Of a stretch of DNA of 57,581 nt, positions 1-57,581 are shown piece by piece (the first letter of the stretch is position 1; the number at the start of each line of letters is the position of its first letter). Source of the stretch: a virus. The stretch covers positions 1-57,581 of the IMG/VR virus record IMGVR_UViG_3300013094_000056; one strand, written 5' to 3'. A model generated the notes under the pieces. It was not told where the DNA came from. It saw only the letters and a program-made list of their open reading frames with translations, and did not search any database. A program made the position numbers and the translations under genes.

Positions 1-560
1 GCTGTGTTGAACAACGGAACAGATTGAAGGCTGGTGCAACCTTGAAACAAGCTGCCCATGTTCGTTGCAGATGCCGTGTTGAACAACGGAACAGATTGAA
101 GGCTGGTGCAGTTCTGGAACATGCTGGTCATCGTCGTGACAGCCGCTGTGTTGAACAATGGGGCCAACTGAAGGCTATAGCAGCCATAGAACATGCTTGA
201 CATGCTCGTGACAGCCACTGTGTTAAACAAAGGAACTGTCTGAAGGCTATAGCATTCATAGAACATGTTGGTCATGAAAACAACATTTACGGTGTTAAAA
301 AGAGGAACTGTCTGAAGGCTGTAGCAGGCATAGAACATGTTGGTCATGACTGTTACATTGGTCGTGTTGAACAATGGCACAGCCTGAAGGCTATAGCATC
401 CATAGAACATATTGCTCATGGTCGTGACTGCAGACGTATCAAACAAAGGAGTTGTCTGAAGGCTGTAGCAGGAACCAAACATGTTTATTGCGCTTGTCAC
501 TGCAGAAGTTGAGGCTGTCATGACCAAATTTCTGAGGTCAGACATCCCATAAAACAGATA
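1..560 (-). repeat. Tandem coding repeats of the LRR protein
   Basis: About eight imperfect direct repeats of roughly 60-72 bases, each encoding one BspA-type repeat. On the plus strand each carries a version of GAAGGCTATAGCA and GTGTTGAACAA. The copies nearest the window edge are the most alike, which suggests recent duplication. They are part of the coding sequence. Confidence 0.85.
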
Positions 561-1349
561 AGCTGCCGTGTTCTGATTTCCCAGATTGACAATAGTTACC
601 TGCTGAACTAGCTCCATGTATATGTTTGAAGCGCCAGAAGTGGTCGAAGAAAGCTGCAAGCCACTAGTTGTAAAATTAGGGCTTCCTACGGCAATGTCCA
701 GCCAGCCAGTTTCATATTTATTCAAGCCAGTCTGCGTGTTCCTCAAGTTGAGATTGAGGCCAGTCAGGTTCCCGGTTGTCGCAGTCACGACCACCACTGC
801 CATTTTGTATGGCAGGATTGTCCCAGAGCCATCATTCGTCAGCGTTATCGCAGAGCCGCCAGAGGTTGCTGAAACCTGGAAATTATTTGTCGTAGCATTT
901 ACGACATAATAAATCTGACCGGCGACAATTCCAGTCGTTGTCACAACGGTGTTAAACGATATCGTCATACCGTTTGTGTAGCCGTGACTTGTCCGGTTTA
1001 CTGTGCTTGTGGCCGCTGTAAATGTAACGGGGGTGTCTGTCAGGCCTGATGCTGAATAGGCGTATTGATAGTTGGCCTGCGCACCAGACGTATAGGTCTG
1101 AGCGGAAGTTCCATCACCCCAATTTACAGTGTATGTCCCTGTGTCTGTCGTTGCCGAAAGAGCAGCGAAATTTGAGTCCGGGAACACAGCAATGAGACCG
1201 ACAAACTTCTGGTCAGTTGGGCCGACTGTAGGCAGAGCGACCCATGATGGATTTCGAACCCATGGGGTGACCACACCCTGATTGCTTCGCGCAGATACAG
1301 CCGTGTGCCTGAACGCCATAGCAGAAGACTGAACTGTGCGGATCGACAT
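1..1349 (-). CDS. BspA-type leucine-rich-repeat surface/fibre protein, 3' end outside window
   Basis: Open from an ATG at 1349 to the window edge (about 449 codons seen, C-terminus missing). The start overlaps the TGA of the upstream gene (TGATG) and is preceded by GGAG. After a short N-terminus comes a segment with WGDGTS (a PKD-like look), then a module containing SHGYTNG, and from about residue 250 tandem repeats with the pattern MF..C.SLQ.VPLFNT..VT.M. This is the BspA/DUF285-type leucine-rich repeat of surface adhesins. It sits beyond the collagen-like fibre at the end of the tail region, so I infer a host-binding or virion surface role. Repeat class is clear; function is inferred. Confidence 0.8.
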   Translation of the reverse strand, partial: MSIRTVQSSAMAFRHTAVSARSNQGVVTPWVRNPSWVALPTVGPTDQKFVGLIAVFPDSNFAALSATTDTGTYTVNWGDGTSAQTYTSGAQANYQYAYSASGLTDTPVTFTAATSTVNRTSHGYTNGMTISFNTVVTTTGIVAGQIYYVVNATTNNFQVSATSGGSAITLTNDGSGTILPYKMAVVVVTATTGNLTGLNLNLRNTQTGLNKYETGWLDIAVGSPNFTTSGLQLSSTTSGASNIYMELVQQVTIVNLGNQNTAAYLFYGMSDLRNLVMTASTSAVTSAINMFGSCYSLQTTPLFDTSAVTTMSNMFYGCYSLQAVPLFNTTNVTVMTNMFYACYSLQTVPLFNTVNVVFMTNMFYECYSLQTVPLFNTVAVTSMSSMFYGCYSLQLAPLFNTAAVTTMTSMFQNCTSLQSVPLFNTASATNMGSLFQGCTSLQSVPLFNT

Positions 1350-1675
1350 CAGCTAATCTCCGAACCAAACAAGTTGAATGAGAGTGTTGCTGAACCAGCG
1401 TACACCGTCACAACGTCTGTGGTCGCCAGCGTGACACCTAGCGTCAAGAAAACAGTGTCGTATTGGTTGACATAGTTTGAATAAACGATGTACTGCGCCG
1501 CCGTCAGCGTGGCACCCGCTTTGCGAATGGCCACATTGTATGTGGTGGATGCCCCTTGGTTGCAAATTGCCAAGGTTGAGCAAACTGCCGAAGTCGAAGC
1601 CGGAACTGTGTATATGTCTGTGTTCGTGGTGGCAGCAGGAGCTGACTGCCCCAGGACTTTGTATGTGGTAGTCAC
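1349..1675 (-). CDS. Small virion-associated protein, unrecognised (108 aa)
   Basis: Short beta-rich, Thr/Ala-rich protein with a DIYTVPA segment near residue 20, followed by a stretch that looks like a small jelly-roll or head-fibre-like fold. Comparable about 100-residue proteins with YTVPA and an 'ICN..' strand occur beside tail fibre genes in other phages, from memory of the family only. It lies between the collagen-like fibre (upstream) and the LRR protein (downstream, overlapping by one base), so a fibre accessory or decoration role is likely. No catalytic motif or signal peptide seen. Confidence 0.7.
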   Translation of the reverse strand: MTTTYKVLGQSAPAATTNTDIYTVPASTSAVCSTLAICNQGASTTYNVAIRKAGATLTAAQYIVYSNYVNQYDTVFLTLGVTLATTDVVTVYAGSATLSFNLFGSEIS

Positions 1676-1678
1676 CGC

Positions 1679-3295
1679 TTAAGCTCCCATCAGCATAAAT
1701 ATGTCTTGAAGACCTGAAGAGCCGCCGCCTCCTGCTGGACCAGTCGGACCTGTAGGGCCTGCAGCGGTTGAAGCCGCGCCTGTTGGCCCGGTTGGGCCTG
1801 TAGGGCCTGCAACGGTTGAAGCCGCGCCTGTTGGCCCGGTCGGACCTGTTGGCCCATTGGTTCCTGCGGCTCCTGTTGGCCCGGTAGGGCCTGTTGGCCC
1901 GTTGGTTCCTGCGGTTCCTGTTGGCCCGGTTGGGCCTGTTGGCCCGGTTGGGCCTGTTGGCCCGTTGGTTCCTGCGGTTCCCGTTGGCCCGGTTGGGCCT
2001 GTTGGCCCGGTTGGCCCGTTGGTTCCTGCGGTTCCCGTTGGCCCAGTTGGGCCGGTAGGGCCAGTCAGGCCAGTGAAGCCTGTCGGACCCGTTGGGCCAG
2101 TGGGACCTGTCGGGCCAGCGACAGTTGAAGCTGCGCCTGTCGGCCCAGTCGGACCCGTTGGCCCTTGGCTTCCTGCTGTCCCTGTCGACCCAGTCGGACC
2201 CGTTGGCCCGGTCGGCCCTGCAACATTTGACGCTGCGCCTGTCGGACCTGTTGGGCCGGTGGGACCGGTAGGGCCAGCGACAGTTGACGCTGCGCCGGTG
2301 GGGCCTGTTGGACCGGTGGGACCTTGGCTTCCTGCTGTCCCTGTTGGACCGGTGGGGCCTGTCGGACCCGTTGGCCCGGTCGATCCTGCCGAACCTGTTG
2401 GGCCGGTCGGCCCGGTCGGACCCGCAACCATTGACGCTGCTCCGGTGGGGCCTGTAGGTCCTGTGGGCCCGGTCGGACCCGCAACCATTGACGCTGCGCC
2501 TGTCGGCCCGGTAGGGCCAGTCGGACCCGTTGGCCCGGCAACAGTTGATGCTGCACCGGTAGGACCTGTTGGGCCTGTCGGACCTTGAATGCCAGTTGGC
2601 CCGGTCGGACCGGTGGGACCAGCCAGGCCTGTCGGACCAGTTGGACCCGTTGGCCCGGCAACGGTTGACGCTGCGCCGGTGGGTCCTGTTGGGCCTGTGG
2701 GGCCGGTCGGACCTTGAATGCCAGTTGGTCCGGTGGGACCTGTAGGTCCTGTGTGGCCGGTCGGCCCGGTCGGACCCGTTGGCCCGGCAACGGTTGACGC
2801 TGCACCGGTAGGGCCGGTCGGCCCGGTCGGACCCGTTGGCCCTGTTGGACCTTCAATCCCCTGCGTTCCTGTAGGACCAGTCGGGCCGGTTGGGCCTTGA
2901 ATGCCTGTTGGCCCGGTCGGACCTGTCGGACCCGTTGGCCCGGTGGGACCTTCAATGCCTTGTGTTCCTGTGGGGCCAGTCGGACCTGTTGGCCCGGTAG
3001 GTCCGGTTGGACCTTCCATTCCTTGCGTTCCGGTCGGACCCGTTGGCCCTGTTGGACCCGTTGGCCCGGTCGGACCTGTTGGCCCTGTCGGACCGGTCGG
3101 CCCTGTAGGTCCAGCAACAGTTGATCCTGCGCCGGTGGGGCCAGTCGGACCGATGGGACCGATGACTGCAGCAATGGGAAGCTCAGGCGGATTTTCATCG
3201 CCAACCCAGAATACTGTGGGCAGAACCGTTGGGCCGCGCCAATATGTCGTCGGCGGATTCGATATGCCCCGCCAGTATAGCTGGAAGCTGGTCAT
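1679..3295 (-). CDS. Collagen-like tail fibre protein
   Basis: 538 aa. An N-terminal segment of about 45 residues with two YWRG motifs probably anchors the protein. The rest is almost entirely collagen-type Gly-X-Y triplets, mostly GPTGPTG, interrupted at intervals by [10 protein letters not shown]-type units. It ends with a short non-repeat tail ([11 protein letters not shown]). Phage collagen-like proteins form trimeric fibres. There is no folded C-terminal knob, so it may be a stalk or need a partner such as the neighbouring small protein or LRR protein. The start overlaps the upstream gene's stop (ATGA). The third codon position varies widely although the peptide is constant, which argues for selection on the triplet pattern. 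Confidence 0.88.
1738..3156 (-). repeat. Collagen-triplet coding repeat tract
   Basis: Low-complexity DNA encoding Gly-Pro-Thr triplets. On the plus strand it reads as endless variants of GGCCCGGTCGGACCTGTT. It is translated in the minus direction; open frames on the plus strand rich in Val-Gly-Pro are shadows. Such tracts often expand or contract by recombination, and a second one lies at 31390-32720. Confidence 0.9.
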
Positions 3296-3648
3296 GCTGC
3301 GGGTGTCACACTTTCAACAATGTTGATGACCTGCGTCGTTGTGACGGCGATTGTTGAGCTGCCCGACATGATTAGAGCATCCGTAATGTAGGAGCCGGGT
3401 GTGAGAGCAGCGCAAGTCGCAGCATCAATCACACCTTCCCAATACGCTGGGGCACCATCAAGCGCCGGGTAATACGTCACAGCAAATACTGCTGTTGGTG
3501 CAACAGTGACTGGAGGTGCTTGAAGGTTGTAAGAAACCTTGAGCGACATCGTCACAGTCAAGTCTGCAGGATTGTAATCACCAGCATCTGCAATGACAAG
3601 ATCAGCAATGATTGCTTCACCGCGAGGGTATGTGAAGGGGATTCCCAT
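3292..3648 (-). CDS. Structural protein upstream of collagen fibre, unrecognised (118 aa)
   Basis: Beta-rich protein of 118 aa with no signal peptide, starting [11 protein letters not shown]. It looks like a single Ig-like or baseplate-type domain; the segment around [11 protein letters not shown] and the [13 protein letters not shown] loop resemble small phage tail domains, but I cannot assign a family. It is first in the fibre operon: a 98-base gap with a promoter-like block lies upstream, and it overlaps the collagen gene by 4 bases, so the two are probably translationally coupled. An adaptor for the collagen fibre is a reasonable inference. Confidence 0.7.
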
Positions 3649-3671
3649 GTTGTGGTCCTTGCAGGCTGGTC

Positions 3672-3702
3672 GCCGCTTTTGCAGCTATACTTTGCCTGAA
3701 AA
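3672..3702 (-). promoter_or_regulatory. Leftward promoter-like block before the fibre operon
   Basis: In the 98-base gap between the spanin and fibre genes the minus strand reads TTTTCAGGCAAAGTATAG. This resembles the leftward block at 48181-48197. It is followed at once by a stem GCTGC-AAAA-GCGGC (3681-3685 with 3672-3676). A motif plus leader hairpin upstream of an operon start suggests a phage promoter. This is inference from similarity; I see no clear sigma-70 boxes. Confidence 0.35.
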
Positions 3703-3746
3703 TAGCTCCCAAGCAAAGTGAAAGTTTTGATTTGATCAAATTAAGA

Positions 3747-4238
3747 TCAAGGCTTGATCGTTACAGCCCAATTATGAGCATCGATCGCATAAGTCACAGA
3801 GCTTGTGCAGGCTTGCAAGTCGCTGGTGGATACCACGACGGAATCTGTGGGCACGACTGCAGGAAGCTCGGAACTGTCACCTTTGGCGGGGGAAGAGGTT
3901 GAGCCGGAACTACCTTTAGCGGCTGCGGGCTGCACGCGGTGAGAAGCGATGTAGGCAGCAGCGTAAGAGTGAGCATCTTCAAGATGAGACTCGTAGTCTT
4001 TTTGTGCTTTTTGGGCTTGATCATTGTACATTGCCTGTTCGTGAGCGAGAGCTTCCTGAGCGATTGCTGCGGCAGCTGCCTGAGTTTCCTTGAACTGCTC
4101 TGCTTGAATCCTCACAGCATCAGCATTGGCGACAGCGCGACTGTCAAAGTGCCAAGCCAGAGCCGACACAGCGAACAGCGCGCCAAGATACCAATACCTG
4201 CTCAGGAAGCCACAGAGGAGGCCAAGGAGAGCGTTCAC
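3747..4238 (-). CDS. i-spanin (Rz-like inner-membrane lysis protein)
   Basis: 163 aa from a GTG at 4238 that overlaps the TGA of the upstream small membrane protein (GTGA). An ATG 18 codons further up is open but would cover that gene's membrane segment. N-terminal transmembrane segment (about residues 12-30, RYWYLGALFAVSALAW), then a long periplasmic region with coiled-coil character (A/E/Q-rich, about 40-100), then a Ser/Lys/Pro linker. This is the Rz architecture. A lipoprotein gene is fully nested within it in another frame. In Gram-negative lysis the i-spanin and o-spanin bridge the periplasm and fuse the two membranes. Confidence 0.82.
   Translation of the reverse strand: MNALLGLLCGFLSRYWYLGALFAVSALAWHFDSRAVANADAVRIQAEQFKETQAAAAAIAQEALAHEQAMYNDQAQKAQKDYESHLEDAHSYAAAYIASHRVQPAAAKGSSGSTSSPAKGDSSELPAVVPTDSVVVSTSDLQACTSSVTYAIDAHNWAVTIKP
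3794..4024 (-). CDS. o-spanin (Rz1-like outer-membrane lipoprotein), nested gene
   Basis: 76 aa encoded entirely inside the i-spanin gene in a different frame. Lys-rich N-terminus, hydrophobic signal segment (about residues 12-28) and lipobox LLTAC with the lipidated Cys at residue 31. The mature part is short and proline-rich (PAQPLPPPK), as usual for Rz1. Full nesting is the lambda Rz/Rz1 arrangement. Expected to be lipidated, exported and anchored in the outer membrane, pairing with the i-spanin. It indicates a Gram-negative host. Confidence 0.85.
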   Translation of the reverse strand: MIKPKKHKKTTSLILKMLTLTLLPTSLLTACSPQPLKVVPAQPLPPPKVTVPSFLQSCPQIPSWYPPATCKPAQAL

Positions 4239-4402
4239 AGCGCGTGACCTAGCAGCGCCGCCAGGATGACGACCGGAGCCCAGAAAGGCCACCCTGAGAC
4301 GAATGTAGCCTTAGCCTTGCCAACGAATGTTTCGGCCTTGGCCTCTGCCTTTGCTTCGACGCCTGCTGCAATCGCTTTGATGTCGCTTTTGATATCAACC
4401 AT
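4235..4402 (-). CDS. Small C-terminally anchored membrane protein in lysis cassette
   Basis: 55 aa. ATG at 4402, preceded by AAAGGA and overlapping the end of the HNH gene; TGA at 4235-4237 overlapping the spanin GTG. The N-terminal half is a Lys/Ala/Glu-rich amphipathic helix (about 5-32) and the C-terminus is one hydrophobic segment (about 36-54, WPFWAPVVILAALLG). Position between endolysin/holin-like genes and spanins suggests a holin-like, pinholin or antiholin role. No family recognised; function inferred from context. Confidence 0.7.
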   Translation of the reverse strand: MVDIKSDIKAIAAGVEAKAEAKAETFVGKAKATFVSGWPFWAPVVILAALLGHAL

Positions 4403-4868
4403 CGGACTTTTCCTTTTTGCTGATTGGCTTCAGAACGACCGCACCTTCGTGCTTGACAAGGTCGGCAAACCAGAATGGGGCAGGAACCTGATGAATCCCG
4501 AGGCCAGCGCCGCGATGGCATGGCATGCAGAGAACCATAAGGTTGCGAAGGTCATCAGGACTTTGTGGGAGCGGATTTCCGCCCTTCATGCCATCTGCAG
4601 CGAAACCATAAGCATCCCACTGATGCATGATGCGCAGAACCTTTGAAGGGTCCGCATTATTCCACTCGCTCCACTCGATGATGTAGTGGTGGACCTCAAG
4701 GTGGTCTTTTCCGCCACACTTCCAGCAGCCGAGGCCGAGCTTGTGAACGAGGCGGTGCTTGTTGGCATCAAATTCAGCAGTGTTTGCGCTGCCCCGATCG
4801 ATGTGTTCAGGGTACTCGACATCAACCCGAAGACTTTCGAGCTGCTCGTGAGCTGGTGTTTTATCCAT
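4395..4868 (-). CDS. HNH-type nuclease-like zinc protein
   Basis: 157 aa. Contains CWKC (48-51), the HNH core around VHHYIIEW (59-66) and a second knuckle CMPCH (114-118), a layout like His-Me finger endonucleases with a structural zinc. Its place inside the lysis cassette, overlapping neighbours by 8 bases on each side, is unusual. HNH genes in phages may be free-standing homing enzymes or packaging-associated nucleases; no intron or split gene is seen nearby. The catalytic His pair is present, but I cannot confirm the final Asn/His. Confidence 0.68.
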   Translation of the reverse strand: MDKTPAHEQLESLRVDVEYPEHIDRGSANTAEFDANKHRLVHKLGLGCWKCGGKDHLEVHHYIIEWSEWNNADPSKVLRIMHQWDAYGFAADGMKGGNPLPQSPDDLRNLMVLCMPCHRGAGLGIHQVPAPFWFADLVKHEGAVVLKPISKKEKSDG

Positions 4869-5097
4869 TGTTCGAAGCCTCCGGAGTCAGTTTTGCGCCT
4901 ACACCACCGCTGACCAGAATAGCACTCCAGGCCATTGCGAATGCCTGATAGACTTCTGGGGTCAAAGTGTTATGCCACATTTGAGAGGCGAACGCCAGAG
5001 CAGCCATGAGCAGACCTGTGGCTGCGCCCACCCTTTGCATTGAATATGTTTTGTTGTCGCTCTCTGTGAAGAGGTCTGTGACGAATTTCAAACCCAC
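4861..5097 (-). CDS. Candidate holin (two transmembrane segments)
   Basis: 78 aa from a GTG at 5097, preceded by AAAAGG and overlapping the endolysin's end by 10 bases. Two hydrophobic segments: about 23-41 (GAATGLLMAALAFASQMW) and about 51-68 (FAMAWSAILVSGGVG). The N-terminus is soluble (LKFVTDLFTESDNKTY). Two segments, small size and position right after the endolysin fit a class II-like holin that releases the endolysin through the inner membrane. No sequence family recognised with certainty. Confidence 0.65.
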   Translation of the reverse strand: MGLKFVTDLFTESDNKTYSMQRVGAATGLLMAALAFASQMWHNTLTPEVYQAFAMAWSAILVSGGVGAKLTPEASNNG

Positions 5098-5612
5098 GAC
5101 AATGCCTTTTCCGTTATTCTTTCTGTCCTGGCGAGCCAGCCATTGCCGAACACTTTGAATGTCGGCAAGCCTTTGTAGAAATTGGCTCGAGCCTTTTGAT
5201 AGTCGCCAACGAGGGTCTTGATTCCTGTCGCTCGCAGAAACTGCTGCGCCGCGAGGATCGTCTGTGTTCCTGCATGACCATCAGCCGGGCAACCGACGAT
5301 CTTCTGAAGTTCCATCACTGCACGACCATCGCCGCCGTTGACTGCAAAATCAAAAACACACAGCGCCAACGGCAGAGGATATTTGTCGCAGCTCGTGGCT
5401 TGCCAATATCGATTGCGGTAAAGCGGTGTGACACCGATCACTGACAGCGCCTTGATGTCATTGACCGAAACAGGATGGCCGACCCAGCTTTCCCAGCTGC
5501 TTTTTGTCACACCGAGATTGGTTGCGCCACCGGGATCAGCCGGATTGTCCACGAAACCACCCTCTTCACCAAGTGTGACTGGCAAGCACTGAAGAAAAGG
5601 GTCTACCGGCAT
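5088..5612 (-). CDS. Endolysin, glycoside hydrolase family 108 N-acetylmuramidase
   Basis: 174 aa. The N-terminal domain carries the GH108 signature: EEGG (16-19, with the predicted catalytic Glu), then DPGGATNLGVT (26-36). The C-terminal half (about 90-170), with the FDFAVNGG and LQKIVG region, matches the peptidoglycan-binding domain usually paired with GH108. It would cleave the glycan between MurNAc and GlcNAc. No signal peptide or SAR segment is visible, so it needs a holin for export; the next gene is a candidate. Confidence 0.9.
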   Translation of the reverse strand: MPVDPFLQCLPVTLGEEGGFVDNPADPGGATNLGVTKSSWESWVGHPVSVNDIKALSVIGVTPLYRNRYWQATSCDKYPLPLALCVFDFAVNGGDGRAVMELQKIVGCPADGHAGTQTILAAQQFLRATGIKTLVGDYQKARANFYKGLPTFKVFGNGWLARTERITEKALSWV

Positions 5613-5627
5613 CTCAGTCTCTTTCGT

Positions 5628-5981
5628 TTACTTCATGGGCGGTGTGTGAACGCCCAAGCCAAGGAAGTTGGAGAGTGCCGCGAGCAAGCTCACAACGATC
5701 GCAAGGATGGCGATCCAGTTGGAGTGACCGTCTTTTCGCTCTTTCTTGGCCCCTTGCTCGTGGCCTTCTTGAACCTTCAAAGAGATGATGTCTCGGTGAA
5801 GGCCAGCCACAAGATCTTTGATCTCTTTAAAGCCAGCATCAACCTTGATTTCAAACCTGTCCATACGGTCGTTCAAGGTGTCCTCCACCCGCTGAATGCT
5901 TCTTCCAGACGCCTCAGCCATTGCCTGCGCCTTTCCAATTTCAATGCCCAGTTCGGCATGGGTGGGTGAGATCGTGGACAT
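5628..5981 (-). CDS. Coiled-coil, tail-anchored membrane protein (XhlA-like layout)
   Basis: 117 aa. A long helical region with heptad character (about 10-75), then a Lys-rich stretch and one C-terminal transmembrane segment (about 88-108, NWIAILAIVVSLLAALSNF). This is the layout of XhlA-type hemolysin or lysis accessory proteins. First gene of the lysis cassette, 16 bases before the endolysin. An alternative is a membrane-bound exclusion protein. Confidence 0.65.
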   Translation of the reverse strand: MSTISPTHAELGIEIGKAQAMAEASGRSIQRVEDTLNDRMDRFEIKVDAGFKEIKDLVAGLHRDIISLKVQEGHEQGAKKERKDGHSNWIAILAIVVSLLAALSNFLGLGVHTPPMK

Positions 5982-5987
5982 CGGGAA

Positions 5988-6284
5988 TTACCCGTAGAAC
6001 GAAACTAGCAGGGTGGAGCCACCAGCGTTGGTGGAGATGAATTGGATGGAAGAAAGATCTCCTGCAAAACCCATAGGCTCAAGGCTGACCGGCATGATCA
6101 TGCCACCGCCAAAAGCAGCCGTTGGTGCGACGCCATCATCACGCCAATTGACAGCCTGAGTTGCCGCCTGAATGAGTGCAAATTTGGATTTTGCAGGGAC
6201 GGTGAGATTTTGAGCGGCGGAGTTGGTGAGCGTCAGTGTTGCAAAACCAAGAGGCGAATACTGACCGGGGAAAAGATTCGACAT
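5988..6284 (-). CDS. Small virion protein, unrecognised (98 aa)
   Basis: Beta-rich 98-aa protein with an LTLTNSAAQNLTVP strand pair and a C-terminal STLLVSFYG strand, giving a compact jelly-roll look similar to small head-fibre or decoration proteins. No membrane segment or catalytic motif. It lies between the tail fibre gene and the lysis cassette, so it may accompany the fibre. Function not assigned. Confidence 0.65.
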   Translation of the reverse strand: MSNLFPGQYSPLGFATLTLTNSAAQNLTVPAKSKFALIQAATQAVNWRDDGVAPTAAFGGGMIMPVSLEPMGFAGDLSSIQFISTNAGGSTLLVSFYG

Positions 6285-6298
6285 ATATCACCCTTTGA

Positions 6299-7366
6299 TT
6301 AGAAGCCAACGGCCCACATTTTGATTGTAGCTGAATCACCTGCACCGCCAGTGTTGTAATTGACGATCCAAGTTGTGCGATATTGCGACGCGCTGATGCT
6401 GCTTACGTCGATGACGCAGCCGCCGTTTGAAACGCTGGTGTTGTCTTTGTATGCCCCGTCGCAGAACAAGCAAGCGTTCGGGAACGGGGTCGGAAAGCTG
6501 TATGTCTGGCTCGAGTTGACTGTGCCAGAAACCGAAGCCCATTGAAGAATAATTTCTGTCTGAACGCCAGCAACCAGGACTGGGATCGTGGCATAACCAT
6601 TCGCAGTCTGCGACGATGCGCCAAAGCCAAGGCCAGCCAGCAAAGCCGAGATGCCAACGTCACTGGGCGCGGCAGGGCTGCCAGAGATGTTCGCCTTGAC
6701 TGTGTTGGCAGCCATTGGTGCGAGGTTCGAGTTGAAAATCTGAGCAGGCTCGCTCAGCAGCTCAAAATTGCTGCCGTCCCAAGCCACTTCAAAGATGCAG
6801 CTCGCAGCCAGCTGACCAGCCTGAAGCGGCTGGCCATTCAGGAGAACGCTCTTTGCACCGAGGCCATTGACGTTGAGGGTGTATGCGCCTGTATTTGCGG
6901 AAGCGATCTTGCCGACGCGGATCGGCGAATAGTAGATGCTCGAAAGGCTTGTGGTGGCTGGGTTCAAAAAGATCGAGCCGGCATTCTGGGTTCCGACATC
7001 ACCAGCAGCATTGCCGGTCTGCGACTGAATGTCGCTCGGTCCAGACAGAGTGCTCAAGAAGCCAGCTGTCGGGAAGTTCGCAAATATTGCACCAGTCGAC
7101 CAAGCGGAAGCTGTCGTGTTCTCTTGGCCACGAACGACTGTCATGGTGTCGCCAGAGCGAGCAGTGACCTTTACGATCTCACAGTTGGTCGGTGTGAGCG
7201 TTGTCGTCCCAGCAGCGAAGATGGTTGCTGTGAAAAACTGCTGACCGGTCAAGGTGGGGAAATAAAGATTCCCGGTGCCTGCTGCCACAGTGATGGTGGT
7301 TGCAGTGCTGGAGATTCCGCCGCCTAGCGTTGTGCTGGCATTGTTGGAGAACTGTTCAAGACTCAT
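6299..7366 (-). CDS. Tail fibre protein with gp53-like C-terminus
   Basis: 355 aa from an ATG at 7366 that overlaps the upstream stop (ATGA) after GGTAGG; an ATG six codons upstream lacks this coupling. The N-terminus (about 1-120) holds a TTITVAAGTG strand and a VVRGQENTTA motif typical of phage fibre anchoring domains. The C-terminal about 100 residues (IILQWASVSG, SFPTPFPNACLF) match the C-terminal tail-spike/fibre domain called gp53-like, where a hydrophobic 'FP.....' segment is characteristic. It follows the baseplate genes, as host-binding fibres usually do. Confidence 0.8.
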   Translation of the reverse strand: MSLEQFSNNASTTLGGGISSTATTITVAAGTGNLYFPTLTGQQFFTATIFAAGTTTLTPTNCEIVKVTARSGDTMTVVRGQENTTASAWSTGAIFANFPTAGFLSTLSGPSDIQSQTGNAAGDVGTQNAGSIFLNPATTSLSSIYYSPIRVGKIASANTGAYTLNVNGLGAKSVLLNGQPLQAGQLAASCIFEVAWDGSNFELLSEPAQIFNSNLAPMAANTVKANISGSPAAPSDVGISALLAGLGFGASSQTANGYATIPVLVAGVQTEIILQWASVSGTVNSSQTYSFPTPFPNACLFCDGAYKDNTSVSNGGCVIDVSSISASQYRTTWIVNYNTGGAGDSATIKMWAVGF

Positions 7367-8253
7367 CCTACCACCACCGTCCAAGTAATCTGAATGGGAA
7401 GTTCAATTGCGCCAGTTATCACTGCCGCTGCAAAAATGTTTGATTCAATGCCGACCGGGAGCGTAATTGTCCACTGCTTAAAACCGGTCGGCACAACAGA
7501 GATGTTGTATTGCGTATCATTCACGACATCAGTGCCATTGGCACCATTCAGAAAACGATTGATCCTACGCTTCAGCCAAGTCGGCGTGAAGACTTTTCCG
7601 TCGCCTTTGTAAAAGGCCCATGTGATGATTCGACGGTAAGTGTCATCGCTCGTCGATGTGTTGGCGAGGCTGATAACCCAATTCGCAAACGTTCCAGAAC
7701 CGCCTGTGCTCGTCACTGTGATTGTCATGGAAGTGCCGGTGTAGGCGGTTATGTATCCCTGCATGTAATTGGCAAGGTTAGAAGCACTTGCGACGCTCAC
7801 CTGATTGCCGACTGAAAAGGCCGAGCCTGTTGCCGGGGTGCTGACTGTGAAAGTGTAAGAGCCAGTCCCGATCGTCGCAGACGTTGTGCTGGTCAGATTG
7901 GCATAGCCTGTGCCAGCGCTGAAGCCATTGAATGTCAGGGAGTTGACGGTGAACGTATTGACATCACCGACTGTCAGTGTTCCGCCGCTGACAGCGAGCT
8001 GCGGACGAATTATTCCGTAAATGCTCTGACCGACAAAATCCAGAAAGCTGCCAGAGATTGGCGCTTGGGTGTATATCGGCAGGTTCAGCTGATTGAACCA
8101 GTTGATGTAGGCTTGAGAATACTGATTGTAAGCAGTGAAAAAGGCCGCAACGTTGTCATCGTCCTGGTACTGCAAATACAGGTACGCAGGGATTGTGTTC
8201 TGGATCGAGGTCGGTCCAGTCACAGGCCAGTTTGTGCTTACGCCAAGTGTCAC
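7363..8253 (-). CDS. Baseplate wedge protein of tail-protein-I type with inserted beta module
   Basis: 296 aa, directly downstream of the gpJ-like gene, where P2/Mu-like phages encode gpI or its equivalent. The N-terminal helical part (YLQYQDDDNVAAFFTAYNQY) and DFVGQSIYGI fit this class. The segment about 197-250 (YRRIITWAFYKGDG, LKRRINRFLNG) is also typical. Between them, at about 119-196, sits a beta module (ITAYTGTS, SGTFANWVIS) that also occurs twice in the fibre at 30519-33287. The assignment rests on order plus weak motifs. Confidence 0.72.
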   Translation of the reverse strand: MTLGVSTNWPVTGPTSIQNTIPAYLYLQYQDDDNVAAFFTAYNQYSQAYINWFNQLNLPIYTQAPISGSFLDFVGQSIYGIIRPQLAVSGGTLTVGDVNTFTVNSLTFNGFSAGTGYANLTSTTSATIGTGSYTFTVSTPATGSAFSVGNQVSVASASNLANYMQGYITAYTGTSMTITVTSTGGSGTFANWVISLANTSTSDDTYRRIITWAFYKGDGKVFTPTWLKRRINRFLNGANGTDVVNDTQYNISVVPTGFKQWTITLPVGIESNIFAAAVITGAIELPIQITWTVVVG

Positions 8254-8254
8254 A

Positions 8255-9706
8255 TCACACCTGCGTGATTACGATGTTGTTGGAAGTGACCGTAAAATAG
8301 CTTTCAGGATCACCGTAGATCAGCGATGTCCCGACTGCTGGATTCGCCTCATAGCCGTTGATCGTAACTGTAAAATCAAGATAGCTGATCAGAGCCGGGT
8401 TGCCGTTGAATAGGCCAAGAACAGACTCAATGAAGTCTGTCTGAAGCGCAAACAGGTTGATCGGAGCGCCAACCGGAATGCTGTTGATGTAGGCCAGAAT
8501 CGCAGCATTGCCCAGCTGTGCAACTGATGTCGCAGAAACATAGTTGGGGCTGATCGAGTTCCAGGAAAGCTGAATGTAAACATTCTGCGCCGGAGGGTTC
8601 ACAAAGGGAACTGTGTAGGTGTCCGGATAGCTGTTGATGTTCACCGAGATGTTGCGCGTGTTCGGTGTGACTACGCCGCCACCAGTGTATGCGCCCGACG
8701 ACGATGTGTTGACGCCGAAGCTGAATTGTGTGGGGCTGATGACGGTGACTGTGTATGGCCCACCGTTGACGCCTGACATGCCATTGACGCCAGAGATGTA
8801 GACATTGCTCTGACCGGTGATGAACCCATGGTCGATGTAAGTTGTAACGACTCCGGGATTGGCAACGGTGACATTCGTCACTGTCGTTGTGGAGCCGACC
8901 AGCGTTGAAATATCAAGGCCAGAATCATAGATGGCATTTGCCACCTGATAAGGGTCGCCGCCGCCGACGATCACTTCCCAGCCGCCGCCGTTGACCTGCT
9001 TGATGGCGATCAACCGAGGCTGAACGCTTGGGACATTCGACAGCAGCGTCTTGGCCATGCTGGCGTTTCCTTGACCGGAAACCAGCCCTGCCTGAAGAAC
9101 CTGCGCCGCGAATTCCTGCTGGGTCTGAGCGCCAGCGCTGGGTGTGCCAACCTGAGGATTGGTCACCGAAAGGCTGATGCCTGTTGGCACGCTTGAGATG
9201 ATCGAGCTGACGGAATTGGCAGGAACCGCCCATGTTCCGCTCTGCGTTGCGACCGCATAAAGCGCAACAGACGAGCCAGAGCTTCCGACGATGCCGCCGT
9301 CCTGAATCTGGTATTGATATGTTCCGTCAGAAACCAGAAAGCCGGGAGGAATCTGGAACCCGATGGTCCCAGTGAACACGACATAGACTGAAGTGTTGGA
9401 GGTCGTCCCTTGTGCGACGCCATAGATATTGCCGAGCTCAGTCAGCAAATAGGCATTCGCGCCGAAAGGTGTGATGGAGTTGATTGTCTCGACCGCAGCC
9501 GCGTCGCACAGTGCAATCGCATAAGTCGCTGTGCTGGCAAGGTCTTCAATCAACCCACCAGGAAGGACAGTGTATCCCGGATTGTTGGCAGCCACCAGCT
9601 GAATCAGGTTCGCCCAAAGGGTCGCCGGGGGCGTTGGTTGTGCGCCAGCATCAGTCACTGTGAAGTTGACTGTGATTGGGGTTGAAGTTGAAGAGGTCGT
9701 TGTCAT
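8255..9706 (-). CDS. Baseplate J-like protein
   Basis: 483 aa. Typical baseplate gpJ features: an N-terminal helical part (LLTELGNIYGV), a beta domain with IPPGFLVSDGTYQYQ (a common 'PaGt.v.~g..F' loop), AVPANSVSSI, and then QQEFAAQVLQ with the downstream NVPSVQ/IKQVNGGGWEVIVGGGD strand seen in this family. An inserted module with DHGFITGQ and GAYTGGGV lies at about 285-345 and recurs in other virion proteins here. gpJ forms the wedge of contractile-tail baseplates. Confidence 0.88.
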   Translation of the reverse strand: MTTTSSTSTPITVNFTVTDAGAQPTPPATLWANLIQLVAANNPGYTVLPGGLIEDLASTATYAIALCDAAAVETINSITPFGANAYLLTELGNIYGVAQGTTSNTSVYVVFTGTIGFQIPPGFLVSDGTYQYQIQDGGIVGSSGSSVALYAVATQSGTWAVPANSVSSIISSVPTGISLSVTNPQVGTPSAGAQTQQEFAAQVLQAGLVSGQGNASMAKTLLSNVPSVQPRLIAIKQVNGGGWEVIVGGGDPYQVANAIYDSGLDISTLVGSTTTVTNVTVANPGVVTTYIDHGFITGQSNVYISGVNGMSGVNGGPYTVTVISPTQFSFGVNTSSSGAYTGGGVVTPNTRNISVNINSYPDTYTVPFVNPPAQNVYIQLSWNSISPNYVSATSVAQLGNAAILAYINSIPVGAPINLFALQTDFIESVLGLFNGNPALISYLDFTVTINGYEANPAVGTSLIYGDPESYFTVTSNNIVITQV

Positions 9707-10122
9707 CAGATTGGCACCGGACTTATGAGAGTAGCGCCGGGATTGGCTGTCGCATTGATGCTGTAGGTCGGATCATAAGACGGCTGTCTTGCGATCAACA
9801 ACTGCAAGAAATACTGCGAGAAGTTCTGCTGAGTTAGTGTGACGTAATAATCAGGGAAAACCTGAGTCACTGCACTCTGCTGAGCAGGTATTCCATAATT
9901 GCCATAAAAAGGCGATTCATTCAAGCCCAGCTGAAGGACTTGTGCAAGGGTGGTCAGCCAAACCGCATCATTGTAGCCATTGGCATCGGTCGAGACTTCA
10001 ACCCAAGTCGAGCTCTGACTTGTGCCAGTTTCAGTGGATCCTATTCCACTCAAACCGATCTCAAAGAAGCCGATCGCGCCGCTATAGTTGCTGGTTGTTG
10101 TGACACGGCCCCAAGTCCTCAT
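9706..10122 (-). CDS. Baseplate protein upstream of gpJ, unassigned (138 aa)
   Basis: 138 aa; ATG at 10122 preceded by TAGGG, overlapping the gpJ start by one base at its 3' end. Contains TDANGYNDAVWLTTLAQVLQLGLNE split over two segments, a GNYGIPAQQSAV motif and an FPDYYVTLTQQ strand. A 'LNTLRGE-like' gp25/gpW protein normally occupies this slot, and the region LAQVLQLGLNESPFYGNYGI fits that role loosely. Likely a baseplate wedge component. It is preceded by a 92-base gap with a promoter-like block. Confidence 0.7.
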   Translation of the reverse strand: MRTWGRVTTTSNYSGAIGFFEIGLSGIGSTETGTSQSSTWVEVSTDANGYNDAVWLTTLAQVLQLGLNESPFYGNYGIPAQQSAVTQVFPDYYVTLTQQNFSQYFLQLLIARQPSYDPTYSINATANPGATLISPVPI

Positions 10123-10151
10123 AATGTAGCCCTATAAGAATTGTGACCGGA

Positions 10152-10181
10152 GGCGCTATTTTCGCCTTTTTCGCCGAAAAA
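10152..10181 (-). promoter_or_regulatory. Leftward promoter-like block within baseplate genes
   Basis: In the 92-base gap before the 9706-10122 gene the minus strand reads TTTTTCGGCGAAAAAGG (10165-10181), close to the leftward block at 48181-48197. A short stem GGCG/CGCC (10163-10166 with 10152-10155) follows. The core TTTTTCGGCGAAAAA is itself nearly palindromic, so an operator is an alternative. Inference only. Confidence 0.3.
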
Positions 10182-10214
10182 AGAAAGCTGTTTTTTGCGA
10201 AATATAAATCTCTT

Positions 10215-10616
10215 TTATACCACAATCGTGCAGAAAGGTGCGACGCTTGGGATTACGATTGTCGCATTAAGGCGAGATGCAGCCTGCTCAATTGCCTCTG
10301 TCAATGCAACAACTTCTACTGCGATCGCAGCAGCCTGTGTCACAGACTTCAGAGCCGGGGCATACTGCTCTTCAAGGTACGCGATCATCCCGGCAACCCA
10401 CGTTATGAGGGTGGGGAGCGTTGTGGGTGGAATCAAAAGGGCTTCGATGGCGGTCAGAAGCTGCTGCTGACCGGCCAAAGCTGAATTTATAAGCCCGATC
10501 GTTTTGTACGCTTCGTTGGTAAATTTCTGAAGCTCGTCCTCTGTTGAGATGACAAGCGACTGCTTGATGAGTGCTTCAAACCAAGCGAGGTTGATTGGAG
10601 GGTAACAATGGATCAT
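10215..10616 (-). CDS. Baseplate-region helical protein, unrecognised (133 aa)
   Basis: 133 aa, mostly alpha-helical with alternating Ala/Leu/Ile heptads (about 25-115). No transmembrane segment is convincing, although ALLIPPTTLPTLITWVAGMIAY (split at PP) is hydrophobic. Coupled to the upstream spike gene by TGATG overlap. It may be a chaperone or accessory for spike/hub assembly; I recognise no family. Confidence 0.68.
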   Translation of the reverse strand: MIHCYPPINLAWFEALIKQSLVISTEDELQKFTNEAYKTIGLINSALAGQQQLLTAIEALLIPPTTLPTLITWVAGMIAYLEEQYAPALKSVTQAAAIAVEVVALTEAIEQAASRLNATIVIPSVAPFCTIVV

Positions 10617-11209
10617 CAGTAAATTCCTGTAACGATTCCGTTGCTGACTGTCACTGTTTGGCCAGTTGGAGTTGTGAAGTAGCCAGAAGCGCCGTTGCCA
10701 ACCGTGACGGTTCCAGAGACTTCAAGATTGCCATTCTCGCCTTCAATCAGAACACCAGTGGGCGCAACCTGCAGGTTGCAGTTTCCTGTCGGTTCAAGCA
10801 GTGTCACTGCACTCTGGTTGATGAATTCCTCGCTCGTGCTTCCGAGCCAGAAAAATGTCATCGCAGCAAGATTGCCAACTGTGTCCTGCAGATTGGGTGT
10901 TCCACCACCAAGGCCAGTCAGGCCACCAAGGCGGAGGTCTGCAGAAAGAGCGACACCGATGTCTCCAACCTGAATTGGGTACTGAATGTAAGGCGGTTTG
11001 CCAACAGGCATTGTGATCTGCGGAAGGGGCGCAGGCGTGGAGGCAACTTCAAAATTGACGAGGACGATCCCAGGGCTGATGACTGCTGCAACAGTGCAAG
11101 GGAGACCCTTGCCAAGCGCCTGAATTCCGTCCTGTGTCTTGGCTGAAGCAAGGCGTGTGACCGATTTGGCAATCGGCAGCCTTTGGGAGTTGTCGTCGTA
11201 CATGCTCAT
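10616..11209 (-). CDS. Baseplate central spike protein (gpV/gp138-like)
   Basis: 197 aa. The N-terminal OB-like region (LPCTVAAVISPGIVLVNFEV) and the PIQVGDIGVALSADLRLGG stretch match the spike proteins that puncture the outer membrane. The C-terminal third (about 140-197) is short beta repeats (GNLEVSGTVTVGNG, GQTVTVSNG) expected of a trimeric beta-helix needle. It directly follows the hub gene, the usual order. No terminal metal-binding HxH motif is visible. Confidence 0.75.
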   Translation of the reverse strand: MSMYDDNSQRLPIAKSVTRLASAKTQDGIQALGKGLPCTVAAVISPGIVLVNFEVASTPAPLPQITMPVGKPPYIQYPIQVGDIGVALSADLRLGGLTGLGGGTPNLQDTVGNLAAMTFFWLGSTSEEFINQSAVTLLEPTGNCNLQVAPTGVLIEGENGNLEVSGTVTVGNGASGYFTTPTGQTVTVSNGIVTGIY

Positions 11210-12273
11210 ACGTCAGAACCTTCTGGCGAATCTGTGACTGCTGCCGTGTTCTGGGTGTATGCCTGAAAGACGCTAACCCAGCTTTGAGCGTCGCCTTGCC
11301 TTGAATTTCCGACATGGCGAATGTCGCTGATGATCCATGTTCCATCAAATGCGTCAGCCGCTCGTGCGTAGCTCTGACTGTTGACGTTCGTTATTGCCTG
11401 AAGGCCTGCGATGGCAGGGAGGGATATTTCAGAGCCAATCGTAAGGTCGGCACGCATGACTGTAGTGAACTGAATGGTGTTTGAATTTTGCCATGTGGGC
11501 GACCCGATCAAGTCCTGCTCAAGGATCTGGATCTCTTCAGTCTGCTGACCATTAATTGATGTCGGAACAGTTCCGTCAAACACATTGATTGTTCCGCCGC
11601 CAATCGATATGCTGACGCCTTGATAGTCTGGGTCGTTGTAGATGTCTTTGCTGACCATCTTCACGTAATTTGACAGCTGAGGAAGCGTGTAATGAACAGT
11701 TGGCTCATCAGCAGGAAGGACCAGCTTAGAGCTGATGCTTATGTTTATTTTTGAATTTGGGTAAGCAATCTGAAGGCAGTTCTGCAAAGCGGAAGCAAGG
11801 GTTTGCCCTTTCTTCCAGAAAAGCAAGAAGTTGCCCGGAGCTGCTTGTGTCGATGACCCATCAGCCTTGATGATAAATTCAAGGGTCTGTGTGAGACCTT
11901 GCCAATTGCCGAAAGCCTGAAACAGAAGTCCAGATATGAGCAGGCCAGACTGATTGTTGTTGAACCCTTCCGTCGCAAGCGGAAGACCCGGCTGCATCCC
12001 TCCGAATATCTGGATGTTTGAGCCGTTATAATTTGATGCCTGAGAGATCTGCTCTTTTGTCGGACCCCAAATGCGGACCCAAGATGCGCCTTTATCGGAT
12101 GGCGAGTCATAGGCTCCGACCTGAAGGTCCATCTCAATCATCTGAGCGCCAGTGTCGCAAGCGTTATTGATACGGTTCGTCCAAACGCCAGAGGTGTTCG
12201 AAGGCGCAGCAACGCCAGCAGCTTGCTGCGCTTCTGTGCTTGGAGCAACGACAATCCGATAGTAACGACTCAC
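11206..12273 (-). CDS. Baseplate hub protein (gp27/gpD-like)
   Basis: 355 aa from a GTG at 12273 overlapping the upstream TGA. The composition is beta-barrel-like with an internal helical part; segments MIEMDLQVGAYDSP and FIIKADG resemble hub proteins that sit between tail tube and spike. Its place between the small plug protein and the spike gene supports this. The C-terminal part (about 255-345) includes a DGTWIISDIRHVGNSR strand pair typical of the last hub domain. Assignment is by order and general pattern. Confidence 0.74.
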   Translation of the reverse strand: MSRYYRIVVAPSTEAQQAAGVAAPSNTSGVWTNRINNACDTGAQMIEMDLQVGAYDSPSDKGASWVRIWGPTKEQISQASNYNGSNIQIFGGMQPGLPLATEGFNNNQSGLLISGLLFQAFGNWQGLTQTLEFIIKADGSSTQAAPGNFLLFWKKGQTLASALQNCLQIAYPNSKINISISSKLVLPADEPTVHYTLPQLSNYVKMVSKDIYNDPDYQGVSISIGGGTINVFDGTVPTSINGQQTEEIQILEQDLIGSPTWQNSNTIQFTTVMRADLTIGSEISLPAIAGLQAITNVNSQSYARAADAFDGTWIISDIRHVGNSRQGDAQSWVSVFQAYTQNTAAVTDSPEGSDV

Positions 12274-12542
12274 GGACTGACCTCAAAATTGTTCGTTGAT
12301 ACTCGGTAAACGAGCGTTGATGTCGTGAAATAGCCTTCAATCAGATTGATGTCGTAATCAAGCGGTGAGCCGGTCAAAGGCTTCTGCATGACAAAAACAT
12401 TCTGAAGGGTGTAAACATTCAGGATCCATCGCGCGCCAAAAAGGTTCCACGTCACAACAACGCTGTAAACCTGACCATCAAGCGTCGGCTGGAATGAGAA
12501 GTTCTGGCTCGTCGTTGGCGTAAACTGTGTCAGGGTCGTCAT
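12270..12542 (-). CDS. Baseplate plug-like protein (DUF6983-type)
   Basis: 90 aa, all beta. It has the pattern (L)DGQVYSVVVTWN then ARWILNVYT followed by GSPLDYDINLIEGY, which matches the small baseplate plug family seen in contractile phages (DUF6983). Found between the Dit-like and hub genes, as in other genomes of this type. Overlaps the hub GTG by 4 bases. Family assignment from memory of the pattern. Confidence 0.68.
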   Translation of the reverse strand: MTTLTQFTPTTSQNFSFQPTLDGQVYSVVVTWNLFGARWILNVYTLQNVFVMQKPLTGSPLDYDINLIEGYFTTSTLVYRVSTNNFEVSP

Positions 12543-12555
12543 GGCTTCCCTCGAA

Positions 12556-13284
12556 TCAATTCTGGCTTGCTGGGAGAGGGCTGCTCAACGAAGAAGTTGG
12601 CGGTGCAATGTTGCTCCCAAGCGCGCCAGCATTGCCAGGAACATAGTTCTGGCTGATGTTTGCTGCCGGGTTGGAGGCGAAGGATTTTCCAGGCTGATAC
12701 TGAGGCGGGTCACCCTGCGCAATCAGCTGACGGCTGATGTTTGATGTAGGCGGATTCTGTGATGGCAGCTGCGTCGAAACAGACAGAAGAGGCTGCATGA
12801 AATTCCAGATCCAGCGAACCTGAACCTGTGCACCCTCTTCTTCGTCAGATGCATCAATCAGGCTCTCGAGCAGGCATCCGGTGTAGACGTAGCTGGGAGT
12901 GCAAACATTGTACCAGCCACCTTTTGCGGTGTGAGTGTCAAGAGCCTTTTTGAGAGAAGTGATGATTGACAGCTTGCTGGTAACAGTCACCACATTGTTC
13001 GCTGGTATCAGCATCTCCATTGATATTTTCAGAGGTGCTGTGATGACTGCATTGGCAGCAGTCGTTTGGTTTGCGAACGGATAGGTCGCAATTTCATTGG
13101 ACATAAGGCTGTGACCAGTCACTGGCCTGAAATTCGCCCAATTGGTTTGCTTTGCGCCGATGCCGGTGTTGATGTTCAACTTCGTCAGCAGATCGATGAT
13201 GTTGAGCATGCCTGTTCCAGCATAGCCATTCACCAAAATGATCGGGGTCGCCTGAAAGCTGTATTCATAATCTGTGAAGTTCAT
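12556..13284 (-). CDS. Tail protein with Dit-like N-terminal domain
   Basis: 242 aa. The N-terminal about 165 residues (YSFQATPIILVNGYA, then a long helix and SYVYTGCLLESLIDASDEEEG) resemble the Dit-like N-terminal domain that connects tube to baseplate. The C-terminal about 75 residues are Pro/Ser/Gln/Asn-rich and disordered. Placed immediately downstream of the tape measure gene, the normal position. Confidence 0.72.
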   Translation of the reverse strand: MNFTDYEYSFQATPIILVNGYAGTGMLNIIDLLTKLNINTGIGAKQTNWANFRPVTGHSLMSNEIATYPFANQTTAANAVITAPLKISMEMLIPANNVVTVTSKLSIITSLKKALDTHTAKGGWYNVCTPSYVYTGCLLESLIDASDEEEGAQVQVRWIWNFMQPLLSVSTQLPSQNPPTSNISRQLIAQGDPPQYQPGKSFASNPAANISQNYVPGNAGALGSNIAPPTSSLSSPLPASQN

Positions 13285-15143
13285 CAGATTGACGCCGTGT
13301 GAAGGGTTGTTGCGATGGACTGGCCTGTGTGAGATTTCAGGTGAACATCATGCTTGAAGTGGGTCGCAGGCTTTCTCGTTTTCGTGCCTCGCTCAACTTT
13401 GTTCATCTCGATCATCAGCTTTTCAAGAACGCGATCATCGTGAAGGTTCAAGTCCTGGTTTGGCTTGATCCCGAGACCTTTCGAAAGCCTTGCGATATAG
13501 TTCAGAGCACTTTGATGAGTGTTGCCTTTTTGCCACTCATTTGACCATCCATGCTGAGGATCGTTGATTATCTGCTCAATGGTTTTTTGACCGTGAACGT
13601 CATAATCTCGCAAGAGCTGACGCGCCATTGCAGAAGCGCCGCTTTTCAGATCAGGGAAGTGAATTGGTCCTCGTCCAGACATTATGTTGCCGGGATTATT
13701 GTTTCGGTCAGCAACCGAACCATTGCCGAGGGTTCCGCCAAGATCGTTTGCAAAGGCAGCACCAGCCCTGGCAGCCGAAGCCGAGAAGTTGGGAGAAAGG
13801 CTGCCTTTAACTGTCGGTGAATATTTTGTGTAGCTTGCGTTTTCCCTGCCCGGTGCAGTGTTGTTCGAATCAGCACCGCCCATGCGCTCTCTCAGGGCAT
13901 CGACAAGCGGGAAAACCCAGAGACCCGGAAAAGCGCCGCCAAACTTTTGCGCGATTGATGTGTCTGCCTCTTTGTCCTCTTTTGGTGTGTTCTGGAACAA
14001 AAGAGTTTTGAGGGTGGGCAGAAACTTGACAAGGATGTTGGCAGTTTCGCCGATTGCCTGAGCGAAATTCTTAAGTGATTTCTGGAAATCAGGGCTTTTT
14101 ATTTCCTCGGCAAAATCAGAAACAGCCTGCTGGAAGCCTTGATCACTGAAAATGTCTGCAAAAGCGTCAATGCCTGCTTCAGCCAGCTTTTCGAATGAGT
14201 TGATTATTTTGTCGAGCGAGCCATTCTGAACCATGACAGAGATTTTGTCTGTGAAGAATTTCTGAAGCGTCATGCTCGCTTCATTTATCCGCTTGTCAAA
14301 ATCCTGCCAAGTTTTGGCGTCTCGATCGCTGAGCTGGAATTTGCTTTTGAGGCCGCCATACTCTTGCTGAGACCTGCCAAGCTCGCCAGACTTCAATGCA
14401 TCTGCAAGGCGACGCAGATCCTCAGGTGTGAAGATGTTCGTCAAGCCTTGAGCCTGAGCTAGGGCAAGGTTGCCCTTGTCCTTTGTGAACATCTCAGCGG
14501 CACGCCGTGCAACCTCGAGCGAAAGCTCTGCAGGGTCTTTTCCGCGCGGGTTGACACCCATCTGAGAGAATGTCGCCCACTGGCTGGGGTCGGCCTGCAT
14601 GTTGGCAACATTGCCGACGACAGAGTTGACGTCATAGTAACGCTGCATCGTCAGGTTCATCGCCCGACGCTGACCGATGCTGATGCCTGCGCCTTGCGCT
14701 TCCCGCCGCTCGTTGCCGATCTTCCCAGCGACATGCTCAAGGCCGAACGTCATGACGCCGCCAGCAAGGCCAGCGCCTATGGACCATTTTGCAAAATCAG
14801 CGGCAAGCCCGACAAGAGTCTTGTAAGACTTCTTCATCGTCTCGATCGCCTTTTGACGGCGATCCTGCTTGTCCTGCTCAAGCTGCTGCAGGCGTCGCTC
14901 TGCCTTTTCAGCCGCCTCTTGGCGCTTGGCTTCCTCTTCAGCAAGCTGCTGCGTTGCTTCAATCTGATTGTTGATGTCAGTGACGATGGCTGCACCCAGA
15001 GCAGCGAAACTGGCTGCCTCCCGGTTTACGTCCTTCCACATCTCAGGTTGACCCTTAAGGTTTTCCTGATACTTCCCAAAAGCTTCCATGAAACGCTTGA
15101 AAGCGGAATCATCGACAGGGATTTTGAGGATAGGTGCAGTCAT
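13284..15143 (-). CDS. Tail tape measure protein with C-terminal muralytic-like domain
   Basis: 619 aa. The first 110 residues are a charged coiled coil (EEEAKRQEAAEKAERR), then a Gly/Ala-rich hydrophobic stretch (about 118-140, IGAGLAGGVMTFGLEHVAG) and long helices, as in tape measures. At about 480-590 is a domain with NNNPGNIMSGRG, SGASAMARQLLRDY and a downstream ALNYIARLSKGLG region, which resembles NPGN-type peptidoglycan-cleaving domains carried in phage virions. At 619 aa the tail would be short to moderate (roughly 90 nm at 1.5 angstrom per residue, a rule of thumb). Confidence 0.82.
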   Translation of the reverse strand: MTAPILKIPVDDSAFKRFMEAFGKYQENLKGQPEMWKDVNREAASFAALGAAIVTDINNQIEATQQLAEEEAKRQEAAEKAERRLQQLEQDKQDRRQKAIETMKKSYKTLVGLAADFAKWSIGAGLAGGVMTFGLEHVAGKIGNERREAQGAGISIGQRRAMNLTMQRYYDVNSVVGNVANMQADPSQWATFSQMGVNPRGKDPAELSLEVARRAAEMFTKDKGNLALAQAQGLTNIFTPEDLRRLADALKSGELGRSQQEYGGLKSKFQLSDRDAKTWQDFDKRINEASMTLQKFFTDKISVMVQNGSLDKIINSFEKLAEAGIDAFADIFSDQGFQQAVSDFAEEIKSPDFQKSLKNFAQAIGETANILVKFLPTLKTLLFQNTPKEDKEADTSIAQKFGGAFPGLWVFPLVDALRERMGGADSNNTAPGRENASYTKYSPTVKGSLSPNFSASAARAGAAFANDLGGTLGNGSVADRNNNPGNIMSGRGPIHFPDLKSGASAMARQLLRDYDVHGQKTIEQIINDPQHGWSNEWQKGNTHQSALNYIARLSKGLGIKPNQDLNLHDDRVLEKLMIEMNKVERGTKTRKPATHFKHDVHLKSHTGQSIATTLHTASI

Positions 15144-15157
15144 CGATCACTTACCCT

Positions 15158-15909
15158 TTAGTTCGCTCTTGCGAGCATTGCAGCCATGGCGCGAAAACCA
15201 TCCATAGTGTGACGCTGTCTGAACGCCTCTGCAGTGTGATATGTATCCCAAGGGTCGCCTTTGTCTTTGAAGAATTCTTGCCAGCCTTCACCGGCAAGCC
15301 AATTCAAAGCATTGGAAACTATGCTGGGGTGCTCTCGCCAATAGCATCTGCGGGCGTCGACATCTTCAAGGAATTCGCGTATTCCGTAGAGTTGAACAAT
15401 GTGGTCTGCAATTCGTAAATTGACGCCATCCCCTCCACCATCGCTTTTCGATCTGGCCTCGGTGGCATTACCGATGCCACAGTAAAAAAAGTCAGAAGGT
15501 TCATAACCTCTGCTTTTTCTTCTGCGTCAATCAGATTTTCGGAAAGAGCGATGTAAAGGGGGGTGGGTGACCAGCCACTCTCTTTTGTTGAGTGGATGAC
15601 ATTGCTCAGCCGTGTAATTTCAGCCAGGAGGCCGGATTCACCGCCAACCCCATCTTGACCATCCCACCAGTTGTGACCCAAGCTGCGTGTTGTCGATTTT
15701 GCAGTGTCCTTGAGAATCAAGGCTGCAACACTTGGTGCGCTGCGAGGGTCGAGGCCATTCTGAATAAATCCGCTCCACGTTTTCGCAAGAACCATGTGAT
15801 AGAATTCAAATGTTTCAGGTCGGATCGGTGTTGAGTGGATGTAAACAGTTGTGCCATCTTCACGAGTGATTGGGATGACAAGATTGAGTTGACGGTTGAT
15901 TGCGGCCAT
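15158..15909 (-). CDS. Tail assembly chaperone, long -1 frameshift product
   Basis: Fusion of the first 142 codons of the 15319-15909 gene with 108 codons of the -1 frame (15484-15158), total 250 aa. The -1 frame is open without interruption from the slippery run T TTT TTT (15490-15484) to TAA at 15158-15160, just before the tape measure start. It encodes a natural-looking protein: YCGIGNATEARSKSDGG, then GVNLRIADHIVQLYGIREF, then DPWDTYHTAEAFRQ. This is the G/GT arrangement of lambda-like and myovirus tail chaperones, placed between tube and tape measure as expected. Confidence 0.87.
15319..15909 (-). CDS. Tail assembly chaperone, short (no-shift) product
   Basis: 196 aa. N-terminus RQLNLVIPITREDGTTVYIHS, then an alpha-helical body (FEFYHMVLAKTWSGF) like other tail assembly chaperones. 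The residues downstream of the frameshift site in this frame (about 143-196) are less conserved-looking. The short form is expected in excess, with the longer form binding the tape measure protein. Lies between tail tube and tape measure genes. Confidence 0.8.
   Translation of the reverse strand: MAAINRQLNLVIPITREDGTTVYIHSTPIRPETFEFYHMVLAKTWSGFIQNGLDPRSAPSVAALILKDTAKSTTRSLGHNWWDGQDGVGGESGLLAEITRLSNVIHSTKESGWSPTPLYIALSENLIDAEEKAEVMNLLTFFTVASVMPPRPDRKAMVEGMASIYELQTTLFNSTEYANSLKMSTPADAIGESTPA
15484..15490 (-). other. Programmed -1 ribosomal frameshift site T TTT TTT
   Basis: Seven consecutive T on the minus strand in the phase ACT TTT TTT ACT, which fits the X XXY YYZ rule for tandem -1 slippage. 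After slipping, the next codon is TAC and the new frame stays open for 108 codons. No downstream stem-loop was worked out in detail. Confidence 0.85.
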
Positions 15910-15930
15910 TGCGAGTGTCCTAGCTGAATT

Positions 15931-16368
15931 TTACAGGAACAGAGAATTGTTGACGTAGTAAATTCCCTTGAGCATGACAGGATAATCGTTGCTTTCACCT
16001 GTCAAATCAAGTTCATTCACATTCTGGAGAATGCAATTCGAGATCCGATACTTGCCGAGAATGGCAGAGTCGGTCACCACAACGACATCACCGATCGCGG
16101 TGTTCGTGTTGCGCTGCTTCTCCCAAAGGGTTGATTGAATCTGGCTTTTGTTCAGGTACATCGCAACCGTAGCGACCTGATAAAGGCGAGGCGAAGGCAC
16201 TGCGCCAGTAAGGGTTGCGATGTAGTCCGAAGCATCACCTTCAAAAGTGATGCGAGCGACTTTTGTGCCGAAAAAGCCAGAAGTTATGTTCAGCGCAGGG
16301 AAGTTGATGACCGATACGCTGGTAAGCGCGCGGTTCAAAGTGCCCTGTGGAGTAAGCGGATTTGCCAT
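15931..16368 (-). CDS. Tail tube protein
   Basis: 145 aa, the usual size for a contractile tail tube subunit. N-terminus NPLTPQGTLNRALTSVSV precedes a beta-rich body; the segment about 45-70 (EGDASDYIATLTGAVPSPR) and the region LGKYRISNCILQNVNELDLTG follow the tube-protein pattern of two beta sheets plus one helix. Lies between sheath (upstream) and tail chaperone (downstream), which is the conserved order. No insertion modules. Confidence 0.83.
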   Translation of the reverse strand: MANPLTPQGTLNRALTSVSVINFPALNITSGFFGTKVARITFEGDASDYIATLTGAVPSPRLYQVATVAMYLNKSQIQSTLWEKQRNTNTAIGDVVVVTDSAILGKYRISNCILQNVNELDLTGESNDYPVMLKGIYYVNNSLFL

Positions 16369-16390
16369 TGTCTTGACCCCTGTGTTTCCG

Positions 16391-17779
16391 TTAGCCGATC
16401 AGCAACGTTGTTGCTTCAAGGTTGAAGTAGATGTTTAGGAACGGAAGCTGCGGAATCCAAACGCAAGAGATGCCGGAATACTTTCCAACAGCGTAATCAT
16501 TCGGATTTTCTGCAGAATAATCCGCCATTGGCTCTGCGTTCACCACGATCTGGCCTGCGTAAACGCCTGAATTAAGATTCGCACTGAACTGCGCGACAGG
16601 GAGGTTGGTTGCGATAACCTGACCGTTGCCGACGCCTGCACTGACACCATTCTGAGCGACCTGAACAACGCGATTCTGCAGGCGATCGATGCCCTGCTGG
16701 TTGTAATACAGCGGATTGACGCTTGATGCCGACCCGTTGATCACTTCATTGGCAAGAGCGATCTGCATGTTGATCTGGGCCCAGTCAACCGAATACCAGA
16801 AGTTCCAGAAATTCGCGTCCGACATCTTCCCTTGATAGATGATGTTGTTGGAAATTCCGCCCTGCTGGCCTGTGCCAACCCAGCCAACATTCGCAACAGC
16901 CAGTTCCTGAAGAACAGACTGATTGCCAGTCGTTGGGTAAGCGGTCGTGCCAAAGCTGGGCGAGTAGCTGAGAGGAACCAGCTTGCTGGCGCTGCTCGGA
17001 TTCTGAGAAATAGCGTTGCCGAATGCCGAAGCCAGAGAGAATTCCGTGGCGGGAATGTTCGGAGATTCAACTTCAGCATAGACGCACTTCAGCGCTGCAT
17101 AAACTGCGCGGTTTGCGACTGTCGTCGTAACCCAGAAATACAGCTGCGAGTTGGTCGCAGTGTAATTGCTGCAGAGCGCCAAGAATGGAGCAGTGTCGTC
17201 CCAGTTGCGCGGAACCAGATAGCCATAAATCTGACCGCTGGTGCCTGCAACTTTGCCGATGAAAGTTGCAAGATCAGGAACATTTTCTGTCGGTGTGCCT
17301 TCGCCGAGCTCAACCACATAGACGCTAGGCACGCCGTTTCCTGCAAAATACGTTGTGCCCATCTGCGTAAGCTCAGTGACCGCGCCGAGCGTGATTGTGC
17401 CCGGAGTGGTTTCGGAACCGGGGTTCGTCACCAAAGGATAGGTGAGTGTCGTGGTTCCTGTAACGGTGCCCGAGAAGGTGCCGTTGTAGCCGGTCGGAGC
17501 AGCCCCTGCGATCGTCACAGGGATGACGTCACCGATTGTCCAGCCGTGCGGAGCTGTGGTCGTCACAGTGACGACATTGGTTGCCCACGCCAGAGACGAG
17601 ATGGTTTTGCCGGGAGCCAGAAGGGTCTGCAGCTGTGCAAAAGTGCTGACCAGAGTGGCAGTGCCGGGCGTAAGGGTAGTTCCGCCTTGCGAAACAAGAC
17701 CCCCAGTTTGCTGAAGGGTGCTGGGTGCCGGTGCCTGCACCACCGATGCATTGACGGTAACGATATTGAAAGTGGTCAT
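16391..17779 (-). CDS. Tail sheath protein
   Basis: 462 aa. The presence of a sheath gene next to the tube shows a contractile tail. Recognisable parts: N-terminal TFNIVTVNASVVQA; a segment with ATFIGKVAGTSGQIYGYLVPRN split by short strands; and a C-terminal domain (about 330-455) with YSVDWAQINMQIALAN, GIDRLQNRVVQV and the closing strand. At about 57-130 there is an inserted module with APHGWTIGD and GYNGTFSG, not part of the core sheath fold. ATG preceded by CAGAGGG. Confidence 0.88.
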   Translation of the reverse strand: MTTFNIVTVNASVVQAPAPSTLQQTGGLVSQGGTTLTPGTATLVSTFAQLQTLLAPGKTISSLAWATNVVTVTTTAPHGWTIGDVIPVTIAGAAPTGYNGTFSGTVTGTTTLTYPLVTNPGSETTPGTITLGAVTELTQMGTTYFAGNGVPSVYVVELGEGTPTENVPDLATFIGKVAGTSGQIYGYLVPRNWDDTAPFLALCSNYTATNSQLYFWVTTTVANRAVYAALKCVYAEVESPNIPATEFSLASAFGNAISQNPSSASKLVPLSYSPSFGTTAYPTTGNQSVLQELAVANVGWVGTGQQGGISNNIIYQGKMSDANFWNFWYSVDWAQINMQIALANEVINGSASSVNPLYYNQQGIDRLQNRVVQVAQNGVSAGVGNGQVIATNLPVAQFSANLNSGVYAGQIVVNAEPMADYSAENPNDYAVGKYSGISCVWIPQLPFLNIYFNLEATTLLIG

Positions 17780-17825
17780 TGTTCTGCCCTCTGGTCAGAG
17801 TTGATGGCTTTTGCGGTTTTACCGA

Positions 17826-18230
17826 TTAGGTAAAGTTGCCAACAGCCACAACCGACACGTTCGCGCCTGTGGTCACAAACCAGCCGGGGGTAGCAACGGC
17901 AGTTGCCTTGGCCTGAACCAGAACCTGGAAAGGCTTGAGGTCAGCAACCGAAGTAGCGCCGCCAGCAAACAGGACGATGCCAGTGCTGCCCGAGCCATCA
18001 TACAGTGTGACTGCACCCGGCGAAGTCGTTGCGGGAACGATGGTGATTGCATACAGCGTGTCACCGACCGCGCCGGTCGCACCCAGAACCGACTTGGTCT
18101 GGCTGGCAGCAACCTGAACGTGAGTTTCGTTCTTTTCCGTTACACGGAGGTTGCCCGCGCTGTCGAGGTTCGTGAAGCTAGCGCCGCTCGAAACAGAAAG
18201 AGCGGTCTGTACAGCAAGATTCTGGCCCAT
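17826..18230 (-). CDS. Virion structural protein, unrecognised (134 aa)
   Basis: Beta-rich, Ala/Val/Thr-rich 134-aa protein starting MGQNLAVQTALSVSSG with a central SPGAVTLYDGSGSTGIVLFA strand pair. Such proteins between the neck and sheath genes are common and are thought to decorate the virion. High Ala/Gly content and no charged surface patches suggest an abundant structural subunit. No specific family recognised. Confidence 0.7.
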   Translation of the reverse strand: MGQNLAVQTALSVSSGASFTNLDSAGNLRVTEKNETHVQVAASQTKSVLGATGAVGDTLYAITIVPATTSPGAVTLYDGSGSTGIVLFAGGATSVADLKPFQVLVQAKATAVATPGWFVTTGANVSVVAVGNFT

Positions 18231-18265
18231 AAAATTCTCCTATAGTGGGACACAAGCAAAGATAA

Positions 18266-19234
18266 TCAGTACTCTGGGTAGAAACCTTCAATGAAAGCAC
18301 TCTGGATGATTTGGCGGGACAAGCTATTCATCCTATTCTGGTAGTAGTTCACATCAAACGTAATCACCTTTTTCTGAGCGATTGCGCTGATTTCAGTCTG
18401 ACCCCGCTTTGCGTCCCTCGGGATAGGCGAGTTCATTATGCCAAAAATTTCAGGATTGTTCAAGGCGTAACTTTGGACTGAATCGATCCAGTCCATGATT
18501 GTGTTATTCCTGATGCCATAAGTCACGATCCGAACCGTGTCTTTGGCAAGCTGCCAGCGGTTGCCCTGCTTGTCCCAGAAGGGTGCAGACTGAAGCGGCG
18601 ATGTGCTGTCCTCTGAAATGTCAGCCACGGCATAGGGAGGCTCAAGGTTGTCAGGCACCAAAAGGCTTGGGTAGATCGGAAAGAACTGATTCAGCTTTAG
18701 CCAGATCGGGAGAGAGTTTGACACCACCCGCTCTTGACCGAGAAGGCTGGGGTCATTCAGAATCTGCGAAGCAAGCGAAGAATAAACCGCATCACCGCTA
18801 TAGTGATAAAGGCCAGCCTGACGATACCAACCAGAACGTGTAGAAAAAGCATATTGCTCACCATCAGTCGTGGCGAGATACAAATAATTGGGTGCGATAT
18901 TTCCGAGATTGTTGATCGGCTGCAAGCTGGTGAAAACCATCCGGTGGACCGAGAAACTTTCGTCAGGGTCCTGACGGTTGGTCGTCGTGTGGTGAAGCGA
19001 CCCTTGCGCCAGAAAGGTCAGAGAATATGCAGGGTCAACCGAGCCGGCAGCCAGCAGGGATGCCTTTGCCCAGAACACGAACCCATCAACAGGAAGGATC
19101 ACCTGCTTGTAAAGTTCAAATTCAACAGTCTGCTGGAGGTCGAGGGTTTCCACCCCTGCCCGCAGAGTTGATGACATCTGGCCTTGATTGCCAGTCGTCT
19201 CGAAAATTGATCCGCCGCCGCTGGTAGCCATCAT
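18266..19234 (-). CDS. Virion protein between neck and sheath, unrecognised (322 aa)
   Basis: 322 aa. Starts with MMATSGGGSIFE (either of two adjacent ATGs, overlapping the upstream stop). Aromatic-rich mixed alpha/beta protein with FYPEY at the C-terminus and segments LYLATTDGEQYAFSTRSGW and DWIDSVQSYALNNPEIFG. Located between neck/tail-completion genes and the sheath; a tail terminator or neck whisker role is plausible by position. No family recognised. Confidence 0.7.
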   Translation of the reverse strand: MMATSGGGSIFETTGNQGQMSSTLRAGVETLDLQQTVEFELYKQVILPVDGFVFWAKASLLAAGSVDPAYSLTFLAQGSLHHTTTNRQDPDESFSVHRMVFTSLQPINNLGNIAPNYLYLATTDGEQYAFSTRSGWYRQAGLYHYSGDAVYSSLASQILNDPSLLGQERVVSNSLPIWLKLNQFFPIYPSLLVPDNLEPPYAVADISEDSTSPLQSAPFWDKQGNRWQLAKDTVRIVTYGIRNNTIMDWIDSVQSYALNNPEIFGIMNSPIPRDAKRGQTEISAIAQKKVITFDVNYYQNRMNSLSRQIIQSAFIEGFYPEY

Positions 19235-19701
19235 TCAACCCATGAACGCATGGACAGCTCGTAAGTGCCCGTATCGATGAATGACGGTCGCTCGCTAGGG
19301 CCAACTTTGGCTTTGAAGCGGAGCGATCTGCGGCTCTGAGCAGCCTTGGTCGGTACGCCTGGAATGCCCAAGCTCTCGATCTCAGCAGACATCAGGAATG
19401 TGCGGAATTCAGACTGAACAAACTGCCCTGTTTCTGCAAAAGGATCAGTAGGGTGACCGCCTGCGAAAAGGTCTTCTAGTGCACCTTCAGCCGAAGAAAC
19501 AAGCGAAGCAGTTATGTCTTGCTTGCGAGCGTCATAGAATGTCTGCATGACGCTGTATTTTTCTTCAAGGATCGTTGCGACCTCAACCGTTGTTGTGGGA
19601 GCGCCGCGCGAACTTCCTTCACCGCGCTTTGTTTTGCGCTTGGGGGTAATACCTTCATTTTCGTATGGAACGTCAACGACACCCATCACAAGGTATTTCA
19701 T
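19231..19701 (-). CDS. Neck / tail completion protein, unassigned (156 aa)
   Basis: 156 aa from an ATG at 19701 that overlaps the upstream TGA (ATGA) behind GGGGGA; longer open sequence upstream lies inside the preceding gene. Starts MKYLVMGVVDVPYENEG. Contains a Lys/Arg-rich region (TPKRKTKRGEG) and a helical centre, and ends with a basic segment (RSLRFKAKVGPSERP) plus a strand. Size and position fit head-tail joining proteins that set the tail end. Function inferred from order. Confidence 0.66.
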   Translation of the reverse strand: MKYLVMGVVDVPYENEGITPKRKTKRGEGSSRGAPTTTVEVATILEEKYSVMQTFYDARKQDITASLVSSAEGALEDLFAGGHPTDPFAETGQFVQSEFRTFLMSAEIESLGIPGVPTKAAQSRRSLRFKAKVGPSERPSFIDTGTYELSMRSWVE

Positions 19702-20192
19702 GAAATCCCCCAGTTGGTGCCATAATCCTGAGCGTACCCAAGATATGTGCGACCCCAAACCGTTGTGGTGAGCTGAAGCTGACCAACTGTCAGATTTTCA
19801 GCCTGCTTAGGCACGACCATGCTTGCACTGGTGCCTTCGTCGCTCGAAGACTGAACGATGCCAGTCGTAAAGCCGAGCATGTTGTTCTGCTTGCGCAGGT
19901 ACTGAAAAAAGCCATACTGGGTGGTTTCTACGGTGATGTAGATCAAGCCCGGAACATCGGGTGCCCATGTGGCAAGAAGGTGCCCTGCAAGGTTGTAAAC
20001 CATCTGCAGGTAGATCGGGCCAGGAACACACATGAACGCAGTGTTGACGGTTGCGGCTGCCGTGTTGTACGCATAGCCGATAACCGGAGAGGTTGATGGC
20101 AGGTATTCCGCAGGCACACCCATCACGCCATAAACCCAAGCAGAGAAACCTGCCTCGGTGGGGATCGGTGTGTAGGGATATGTGCTTGCCAT
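19698..20192 (-). CDS. Head-tail connector-like protein (164 aa)
   Basis: 164 aa, largely alpha-helical with aromatic-rich termini (YPYTPIPTEAGFSAWVYGVMG and YGFFQYLRKQNNMLGF, each split). The pattern of an N-terminal 'P....F...' segment and a helical bundle resembles DUF4054-type connector proteins that follow capsid genes in P22/Mu-like neighbourhoods. Coupled to the downstream neck gene by ATGA overlap. Inferred. Confidence 0.66.
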   Translation of the reverse strand: MASTYPYTPIPTEAGFSAWVYGVMGVPAEYLPSTSPVIGYAYNTAAATVNTAFMCVPGPIYLQMVYNLAGHLLATWAPDVPGLIYITVETTQYGFFQYLRKQNNMLGFTTGIVQSSSDEGTSASMVVPKQAENLTVGQLQLTTTVWGRTYLGYAQDYGTNWGIS

Positions 20193-20214
20193 TGTGCCTC
20201 TCCGGTTTCGTCAG

Positions 20215-20784
20215 TTAGGCGTTCTTGGCTTTTCGGCCACGCGGAGCACCCTTCGTCGGATTGATCCGCAGACCTTCTTCCAGCTTGGGTGCAGTCATTT
20301 CAGGGTCGCTCTGACCGACCGACTCAAATTCCATCTCGAAACCGGTCGAGTCAGCATTGCTGCCCATTTCATTTGCAATTTCGCGCAGACCATAGTCCGA
20401 GACGATTGCGAGGTTCTGGCGACGCTTCACGCCGAGATCAGTCAGCATGCCCATGTTGTGCGCCTTGACATCTTCGCAGATGGCGCGCGGCACAGCCTTG
20501 TCAAGCGACCAGATCAGCTTGACCACACCCTTGGCCTTGGCAGTGCGAATTTCTTCCAGAGCCACAGCCCCAGCGCTGAATTCAAGCTGCTGGATGAGCT
20601 TTTCTGCCTGCCCAGGAAACACTTCGCCGCCGAACTGAACCTGCTGGCCAGCCGCGATTTCGAGGTATTTCGGAGGAAGCTGCTTTGCGTCCATCCGGTT
20701 GCCGTTGCCATCGACAGCAAAATCGAGCCGGTAGTAAACCTGCCTGTTCTGAGCCGTGCAGTTGACCACAAAAAGTCGTGCCAT
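20215..20784 (-). CDS. Head-region protein, unrecognised (189 aa)
   Basis: 189 aa from an ATG at 20784 with AGGA seven bases upstream; a TTG two codons earlier is possible but less likely. Starts ARLFVVNCTAQNRQVYYRLD (beta), then charged helices and a basic C-terminus (PTKGAPRGRKAKNA). Lies between capsid and connector genes, separated from the capsid gene by a gap holding a predicted RNA fold. May bind DNA or the capsid through the basic tail. No family recognised. Confidence 0.7.
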   Translation of the reverse strand: MARLFVVNCTAQNRQVYYRLDFAVDGNGNRMDAKQLPPKYLEIAAGQQVQFGGEVFPGQAEKLIQQLEFSAGAVALEEIRTAKAKGVVKLIWSLDKAVPRAICEDVKAHNMGMLTDLGVKRRQNLAIVSDYGLREIANEMGSNADSTGFEMEFESVGQSDPEMTAPKLEEGLRINPTKGAPRGRKAKNA

Positions 20785-20805
20785 TTCCAAATCCTAAACG
20801 AGTGG

Positions 20806-20849
20806 TGCGAGTGTAACCGCCGTGAATGCACTCGCAACATCCACGGCGG
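20806..20849 (-). other. Predicted RNA pseudoknot or alternating hairpins after capsid gene
   Basis: In the leftward transcript, 11 bases after the capsid stop: CCGCCGTG (20849-20842), then TGCGAGTG (20836-20829), then CACGGCGG (20824-20817), then CACTCGCA (20813-20806). The 1st and 3rd segments pair perfectly over 8 bp, as do the 2nd and 4th, giving an H-type pseudoknot order. The last loop (TTA) is short for crossing an 8-bp stem, so mutually exclusive hairpins are the alternative. No U-run follows, so it is not a standard terminator. Confidence 0.6.
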
Positions 20850-20859
20850 CTACATGGTA

Positions 20860-21885
20860 TTACTGGTAGTTGGCTGTGATGATCGTCAGAGCCTGCGGGC
20901 GAGGAGCCCAGCCCGGAGTCAGACGCCATTCGGACAGAACGTCCGTAGCGCCACCAGCAAGAGGCGAGATGATTTCGCGCGGAGCAGCCATGTCCGAATA
21001 CTGCGTCAAGCAGGTCGGGTTGTTCGGCTTCAGCGTCGCGAAAACGTTGGTGTTCAGAGCGGCAGGGCCACTCGGAACAGCGACTTCAGGCATCGCAATC
21101 AGGATGATGTCGGCATTCGGCGAACCACCAGCACCCTGCAGGGTGTCGTCGTATGCCCACACCAGCTCATCGTCGTTGGCAACCAGCATGTTCTTCAGAA
21201 CTTCGACAGTCGAAGCGGTGCCAGCACCAATGCGCTGGAACTGCGTCAGGCTGACGACGTTGTATTCGAACTGAGACAGCGTGCGCTGCGGACCAAGCAC
21301 AACGAACTTGCGGCCGATGCCCAGCTGCAGAGTGCGCGTCTTGATCTGAGCGATCTGGTTCGCCAGGAAGAACGACATCTGACCATTGTCATAGGTGACG
21401 ATGGTGTCGTTGCCGTACTGGTCAGGCGGCAGGTTGACGGCAGTTGCGCCCGGAGCGTTCAGGAAGCCTTCACCATACTGCGGCTGCAGACCGAACAGGG
21501 CTGCATCGCGAGCCTGCTGGAAGTGAGCCTGACGCATGCCGAGGCGATACGCTTCAGGAACCGCAAAACCCCAACGACCGCCAGCGGCGACGTCATGGTG
21601 ATCATATTCAGCGCGAACGCGGAACTGATAGGTGTTGGTGTTGAACATCTGGGCGCTGATGTCCACACCCGGAAGCTGGTTGGCAGTCGACTGCGAACCG
21701 CTGATCTTGGTGCGGATATTCAGCTGCTTCGCATAGACGACCAGATCGTCTTCAGCCAGCTTGGCGCGCAACTTGCCGCCTTCCAGGACTTCGGTGTAAC
21801 CCGAAGCCTGCTGGAACTGCATGAAAATTTCCGGTTCGCGGAACGAAGGTTCGATGATCTTGTATGCACCGGCGTTAATAGCCAT
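20860..21885 (-). CDS. Major capsid protein (DUF2184-type)
   Basis: 341 aa with no signal or membrane segments. It has the HK97-like DUF2184 pattern: an N-terminal arm (INAGAYKIIEPSFREPE), an extended loop, a long spine-like helix near ARDAALFGLQ, and a compact C-terminal A-domain ending in NYQ. GGRWGFAVPEAYRLGMRQA and QFQRIGAGT are typical family segments. RBS AAAAGGAA precedes the ATG. It sits between a head decoration-type gene and the connector, with an RNA fold directly downstream that may tune expression. Confidence 0.86.
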   Translation of the reverse strand: MAINAGAYKIIEPSFREPEIFMQFQQASGYTEVLEGGKLRAKLAEDDLVVYAKQLNIRTKISGSQSTANQLPGVDISAQMFNTNTYQFRVRAEYDHHDVAAGGRWGFAVPEAYRLGMRQAHFQQARDAALFGLQPQYGEGFLNAPGATAVNLPPDQYGNDTIVTYDNGQMSFFLANQIAQIKTRTLQLGIGRKFVVLGPQRTLSQFEYNVVSLTQFQRIGAGTASTVEVLKNMLVANDDELVWAYDDTLQGAGGSPNADIILIAMPEVAVPSGPAALNTNVFATLKPNNPTCLTQYSDMAAPREIISPLAGGATDVLSEWRLTPGWAPRPQALTIITANYQ

Positions 21886-21918
21886 GGTTCATTTCCTTTT
21901 CAAAAAATGGCTTCAGGC

Positions 21919-22830
21919 TTACGCCGTGGTGCCGCCAGTCAGCTGGATGATAGCGCAAGCGCCGTTGAAGTTCCAGTTCGTGTAGCCAGTTGCAGTGCTG
22001 TTCGAAACAGTCATGCAACCCGACGGCTGAACGTCCAGAACGGTTACCGGCAGAGCGCCGCCGTTGGCAGCAATCGTGCCGCCCGACGAGTACGTGCCAT
22101 AATAGCCCGAAGCTGCCAGAGCCAGAACAACGACCGTGGTCGAAGTCGTGCTGACGACAGTCCAGATGCCATTGAACGTACCACCGGTGCCACCAGTGCT
22201 GACGATGCCCGACACTTCAATGTCGTCGCCAGCCGAGAGAACTGCCGTCAGGTTGGTGCCGACAGTGAAGGTGATCTGGCCACCCGAAGTCGCCGCCCAT
22301 ACCGCACCAGTGATGGTGACGGCATTGTAAGCTGGAGCATAAGGCACCAGTTCCTGAGCGGTGAAGTCCCAGCTGACCTGCTGGTTGATTTCGCCGCCAC
22401 GCAGCGAGATCAACGACGGATCGCAAGCAACGGCGATACGTGCACGCGAGCCCAGTGCGTAGAAGTTCAGGCTCTGGCCCGAACCTGCAGTCGGGACCGT
22501 GTTGTTCGGGTCGGTGACGAGGTTGTACGTCTGATCGAACACAGTGAAGCCGACCAGAGCAGTCGAGCCGGTGAGCGAGGTTGCACGACCGATGACCGGA
22601 CCCAGAGTCTGGCGAGGGCCAGTGCTGCTGATGGGCGAGATATCAGCATAGATGCCGATGCCACCCCACATCACAGTCGTTTCGCTCTGCGAGACGATGC
22701 CCGACTGCAGTGCGTTGCGTGTCGAAGGATCAGGGTAAGCCTGACCCTGGATAACGCCGGTGGACGAAGCGCCGTTGAACAGCCCCTGACCAGCGGTCGT
22801 CAGCGAAGGATAACCGTTATTTGCAGCCAT
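21919..22830 (-). CDS. Head structural protein upstream of capsid, with beta insertion
   Basis: 303 aa, Gly/Thr/Ser-rich and beta-rich. Starts AANNGYPSLTTAGQGLFNGA. A segment at about 165-255 with AGDDIEVSGIVSTGGTGGTF and a following STTSTTVVVLAL strand is like the inserted beta modules in sheath and gpJ, while the flanking regions (RARIAVACDPSLISLRGGEI; CMTVSNSTATGYTNWNF) form the core. Position directly before the capsid gene suggests a decoration or head-fibre protein, or a capsid-associated adaptor. No named family recognised. Confidence 0.72.
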   Translation of the reverse strand: MAANNGYPSLTTAGQGLFNGASSTGVIQGQAYPDPSTRNALQSGIVSQSETTVMWGGIGIYADISPISSTGPRQTLGPVIGRATSLTGSTALVGFTVFDQTYNLVTDPNNTVPTAGSGQSLNFYALGSRARIAVACDPSLISLRGGEINQQVSWDFTAQELVPYAPAYNAVTITGAVWAATSGGQITFTVGTNLTAVLSAGDDIEVSGIVSTGGTGGTFNGIWTVVSTTSTTVVVLALAASGYYGTYSSGGTIAANGGALPVTVLDVQPSGCMTVSNSTATGYTNWNFNGACAIIQLTGGTTA

Positions 22831-22858
22831 TGTCTTTTACCTTTTCAGAAGGAGGTGA

Positions 22859-23695
22859 TCAGTGAAAGCCACCAGCGCGGTTGACGCGGCCAGTGAAACC
22901 GCTCATCCACGAACCAGGTTCACCAACGAATTCGTTGATGATGTGGCCGCCAGCCTGACGCGAGATTTCGCGCAGCTGACCCGGCATCACGTCAGCACCA
23001 CGACGAGCAGCAGCCGCCGAGTCCGCATAGATTTCGGTGAGGATCGTGTCAAGCATCGCGTCATCGCTGACGGCCGACAGACGGGCATTCGCCCACTTGG
23101 GCGAGTTGGCCTGCAGCTTGCTGCCGAGGCGACGCTTGTACTGCGTCGGGGTTTCACCCGAGAGCGGTGCCGGAGCGCGGTCACCAAACGCCTGAAAGGC
23201 CGGGTCAGCAGCTTCCTGGATGGCAGCGAACCGTTCACGATCGATGTCATTCAGCATTGCAGGTGCACGACGATTCATGGCAGCGATTTCACTGCGCAGG
23301 GCAGCGAGTTCTGCACGGGTGGAGTCAGCCACGCGCTTGTCACCTTCTTCATCCATATAGTCGTCATCGTCGTCCTTGCGACGAGCGTCCATACGCTCTT
23401 CTTCCGAGTCCTTGCGACGCTTGTCAGCAGCGACTTCGCGCGGTTCGCCGGGCTCTTCGACCTTCATGTCGTCGTCATCGTCGTCGCACTTGGCGTCTTC
23501 GACCTTTTCTTCAGCGTCCATGCGCTCTTTTTCTTCAGCGTCCTTGCGCTTGGAATCCATCTTTTCTTCCATGGAATCCATGCGGCTGCTCAGCGAGTCG
23601 AACTTTGCGATCGAATCACGGATCATGTCAGCGATCTGGCCGAGCTTCTCGTCAGCATCGCTGATAATTTCATTCTTGTGGCCCTGTTCAGGCAT
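22859..23695 (-). CDS. Capsid scaffold-like protein
   Basis: 278 aa from an ATG at 23695, with CAGGAG seven bases upstream and overlapping the end of the NUDIX-DUF2213 gene. The N-terminal half is an extremely charged coiled coil (EEKMDSKRKDAEEKERMDAE) with runs of Asp (DDDDDD). The C-terminal half has helical segments ending with INEFVGEPGSW. Charged, helical proteins between protease-like and capsid genes commonly act as scaffolds during procapsid assembly. Inferred. Confidence 0.7.
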   Translation of the reverse strand: MPEQGHKNEIISDADEKLGQIADMIRDSIAKFDSLSSRMDSMEEKMDSKRKDAEEKERMDAEEKVEDAKCDDDDDDMKVEEPGEPREVAADKRRKDSEEERMDARRKDDDDDYMDEEGDKRVADSTRAELAALRSEIAAMNRRAPAMLNDIDRERFAAIQEAADPAFQAFGDRAPAPLSGETPTQYKRRLGSKLQANSPKWANARLSAVSDDAMLDTILTEIYADSAAAARRGADVMPGQLREISRQAGGHIINEFVGEPGSWMSGFTGRVNRAGGFH

Positions 23696-30518: not shown

Positions 30519-33287
30519 TCAACCTGTCGTGACAGCAACAACGTCCCATGCGGACGCTGTCGAATTGTAGATGCAGCCAACATATGACGTCTGGCCAACA
30601 ACGGTCGTCGTCGGAAGGGTAACACCCCTCGCCACATAAGTCACATTCCACGTCAGCGCGCGGGCAGTGCCGTTGTCCTGAATGCGGATGATCAGCTTCT
30701 GACCGTCAACCGGCGATCCGCTGGGAGCGGCGATGGTTGCTGCACTGGCGAGAGCCGTCACATCATACTGGTTTGTTGTACCAGCAGCCGGTGTGATGGT
30801 CGAGCCAGTCGTCGTCGTGACTGTGTAGGGCTGCAGAGCGCCGTTCAGTGTGACGGTGTTCAGGGCCGAAGTCGAACCCATGATGATCGCGCCCGCAGAG
30901 GTGATCTGCATCGCGTCATAGGCGTTGGTGCTGCCATTGACCACAAAGTGGATGTTGTTGGCAGTCCATGTGCCAATCGCCAGATCGCCGCCGTCAGTTT
31001 CAACGAAGCTGGCAGACGGGAGCGAGAAGGCGTTATTGGGGTAGCCCAGACCATTGGTGTATGTGTAGGAGCTGCTGTTGGTGCCGAATTCAGTGAACGC
31101 GCTATAGCCGTTGCTGGTGCTGACGTACGCAGCGTAGGACTGGGTGCCGTTGTTCGTGTTCTGAAGAACGACATTCGACCATTGCGTGTCAGCGCCGCTG
31201 AATGTGGCAACCTGACCAGTGGTCGAGTTGCTGTATGCGCCCGAGCCAACATTCAGTGTGCCGACTGTCGTGGTCGTGTTGGCGGTATAACTGGTCAATG
31301 CCAGAACACCACTGCTGAATGTCAGCGTCGACGAACCTGCGAGCGATCCAGAGCTGTTGTACTGGATTTGCGTCGTCGCGCCGCCGATGGCGATTGACGG
31401 ACCTGTGGGTCCTGTAGGTCCAGTGGGTCCGGTGGATCCGCTGTTGCCGGTCGGGCCAGTAGGCCCTGTGGGCCCAGTTGAACCCGTGGGGCCAACGCCT
31501 GTGGGTCCGGTAGGACCGGGCAGCGTTGAGGCTGCACCTGTGGCTCCAGTGGGGCCTGACGAGCCTTGAGGACCAGTGGGTCCAGTTGGGCCTGTTGGTC
31601 CGGTTGGCCCTGTCGGTCCATTCGAGCCGGTTGTGCCTGTTGGGCCTTGCGGTCCGCTTGCACCGTTCAGGTTGATCGTCCAGCTGGTAAAGGTGCCCGA
31701 GCCGACGACTGCAGTCACATTCACAACCAGCGTTGTGCCGCTGTAGCTGGTGACCAAGCCAGTCATGTAGTTGCTGCCTGAATTGGCAACAATCACCGGC
31801 TGAGCAACGGTGTAGCTGAGTCCGGCAGCAACCGTCATCGTCTGCGTGCCAGTGGCGATCGTCAGCGATGTGGTGCTTGTGGCAGAATACAGATTGCCCT
31901 GCTGACCTGTGGGGCCAGTGGGTCCGCCTGCGCCTGTTACGCCAGTCGGTCCGGTCGGGCCATTCGCGCCTGTGGGACCAGCAACCGACGATGCGGCACC
32001 GGTGGGGCCTGTTGGGCCTGTGCCACCAGTCGGTCCGGTCGGGCCGGTGGGGCCGGTCGGGCCGTTCGCTCCGGTCGGTCCAGTGGGGCCAGCGCCTGTC
32101 GGGCCGGTGGGTCCTGTCGGGCCAGAAACCGACGATGCGGCACCAGTTGGACCAGTCGGGCCAGTTGGGCCTGTGTTGCCCTGATTGCCGGTGGGACCAG
32201 TCGGCCCTGTCGGACCTGCGCCTGTCGGACCGGTCGGGCCAGTGGGGCCAGCAACCGACGATGCAGCGCCTGTTGCGCCTGTCGGACCAGTGGGGCCAGT
32301 GGGGCCTGTCGGACCAGCCACCGACGATGCAGCACCTGTCGGGCCGGTGGGACCAGTCGGACCTTGAGGTCCGCTTGCGCCATTCAGGTTGACTGTCCAG
32401 CTGCTGTAAGTGCCGGAACCGACAAAGTACGAGATGCTCGCAATCAGCACACCACTGACTGAATTGTAGCTGCTGACGACACCCTGCATGTATGCCGAAC
32501 CGCTGTTGGCGATCAGGATCGGCTGTGCAGGTGTGTAATTCAGCCCAGTGGCGACCGTAAGTGTCTGAGTGCCATAGTTGAGCGTCAGTGATGTTGTGCT
32601 GGTTGTCGCATAAAGCGATCCAGAAATACCAGTCGGCCCGGTGGGGCCAGCAGAACCAGCAGTGCCCGAATTGCCTTGAGGTCCGGTCGGTCCAGTGGGG
32701 CCAGTTGGCCCAGTCGGTCCGCTTTGCGGAGCAACCCAGCTCATCACACCAGCGGTGGTGGACGCCAGAAGATAGCCGTTGGTGGATGGGCCAGCAGGCG
32801 GCAGCTTATAGCTGACCGACGCCGAAGCTGTTGCGCTGCCCGCGATCGTTGTGCTCTGGCCATTCGATATCAGAGCGAGGCTGGTGCCCGAAGCTGCGCC
32901 GATTGAAGGGCTGGTGAACGATGGCGAAACCGTCAGAGCGACGACTGTGCCTGTGCCGCTGGTGGTGTAGCTTGTCGACCAAGCAGTGCCGTTCCAGTAG
33001 GTGATGCCTGCCGATGAAGGATTGGTGCCGCCGCCGCCCGACGAACTGATTGTGATTGTGCCTGCGGAATTGGTTATTGTGATGTTGCTGCCAGCCGTCA
33101 GCGTGTTCAGGCTGTAGCCGTTGCCATTGCCAATCAGCAGCTGACCATTGGCCGGCAGCGATGTGTTGCCTGTGCCGCCCTGAGAAGGGGGTGCAGGAAA
33201 GTCCACCTTGCCAGAGAACGCAGCTTCCCACTCTGCAGCGGTAGGGATGTACCCTGTCGGCCAGCCTGGATTGGTAGGGGTTGACAT
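30519..33287 (-). CDS. Second collagen-like tail fibre protein with two beta modules
   Basis: 922 aa. The N-terminal about 100 residues ([20 protein letters not shown], then FSGKVDF) form a fibre attachment domain with strands such as [13 protein letters not shown]. Collagen-type GPTGPTG blocks run from about 190 to 625, broken by two copies of an about 75-residue module (about 225-301 and 467-541, each ending in [12 protein letters not shown] or [12 protein letters not shown]). The rest (about 640-922) is beta-rich with aromatic clusters ([23 protein letters not shown]) and resembles a C-terminal knob. A modular, trimeric host-binding fibre; unusual position between terminase and portal. Confidence 0.85.
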
Positions 33288-33315
33288 GTTACTGTTTTAT
33301 CCCGTTCGGAATGGT

Positions 33316-34605
33316 TCAGAAGCCGTGGCTTGAGCCTAGGGCCAAGGAAAGTGCATAAACGTAAACGTCAAGCAGATCGTCGGCGCGTCTAGCAGCGTCT
33401 TTGTCGCCAATGCGGAAACTTGTGACCTGCGAACTAAGATGGTTGCGGGTCAAGCCCTTATAGTTCACAGTCTTGTTGAAGGCGTAATCTGATATTTTGC
33501 ACAGGCCTTGATGGTGATGCGAGGAGACTGCGATTGCGCGTTCATCTTTGCCCAAGGCAGTGAAGCCGGAGTCAATCGGCAGAAGCGGCCAGCCCTTGCG
33601 AGTGCCATGCTGAAGCAAGACAGTGCCGCTGGCCTTGTCTTCAACCCAAATGCCTCTGACACCTTCACGAGCGCCGACTTGCTTTGACAGCTCAGTGATT
33701 CGCGGAAGAACGACATTCGGTATCCAGCTGTTCAAAAGGTCAGCCTCAATCTGGACAATCTCCCAGTCGAGGATGATCAGCGGAATCCCTGCGTATTGAT
33801 TTCGTGCAACGTAGATGATGGCGGTGCCATCGTTCGCGCTGCCAGTCTTGACTGCCGAATCGATGACCGCAAACACGCGATCGCAATTCGTCGGATACGG
33901 AACCGGCAAGCCATTCGCATCCAGCATCTTTTCCATGCTGAAGAAAGCAACACCAGACCAGTCAACGAATTCGGCAAGAATTTCCTGCCTGAAGACGTCT
34001 GGGTGCATCCGCAACCGTTCAGCTTCAATCCACGCCCGGTCAACCAGAGGGTTTGACCAGCTTGGCGCATGAAACATCTTGAAACCCATTTCAGGGTCAT
34101 TGCAGACACGCCAAAAAAAGTTCTCGGTGTCAACGCCATTCGGCGTCGAATAAACCCAGACCTCTGCATTCGGCTTTGTGGCCATTGTCGGAACAATGCT
34201 CTTGCTCCAAATATCGAGCATCTGCGTGTTCTTGGTGAACGCGCCTTCATCGATAAGGATCAAGTCATACTCACGACCGCGACCAGCCAGCTCATTATCA
34301 ATCAGCGACCAGAAGTCAATCTTGCCACCAGTCGAGGTCTTGAGCATCCCTTCGCCTCGGTTTGAAGTCAGAAGGATATCGCGAAGAATGTATTTGATCT
34401 CGTCGTATGGCTCTGTCAGCTGTTTATATGTCGGAGCGAAAATGCCGACCTTCAAGCCTTTGGCTGCAGCATCGCACGCCAGAGTTACGATCTTCTTTGT
34501 CTTGCCGAAACGCCGACCACAGCAAACGCCATTGCGCTTGGACCGTGATCGGTACATATCTGCCTGACCTTCGTGAAAGGTTGGCAGCTCGATGGTGATT
34601 GTCAT
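33316..34605 (-). CDS. terL: Terminase large subunit
   Basis: 429 aa. ATPase: Walker A CCGRRFGKT (28-36), adenine-motif region around FAPTYKQL, Walker B LILIDEGA (115-122), motif III VYSTPNG (150-156). Nuclease: acidic residues near FAVIDSAVKTG (about 243-254), DKASG (about 329) and RRADDLLDVYVYAL near the C-terminus. It pumps DNA into the procapsid through the portal and cuts concatemers. Overlaps the small subunit's stop by one base (TGATG). Packaging strategy cannot be read from the sequence. Confidence 0.93.
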   Translation of the reverse strand: MTITIELPTFHEGQADMYRSRSKRNGVCCGRRFGKTKKIVTLACDAAAKGLKVGIFAPTYKQLTEPYDEIKYILRDILLTSNRGEGMLKTSTGGKIDFWSLIDNELAGRGREYDLILIDEGAFTKNTQMLDIWSKSIVPTMATKPNAEVWVYSTPNGVDTENFFWRVCNDPEMGFKMFHAPSWSNPLVDRAWIEAERLRMHPDVFRQEILAEFVDWSGVAFFSMEKMLDANGLPVPYPTNCDRVFAVIDSAVKTGSANDGTAIIYVARNQYAGIPLIILDWEIVQIEADLLNSWIPNVVLPRITELSKQVGAREGVRGIWVEDKASGTVLLQHGTRKGWPLLPIDSGFTALGKDERAIAVSSHHHQGLCKISDYAFNKTVNYKGLTRNHLSSQVTSFRIGDKDAARRADDLLDVYVYALSLALGSSHGF

Positions 34606-35111
34606 CAGCTTGGCAGACCGCCAGTGATTTTAATTTCCTTGCTGCCCTCGCCATCGTCCTCGCGCGCCTTCTTAAAGCCAGCACGAGTGTGGAGCCAGAA
34701 TTCAGCTGCCTTCTGATCGCCCTCGAGTGCCCGGCGAACAACGCCTCTGGCAATCTTTGCATTGACGATTGCAACTGTGCGGTCGATCTCAGGGCGAAAG
34801 TGCTTCTGCAATGTGTCTTCGCTGATGCCCAAAAGGTCTGCGATCAGCTTGTGTGATGTGCCCACCAAGAGCAAGTCACAAACGCGGCTACGCATTTCAT
34901 CAGTGGCGACGAATGGTGGCACTCCGAATGAACCCTTTGGTGCACCTTGCCTGGTCGTTCGCGGTTGCAGCTTTTTCGTCAGAGAAGGGTCTCGGTTCTT
35001 TATGCGCTCCGCTCTTGTTTCGCGCGCGCTATTTGAACCGGCTATGGCCTTGGCTTTTTTTGCTTTCGGAGCAGCCTTGGCCTTGGCTTTGGGTTTCGGA
35101 TCATCATTCAT
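34605..35111 (-). CDS. terS: Terminase small subunit
   Basis: 168 aa. N-terminus very Lys/Ala-rich (about 5-25), then a helix-turn-helix at about 68-110 (MRSRVCDLLLVGTSHKLIAD then LGISEDTLQKHF), which is the DNA-binding part of phage small terminases. A coiled-coil region (about 112-140) likely mediates the oligomer, and GGLPS ends the protein. It binds the packaging site and recruits the large subunit, whose gene follows directly. Confidence 0.85.
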   Translation of the reverse strand: MNDDPKPKAKAKAAPKAKKAKAIAGSNSARETRAERIKNRDPSLTKKLQPRTTRQGAPKGSFGVPPFVATDEMRSRVCDLLLVGTSHKLIADLLGISEDTLQKHFRPEIDRTVAIVNAKIARGVVRRALEGDQKAAEFWLHTRAGFKKAREDDGEGSKEIKITGGLPS

Positions 35112-35191
35112 TTGGGCGAGCTTTTGAATGCCCCAGAAATCTCTTTCTGAAGGTTGGTTGGCAGGGCGAGCTGGCTGATGCCATCGACCAA
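35108..35191 (-). CDS. Possible 27-aa leader peptide coupled to terminase small subunit
   Basis: Starts at TTG (35191) seven bases behind GAGG and just after an in-frame TAA; its TGA overlaps the terminase small subunit ATG (ATGA). Product MVDGISQLALPTNLQKEISG plus seven residues. The reading is compact and looks protein-like (hydrophobic then polar, SGAFKSSPK at the end). It might be a real microprotein or a translational-coupling element. Weak evidence: a TTG start. Confidence 0.3.
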   Translation of the reverse strand: MVDGISQLALPTNLQKEISGAFKSSPK

Positions 35192-35240
35192 TTAACTACC
35201 TCAAGCGCCTGTCGCGCGGAACCCGAACTGGGACCGCGCA

Positions 35241-35747
35241 TTATCGCTCCAAAACCTGGAAAAGGAAAGGGGGTATTTTCACCTCCAGTGTTGAATCATC
35301 CAGCTGCAATATGCTCTCTGTTTTCGTCCTCCCTCTCACAGTAGCTCGCAGGCCATCAAATGCTCCGACCTTTATAAGGACTCGCGCGCCCGCTTCAGGG
35401 AATTTGATTTTCTTGACCTCAGCAGGAGCCAGCTCAGATATCTTGCGCAGATGGTCAAGCTGATTGCTGGAGAACGTTGCAAGGCTGCTCATAAACTTCA
35501 TCGGCGTGAAAGCCGGGCACTTTGAGTAGAGCCTTGCTTTTTCTGCAGCCTCAAGCTCAGAAACCAGAATGAACACGAATGTCGGCAGCAGGGGCATCTC
35601 AACAGGACGCTTGACAGTTTTGCGTGGCACCCTGATCTCGCGCACAACAATGGGAGTCCATGCCGAGAGATCAAGAAGTTTTAGAGCCAACGCAAGTGCG
35701 CCTGTTTTGCTGCCAGAGCATCTCAGAGCGATCCAATCCTTATCCAC
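35241..35747 (-). CDS. NusG-like transcription factor
   Basis: 168 aa from a GTG at 35747 with GGAGG five bases upstream; longer starts up to an ATG at 35789 lack a binding site. NGN-like N-terminal domain (DWIALRCSGSKTGALALALK; then VEMPLLPTFVFILV) and a C-terminal KOW-type segment (ARVLIKVGAFDGLRATVRGR). This matches NusG/RfaH-type factors that bind RNA polymerase and change pausing or termination. A 170-bp inverted repeat lies 44 bases upstream (35792-35961). Phage NusG-like genes are rare; a role in processive antitermination of the leftward operons is an inference. Confidence 0.78.
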   Translation of the reverse strand: MDKDWIALRCSGSKTGALALALKLLDLSAWTPIVVREIRVPRKTVKRPVEMPLLPTFVFILVSELEAAEKARLYSKCPAFTPMKFMSSLATFSSNQLDHLRKISELAPAEVKKIKFPEAGARVLIKVGAFDGLRATVRGRTKTESILQLDDSTLEVKIPPFLFQVLER

Positions 35748-35791
35748 CACAGCCTCCAAAAAATACGAACCCAAGCGACTGGAACCCATTA

Positions 35792-35961
35792 GGTTCCAAG
35801 TTCGGAAAAAATGCTCGTTTCAAGACTCCCCCTAGGTTTACTAATCTCTCTCTTTTCTTAACAGGACAGGGGTTAAGAGTAAGAAGAAAGAGAACCTAGA
35901 GGAACCGGGGGTCAAACACCGGGGGAGTCTTGAAACAAGCAAAATTTTCGAACTTGGAACC
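35792..35961. repeat. Large nested inverted repeat IR1 upstream of NusG-like gene
   Basis: Outer arms 35792-35832 and 35921-35961: GGTTCCAAGTTCG pairs with CGAACTTGGAACC (13 bp perfect), an A/T-rich 8-base segment follows, then GACTCCCCC with GGGGGAGTC in a 20-bp stretch with one mismatch. Inner arms: CTAGGTT near 35832 through TTAAC (35862) with GTTAA (35872) through AACCTAG (35899), with a short loop between. The sequence between IR1 and the nuclease gene at 36100 (35962-36099) has no gene I can support. IR1 shares GACTCCCCCGGTGTTT with IR2 when both are read in the direction of transcription. Confidence 0.9.
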
Positions 35962-36099
35962 ACCTAAGTCATTGTTTTTTGGTAAATGGGCTCCAGCGCA
36001 CCGCCCAAACACCCCTGTCTTAATTCCAAGGCCATTACATCAGTTTCAGAAACTTAGCAGCCAACCGTTTCCCCGGCCAACGACCATCGTCCACCGAAA

Positions 36100-36582
36100 T
36101 TACGAACCTGGCGATTCATCACCAAAAGACAGATTCTGGTTTGGCTTCAGTCCACGAGAAAAGATGAAATTAACTCCAAGAGTCAAAGCTATCGATCTAT
36201 GGCTCGAAATTAAGAACCCATCCCCATCATCAACCACTTTCTCAATGCAGACCGCACCGCTCAAAGAATAGTCGTCAATGTTCAGAAAGACCATGTCAGG
36301 CGTGTTGGAGATCGCCACCAGAAGGCCCACTGCGCAAAGATCATGGCGCATCGCCTTCATCTCTCGCTTCTGCTCTGCCCGAACTTTGTACCTGAGCAAT
36401 GAACCTTCCATCTTGCCGATCTTCAACTCGAGATGGACAACTTGGCCATATTCGCCTGTCGGAACCCAAACATCAGGCAATCCCAGAGTGCTGCCGAACG
36501 CAGGCTCAACCCAGCGAGATTCGCCGTTGGCCGCCAAGCGAACCCAGCTGCGCAGATCATTTTCGCTCTTGAATACATTCAC
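36100..36582 (-). CDS. PD-(D/E)XK nuclease-like protein
   Basis: 160 aa from a GTG at 36582 that overlaps the upstream TGA and follows GAGG. Central motif FGSTLGLPDVWVPTG then HLELKIG fits the PD-x(n)-ExK nuclease core (LPD ... ELK), and RYKVRAEQKREMKAM provides the following helix with Gln. The C-terminal half is beta-rich with NFIFSRG. VRR-NUC and Holliday-junction-resolvase-like proteins share this layout. It may process replication or recombination intermediates. IR1 lies directly downstream. Confidence 0.7.
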   Translation of the reverse strand: MNVFKSENDLRSWVRLAANGESRWVEPAFGSTLGLPDVWVPTGEYGQVVHLELKIGKMEGSLLRYKVRAEQKREMKAMRHDLCAVGLLVAISNTPDMVFLNIDDYSLSGAVCIEKVVDDGDGFLISSHRSIALTLGVNFIFSRGLKPNQNLSFGDESPGS

Positions 36583-36737
36583 ATCGCACCTCGACCTTCC
36601 ATGATGGCGATGCAGGCTTTGCACGTCACCTTATCTTTATTGTCAGTCGTTGTTGGCTGCTTTCCCGGCAGACTCGCAGTGCAATAGGCGACCGCCCTGT
36701 GGCCGAACTTGTCCTTTATCCACGCTCGTTTATGCAC
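36579..36737 (-). CDS. Small Cys-containing protein, unrecognised
   Basis: About 52 aa if it starts at the GTG at 36737, which overlaps the stop of the upstream gene; an ATG 11 codons earlier (36770) is possible. Contains HRAVAYC and KVTCKAC: three Cys in a C...C-x2-C layout that could bind zinc. Basic protein in a run of tiny genes between replication and terminase genes. Start uncertain, function unknown. Confidence 0.55.
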   Translation of the reverse strand: MHKRAWIKDKFGHRAVAYCTASLPGKQPTTTDNKDKVTCKACIAIMEGRGAM

Positions 36738-36957
36738 TGTCTTTGACTTTCTCAAATATGAACCCAACATGCTCGCTGTCCGTCTGCCCAAAGAGGCTGA
36801 GCAAGCGCCAGCCGTCTTCAAGCATAGCATCAAGCGCCTGAGGCAGGTGGGTAGGGTTGATCGTCAATCCGCGAGCATAGGCATAGTGTTTGCCCTTTTT
36901 CAGCCGCGCAAAGCGATAGTCAGGAACCTCTTGCAGCTCCGCCAATTTCTCTGCCAT
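36730..36957 (-). CDS. Small protein, unrecognised (75 aa)
   Basis: 75 aa from an ATG at 36957 overlapping the upstream TGA (TGATG) with GAGG ahead of it. Alpha/beta protein: MAEKLAELQEVPDYRFAR, then ALDAMLEDGWRLLSLFGQ and a strand (HVGFIFEKV). The 'ML..GWRLLS' piece resembles small phage DUF1737-like proteins, but I cannot place it. Part of the small-gene cluster 36579-37386. Confidence 0.62.
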   Translation of the reverse strand: MAEKLAELQEVPDYRFARLKKGKHYAYARGLTINPTHLPQALDAMLEDGWRLLSLFGQTDSEHVGFIFEKVKDSA

Positions 36958-37142
36958 CACCACCACCTCATCTTAAAATAGCTGCACGTATCGCTCATCC
37001 CAACACGCGGCCTTATGCTCTTGACCTTGCCAGAGGTGCGATCCATAAAAGGCGTAGGCGGTGCAGCATAGCAGATGATTTCGTCTTGGTCTTTCTTTCC
37101 CCATTCGCAGTGAATGCAGAAATTCCTTTGTTCATCTGCCAT
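36957..37142 (-). CDS. Small Cys-rich protein, probable zinc ribbon (61 aa)
   Basis: 61 aa from an ATG at 37142 with GGGAG seven bases upstream. CIHC near the N-terminus, then IICY and DTCSYF give four Cys that could form one zinc site, with KVKSIRPRVG between. Small proteins like this often bind nucleic acid or host RNA polymerase. No family recognised. Confidence 0.62.
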   Translation of the reverse strand: MADEQRNFCIHCEWGKKDQDEIICYAAPPTPFMDRTSGKVKSIRPRVGMSDTCSYFKMRWW

Positions 37143-37144
37143 CG

Positions 37145-37264
37145 TCAATCTCCCATCACCGTCGCGACCGCAAAAACCAATGCATATGCGGCCATTGATA
37201 CAACTGCAAATGCGCAAAACAGAACGCCAAGCACCAAGAAAAGTGCATCCAAGATTTTTCTCAC
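37145..37264 (-). CDS. Tiny membrane protein (39 aa)
   Basis: GTG at 37264, eight bases behind GGAGG; TGA at 37145-37147, just before the next gene's start. Product begins MRKILDALFLVLGVLFCAFA, continues hydrophobic through about residue 34, and ends VMGD. Basic start and one long hydrophobic helix: an inner-membrane peptide. Function unknown; it lies between a 34-aa membrane peptide and a Cys-rich protein. Confidence 0.6.
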   Translation of the reverse strand: MRKILDALFLVLGVLFCAFAVVSMAAYALVFAVATVMGD

Positions 37265-37281
37265 TTAGCGATCCTCCAAAG

Positions 37282-37386
37282 TCAGTCGATCATCAGCGTT
37301 GCGATGCAAAGCACCGTCGACGCCACAAGCGCACTCATGAAAATGGTGTAAAGTGTGATGAAAATCCAATCAGGCAACCTCTTCAT
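37282..37386 (-). CDS. Tiny membrane protein (34 aa)
   Basis: ATG at 37386 behind GGAGATGTGAA, the same leader sequence used by several rightward early genes; TGA at 37282-37284. Product MKRLPDWIFITLYTIFMSAL then VASTVLCIATLMID: positively charged start and one transmembrane helix. Follows the primase-helicase gene. Function unknown. Confidence 0.6.
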   Translation of the reverse strand: MKRLPDWIFITLYTIFMSALVASTVLCIATLMID

Positions 37387-37387
37387 T

Positions 37388-39589
37388 TCACATCTCCACA
37401 TTCATGATGTCTGAACACTTGACCAAGAATTCCTTGACGCGTGCGGTTGGGTCTTCGTCGCGCTGAACAAGGTCCAGCAGCTCATTGTTGATTACTGCAT
37501 ATTGCAATCGGCCACCGACCTTCAGCCGCTTGTTGAAGACAGTCAGCCCAACGTCACACATCGACCGGCGCAGCTCATAGTCCGAATCATAAACCCGGCC
37601 TTGAACACCCTGCCTGATGAATCCGACAACGTCCTTGATCAGAACGCCCGCTGGCTTGCCCATCTCTTTCAGCGTCTCAGCGATGGCGGCTGCCTCGCCC
37701 TGAGCTTCGGACCGGCTGCCCTCAATCATCTCACGCTTGCGGTCTGTCATCGGAGCACGCTCGCTCTGGGTGACGTAGTCTTCAAAGTTCTCTGCCCAAT
37801 ACTTGATGATGCTCAAGCCACCACCATTGATCCACCGGCGCAGCTCATCGAACTTGTTCTTCGGCCATGGCACTTCTGTCACTTCTGGATAGAACCAGCG
37901 CCGATCATCATTTTCCATCTTCAGCGCACGCATGGAATTGGACGATGCGAGCACATGGCACCAGTTTTCGATTTCGTACTGGCGCATGTATTTGCGATTG
38001 ACCGAAATATCACGATCTGTGATCACTGACTTCAGTGCGTGATAGGCTTTCCATGATGATCCTGAATAGATCTCGTTGACGATGGCCAGTCGCTTGTTGG
38101 CGATCCAGTCATTGAAGGTGCTCGTGATGTCGTTCTCGCTAGGATAACTGACATTCTGAACGCCTACCAGCGGCCCAAGCACGCTCGCCCCCAGCGTTGT
38201 CTTTCCGACGCCTTGACGTTCGCTGATCAGCAACATGCCATAGCTCATACGCACATCAGGACGCGCAATCAACGTTGCGCACCAGCGCAAAGCCTCTTTG
38301 CGTTCGCTATCGTTCACGAAAAGGTATTCCATGAAGTCCAGGAATGGCTTCGGGTTGCCTACCTTTGGGGTGATCGTCGAAGGCACATGAAGGTTGATCG
38401 CTGAGGAGCCTCTGAACGTCACCAGAAGCCCTTCATGGTCGGGTCGGTAGCAGATGCGTGCCGATCGTCCCTGATAGGCTTTCACGATCAAACGGCATGT
38501 GTCGCTGACATGGCTGAAGCTGGCCAGCATTTTGTTCAGCACCGCTTCACTGCGCATGATCTCTGGCATTTCGGTGCAAACGAAGATGTCTGCCTCTTCG
38601 ATATATGCCCACATGCCTTTGAATGATTCACGCAGGATGAAGCTCGGACGACCGCCGTTCGGCCCCACAAAGGTGTCGGTTGCCCATGTTGCAGGGTGCA
38701 GACAGTCCCTGAAGCTCGGTCCGGTGTAGATCGGTTCAGCGCCGCCTGCTTTGCCGAACATCTCATCAGGAAATTTGTCAGCCAAGTCGAAGCTCGCTGG
38801 GAACTCGTCTGTGAACTGGATGGTGAAGGTCGGCATCCGCAGCTGCTGGCTGATTCCTGGCACGGCTGCCCGGCCTGGATCGTCGTTGTCTGCTACGATG
38901 TAGGCGCGTTTGATGCCTGCTTTCTTCAGCACGGCCCAATCCGTGCGATATGGGCTCAGTGCTCCACCGATCCATCCCACGTGCCCTGCGCCGCCCATCT
39001 CACGACCCCAAGGGTGATCAGCCAGCGCCTTGCGAGCTTCGGCTGTCTTGCCCTCGACCATCCATTGCACATAGGCAGCCGCCTTTGCGCCTTCATGGAT
39101 GAACACTGTGGTGTGATCCTTCAGTGTTTCCACCCCGAACAACGGCAATGGGCCGTCTGGCTCGCAATAGCGCCATTGGTCGTCGTCCCAATAGGTCAGC
39201 GGCACGTACGCCTTGCCACCATCTTTTTCCATCCGCACCTGGACCATGACAATCAGGCCAGCTTCATTGCGGAACTCAAAGATGTCTTTGCGCTCTGCGT
39301 TCTTGATCATCGGGGGCGGATTGATGATTGACGTCAGCAGCTTAATTTCAGGCCATTCAACGCTGGCCACCGCTGCCGCAATGTTCTGGCGTTCAAGGTC
39401 GGTCGGCGCGTGCTCAAGGGTCGAGCAATCGATCTCGCCACTCTTGCTGAATTTGATGACGGCGACATCACGCCAATATTTGCCCTGCGAATGGCGGACG
39501 ACCGCTGTCTTCAGCGAGCGAGGTTCAGCACCGACCCGGTTCAGGTAATCCCTGATCGATGGAACGTCTGTCAGCTCTTTCAGTTTCAT
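37388..39589 (-). CDS. Primase-helicase (TOPRIM-like plus SF3-type helicase)
   Basis: 733 aa. The N-terminal half has a TOPRIM-like core: VFIHEGAKAAAY (about 162-173) and AYIVADNDDPGR (about 229-240). The C-terminal half is a helicase of the DUF5906/SF3 type: Walker A ERQGVGKTT (457-465), Walker B LAIVNEI (501-507), sensor LASSNS (547-552) and the arginine-containing DDRRWF (561-566). It would prime and unwind DNA at the phage fork, working with the DnaE-like polymerase (overlapping by ATGA). A single protein for both jobs is common in phages. Confidence 0.88.
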   Translation of the reverse strand: MKLKELTDVPSIRDYLNRVGAEPRSLKTAVVRHSQGKYWRDVAVIKFSKSGEIDCSTLEHAPTDLERQNIAAAVASVEWPEIKLLTSIINPPPMIKNAERKDIFEFRNEAGLIVMVQVRMEKDGGKAYVPLTYWDDDQWRYCEPDGPLPLFGVETLKDHTTVFIHEGAKAAAYVQWMVEGKTAEARKALADHPWGREMGGAGHVGWIGGALSPYRTDWAVLKKAGIKRAYIVADNDDPGRAAVPGISQQLRMPTFTIQFTDEFPASFDLADKFPDEMFGKAGGAEPIYTGPSFRDCLHPATWATDTFVGPNGGRPSFILRESFKGMWAYIEEADIFVCTEMPEIMRSEAVLNKMLASFSHVSDTCRLIVKAYQGRSARICYRPDHEGLLVTFRGSSAINLHVPSTITPKVGNPKPFLDFMEYLFVNDSERKEALRWCATLIARPDVRMSYGMLLISERQGVGKTTLGASVLGPLVGVQNVSYPSENDITSTFNDWIANKRLAIVNEIYSGSSWKAYHALKSVITDRDISVNRKYMRQYEIENWCHVLASSNSMRALKMENDDRRWFYPEVTEVPWPKNKFDELRRWINGGGLSIIKYWAENFEDYVTQSERAPMTDRKREMIEGSRSEAQGEAAAIAETLKEMGKPAGVLIKDVVGFIRQGVQGRVYDSDYELRRSMCDVGLTVFNKRLKVGGRLQYAVINNELLDLVQRDEDPTARVKEFLVKCSDIMNVEM

Positions 39590-42441
39590 GAATCAATATC
39601 CCCGATGTAGCGTACGTTTGTTACCATGAGCATGCGGAAACTTCCGCCTGCCCTCATTTTCCCTTTGATCGCATAGAGCGCCTTGCCTACGCGTCCACGC
39701 TCAACGATTGCTTTGCCGAGCTTTTGATAGTTGAACCGGTCGATCTTGCCGAAGATGGTGTCGGTGTCGTCTCTCAACTGAAGGTTCAAGCTGGTGAGCT
39801 GATCACCCTTCAGCTTGTAGCCTCGACGAGCGATCTGCACTGCTTCGTTTTCGTCTCTCGGGTTGATCTTGTCCAGAACGCAAAAGAACAAGAATGTCTG
39901 TTCTTCTTCTGTGATCTGGGCCTTGATGATCGGTGTTGGGTGAGTGACGATGTTTGCTTCCAGCGGGTCAGGAATGTGCCTCTGGAATGCATCCCTGACT
40001 GGCCATAGGCTGTCAATGCTGGTAACTGGATCTTTGAGCAGCTTCATCGCCCTATCAGGCATTGGCTCCCCACGGTTGCGCGCGCCGATGATGGATTGAA
40101 CCATCTTTGGCCCGATGCCCTTGACGTTGCTCAATGGCCCTACGAGGACGCGCTTTTCACCTGCCCCACCGACTGCCCATTTGACTGCACTGAACTTTGC
40201 ATCGACCGGAACATAGTCGTAGCCTTCGATGTTCATCTCTCTGAGCAGTTGAATCTGTCGGGCTGGGTCGTGCTCATGGCTGAGCGTCGCAGCTGCGAAC
40301 TCAAACGGAAAATGCGCCTTCAGCCAGCAACACCAATAGCTGATCATTCCGTATGCGACAGAATGGCTCTTGTTGAATGACCACGCACCATAGGCGCAAA
40401 GGTCGTCCCAGATTTTGTCTGCTGCCTTGGGGTCAACGCCTTGCGCTACTGCGCCTGCTTTCCATGGGTCACCGAACTGGTCAAAGTATTCTTTGCCCAA
40501 GCTCTTGCTCATGGCCTTGCGCAAGGCAGTCACCTGAATCCAGTCAAGGCCACCAACGTTGCGCCCGACCTCCATCACCTGCTCTTGGTAGATGACGATG
40601 CCGAGTGTGTCCTTGAGGTAAGGCTCAAACACAGGGTGTGCATAGGTGACCGCATTGGTCCCGTTGCGACGGCGGATCCACTCATGCGCACCGCCTGATG
40701 CCAATGGCCCTGGACGCGCCAAGGCGGTGATGTTGACGATGTCATCAAACTTGTCAATGTGGAACTGCTTGGCGATTGACTGAAGGGCCATGCCATTGAA
40801 CTGAAAGATGCCTGACCACTTTGCGTCGTTCAGAACCTTGAATGCCTCAGGGTCTTCCAATGGGACGCTGAACAGGTGATCATGAGGCAAGCCTGCAAGC
40901 TCCAGAGCGTCTTCAAAAACGCTGAGCTGTGTCAGGCCCAGTGCGTCGATCTTCAGAAGGTTATAGCCGTCTTCGGCGTCCTTCTTGTCACACATGGTTG
41001 CCCCTGTGCGGTGATCGACGGCCACAAATTCCGTGATGGGCTGGCTGCTGATAACGATGCCTGCTGCGTGCTGCCCTGCGTGGCGAGGGTGGCCTTCGAA
41101 TTCGGTGATGATCATCGCTTCTGGGTGATCGCCAATGAACTTCTGACCGGCTGGCATGCTCATGAGCGTGTCTTCAAGGGTGTTGAGTGCGCGGGAGTCG
41201 CCGCTTGACCGCTTGATGATGCTTTCAGCCACAGCGTCGCACTTCCACCGAGGAATGTTCAGCGCCGCTCCAACCTCAGCCAAAGCCGATCGAGGCTGGA
41301 ACATTGCCACTGTTCCGAGGCGAGCAACATTCTCAGAGCCATATTTGTGGTTGATATAGTCGAACACCATATAGCGCTGCTGGTCGCTGAAGTCGATGTC
41401 GATGTCAGGCATGTCATTGCGTGAAATGTCAACAAAGCGTTCAAAGATCAGGCCGAACGGGATCGGATCGATCGTTGTTATTCCGAGCAGGTAGCAAACC
41501 AAGCTGCCACAGCTTGAACCGCGCGCTGGCCCGACCATCATGGTCTTGCGAGAATATTCGCAGATGTCAGCAACGATGTAGAAATAATCCTGATAGCCTT
41601 TCAACTCAATCAGGTCCAGCTCACGCTTCATCCGATCGCTATAGACTTTGTCTGTGAGGTCGCAACCCAGCTTGGCTGCGCCTTCAATGCACATTTGCTC
41701 AAGGGTCTTGTCGGTCTGAAAATGGGGCAGGGAGGACTTTCCGAGGCCAGCGGAGCAAAGGCCTGCGATCTCTGCTGAACGCTCCCTAGCACCCTTTAGA
41801 ATCTGTCCTTCAAGGCCATGATGGGCTACGCTCGCCAGCCACTCGTCCGGCGACAGGATATGCTGCGCATAGCTCTGTGTTTCTGCATTGCGTCCACACA
41901 GAACTTCGTAAAATCCTTTGTCGCCTTCGCATGGGTAACGGTTGTCGCTGCTGGCGACCAAAGGCCACCCATTGGCCACTGCCCGTCGCACAACGCCGAC
42001 TGGCGTGCTTGGTCCGAGCAGGATATTGACGCCTTCGATCGGTCCAGCTTCCCAATCCAGCTGTGGCCTGTGCCCGGTCATCTTGCTGACGCCTTCAGCA
42101 GCGATGGCCTGATCGAGCGTCAACAGTGGCTGATAGCGGAACTGCGTTGTAGCAAGCTCCACCAGCCGGTTGATCGGTGCCAAGCTGTCTTGAGCAATGA
42201 AGGTCCAATAATCGACCGAAGGCTTTTTTGCATTGATCGAATCAGTCACTGCCAGCTCAACACCGAACACCGGCTTGAGGCCACGCTTTTCTGCCAGCTT
42301 CTTCCACCGGAAAAAGCCGAATGTGCTTGCGCGATCGGTCATGGGCGCATATTCTGAACCGATCGCCTCGAGCCGGTCAAGAACCGCTTCAACTTTCCCG
42401 GCTGCACTTCTGAACGAATAGCCGGTGCGAACCTTCAGCAT
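39586..42441 (-). CDS. dnaE: DNA polymerase III alpha-like (DnaE) replicative polymerase
   Basis: 951 aa from an ATG at 42441 in a TGATG overlap with the exonuclease gene. Family C polymerase: VGPARGSSCGSLVCYLLG (about 304), catalytic PDIDIDF (about 346-352), third acidic residue in LLKIDALGL (about 480). Fingers and beta-binding/HhH regions follow (KGIGPKMVQSI). The N-terminal PHP domain starts VRTGYSF where active PHP domains have HxHSxYS, so its nuclease site looks dead. Ends shortly after an OB-like part, so it is shorter than bacterial DnaE. Bacterial-type polymerases are uncommon in phages. Confidence 0.92.
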   Translation of the reverse strand: MLKVRTGYSFRSAAGKVEAVLDRLEAIGSEYAPMTDRASTFGFFRWKKLAEKRGLKPVFGVELAVTDSINAKKPSVDYWTFIAQDSLAPINRLVELATTQFRYQPLLTLDQAIAAEGVSKMTGHRPQLDWEAGPIEGVNILLGPSTPVGVVRRAVANGWPLVASSDNRYPCEGDKGFYEVLCGRNAETQSYAQHILSPDEWLASVAHHGLEGQILKGARERSAEIAGLCSAGLGKSSLPHFQTDKTLEQMCIEGAAKLGCDLTDKVYSDRMKRELDLIELKGYQDYFYIVADICEYSRKTMMVGPARGSSCGSLVCYLLGITTIDPIPFGLIFERFVDISRNDMPDIDIDFSDQQRYMVFDYINHKYGSENVARLGTVAMFQPRSALAEVGAALNIPRWKCDAVAESIIKRSSGDSRALNTLEDTLMSMPAGQKFIGDHPEAMIITEFEGHPRHAGQHAAGIVISSQPITEFVAVDHRTGATMCDKKDAEDGYNLLKIDALGLTQLSVFEDALELAGLPHDHLFSVPLEDPEAFKVLNDAKWSGIFQFNGMALQSIAKQFHIDKFDDIVNITALARPGPLASGGAHEWIRRRNGTNAVTYAHPVFEPYLKDTLGIVIYQEQVMEVGRNVGGLDWIQVTALRKAMSKSLGKEYFDQFGDPWKAGAVAQGVDPKAADKIWDDLCAYGAWSFNKSHSVAYGMISYWCCWLKAHFPFEFAAATLSHEHDPARQIQLLREMNIEGYDYVPVDAKFSAVKWAVGGAGEKRVLVGPLSNVKGIGPKMVQSIIGARNRGEPMPDRAMKLLKDPVTSIDSLWPVRDAFQRHIPDPLEANIVTHPTPIIKAQITEEEQTFLFFCVLDKINPRDENEAVQIARRGYKLKGDQLTSLNLQLRDDTDTIFGKIDRFNYQKLGKAIVERGRVGKALYAIKGKMRAGGSFRMLMVTNVRYIGDIDS

Positions 42442-42983
42442 CAAATATCCCCACGGGCATAAAGCTCAATTGAGCATTTTGTCAAGGCTTCCACGTCAGT
42501 CCGTGCACGGTGTGCACCGCTGAATGGTTCGCCGAAAAGCTCTTCATGAAGGGCAGTAAGGCTGAGCCGATAACCCTTCATGAATTCAGTTTCTTGAACG
42601 GTGCATATGCGTCTGATGGGCCACCGCAACGCGTCTTGAGTTCCGCAGCGTGACAGCTCAGCCATGATCACTGCATAGTCGTACGAAAGGTTGTGAGCGA
42701 TCACTGCCTCCGCACAATTGATGATGCTGCGAACACTTTCCTCAAAGTTTTTGAAAGGTGGTTGGTCTTTCAATTGCTGTGGCGTTATTCCTGTGATCTT
42801 GGTCGTGATGGGAGCGATCTCAAAACCGGGGTGGCAGAGGAATTCAAGCTCTTGAAGAGATTCCCCAGTCTTGAGATCGACAATGTGCCCAAAGAATTCG
42901 ATCACATGCGGCTGCTGGTCAAGGCCAACGACACTGTTCTTGACCAGATCTGTCGTTTCAGTGTCGAAAATCAGAGCCTTCAT
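42441..42983 (-). CDS. DnaQ-type 3'-5' exonuclease (proofreading)
   Basis: 180 aa. DEDDh family: ExoI IFDTET (D7, E9), ExoII region VIAHNLSYD (Asp), ExoIII H..ARTDVEA (HRARTD). ITGITPQQL is the usual epsilon-type loop. Overlaps the polymerase start by one base, so it probably supplies proofreading for the DnaE-like polymerase whose PHP domain appears inactive. ATG at 42983 overlaps the upstream gene by 4 bases. Confidence 0.9.
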   Translation of the reverse strand: MKALIFDTETTDLVKNSVVGLDQQPHVIEFFGHIVDLKTGESLQELEFLCHPGFEIAPITTKITGITPQQLKDQPPFKNFEESVRSIINCAEAVIAHNLSYDYAVIMAELSRCGTQDALRWPIRRICTVQETEFMKGYRLSLTALHEELFGEPFSGAHRARTDVEALTKCSIELYARGDI

Positions 42984-43330
42984 CTTTTCACCTCAAGAGG
43001 CAATTCAGGCTGTTTTGAAATTTCGATGACAGAATCTTCAAAAGCAAGCATGGAGGCATAGACCATTGCATCTTTTATAGAGTCTTCATGACCGCCTTTT
43101 TCAAAATTCTGAGAATATCTGACAATTTTCCCAATCATCCACTCAAAAAGGTGAAAGCGCCGAAAATCTTCTTCAGACTCCAGATTGACGCCATTTGGGA
43201 AAATTGAATTCATAACTTTGCCGACGATGATGAATGCGTCGCCGTATTCTTTGTTTCTCTCGTCGTAAACCTTTGCGCCTGCCTGCATGAAAGTGGATGC
43301 ATTGAGGTCTGTGTCTGTTCTTTTAAACAT
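42980..43330 (-). CDS. Nucleotide-modification-associated-type small protein (DUF6378/DUF1599-like)
   Basis: 116 aa. Helical, with RNKEYGDAF, FEWMIGKIVRYS and HEDSIKDAMVYASMLA. This layout ('YGD.f......K..R.......EDS..D...Y..l') is that of short all-alpha NTP-pyrophosphatase-like domains called DUF6378 or Nmad1 (DUF1599), linked in the literature to modified nucleotides. It sits between the SDR and DnaQ genes. A role in nucleotide housekeeping is plausible; not proven. Confidence 0.68.
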   Translation of the reverse strand: MFKRTDTDLNASTFMQAGAKVYDERNKEYGDAFIIVGKVMNSIFPNGVNLESEEDFRRFHLFEWMIGKIVRYSQNFEKGGHEDSIKDAMVYASMLAFEDSVIEISKQPELPLEVKR

Positions 43331-44085
43331 CAGCGTTGACCTCCAATCAGATCAATTTGGCTTCCTGAAAGATATTTCTTGTTCGTTGACAAAAGTTCCG
43401 AAACGATATCTGAAATTTCGCCTTTCGTAAGAAAATCCCCCATTGGGCATTCTGCACCCCAATATGCTTCTGCACCTTCGCGGCTGAGACCTCGATAGCG
43501 GATCAGCCCTTGTATTGTTTCTTCCGACATTGGGGAATTCTGAACATTGCTTGGATTTATGCAGAAAATTTCAAAACCTTTCGGTGCAAGCTCATATGAA
43601 ATACAGCGAACAAAATGCTGCAGGCCTGCCTTTGCTGCACAATAAGGGGCAGATGCATTGAGGACTCTGCTGTGAGCCATCGATCCGATGAAAACAACCT
43701 TTGTCCGGAAAGAGGAATGCATCCTGGCCCTTGCGATTGCAGACATTGTCTTGATCGAGGCCGTCAAACTTTTCGTGATGACTTCATCAATCAAATCTTC
43801 AGTTTGATTTTCAATCCAGTCAAGGTGCGTCATGCCATTGTTGAATACGAAGCAATCGTATTGCTTTAGAAAATCTTCGTCCGAGCAAGGAAGATTGAGA
43901 GTTTTTTCTGTGAATGCATCAGAGAGATGATCAAGGCTTTGCAGCTTCTTGTGGATGCTTTCCCCAATATTTCCTTCCCTGCAGCCGAAAACTGCTGTTT
44001 TGAAATTGGGATTCCAAATTTTTGCCCTTCCAATTGTGAGTGCTTTCTCCCGATATTGGCTTGAGACTTCAGATTTCGTATTCAT
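43330..44085 (-). CDS. Short-chain dehydrogenase/reductase (SDR)
   Basis: 251 aa from an ATG at 44085 with GGAG seven bases upstream; it overlaps the upstream gene by 17 bases. SDR features: FGCREGNIGESI near the N-terminus as a diverged nucleotide-binding loop (TGxxxGIG normally), FNNGMTH (NAG-like), VVFIGSMAHSR (active-site Ser), Y-x3-K in PYCAAKAG, then ELAPKGFEIFCINPSNVQNS. The cofactor loop is atypical (GCREGNIG), so cofactor preference is unclear. SDRs are rare in phages. Its neighbours are nucleotide enzymes. Confidence 0.8.
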   Translation of the reverse strand: MNTKSEVSSQYREKALTIGRAKIWNPNFKTAVFGCREGNIGESIHKKLQSLDHLSDAFTEKTLNLPCSDEDFLKQYDCFVFNNGMTHLDWIENQTEDLIDEVITKSLTASIKTMSAIARARMHSSFRTKVVFIGSMAHSRVLNASAPYCAAKAGLQHFVRCISYELAPKGFEIFCINPSNVQNSPMSEETIQGLIRYRGLSREGAEAYWGAECPMGDFLTKGEISDIVSELLSTNKKYLSGSQIDLIGGQR

Positions 44086-44287
44086 CACTGTTCTCCAGAA
44101 TTTTAACGCTCGTTGCATAAACGAGGTGCTCAGCAAGCGTTCTGTCTTCAGTCACCCAAAGCGCAAGGTGCTTGCCGTCACTCATCCTGCTGACAACACC
44201 ATTGAACGGGAGGCGACCAGGAAGCGAAACCTTGACACGCATCCCGACCCAACCAGTGCCATCGGCTAGCTTGCGCGGCTGCCTCAT
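44069..44287 (-). CDS. Small protein, unrecognised (72 aa)
   Basis: 72 aa from an ATG at 44287 in a TGATG overlap behind GGGAGG. Beta-rich: GMRVKVSLPGRLPFNGVVSR then HLALWVTEDRTLAEHLVYAT, ending acidic (ENSDEYEI). The pattern resembles a small SH3/KOW-like barrel. It is overlapped by the SDR start. Function unknown. Confidence 0.65.
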   Translation of the reverse strand: MRQPRKLADGTGWVGMRVKVSLPGRLPFNGVVSRMSDGKHLALWVTEDRTLAEHLVYATSVKILENSDEYEI

Positions 44288-44727
44288 CAATAGCCTCCCG
44301 GCCTGACCTGCCAGCAATTGTAGCCTAGGTCACGCCAGCGTTCGACCATCTTGTCACGATCCTCGAGAATGAACAACACAGATTCTTTGCTCAGGTTGTT
44401 TTTCTCCAGGAACTCTTCAAGCAGCTTCGGCTTGATGATTGTGTCGCTCTCGAAGTTGTTGTCAGGGCGCATCAGCAGGTGATCCATCGAAACGCCATGA
44501 TCCATCAACCAATCAAACGTGATCTGACGATGCGCATTGGTCCTGCCGGTGCAGCCAATGATGTTGTGCATTTCAGACATCTGATTGATGAGGTTCAGAA
44601 CGTCATTGTATGGATCGTCATTGGCTGATGCCTTGTGGAATTCGTCCCACTGCCCTGCCTGAGCAAGATGGTTGCGCTGAGACGAATTGTACAGGGTGCC
44701 ATCAAGGTCGACGACGATAACGCCCAT
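44287..44727 (-). CDS. HAD-family phosphatase (polynucleotide 3'-phosphatase-like)
   Basis: 146 aa from an ATG at 44727 (TGATG with the MazG stop). HAD motifs: I DLDGT (D7, D9), II GCTGRT, III/IV region IIKPKLLEEFL and FILEDRDKMVERWRDLGY. The last matches the phosphatase domain of T4-like polynucleotide kinase. It may remove 3' phosphates from nucleic acid ends or dephosphorylate nucleotides. Between MazG and small/SDR genes. Confidence 0.78.
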   Translation of the reverse strand: MGVIVVDLDGTLYNSSQRNHLAQAGQWDEFHKASANDDPYNDVLNLINQMSEMHNIIGCTGRTNAHRQITFDWLMDHGVSMDHLLMRPDNNFESDTIIKPKLLEEFLEKNNLSKESVLFILEDRDKMVERWRDLGYNCWQVRPGGY

Positions 44728-45086
44728 CACTCGCCCTCCACTTTGTCGGCGCGTGCCTTTGCGTCGGCATCGGTGTAGCGGCCTTGCGGATAGCGCCGGG
44801 TCAGCTTTTCGATGTTCTTGAGCATGGTCACTTCACGGCTGATGAAGAGACCTTGGCGCAGGCCTTCAAGATAGAATTCGATATCGCCAAGCTCTTCGAT
44901 CACATTTTCGCGATCCATCGGCTTGCCGTAGATCGTTGCCTTCTTTATGGCATCGATCAGCTCTCCGACTTCACCGGCCAGACCGAGGCACATGTGAATG
45001 ATGTGTGCCGAGCGGTAATCCATGTTGCCAGAAATTTCATCTCCGGGCTTGACCAGAGCGGTCACCAGTTCTTCATGCGCTTTCAT
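44727..45086 (-). CDS. MazG-like nucleotide pyrophosphohydrolase
   Basis: 119 aa. All-alpha MazG signature: HMCLGLAGEVGELIDAIKK with metal-binding Glu/Asp and the second half RENVIEELGDIEFYLEGL. It would hydrolyse NTPs or dNTPs to monophosphates, and phage MazG proteins also counter alarmone or clean the dNTP pool. It lies directly downstream of ThyX (ATGA overlap), in a likely thymidylate-related operon. Confidence 0.85.
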   Translation of the reverse strand: MKAHEELVTALVKPGDEISGNMDYRSAHIIHMCLGLAGEVGELIDAIKKATIYGKPMDRENVIEELGDIEFYLEGLRQGLFISREVTMLKNIEKLTRRYPQGRYTDADAKARADKVEGE

Positions 45087-45832
45087 GCGATGGTCCTCAT
45101 CTGATCGATCAGCTTGATGAGATCGATTTTTGAACTTTCAGGCATGCCATATTCCATGGCAAGGTGGATGATCGATTGCTCAAGCTCACCGGCTGCCCGG
45201 TCAAAGCTGCGTTCGAAAAAGAGCGATGCCCAAGGGTGCACCCGAAGCACTTCAGCCTTCATGGCGTCCATGACGTCACGATATTCGCCTTGGGTCCGCG
45301 TACTGGCTCGCTTGCGAGCGGTGTCGGCCATCGTGCGCAGGTCGAACTTTGCGACGATGTTGGTGAGGATGTTGGTCGGCAGGATGCCGCGTGCATCTTC
45401 AATCTTGGCACCATCCTCGATAAGTTGGCGATAGGTGCAGTCGATCAGAGTCATCGCATCGCTATACATTTCCCTTTTCAAGCCTTCAGAGACTGTCGGG
45501 CCGACGCCATAATCCCAGCCATCGACATCGAGCACGCGCATGGTCTGCTGAGCATACGAGCCGGTCCGAGTGCGCACGAACTGATGGGTGAAGGCGCGTG
45601 TCACACCATTGATCAGGAAGCTGTAGCTGATGAATTCCCAGCTTGAAGGTATGGTGTTGGCCATGTATTCGAGCTCTTTCATCAGGTCGTCTTCGCTCAT
45701 GGCCTGAACGTTCGCAAGCTGATTGGCGTCCATCTTCAGGCGCGTCTGCTTGGTGAACACGAGGCGTTCAGCCGCATAGCGTGCCGGGTCAGGCGATCCT
45801 GCGCCGGTGTAATCGATCAGTTCAACCTTCAC
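45083..45832 (-). CDS. thyX: ThyX-like flavin-dependent thymidylate synthase with altered signature
   Basis: 249 aa. FAD-dependent ThyX: strand ISYSFLINGVTRAFTHQFVR, then the signature RTRTGSYAQQT (87-97) in place of the canonical R-H-R-x7-S: His is Thr88 and Ser is Thr97. The C-terminal half (EDARGILPTNILTN, then ADTARKRASTRTQGEYR) fits ThyX. It would make dTMP or a related pyrimidine from dUMP. The substitutions could change mechanism or product. Upstream is a FAD-dependent oxidoreductase overlapping by ATGA. Confidence 0.84.
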   Translation of the reverse strand: MKVELIDYTGAGSPDPARYAAERLVFTKQTRLKMDANQLANVQAMSEDDLMKELEYMANTIPSSWEFISYSFLINGVTRAFTHQFVRTRTGSYAQQTMRVLDVDGWDYGVGPTVSEGLKREMYSDAMTLIDCTYRQLIEDGAKIEDARGILPTNILTNIVAKFDLRTMADTARKRASTRTQGEYRDVMDAMKAEVLRVHPWASLFFERSFDRAAGELEQSIIHLAMEYGMPESSKIDLIKLIDQMRTIA

Positions 45833-46764
45833 TTGAGCCTCCCATCGTAATTCTCTCCAGAATTGATCATTTGCTGAATCTTGATGACGTCCCAGAACAC
45901 ATCATCAAGCAGCAGTCCCGGTTTCCATGTGGCGAACCGGCCAAGGCTGTAGACGCCGAAATTGTCGGTCGCCCACATCATGAATTTGCGTCGTTCACGC
46001 TCAGGAATTGGCGTGATCTTGGCATACTTTTGGGCCTTGAGCTCTGCTTCGTATTCCACCTTCTCCAGGCCGAAGTCATGGGTGACGAATTCCATCACCT
46101 GATCAATCGTCCACCTTTGATCCTGATCGAGGTATTTCTCTATCAGCTCGATCTGCAAAAGTGAATTGGTCAGCGTTGCACGGATGACCGGCGAGTCAGT
46201 CTCAGGATAATAGATGGTCGCGCATGCCTTGCTTTCCATCTTCATCTTCGCCTGGATCACCCATCCGTGACGATAACCGAAACAGGAACGATTGTCATAT
46301 TCGAGCAGGCTCATCAATGCCGGCATTGGCATGGTTGATACGACAGGCTCGCCTTTTTCTTTCGCCTCATCAAACCACGATCGGCCCTCGATCTTGACCC
46401 CATACTTGATTGGGTTCATCTGATGAAGCTCAAGCTGAGCAATGAAGTCAGAAGGTGCAATGAATCGACGGTCGACCTTGCCTTCTGCACTCATCGATGA
46501 GCGCAAGGCTGCCACACCGCTGCTCTTCATGGAGTAGCTGATGGCCTCTGCCACACGGTTGCGGAAGGGCCTGACGATCTTGACGACATCGACTGCCTGA
46601 AAAGGAATGTTGAGATGGTTTGAAATTCCATCTGATCGAAAACGCAGCAAGGCGTGATGATTGTTCGGCAGACTTGGCGCAGATTCGTAAATCTGCGCCT
46701 GCCCACGGAACATCGAGCCTGCCAAAAGACCGGCCATGCCAGCACCGATGATCCTGACGGTCAT
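45829..46764 (-). CDS. FAD-dependent oxidoreductase
   Basis: 311 aa from an ATG at 46764 with AAAGG six bases upstream. N-terminal Rossmann motif VRIIGAGMAGLLAG (GxGxxGxxxG) and a following acidic YESAPSLP strand end, typical of FAD binding. C-terminal FGVYSLGRFATWKPG is like the last FAD-contact motif in amine-oxidase/UDP-galactopyranose-mutase-like flavoproteins. Substrate unknown. Adjacent to ThyX, so a link to pyrimidine modification or cofactor supply is a hypothesis. Confidence 0.8.
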   Translation of the reverse strand: MTVRIIGAGMAGLLAGSMFRGQAQIYESAPSLPNNHHALLRFRSDGISNHLNIPFQAVDVVKIVRPFRNRVAEAISYSMKSSGVAALRSSMSAEGKVDRRFIAPSDFIAQLELHQMNPIKYGVKIEGRSWFDEAKEKGEPVVSTMPMPALMSLLEYDNRSCFGYRHGWVIQAKMKMESKACATIYYPETDSPVIRATLTNSLLQIELIEKYLDQDQRWTIDQVMEFVTHDFGLEKVEYEAELKAQKYAKITPIPERERRKFMMWATDNFGVYSLGRFATWKPGLLLDDVFWDVIKIQQMINSGENYDGRLK

Positions 46765-46766
46765 GG

Positions 46767-47333
46767 TCAACCTTTCGTGCGTGTGAACTTGGCGACCCTG
46801 CCGGTGAACAGCCCGAGGATTTCAGTGTCAACCTCTTCGCCGTTCTTCATGCGCTCGCGTGCGAATGCTGCCAGTGTCTGAGGGTGAACACCGCTCTCGA
46901 TGGAAGGTGCGAAACCTTCCTGCTCGATCTGGCCAGCGAGGTTGAGTGCCTCGTTGTGCTGGCTCTTGTTGAACGTCACAGAAAGGGTGCTCTTGATCAT
47001 GTCGCCACCTTCGTTGGCCTCAAGCCACTGGATCGCCCTTGCACGCTTTTCGGCGTCCTTAGGGAGCGAGCCAGAAACGAATTCGGCAACCTTGATCTTC
47101 CAGCCGCGCTGAGTGCACTCATCCATCCCGATCTCAGCCATCATGTCAGGAATGACTGATGTGTTCAGGTGATTGAGCTGCTTTTTCGCAGCCGACAGGT
47201 CGTCTTCAAGCTGATCAACAGCTTCCTTCAGGGCAATGGCGTCCGCCAGATGCTGGTTAAGACGATCGAGAGAATCAGGGGCGGCAAGCGCCGCCCCTTC
47301 ATCTTCGAAGCTGAATTCAACTTCGGAACCCAT
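46767..47333 (-). CDS. Conserved phage protein beside SSB, unassigned (188 aa)
   Basis: 188 aa. Coiled-coil N-terminal half (about 20-60, LNQHLADAIALKEAVDQLED, with KKQLNHL), then a mixed region with DMIKSTLSVTFNKSQHNEA, and a C-terminal helix ending in GVHPQTLAAFARERM and FTGRVAKF. Proteins of this layout sit beside ssDNA-binding proteins in many phages. Probably a recombination or replication accessory. Overlaps the upstream gene by one base. Confidence 0.68.
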   Translation of the reverse strand: MGSEVEFSFEDEGAALAAPDSLDRLNQHLADAIALKEAVDQLEDDLSAAKKQLNHLNTSVIPDMMAEIGMDECTQRGWKIKVAEFVSGSLPKDAEKRARAIQWLEANEGGDMIKSTLSVTFNKSQHNEALNLAGQIEQEGFAPSIESGVHPQTLAAFARERMKNGEEVDTEILGLFTGRVAKFTRTKG

Positions 47334-48142
47334 CAGATGATCTCCGCATCTTCGATGTTGGGATCATTCGACAGATCGACAACGTCACCGCGAACCTGAC
47401 CCTTGATCAGCGAATCACGGAATTCAACCGCTTCCTGGCCGATGTTCGCCCAGTTGACGCCGATGTCGAGCTCAGGCAGCGACGGTCCACGAGCGATCGA
47501 CCAAGCGGCCCACGAGCCTTGGTTGTTGCTCTCTTCAGCAGTCGACAGGTTGTAGGCGCGATAGAACAACGGTGCGACATATTCGCTGCCGTCCGACCGA
47601 CGCAGCTTTTCGCTGGTTGCAAGCGTGATCCACTTGCGTGCCTTCTTCAGCTGAGTGCTGCTCATAGGCAAAAAGCACTTGCGGCGGTCGGCCGTAAGGT
47701 TAAGCCCGAAGAACTGAGCAGTCTCGCTGATCAGGTTGCCGTTGGGCAAAACCGGCTGCTTGCGTTCATCACGCACCGTCTTGTCCATGATTGCCGGATC
47801 AGAGTGAATCTGAACCAGCCCACCGCCCGAAGAGCGCGGTGCCCATTCCAACCATTCCTTGCGGTAGTAAACCGGCAGGAAAAGGATGCCGTCCTTGAAA
47901 AGGTCGCCAGTGCCCACATCGACGATGTCACCGATTTCGCAGCCTTCGATGTACTCAGCCTTCTTGCGCTGCAATTGCGGCGACAGAGCCTGAATGATTG
48001 AAAGGCGGGGAATCAGCAGGTCAGAGCTGGTGACGTTTTCCAGACCAGCGCCAGCGAATTCGCTGAAGAAATCATTGCTGGTGGGGGTTGCGAGAGCGGT
48101 CGAAGCTTTGTCGACCTTCGCAGGGGTATTCTTCGTTGTCAT
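47333..48142 (-). CDS. Probable single-stranded-DNA-binding protein
   Basis: 269 aa. First gene of the leftward arm, ATG behind AATGAGG. The central part is beta-rich (DGILFLPVYYRKEWLEWAPR; LVQIHSDPA), and the C-terminus is acidic and disordered (DLSNDPNIEDAEII), as in phage SSBs where the tail recruits partners. It belongs to the recombination/replication block with the 188-aa partner. No simple OB signature is certain by eye, so the call is provisional. Confidence 0.6.
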   Translation of the reverse strand: MTTKNTPAKVDKASTALATPTSNDFFSEFAGAGLENVTSSDLLIPRLSIIQALSPQLQRKKAEYIEGCEIGDIVDVGTGDLFKDGILFLPVYYRKEWLEWAPRSSGGGLVQIHSDPAIMDKTVRDERKQPVLPNGNLISETAQFFGLNLTADRRKCFLPMSSTQLKKARKWITLATSEKLRRSDGSEYVAPLFYRAYNLSTAEESNNQGSWAAWSIARGPSLPELDIGVNWANIGQEAVEFRDSLIKGQVRGDVVDLSNDPNIEDAEII

Positions 48143-48161
48143 TTTAACCTCATTTATCAGA

Positions 48162-48197
48162 CGCCTGGTTGGCGACGCAACCTCTTTCGCCTGAAAA
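48162..48197 (-). promoter_or_regulatory. Leftward promoter-like block at the divergent junction
   Basis: Minus strand TTTTCAGGCGAAAGAGG (48181-48197) followed by a stem CGCC/GGCG (48174-48171 with 48165-48162), then the start of the leftward operon at 48142. It mirrors the rightward block at 48271-48327. This 200-base gap (48143-48345) is where the two arms diverge. Inferred promoter; I do not see a convincing -35/-10 pair. Confidence 0.5.
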
Positions 48198-48270
48198 CTT
48201 CGTCAGGAAAAGGTTTTTTGCAAACTTTTTTCACATGAAAAGTTAAATGATTGTTTTTGTGTGAAACTTT

Positions 48271-48327
48271 TCTGTTTTCTTTTTCGTCAGTTTGGGCGAT
48301 AAAGGCTTCGGGCAGCAGGAAACGCCC
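48271..48327 (+). promoter_or_regulatory. Rightward early promoter/leader cassette A
   Basis: TTTTCTTTTTCGTCAG, TTTGGGCGATAAAGGC, then a leader stem GGGC (48310-48313) with GCCC (48324-48327). Same order of elements as cassettes B-E: T-rich tract, (T)TGG(C/G)(G/C)GATAAAGG-like core, GGGCAGC, hairpin, RBS, ATG. Upstream of the first rightward gene. Confidence 0.7.
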
Positions 48328-48345
48328 ACCAAACGGAGACCGACC

Positions 48346-48642
48346 ATGATTCTGAACGCTTTCACCTTCACCCCCACCGGCACCGAAGAACTTTCGTGGA
48401 GCAAAGGTGAGACTCGCGAGATCGGAACCATCGAGGCGACTCTGGGCGGCAAGACCAAGATCGTTGAAGCGGTTCGCTACGAAAATGGCCAGATCGTTTC
48501 TTGGGACTTCACGGGTCGTTACTCGACCGGCAAAAAGGCTTGGCCTGCTTCCGTCAGCATCCTGAACGAACGCGAAGTGATCTGGCACGGTCGCGACGAG
48601 CGCGTGGGTCGCTGCCTTAAAAGCGGCCTTTCATTCAAGTGA
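48346..48642 (+). CDS. Early protein, unrecognised (98 aa)
   Basis: 98 aa from an ATG at 48346 with GGAG eight bases upstream and a promoter/leader cassette in front; the frame stays open upstream without an RBS. Beta-rich: MILNAFTFTPTGTEELSW then ETREIGTIEATLGGKTKIVE. No membrane or catalytic motif. First gene of the rightward arm, likely expressed early. Followed by a strong UUCG-capped hairpin. Confidence 0.68.
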   Translation: MILNAFTFTPTGTEELSWSKGETREIGTIEATLGGKTKIVEAVRYENGQIVSWDFTGRYSTGKKAWPASVSILNEREVIWHGRDERVGRCLKSGLSFK

Positions 48643-48648
48643 CCCGAA

Positions 48649-48666
48649 TGGGGGCTTCGGCCCCCA
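48649..48666 (+). terminator. Stable UUCG hairpin after first early gene
   Basis: TGGGGGC (48649-48655), TTCG loop, GCCCCCA (48660-48666): 7-bp GC-rich stem with a UUCG tetraloop. Next is AACCTTTCGCAGG, with no long U tract, so it may be a partial terminator, RNA-stability element or processing site rather than an intrinsic terminator. Confidence 0.5.
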
Positions 48667-48687
48667 ACCTTTCGCAGGAGATGTGAA

Positions 48688-48894
48688 ATGATTGTTGTGA
48701 AATTCTCGACCCTTGCTGGCGGCGTTTTCATCGAGCAGGATGAAAAGCCTGAATATGTGGCTGAGACTCGCTGCTTTCGTTTCGACAGCAATGGAGGGTC
48801 TGAATTCGCCTATTATGGCGACCTCACGAGCAGCAACCCTGCACCTCGTTGGTACGGGCACGTATTCAAGCAAAGCTCTTTTATTCTGGCGTGA
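48688..48894 (+). CDS. Early protein, unrecognised (68 aa)
   Basis: 68 aa, ATG behind GCAGGAGATGTGAA, a leader shared with several early genes here. Beta-rich with aromatic residues (RFDSNGGSEFAYYGDLTSS) and no signal or membrane segment. Hypothetical early protein. Confidence 0.65.
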   Translation: MIVVKFSTLAGGVFIEQDEKPEYVAETRCFRFDSNGGSEFAYYGDLTSSNPAPRWYGHVFKQSSFILA

Positions 48895-48921
48895 TTCGCC
48901 AATTTTCGCAGGAGATGTGAA

Positions 48922-49284
48922 ATGATCGATGCAGTTGAAATCGCCGTCACGCGCTGTGAGCCTGTTCTGGCTCGCGGCATCAGTTCCTACCAGAACCAGA
49001 ATTGCTGTCGGAGCCTCATGGTGACCAAGGGCACCCTGCCACCTTCAAAGGTGAAGCTCAACATCGTCCCCAATGATCTCCCTGCGAAGAGCAGGTTCAC
49101 TGGCAAGGTCATCCGCCAGATCGCCGAGGGCAACCCTCGCAGGGAAGGCTCTCGCGGGCACCGCAGCTTTGACATCATCATCAAGTGCGACGGAGAGTTG
49201 ACCTACGAAGCTTATCGCCTGATGGGCGGTCGGCCGCAAGACCTTCAGTGGGACCTCGATCACGGCTATGTGGACATTCTGTGA
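48922..49284 (+). CDS. Early protein with C-terminal GGR-DLxWD domain (120 aa)
   Basis: 120 aa, ATG behind GCAGGAGATGTGAA. The C-terminal about 48 residues have NPRREGSRGHRSF, GELTYEAYRLMGGR and DLQWDLDHG. A parallel domain (NPRRAGSHGHRSH ... GGRINDLNWDIAKG) ends the protein at 53277-53858. The conserved pattern NPRRxGSxGHRS ... GGRxxDLxWD suggests a small helical (winged-helix-like?) domain, possibly nucleic-acid-binding. Function unknown. Confidence 0.7.
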   Translation: MIDAVEIAVTRCEPVLARGISSYQNQNCCRSLMVTKGTLPPSKVKLNIVPNDLPAKSRFTGKVIRQIAEGNPRREGSRGHRSFDIIIKCDGELTYEAYRLMGGRPQDLQWDLDHGYVDIL

Positions 49285-49451
49285 TTGCCTACATTTATGT
49301 CTGGTCCGAGAAGCACCAATGCTGGTGCTTCAACGACATCGCCTCGAACGAGGATCAAGCCAAGGAGAAAGGTCGGCTGCTTTGGAAAAGTGGCGTCGCT
49401 GGGGTCAGGATCGACATCACGAAAACTGTGGTGGATCAGCGTCGAAAATAA
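49281..49451 (+). CDS. Early protein, unrecognised (56 aa)
   Basis: 56 aa from a GTG at 49281 overlapping the upstream TGA. Small alpha/beta protein: YIYVWSEKHQCWCFNDIASN then KEKGRLLWKSGVAGVRIDIT. No recognised family. Coupled translation with the preceding gene suggests a shared role. Confidence 0.62.
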   Translation: MIAYIYVWSEKHQCWCFNDIASNEDQAKEKGRLLWKSGVAGVRIDITKTVVDQRRK

Positions 49452-49470
49452 ATTCATCAATTGATTCTTT

Positions 49471-49528
49471 TCTGCTTTTCTTTTTCTTCAGTTTGGCCGA
49501 TAGAGAATTCGGGCAGCGGTTCGCTGCC
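49471..49528 (+). promoter_or_regulatory. Rightward early promoter/leader cassette B
   Basis: TTTTCTTTTTCTTCAG, TTTGGCCGATAGAGAATTC, then stem GGCAGCG (49512-49518), loop GTT, CGCTGCC (49522-49528): a perfect 7-bp hairpin. RBS GCAGGAGATGTGAG and the ATG at 49552 follow. Contains GAATTC, as do C and D. Confidence 0.72.
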
Positions 49529-49551
49529 TGTGTTTTCGCAGGAGATGTGAG

Positions 49552-49848
49552 ATGGCCAAGAACCGCTTCAAGACCCCGATCCTCATTTTCGTCATGACCG
49601 ACGAAGCAGCCTCAAAGCTGGCAGCGACCATCCCTGGATCGCGCACACTAAACAGCATGACTGGACCCCTCAAGTTCCGCATGGCCATGGTTGATCACGC
49701 CAACGGCGAGTACGAAACGCTGATCGCCACCCCTGAGTGGCTGACCGGCTGGCGCGCGGCGATCGGGACCGACATTCGGTTCTCCGTCGATTTTGATGAG
49801 TCGCTCATTCCGCTTGCGCAAGGGCTGGTTCCTGTCGGCGCAAAATAA
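49552..49848 (+). CDS. Early protein, unrecognised (98 aa)
   Basis: 98 aa, ATG behind the cassette B leader. Starts MAKNRFKTPILIFVMTDEAA; a hydrophobic strand near the start and mixed alpha/beta parts. The centre contains RTLNSMTGPLKFRMAMVDHA. No membrane segment certain, no known family. Confidence 0.66.
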   Translation: MAKNRFKTPILIFVMTDEAASKLAATIPGSRTLNSMTGPLKFRMAMVDHANGEYETLIATPEWLTGWRAAIGTDIRFSVDFDESLIPLAQGLVPVGAK

Positions 49849-49865
49849 TTCACCAACTGATGTTT

Positions 49866-49925
49866 TTTTGCTTTTCTTTCTGTCGGAATTGGCGGAAAGA
49901 GAATTCGGGCAGCGGGTCGCCGCCC
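49866..49925 (+). promoter_or_regulatory. Rightward early promoter/leader cassette C
   Basis: CTTTTCTTTCTGTCGG, AATTGGCGGAAAGAGAATTC, then stem GGGCAGCG (49907-49914), loop GGT, CGCCGCCC (49918-49925) with one A-C mismatch. Compared with cassette B both arms differ yet still pair, which supports selection on the hairpin. RBS CAGGAGATGTGAA and ATG at 49949 follow. Confidence 0.72.
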
Positions 49926-49948
49926 TTAACCTTCACAGGAGATGTGAA

Positions 49949-50089
49949 ATGCGTGAAAAAGATTTGATCATTGCCTTTTTGCTGCTGGTGGTCCTTGGCT
50001 GGGCAATAATTTCATGGATCAGCTCAGACGTCAACGATTTCTGCGGAAACGACATCGCCTGCCACACCAAGATGGAGGCACCGCAGTGA
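49949..50089 (+). CDS. Tiny membrane protein (46 aa)
   Basis: 46 aa, ATG behind CAGGAGATGTGAA. N-terminal charged MREKD, one transmembrane helix (about 6-24, LIIAFLLLVVLGWAIISWI), then a short polar tail with two Cys (FCGNDIACHT). Type-II-like topology guess. Early gene, function unknown. Confidence 0.62.
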   Translation: MREKDLIIAFLLLVVLGWAIISWISSDVNDFCGNDIACHTKMEAPQ

Positions 50090-50253
50090 TCGTTCCTCAG
50101 CGTGCACCTCTCGGCAGCACAGGTCGGGTTTCGTCCGAACAGTCTTGGCCCCTGCGAGGCTCCGAGGGAACAACCTTCGCAGATCGTTGCCCGGCTGGCC
50201 AGACATATGCAGAGCGCCGTGATGCTTTGCTCAAAAGCAAAGGTCTCAAGTGA
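50086..50253 (+). CDS. Early protein, unrecognised (55 aa)
   Basis: 55 aa from a GTG at 50086 overlapping the upstream TGA. Polar: VPQRAPLGSTGRVSSEQSWP then CPAGQTYAERRDALLKSKGL. It may be a small regulatory or accessory protein. Coupled to both neighbours by overlapping stop/start codons. Confidence 0.6.
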   Translation: MIVPQRAPLGSTGRVSSEQSWPLRGSEGTTFADRCPAGQTYAERRDALLKSKGLK

Positions 50254-50561
50254 TGGGAAAATTCGAAAAAACAAATGACCCTATCCTTCTCGATTTTCTG
50301 CAGGAATGGCTTGATTGGGTCGATGATGGAGCGCAAGACAGTAAACCTTTCTTGAGAGGTTGGGGGCTTTGCAGCAACACCAGGTCAGAGCTTCAAAGGT
50401 GTTCGCTCAAGAGTGCCCTCTCAGAAGATTTTGGTGCCATTAATGCGAACTTGCCTTTCTCAGACGCCAATGAATATGCGCATCGCGCAGATGAAAGAAC
50501 TCAGCATGAGTGCCCGAAGCGTTTGGCTTGGGTCAAGGCAAAATTGGGGATTGATCAGTGA
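50253..50561 (+). CDS. Early protein with FLxEWL-type domain (102 aa)
   Basis: 102 aa from an ATG at 50253 (TGATG). Contains LLDFLQEWLDWVDDGA, then GLCSNTR, then FSDANEYAH and CPKRLAWVKAKLGI. The same pattern (FLxxWL ... GLC ... PF ... RLxWVRKxL) appears twice in the protein at 56298-57449. Together they define a small family spread over the early arm. Function unknown. Confidence 0.68.
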   Translation: MGKFEKTNDPILLDFLQEWLDWVDDGAQDSKPFLRGWGLCSNTRSELQRCSLKSALSEDFGAINANLPFSDANEYAHRADERTQHECPKRLAWVKAKLGIDQ

Positions 50562-51037
50562 ACCTTTTCATCGTCAACACCTGCCCGATCCAAGCAGCCA
50601 AAGAGCTCGATGATGTTCGGGTCATCAAGATCGCTCTCGAGGCGACACAGATCCTTTGCACCGTTCTCAGCCAGAAAGGAATCGCAGTTCCATACAAGCC
50701 GACTCACGCCAATCACCCGGTGACTGTTTGGGCAGGGGCGGATGATCGCAATGCCAATTGGGTCTACAACTATGCCTATGCATTGTGCGATGTCTATGAA
50801 TTGTGGACTGGCAAAAAGCACGCTTGCATCGCTGTCCTCGATCAGCTGAACGATCACATACCAGAAGCCGAAGACCCCATCGATTTCCAGAACAGCGCCC
50901 GCAACGGCGCATTGGACTTCAGCCACCTGCCAGTGACAGAGGCATATCAGCAATATCTTAATGCCCGCTACCAGACAGGCAAACGCTCACCCAAATGGAC
51001 TGGCAGGCAATTTCCTTCCTGGTATTGCCCTTTCTGA
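50558..51037 (+). CDS. Conserved phage protein of unknown function (159 aa)
   Basis: 159 aa, ATG overlapping the upstream stop. The pattern FIVNTCPIQAAKELDDVRVI then KIALEATQILCTVL, YKPTHANHPVTVWA, and SPKWTGRQFPSWYC is that of a widespread phage family whose members I remember as 'MNIFV...A......V.KM.LE.AQLL'. Its biochemical role is unclear to me. No signal or membrane segment. Confidence 0.66.
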   Translation: MNLFIVNTCPIQAAKELDDVRVIKIALEATQILCTVLSQKGIAVPYKPTHANHPVTVWAGADDRNANWVYNYAYALCDVYELWTGKKHACIAVLDQLNDHIPEAEDPIDFQNSARNGALDFSHLPVTEAYQQYLNARYQTGKRSPKWTGRQFPSWYCPF

Positions 51038-51048
51038 AAGGATACAGT

Positions 51049-51237
51049 GTGAACAATACAGAGCATATCAGCATTTTGCGCCGCTTACGCAACAACCTCA
51101 GTGGCGAAGAAAAGGCTGCTTTGCGTCACATGCTCAATCGTCTGGAGAATTTCGAGAACAAGCTCAAAACAATCAATCGCATGTCATACATCAAACGCGA
51201 TCACGAAGGAAGGGACGATGAAGAGCAGCAAGCGTAA
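51049..51237 (+). CDS. Small helical protein, unrecognised (62 aa)
   Basis: 62 aa from a GTG at 51049 with AAGGA upstream. Very charged helices: ILRRLRNNLSGEEKAALRHM and LNRLENFENKLKTINRM. Possible coiled-coil dimer. Overlaps the next gene by 20 bases. Function unknown. Confidence 0.62.
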   Translation: MNNTEHISILRRLRNNLSGEEKAALRHMLNRLENFENKLKTINRMSYIKRDHEGRDDEEQQA

Positions 51238-51376
51238 CAGCGCCAATCAAAAATCTGATTCGGTCAAGAAAAAGGAAGGCAAGCCCCAGCAGAGCAAATA
51301 TTTCCTGAAGGGTGGACCTTACAAATACGGCGAAGACCAAGAAGCTAATCGTGTCAAACGCATCAGAGGATTCTGA
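51218..51376 (+). CDS. Small basic protein, unrecognised (52 aa)
   Basis: 52 aa, ATG at 51218 behind AAGGAAGGG. Lys/Ser/Gln-rich (KSSKRNSANQKSDSVKKKEG), likely disordered and nucleic-acid-binding. It may be an accessory to the following gene. Function unknown. Confidence 0.58.
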   Translation: MKSSKRNSANQKSDSVKKKEGKPQQSKYFLKGGPYKYGEDQEANRVKRIRGF

Positions 51377-51395
51377 TCAAACTTTCGAGGTTTAT

Positions 51396-52130
51396 ATGAA
51401 TGATTCTGTGAAAGAATTGCGCAACGAAGAAGCACTGCTCCACTTGCGTCAGAAATTGCTTGCAGGCGACGACTCTTCAAGCTCGAAGAAGCTGGAAAGC
51501 ATCAGCATCGCGATCGTCAGCCATCGCGTGACGATTTACACCAGCGAGGAATTCGGCCATTTCATCTGCAGCTCGAAGTTCCGTCCGGAAATTCGTGCAC
51601 AAGGCGACCGCATATTCCTGACCAAGGATCCAATCGGGCCAGGCAACTCAAGGCGTCTGGGCAGTGTTTTCAAAAAGAAACATTGCAACGAGATCGCTTT
51701 CGCTTTCGAGCGCAACAAGAGGGACAACCTCAACAAGGCTCTTGGTGATCTGACTTGCTCGAAAAGCCAAGTTGATCTGAAGTGGATCCATAGCGATACA
51801 TGGGAGATCATTTTCAGCGCTGATCAGCTCAAAGAAAAGTTCCCCCACAGAGGCTCCAAAGGCGGAGTGCCCGGAAGGAAATTGAAAGGGTCGATCGAAG
51901 GCGACGAGGAAGGCGCAGGGACGCAGATCGCTGATCAGGTGCCCCAACGTAAGCTGAAAGCCGTCGATCGCATCGAGCGCCCACTAGAATCTGTTTTCTG
52001 GGGTGATGAGGCGATCAAGCTCAAGCGTCTGATCGAGGAGGTCAACAATCACAAGCAGAATATGGGCGAATCCCTGATTTTGTACATTGGCGAAGGTGGC
52101 CTACTGAAAGTCTCCGTGGACCTGATTTGA
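51396..52130 (+). CDS. Early protein, unrecognised (244 aa)
   Basis: 244 aa from an ATG at 51396 with GAGG six bases upstream; an upstream GTG would overlap the previous gene. Alpha/beta protein: SVKELRNEEALLHLRQKLL, then ISIAIVSHRVTIYTSEEFGH, SRRLGSVFKKKHCNEIAFAF and an acidic linker (KGSIEGDEEGAGTQ). C-terminal NMGESLILYIGEGGLLKVSV. No family recognised. It may be a host-takeover or DNA-binding protein. Confidence 0.66.
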   Translation: MNDSVKELRNEEALLHLRQKLLAGDDSSSSKKLESISIAIVSHRVTIYTSEEFGHFICSSKFRPEIRAQGDRIFLTKDPIGPGNSRRLGSVFKKKHCNEIAFAFERNKRDNLNKALGDLTCSKSQVDLKWIHSDTWEIIFSADQLKEKFPHRGSKGGVPGRKLKGSIEGDEEGAGTQIADQVPQRKLKAVDRIERPLESVFWGDEAIKLKRLIEEVNNHKQNMGESLILYIGEGGLLKVSVDLI

Positions 52131-52151
52131 AGAAAATTCACAATTGCGCAA

Positions 52152-52212
52152 TTTTTCTGTTTTCTTTCTCGACAAATTGGCGGAAAGAGAATTCGGGCAG
52201 CAGAAAACGCCC
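52152..52212 (+). promoter_or_regulatory. Rightward early promoter/leader cassette D
   Basis: TTTTCTTTCTCGACAAATTG, GCGGAAAGAGAATTC, then leader stem GGGC (52195-52198) with GCCC (52209-52212). The spacer AACGCCCACCAACGGAGA is nearly the same as in cassette A. ATG at 52230. Confidence 0.72.
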
Positions 52213-52229
52213 ACCAACGGAGATTTAAA

Positions 52230-53189
52230 ATGGCACACGAAATCGTCAATGAAATGATCGCTTACGCTGGTGAAACCCCTTGGCACGGCATTGGCGCCAA
52301 GCTGGACACCGGTTCGACCCCTGCCGAATTCCTCGATGCAGCCAAGCTCAACTGGACCATCGACAAGCATCCGCTTCAGGCTGTTGTCGGTGACACCATC
52401 ATCCCGGTCCCCAACAAGTTCGCCATGCTTCGCTCCAGCGACAACAAGATGTTCGGTGTTTGCTCGGACGCCTGGACGCCTTTCCAGAACGCAGACGCGC
52501 TGGATTTCATGCGCCGCTACTGCGAAGCCGGTGGCGCCACGATGGAAACTGCTGGCGGCCTGCGCGACGGTCGCATCGTTTGGGGTCTGGCTCGCCTCAA
52601 CCACTCGTTTGAGGTTCGTCCCGGTGACAAGGTCAACGGCTACCTGCTCATCACCACCCCGCACGTTGTCGGCATGAGCACCACCGTTCGCACGACCACC
52701 GTTCGCGTCGTCTGCGCCAACACGATGGCGATGGCCAACAGTTCCTCGACCATCGAGTATCGCCAGAACCACATGAGTGCCTTCGATGTCGCCAAGGCCA
52801 AAGAAGCGGTCGAGCAGGCTCACGAAAATCTGCTGCTTGCAGAGATGCGCGCCAAGACGCTCGACAAGCTGAAGCTGAACCTTGAAGACTCGGTCAAGAA
52901 GGTTCTTGTGCCGGCATTCGACGCCGATCTTGCTGCCGACGAAGAATTCATGGCTGCCAATCTTGATGTCGAAGCTCTGCCCAAGCGTTTCCAGCACATC
53001 ATCGATTCGCTTCAGAATGCCCCTGGAGCGATCGAAGGCAACGGCTGGGGCACCCTCAACGCAGTGACTCACTACTGCGACCACGTTGCCGGTCACAATG
53101 CAGGCACCCGCCTTTTCCGCTCTTGGATCGGCGATTATTCGCGTATCAAGCTGGACGTTGAAAAGCGTCTGCTTGAGCTCGCAGCCTGA
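52230..53189 (+). CDS. DUF932-family protein
   Basis: 319 aa with the DUF932/phage-plasmid-like pattern (HEIVNEMIAYAGETPWHGIG; WTIDKHPLQAVVG; TVRVVCANTMAMANSS). ATG behind GGAGATTTAAA and cassette D. Family members occur in phages and plasmids, with no firmly established activity known to me. The C-terminal half has helical parts (VAKAKEAVEQAHENLLLAEM). Confidence 0.82.
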   Translation: MAHEIVNEMIAYAGETPWHGIGAKLDTGSTPAEFLDAAKLNWTIDKHPLQAVVGDTIIPVPNKFAMLRSSDNKMFGVCSDAWTPFQNADALDFMRRYCEAGGATMETAGGLRDGRIVWGLARLNHSFEVRPGDKVNGYLLITTPHVVGMSTTVRTTTVRVVCANTMAMANSSSTIEYRQNHMSAFDVAKAKEAVEQAHENLLLAEMRAKTLDKLKLNLEDSVKKVLVPAFDADLAADEEFMAANLDVEALPKRFQHIIDSLQNAPGAIEGNGWGTLNAVTHYCDHVAGHNAGTRLFRSWIGDYSRIKLDVEKRLLELAA

Positions 53190-53199
53190 CTCGATGTTT

Positions 53200-53219
53200 G
53201 GGGTGGTGAAAGCCACCCC
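53200..53219 (+). terminator. Hairpin after DUF932 gene
   Basis: GGGGTGG (53200-53206), loop TGAAAG, CCACCCC (53213-53219): 7-bp GC-rich stem right after the stop. No U run follows, so it could be partial termination or 3'-end protection. Resembles the hairpin at 48649-48666 in position and strength. Confidence 0.5.
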
Positions 53220-53276
53220 ATCCATGGACTCAGGATGTCCAAACCCAAATACCTGACCAAACCGAAAGGAATGACA

Positions 53277-53858
53277 ATGTCGATTTCAGAAGTAACCCTC
53301 ACCAGCCGTGAAATCATGTTCCTTGCTTCGACCATCTCAGGCAAAGAGGCAAAGCGTGCGGCAGACAAGCCTAGCGCAATCAGCGCATTCACCAAGGCTC
53401 TCGAAAATCGCATCGGTGAATCAAACGCGATGGACTGCCGGTGGGAGATCCTTCTGAGCGAGCATGTCAATTCCGCCCATGCTCTGGCTGGCCAGATCAT
53501 CTCGAAATTCGATGGTGACGAGCCGGAAGAAATTCTGGCATCATTCATCGGAACACCCAACGCAGGCGATTTTCAGGAAACAGTTCCTGTTGCCGCCGAA
53601 ACAACCACTCGTGAAGAGGAAAATGACATGAGCACCAACGAAAATGCCGGTCGTCGCGGTCGCAAAGCAACCGCCGCTGGTCGCAAGCTGAGCGCTGTGG
53701 GCACCGAGAACCCGCGTCGGGCAGGAAGCCACGGTCACCGCAGCCACCAGATCATTCTCGACAATCCCGGCATCACGACTGAGGATTTTCTGGCCCAAGG
53801 TGGTCGGATCAATGACCTGAACTGGGACATTGCCAAGGGTCACGTGAAGGCCGCATAA
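53277..53858 (+). CDS. Early protein with GGR-DLxWD C-terminal domain and possible internal start
   Basis: 193 aa from an ATG at 53277 with AAGGA six bases upstream; an ATG at 53235 lacks a binding site. Helical N-terminal half, then a disordered basic linker (AGRRGRKATAAGRKLSAVG), then the domain shared with the protein at 48922-49284 (NPRRAGSHGHRSH, GGRINDLNWDIAKG). An internal in-frame ATG at 53628 has GAGGAAAATGAC in front, matching the leader at 56298, so a 76-aa short form may be made. IR2 begins ten bases downstream. Confidence 0.7.
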   Translation: MSISEVTLTSREIMFLASTISGKEAKRAADKPSAISAFTKALENRIGESNAMDCRWEILLSEHVNSAHALAGQIISKFDGDEPEEILASFIGTPNAGDFQETVPVAAETTTREEENDMSTNENAGRRGRKATAAGRKLSAVGTENPRRAGSHGHRSHQIILDNPGITTEDFLAQGGRINDLNWDIAKGHVKAA

Positions 53859-53867
53859 GGCCAAAAT

Positions 53868-54032
53868 AGGTTCCAAGTTCGGAAAAAACGCTTGTTTCAG
53901 GACTCCCCCGGTGTTTACCCTCCCTTTAGGTTCCTTTTTTCTCTTCTTCTACTCCGTTGGGATAAAGTAGAGAGAAGATAAGAAACCTTAGAGAGAGTCT
54001 CAAAACAAGGAAAAATTCCGAACTTGGAACCT
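53868..54032. repeat. Large nested inverted repeat IR2 upstream of SNF2 helicase
   Basis: Outer ends AGGTTCCAAGTTCGG (53868-53882) and CCGAACTTGGAACCT (54018-54032), a perfect 15-bp match, then CTTGTTT/AAAACAAG and GGACTC/GAGTCT partial pairs. Inner arms TTAGGTTCC...TTCTACT (53926-53951) and AGTAGAG...AAACCTTA (53967-53990). The outer arms and GACTCCCCCGGTGTTT match IR1 in the transcription direction, while the inner arms differ in sequence but still pair. The helicase ATG lies 23 bases further on. Confidence 0.9.
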
Positions 54033-54054
54033 GATTGCTATTGTGGGGTAATTC

Positions 54055-55689
54055 ATGTCTGCTAAAATTGTTGATGGTCGAATCGTCGTTGCCACCCGCG
54101 CAACCCCTGATGTGCTCGTTTTCCTGCCAACGCTTGAGGGTCGGCGCATATGGCTGAAGGGTGGTGGGCTCTCGGTTGAAGACACACCCCACAATCGCTC
54201 TGCAGTTGAAGGCAAGTTCGGCCCTGTCTCTGCCGAGGAAGAAGACGTCAAGATCGTCGGCCTGCAAAAGCGGCAAATGCCCAACTTCAAGCGCAAGCCC
54301 GAGCCGCATCAGATCGAGGCACTTCAGGCGATCGGCGACAAAGACAATTTTGCGCTGTTCATGGAGCAGGGCACCGGCAAGACAAAAGTCGGCATCGACT
54401 GGGCATGCGCTCTTTTCGTTGCTGGAGAGATTGACGCCGTCCTTGTGTTGTCAAAGCGAGGCGTTCACCGTCAGTGGATCGAAGAGGAAGTCGAAAAAGA
54501 CTGCTCTGTTGATTGGGATGGTGCATTCTGGGACAAGAAGGCAATCCCTGACCGCATCCTCAAGAAAGCCGATGGCAAGCTGCTCTGGTTCGGGATAAAC
54601 TGGGACGCCATCAAAACAGCTGGTGGTTTCGCGGCTGCGCAAGATTTTTGCTTGTCCCACAAAAACAGGCTTCTGATTATCGGTGACGAATCTCAGGAAA
54701 TCAAGAACATTAAATCGCTTCGCTCGAAAGCAGCTTTCAAGCTCAAGCGTCACGCCAACCGGCGACTGATCACAACCGGCACCCCAATCGCCAAAGACCT
54801 GACCGACGAGTGGGCACAGCTGATGTGGCTTGATGAGTCAATCATCGGCTGCAAATACATCACAACATTCCGATCGAAATATTGCATCATGGGTGGCTTT
54901 GAGGGTCGTCAGATCATCGGCCACAAGAACATGGAAGAATTCAAGGGCAAGGTCGGACCTCATTCGTTTCGCAGAACGAAAGAGCAGATCGGAATCCTGC
55001 CAAAGCGCTACACTGAGTGGAAGTTCGACCTGACGCGTGATCAGAAAAAGATGATCAGATCAATCAAAGACGATCTTCTGGCCGAGATCAGCGAAGGCGT
55101 TGAGATCAACATCAACACAGCAGCTTCTGCATTCAGCAAGATTCAGCAAGTGGCTTGCGGATTTTTGATCGACCAAGCAAACGAAACGACCCACAGGTTG
55201 ATGCCAGTCGACAAAAACCCGCGCACAATCGCAGCAATGGAGTGGCTGGCTGCGAATGAAGGCAAGGCAATCATATGGTCGGCTTTCATTGAAGACAAGG
55301 CGATCCTCGTCGAGGCGATGAAGGCGGCTGGCATCAGCTTCTGCGAATACCACGGAGCGACCTCAGAAGCAGATCGTAAGGCAGCAAAGGACACATTTCT
55401 CGACCCTGATGGGGCACAGGTACTCATCGCTGGCAAATCGGCCTCTACGGGGCTAAATTTGCAAGGCTTGTGCAATCGTGCACTTTACTACAGCAACAGC
55501 TTCAATGCGATCGACCGCTGGCAGAGCGAAGACCGCATCCATCGAATCGGAACTGTGGGCGCTGTGACGTTCACAGACCTGATAGGGGTCGGCAGCACAG
55601 ACCGACACATACGCCGAAACCTTCTGCAGAAAGAAGGGATCGCCCGAATGAGCTTGGGCGATTATATCAACGCACTGGAGGATTTGTGA
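54055..55689 (+). CDS. SNF2/DEAD-type DNA helicase
   Basis: 544 aa. Motif I EQGTGKTK (104-111) after a Q-like PHQIEAL, motif II GDESQEIKN (about 209), III-like LITTGTPIAKDL, then the second lobe with GKAIIWSAFIEDKAIL, AGKSASTGLNLQG and the SF2 motif VI RWQSEDRIHRIGT. Single-subunit SNF2-like ATPases in phages act in DNA remodelling or recombination. IR2 precedes its ATG. N-terminal about 80 residues (IWLKGGGLSVEDTPH) are an extra domain. Ends overlapping the next ATG. Confidence 0.88.
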   Translation: MSAKIVDGRIVVATRATPDVLVFLPTLEGRRIWLKGGGLSVEDTPHNRSAVEGKFGPVSAEEEDVKIVGLQKRQMPNFKRKPEPHQIEALQAIGDKDNFALFMEQGTGKTKVGIDWACALFVAGEIDAVLVLSKRGVHRQWIEEEVEKDCSVDWDGAFWDKKAIPDRILKKADGKLLWFGINWDAIKTAGGFAAAQDFCLSHKNRLLIIGDESQEIKNIKSLRSKAAFKLKRHANRRLITTGTPIAKDLTDEWAQLMWLDESIIGCKYITTFRSKYCIMGGFEGRQIIGHKNMEEFKGKVGPHSFRRTKEQIGILPKRYTEWKFDLTRDQKKMIRSIKDDLLAEISEGVEININTAASAFSKIQQVACGFLIDQANETTHRLMPVDKNPRTIAAMEWLAANEGKAIIWSAFIEDKAILVEAMKAAGISFCEYHGATSEADRKAAKDTFLDPDGAQVLIAGKSASTGLNLQGLCNRALYYSNSFNAIDRWQSEDRIHRIGTVGAVTFTDLIGVGSTDRHIRRNLLQKEGIARMSLGDYINALEDL

Positions 55690-55946
55690 TGAAGCAATTT
55701 ACGATCGTCGAAGAGGCACAGGCTCTGGTTCGCTACAAAAATGGCATACAGAAAATCGTGAATCTCTACACCCGCAATGAGCGGCTGTTCATCCCGCAGG
55801 GAATTGGGTTCATTGCAATTTGCGCAAAAGTCGAAGACGCATTCACGACTGTCCACCCTGACATCAAAGCCCTTGAGATTGACTGTGAGGGTATTTCACA
55901 GGACAGGTTCGGAAGGCCAGCATTGCCGGAGAAAAACAGTGTTTGA
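55689..55946 (+). CDS. Small protein, unrecognised (85 aa)
   Basis: 85 aa, ATG at 55689 in a TGATG overlap with GGAGG seven bases upstream. Alpha/beta: MKQFTIVEEAQALVRYKNGI then NLYTRNERLFIPQGIGFIAI. No membrane segment. Its pairing with the helicase suggests an accessory, but no family is recognised. Confidence 0.65.
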   Translation: MKQFTIVEEAQALVRYKNGIQKIVNLYTRNERLFIPQGIGFIAICAKVEDAFTTVHPDIKALEIDCEGISQDRFGRPALPEKNSV

Positions 55947-56193
55947 TAATTTGTCAGAAAAAGAAATTCGGATCGCAATTCGTCAGGCTTACGAAAAAGG
56001 CGATCACAGCCGCAAGCTCTCGATATTCGATGGCAGTTACATTGAGGAGGCAGACGTAAAACAGATCTGTTTCTTGCTCGGTGATTTTTCTGAAGAGCCC
56101 AATCTTTTCCGAGCTTTGTCTTATGCCGATCAAGAAAGCCTCGCCAAGGCGTTGCAGTTCTGTTCGGAAAAAGGATTCATCGAGCCAGAATAA
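55939..56193 (+). CDS. Small acidic helical protein, unrecognised (84 aa)
   Basis: 84 aa from a GTG at 55939 behind CCGGAG, overlapping the upstream gene by 8 bases. Helical: FDNLSEKEIRIAIRQAYEKG, then IEEADVKQICFLLGDF and AKALQFCSEKGF. Function unknown. Ends just before cassette E. Confidence 0.63.
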   Translation: MFDNLSEKEIRIAIRQAYEKGDHSRKLSIFDGSYIEEADVKQICFLLGDFSEEPNLFRALSYADQESLAKALQFCSEKGFIEPE

Positions 56194-56222
56194 TTGCAAT
56201 CTGCTGTTTTAATTCTGAATTA

Positions 56223-56280
56223 ATCTCTTTCCTTTTCCGACAGATCAGCGGAAAAGAACACAGGCATCAAGAGATTGCCT
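56223..56280 (+). promoter_or_regulatory. Rightward early promoter/leader cassette E (divergent)
   Basis: CTCTTTCCTTTTCCGACAG, ATCAGCGGAAAAGAACAC, then leader stem AGGCA (56262-56266) with TGCCT (56276-56280). The most diverged copy: it lacks GAATTC and GGGCAGC but keeps the order, spacing and a hairpin. RBS AAAGGAAAATGAC and ATG at 56298 follow. Confidence 0.58.
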
Positions 56281-56297
56281 ACCAAAAGGAAAATGAC

Positions 56298-57449
56298 ATG
56301 AGCGACCTGCATAAATTTCTGCAAGACTGGCTTGATGCTGCGACCGGCAAGATCGAAAAGCCGACATGGTACGACGACGCCAGAGGCCTGTGCGCCTGCG
56401 CGCGGATTTGGGGTCATGCGCGGCCCCGTCCGGGTGCAAGTGCAGAGCTTGAGCATCGCCTAAAGGAGGAGTTTGGGGATGCCTACAACTACCCGTTCGG
56501 CGGGATGCATCGGTTCAACCGGGAGGCTCTTGACGGCACCATACGCCTGAACAAGGAGCGCCTCGAGTGGGTCCGGAAGGTGCTGGCCGAGAAGGCCGAT
56601 AAGGCCGAGCCTGTATGGGGCGCGGCAATCGACGTCGAGGTGGTCCGCGAGCGGCCCGACTGGCTGAAGGCCAGCGACATCTGCGATATCAAGGATCGTG
56701 GTGTGTGGACAGGCGGGTGCGGCAGGTTCAAGGCGTCGGAATGGTTCTGGCACAAGGACGTCACCCAGATCAAACTGCTGGCCGACCACGCCTACTACGC
56801 CGTGCAGGAATACAACAAGGAGCACGGTACGTCGTTCGTGTACTGGGGCGGGCAGGGCGACAAGCCTGATGACTGGGACAGAGTCAGGGTAGTGCTGCGT
56901 AGTGGCGGCACGGTCCGCAGACCGTCCAACTGGAGCCACCCTTGGATGGAAGGAAGTGATGGGGAATTCGACGTCATCGGCTACACGCGCAAGGTGGAAG
57001 AAGCCCGCGATGACCTCAAGGACTTCCTGACCGAGTGGCTCGAGTGCGCAACATCGGATCGACAAAGGCCGCTGTGGTTCGACCGTGGGGTCGGCCTTTG
57101 CCAATGCGCAAGGGATTGGGACGATGCGACGGGGCGTGGTGCCCGCAGACTGCTCAAGGAAAAATTCAAGGAGGAATTTTCGAAGGCGAGCTCTTACCCC
57201 TTTGGCGGAATGGATCGATACTTTGAGGATCGGGCAAATATGTCATCGCACCAGAACCCTGAGCGCCTCGCGTGGGTCCGTAAGACGCTGGGCATTGTTG
57301 AGGATGCTGTCGTCAAACCAGACAGCAGTTTGGTTTTGGACAGGGAAGCGATGGGGCGGATATTGAAGGCTTCCTACGATCTCATACCTTTTGATCAGCT
57401 GATCGATTCTGCCATCGCTCAGTACAAGAAGGAGATTGGTCGTGGCTGA
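56298..57449 (+). CDS. Early protein with two FLxEWL-type domains (383 aa)
   Basis: 383 aa. Domain copy 1 (about 5-95): DLHKFLQDWLDAATGK, GLCACAR, YNYPFGGMHRF, ERLEWVRKVLAE. Copy 2 (about 235-335): LKDFLTEWLECATSD, GLCQCAR, SYPFGGMDRYF, ERLAWVRKTLGI. Between them is a distinct segment (DICDIKDRGVWTGGCGRF ... YAVQEYNKEHG ... WSHPWMEGSDGEFD). The C-terminal tail is helical (SYDLIPFDQLIDSAIAQYKK). The DNA is visibly richer in G+C than the neighbouring genes, suggesting a separate origin. Function unknown. Confidence 0.75.
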   Translation: MSDLHKFLQDWLDAATGKIEKPTWYDDARGLCACARIWGHARPRPGASAELEHRLKEEFGDAYNYPFGGMHRFNREALDGTIRLNKERLEWVRKVLAEKADKAEPVWGAAIDVEVVRERPDWLKASDICDIKDRGVWTGGCGRFKASEWFWHKDVTQIKLLADHAYYAVQEYNKEHGTSFVYWGGQGDKPDDWDRVRVVLRSGGTVRRPSNWSHPWMEGSDGEFDVIGYTRKVEEARDDLKDFLTEWLECATSDRQRPLWFDRGVGLCQCARDWDDATGRGARRLLKEKFKEEFSKASSYPFGGMDRYFEDRANMSSHQNPERLAWVRKTLGIVEDAVVKPDSSLVLDREAMGRILKASYDLIPFDQLIDSAIAQYKKEIGRG

Positions 57450-57581
57450 GGATGCAATCCCCCAGTGGGCGCTGCAAGAGGCCGTGAAGCGTCTGAATGA
57501 GGCTATTGGTTGGTCCTGTTATAAGATCAGGAGCTGCGAAACCAAAGTCCTCGCCCGCGTGATCGCGAAGCATGAGAAGCC
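57442..57581 (+). CDS. Start of an early gene running off the window
   Basis: GTG at 57442, with AAGGAG seven bases upstream and overlapping the previous stop by 8 bases. Open to the edge. First residues MAEDAIPQWALQEAVKRLNE, then a basic helix (KVLARVIAKHEKP). Partial; product unknown. Confidence 0.6.
   Translation, partial: MAEDAIPQWALQEAVKRLNEAIGWSCYKIRSCETKVLARVIAKHEK

What the first reader, a model, noticed from the sequence alone, without database searches (positions are those of the whole stretch)
53868..54032. Second copy IR2 with matching outer arms but different, still-paired inner arms
IR2 shares GGTTCCAAGTTCG ends and GACTCCCCCGGTGTTT with IR1 in the same orientation relative to transcription, although the two lie on opposite strands about 18 kb apart. 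The inner stems differ in sequence yet both pair, a covariation-like pattern. Both copies sit within about 25-45 bases of the start of a gene (NusG-like, SNF2 helicase). A shared cis element that couples these two genes is a new hypothesis, as is a pair of mobile (MITE-like) insertions.
Basis: partly seen in the sequence, partly recalled or inferred. Interest (0 to 1): 0.82.

Follow-up and report, generated by a model that had tools for sequence, protein, structure and literature searches.

The report
Paired palindromic elements heading phage operons
A DNA element of about 110-170 base pairs with identical 12-letter ends in mirror orientation marks the start of the late genes and the start of a helicase gene cluster in a whole group of uncultured phages; it is not in the RNA-family library and is probably a control site, perhaps read by a phage protein related to the transcription regulators NusG/RfaH.

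Summary
The repeat is real. IR2 (53868-54032) and IR1 (35791-35961, opposite strand) share 12-13-bp inverted ends and an inner block. The same element occurs in about a dozen related phage lineages in IMG/VR at the same two places. Site A lies at the head of the late operon (between the primase-helicase gene and terS, next to a NusG/RfaH-family gene). Site B lies at the head of the SNF2-helicase cluster. The invariant part is exactly GGTTCCAAGTTC as a sequence at both ends; pairing further in comes and goes. The two copies in one genome are each other's closest relatives, and their orientation relative to the gene varies. This argues against a strand-specific RNA motif and against random MITE hopping. 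It fits a site read as sequence at its ends. My best reading is an operon-head control site used by the phage NusG-family protein (ops/LoaP-like logic), confidence 0.4. Replication, recombination and mRNA-processing roles remain open. No protein binding or transcription has been shown.

The parts
53868..54032 (+). IR2 element (site B), palindromic, 12-bp invariant ends
   Evidence: nhmmer family profile E 9e-39 (this copy is in the profile)
53869..53880 (+). IR2 left arm GGTTCCAAGTTC
   Evidence: identical in the 15 best-matched family elements, left arm
54020..54031 (-). IR2 right arm (GGTTCCAAGTTC on the - strand)
53901..53916 (+). inner block GACTCCCCCGGTGTTT shared with IR1
35791..35961 (-). 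IR1 element (site A), partner copy
   Evidence: nhmmer E 6e-29 (also in the profile)
35963..35984 (-). outer flank of IR1 (TTTACCAAAAAACAATGACTTA), shared with the flanks of several relatives and found on the other side in two flipped copies
54055..55689 (+). SNF2-type helicase, first gene after IR2
   Evidence: Pfam PF00176, PF00271; phrog_62 E 1e-91
35241..35750 (-). NusG/RfaH-family protein, first gene of the late operon
   Evidence: phrog_6386 'transcription antiterminator'; predicted NGN+KOW fold, best PDB match RfaH 8phk E 2e-6
36100..36585 (-). VRR-NUC-like (PD-(D/E)XK) nuclease upstream of IR1, named from the invariant G..D..ExK..Q motif only
   Evidence: no Pfam match
53235..53858 (+). 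conserved gene of unknown function upstream of IR2 ('up207')
37388..39589 (-). primase-helicase (DUF5906), upstream side of site A in relatives
34605..35111 (-). terminase small subunit, second gene after IR1
   Evidence: phrog_309 E 2e-6

Best explanation
IR1 and IR2 are two copies of one phage cis-regulatory element placed at the heads of two transcription units: the late operon and the SNF2-helicase cluster. Shown: the family exists, it holds these two places, its 12-bp ends are invariant, and the two copies of a genome evolve together. Inferred: the ends GGTTCCAAGTTC are read as sequence by a phage-encoded factor. The best candidate is the NusG/RfaH-family protein encoded right behind site A. 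It would be recruited to RNA polymerase as the head of the operon is transcribed, as RfaH is at its 12-nt ops site in the non-template strand or LoaP at its leader hairpin, and would carry polymerase through the long operon against Rho or terminators. Because both ends are the same 12-mer in mirror orientation, the non-template strand reads GGTTCCAAGTTC in either orientation, which would explain why flipped copies are tolerated. The imperfect hairpin inside would be secondary, for example a pause or a folded leader, and partly a by-product of template switching.
For: Positions: site A in 10 lineages (window, G001/G002, G011/G016, G014, G015, G005, G009, G017, L123, G018) and site B in 9 (window, L022, L023, L024, L026, L036, G005, G018, L131). 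A NusG-family gene follows the site-A copy directly in 7 and after one gene in 2 of these 10 lineages. The protein is of the NusG/RfaH family. Known specialised NusG paralogs (LoaP, TaA, UpxY) are encoded next to the long operons they serve (PMC7819879), and LoaP needs a hairpin in the leaders of its two target operons (PMC12691694). Conservation stops sharply after position 12: 12/12 positions in 29 of 30 arms, then about half. Two isolated phages with a NusG-like protein, phi3LM21 and Nsp-JY10, also carry it just ahead of the terminase genes.
Against: No binding, transcription or termination data. G009 has the element at site A without a NusG-like gene there, and none was found in its 23-kb fragment. 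The NusG-like proteins are only 17-26% identical to the window's, while the 12-mer is invariant and DnaE is 73% identical. E. coli ops and boxA are not above chance in the window. An ops-like site needs only one copy, so the mirror-image second arm is unexplained. The two isolated phages lack this element. No promoter on the gene strand and no terminator was recognised at the elements.
Confidence: 0.4

Rival explanations
1. DNA site for replication or recombination: the inverted GTTCCAA-type iterons bind the phage primase-helicase or another initiator, and the two sites act as origin and accessory site, or the cruciform is handled by the neighbouring VRR-NUC-like nuclease and SNF2 translocase.
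For: Orientation-blind, invariant DNA ends; G005 arms are further tandem heptamers. The primase-helicase is conserved in the phages whose contigs show that region (38-75% identity). In the window the cumulative GC skew has a local minimum near IR2. Site A lies beside a nuclease gene and site B beside a helicase gene.
Against: GC skew does not turn at the elements in G002, G005, G006 and others. G017 (70 kb) shows only the site-A copy. The tight fit just ahead of ribosome sites is not needed for this role.
Confidence: 0.22
2. mRNA-level hairpin for processing or stability (RNase III site upstream of a gene, as between early genes of T7), independent of the NusG-like protein.
For: Elements lie between co-directional genes and mostly end 14-48 nt before the start codon. 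Several have long stems (IR1, L022, G018, L027). L027 has a hairpin with unrelated arms at site B.
Against: In several members the perfect stem is only 12-13 bp (L007, L041, L024, L042). The arm is invariant as sequence rather than covarying. There is no significant preference for folding of the sense strand (Wilcoxon p 0.18). Inner pairing is near shuffle level in about half of the elements.
Confidence: 0.16
3. MITE-like mobile or selfish palindrome kept in step by gene conversion and template switching.
For: Terminal inverted repeats, 110-170 bp size, flips that in L023 and L026 include an outer flank motif, high similarity of the two copies within a genome. Spacer inversion and arm homogenisation by template switching are known (PMC8604942).
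Against: Exactly two copies at the same two places in the four contigs that span both (window, G002, G005, G018); 38-75% identical primase-helicases yet intact 12-bp ends; no consistent target-site duplication; no copy elsewhere in these contigs.
Confidence: 0.14
4. Operator pair for an unidentified phage DNA-binding regulator that controls initiation, with looping between the two arms.
For: Invariant 12-bp inverted sites at variable spacing (113-158 bp between centres); partly palindromic flank motif AAATCAATGACTTA in part of the family.
Against: No promoter on the gene strand recognised near either element; no candidate regulator found; the flank motif is missing in several members.
Confidence: 0.08

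Closest known systems
RfaH and its ops site (Gammaproteobacteria)
   Same: NusG-family protein of about 165 aa; a 12-nt sequence in the leader of long operons
   Different: The ops sequence is not above chance in the window. Here the 12-mer is doubled as an inverted repeat about 110-170 bp apart, and the protein gene heads one of the units.
LoaP and the dfn/mln leader hairpins (Bacillus velezensis; PMC12691694)
   Same: NusG paralog adjacent to its target; the same hairpin in the leaders of exactly two operons
   Different: LoaP reads a small UNCG hairpin in RNA; here the invariant part is the outer 12 bp and the loops are not conserved.
MITE-type palindromes (Correia/NEMIS, ERIC, RUP; PMC2229807)
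   Same: Intergenic, transcribed palindromes of similar size with terminal inverted repeats, either orientation
   Different: Two fixed places per phage, no clear duplication, no dispersal in the genome.
T7 RNase III processing sites (from memory)
   Same: Repeated intergenic hairpins just upstream of genes in a phage
   Different: Here the ends are invariant in sequence and the perfect stem is often only 12 bp.
Heptamer (GTTCCAA)n arrays of bacterial genomes
   Same: Same heptamer, also found as inverted pairs about 150 bp apart in MAGs
   Different: Long simple arrays around other cores, scattered copies; no sign of homology of the interior.

Membership tests
Specialised NusG paralog with leader recruitment site (RfaH/LoaP type) | NGN + KOW NusG-family protein | tested here: met
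   phrog_6386, weak Pfam NusG/KOW in relatives, predicted fold closest to RfaH/NusG
Specialised NusG paralog with leader recruitment site (RfaH/LoaP type) | gene next to or heading a long target operon | tested here: met
   first gene ahead of terS, terL and portal genes in the window; likewise ahead of terminase genes in 8 other lineages
Specialised NusG paralog with leader recruitment site (RfaH/LoaP type) | factor binds the leader element and raises read-through | not testable with these tools
   needs biochemistry
RfaH/ops | ops sequence GGCGGTAGCGTG in leaders | tested here: not met
   2 hits with 1-2 mismatches against 3.9 expected, neither at the elements
LoaP hairpin | conserved UNCG-loop hairpin | tested here: not met
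   loops differ between members; no conserved UNCG loop in the alignment
lambda N / rrn type antitermination | boxA in the leader | tested here: not met
   4 hits against 7 expected, none at the elements
MITE | terminal inverted repeats, small size, no ORF | tested here: met
MITE | target-site duplication | tested here: not met
   flanks differ between the two sides; TA on both sides only in L022 and L036
MITE | dispersed copies at varying loci | tested here: not met
   two fixed places in the four contigs that span both; none elsewhere
Known structured RNA (Rfam 15) | match at gathering score | tested here: not met
   only a tRNA in the window; weak chance hits at the elements
Covarying RNA hairpin | compensatory changes in the inner stem | tested here: inconclusive
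   IR1/IR2: 1-2 double changes against 7-13 broken; family-wide own-partner pairing slightly better than chimeras, p 0.01, driven by a few members
Replication origin | strand-bias switch at the site | tested here: not met
   no consistent skew switch in relatives

The most novel reading that the evidence does not exclude
A phage-group-specific antitermination system in which a NusG/RfaH-family protein reads a mirror-image pair of 12-bp sites, so that one orientation-proof element can be exchanged between two operon heads and keeps them under one control.
Probability: 0.3. Interest if true: 0.8.

Novelty: new variant of a known kind. Interest (0 to 1): 0.6.

Why it matters
If the NusG-family protein reads these sites, it would be a phage late-gene switch built on a NusG paralog rather than on an N-, Q- or put-type factor, with a compact two-site regulon that can be tested in vitro. 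Whatever the reader protein is, a 12-bp palindromic end pair kept intact at two fixed genome positions while neighbouring proteins diverge to about 40% identity marks a functional site that annotation misses. The case also shows how pairing of inner stems can mislead: arm homogenisation and spacer inversion can mimic covariation.

Tried and rejected
Inner-stem covariation as evidence of RNA function: rejected for IR1/IR2. Strand preference from sense versus antisense folding: not significant. Origin of replication from GC skew: suggestive in the window, not seen in relatives. Intrinsic terminator or sigma-70 promoter: none on the gene strand at the elements. Rfam: nothing. Similar DNA in isolated phages and plasmids: none. 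Bacterial genomes: 48 stretches, mostly (GTTCCAA)n heptamer arrays rather than relatives. Scan hits L008-L011, L014-L020, L033, L038, L040 and L118-L122 are chance or unrelated. NusG-like protein by tblastn in isolated phages: only two remote relatives, from the L128 protein, without the element. Literature: no paper on such an element among those found.

Full report
Observation. IR2 reads AGGTTCCAAGTTCGG...CCGAACTTGGAACCT at 53868-54032, IR1 the same ends at 35791-35961. The four exact GGTTCCAAGTTCG sites are the only ones in the window. Two such arm pairs exist against 0.02 expected. Both fold much better than shuffles. The shared block GACTCCCCCGGTGTTT is exact. The stated gene distances are about right: 23 nt for SNF2, 41 nt for the NusG-like gene if its GTG start at 35750 is used. 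The covariation claim does not hold: the inner arms of IR1 and IR2 are mostly unchanged or broken, with 1-2 double changes.

Relatives. A pattern of two 10-mers in mirror orientation found 16 stretches in viral contigs, 13 of them of this family; protein searches and a shorter-gap pattern added more. Placed on genes, site A lies between the primase-helicase gene and terS: after the VRR-NUC-like gene and before the NusG-like gene in most; before the VRR-NUC-like gene in G017 (locus L128) and L123; before terS without a NusG-like gene in G009. Site B lies directly before SNF2 in window, L022, L023, L024, L026, L036 and L131, one gene upstream in G018 (locus L126), two genes upstream in G005. Window, G002, G005 and G018 show both sites on one contig and no further copy; the 70-kb G017 shows site A only. 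G004 (L024, site B) and G015 (L042, site A) come from one sample and carry closely similar copies, so they may be one phage.

Anatomy. In 15 aligned elements the first 12 bases of both arms are invariant (29 of 30 arms perfect; one mismatch in G018), and conservation falls to about half at base 13. A T-rich stretch follows. The left half is pyrimidine-rich and the right half purine-rich, which a flip preserves. Length is 152-170 bp in the window's nearer relatives and 105-125 bp in more distant phages. Pairing beyond 20 nt is strong in IR1, L022 and L027, modest in IR2, L026, L041 and L034, and absent in L024, L036, L007, L042, G009 and one G005 copy. In several members pairing stops at base 12-13.

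Evolution. In all five genomes or genome pairs with both copies, the inner sequence of one copy is closest to the other: window 70%, G002 66% flipped, G004/G015 77%, G005 89% flipped, G018 81% flipped relative to its gene (the table lists the G018 site-B copy in genome orientation). Orientation relative to the gene is therefore free. In L023 and L026 an outer flank motif is flipped as well. Template switching between inverted arms is known to homogenise arms and invert spacers (PMC8604942) and can create multi-base compensatory changes (PMC8794818), so partial inner pairing needs no selection on RNA. It does not explain why the ends stay invariant and the places stay fixed.

The neighbour protein. 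The window's 182-aa ORF (169 aa from GTG) matches phrog_6386. Relatives match Pfam NusG and KOW weakly. The predicted fold (pLDDT 86) matches RfaH and NusG first. It is far more diverged than its neighbours (17-26% identity, against 73% for DnaE). In two isolated phages a remote relative also sits ahead of the terminase genes.

Mechanism. Invariance as sequence with a sharp edge, orientation freedom and operon-head placement point to sequence reading of the ends. A 12-bp RNA duplex is a poor target for base-specific reading (established knowledge), so DNA, possibly the non-template strand as for ops, is more likely. The NusG/RfaH-family gene beside site A makes recruitment of that protein the leading hypothesis; this step is inferred. 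Confidence 0.4, with rivals listed.

Limits. All relatives are metagenomic contigs, many of them fragments; hosts are unknown; absence of a second copy or of a NusG gene in a fragment proves little. Arm-based pattern searches by design miss members with changed arms, such as L027, so the invariance of the arms is partly a selection effect. The copies found through protein queries without using the arms (L022, L023, L024, L026) also have all 12 bases intact, while L027, found the same way, has different arms, and G005 (L025) has extended ones.

Noticed in passing
window 48229-52217: Repeated intergenic leaders before + strand early genes: TTTCGCAGGAGATGTGAAATG-type repeats and 73-89-nt repeats (TTTTCTTTTTCGTCAGTTTGGGCGATAAAGGC...).
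   Followed up: no
window 1679-3295 and 30519-33287: Long 9-nt-period (collagen-like Gly-X-Y type) repeats inside two ORFs on the - strand.
   Followed up: no
window 35500-38000; G002, G014, G016 near site A: Steep GC skew over the VRR-NUC-like gene next to site A in several phages.
   Followed up: partly
L142 4440-4570, L143 4600-4740: Nsp-JY10 and phi3LM21 share a stretch (..GCGAAAGCTATGAC..) followed by a terminator-like hairpin between the NusG-like gene and the terminase genes; no Rfam match.
   Followed up: partly
L045-L092 (e.g. L061, L074, L079): Bacterial MAGs hold inverted pairs of (GTTCCAA)n heptamer arrays about 150 bp apart around palindromic cores.
   Followed up: partly
L098 (G007) 4072-9702: An 11-19-nt repeat (GACTTTTCTTTTC type) at several sites in the phage whose site-B hairpin has unrelated arms.
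   Followed up: no
L041 812-5446: The DnaE match is split into three segments with gaps of about 0.7-1 kb between them, as if interrupted by introns or inteins.
   Followed up: no
L118, L119, L121, L122, L120: AAATCAATGACTTA followed by GGTTC also occurs in unrelated viral contigs, in L120 as a tandem repeat.
   Followed up: partly
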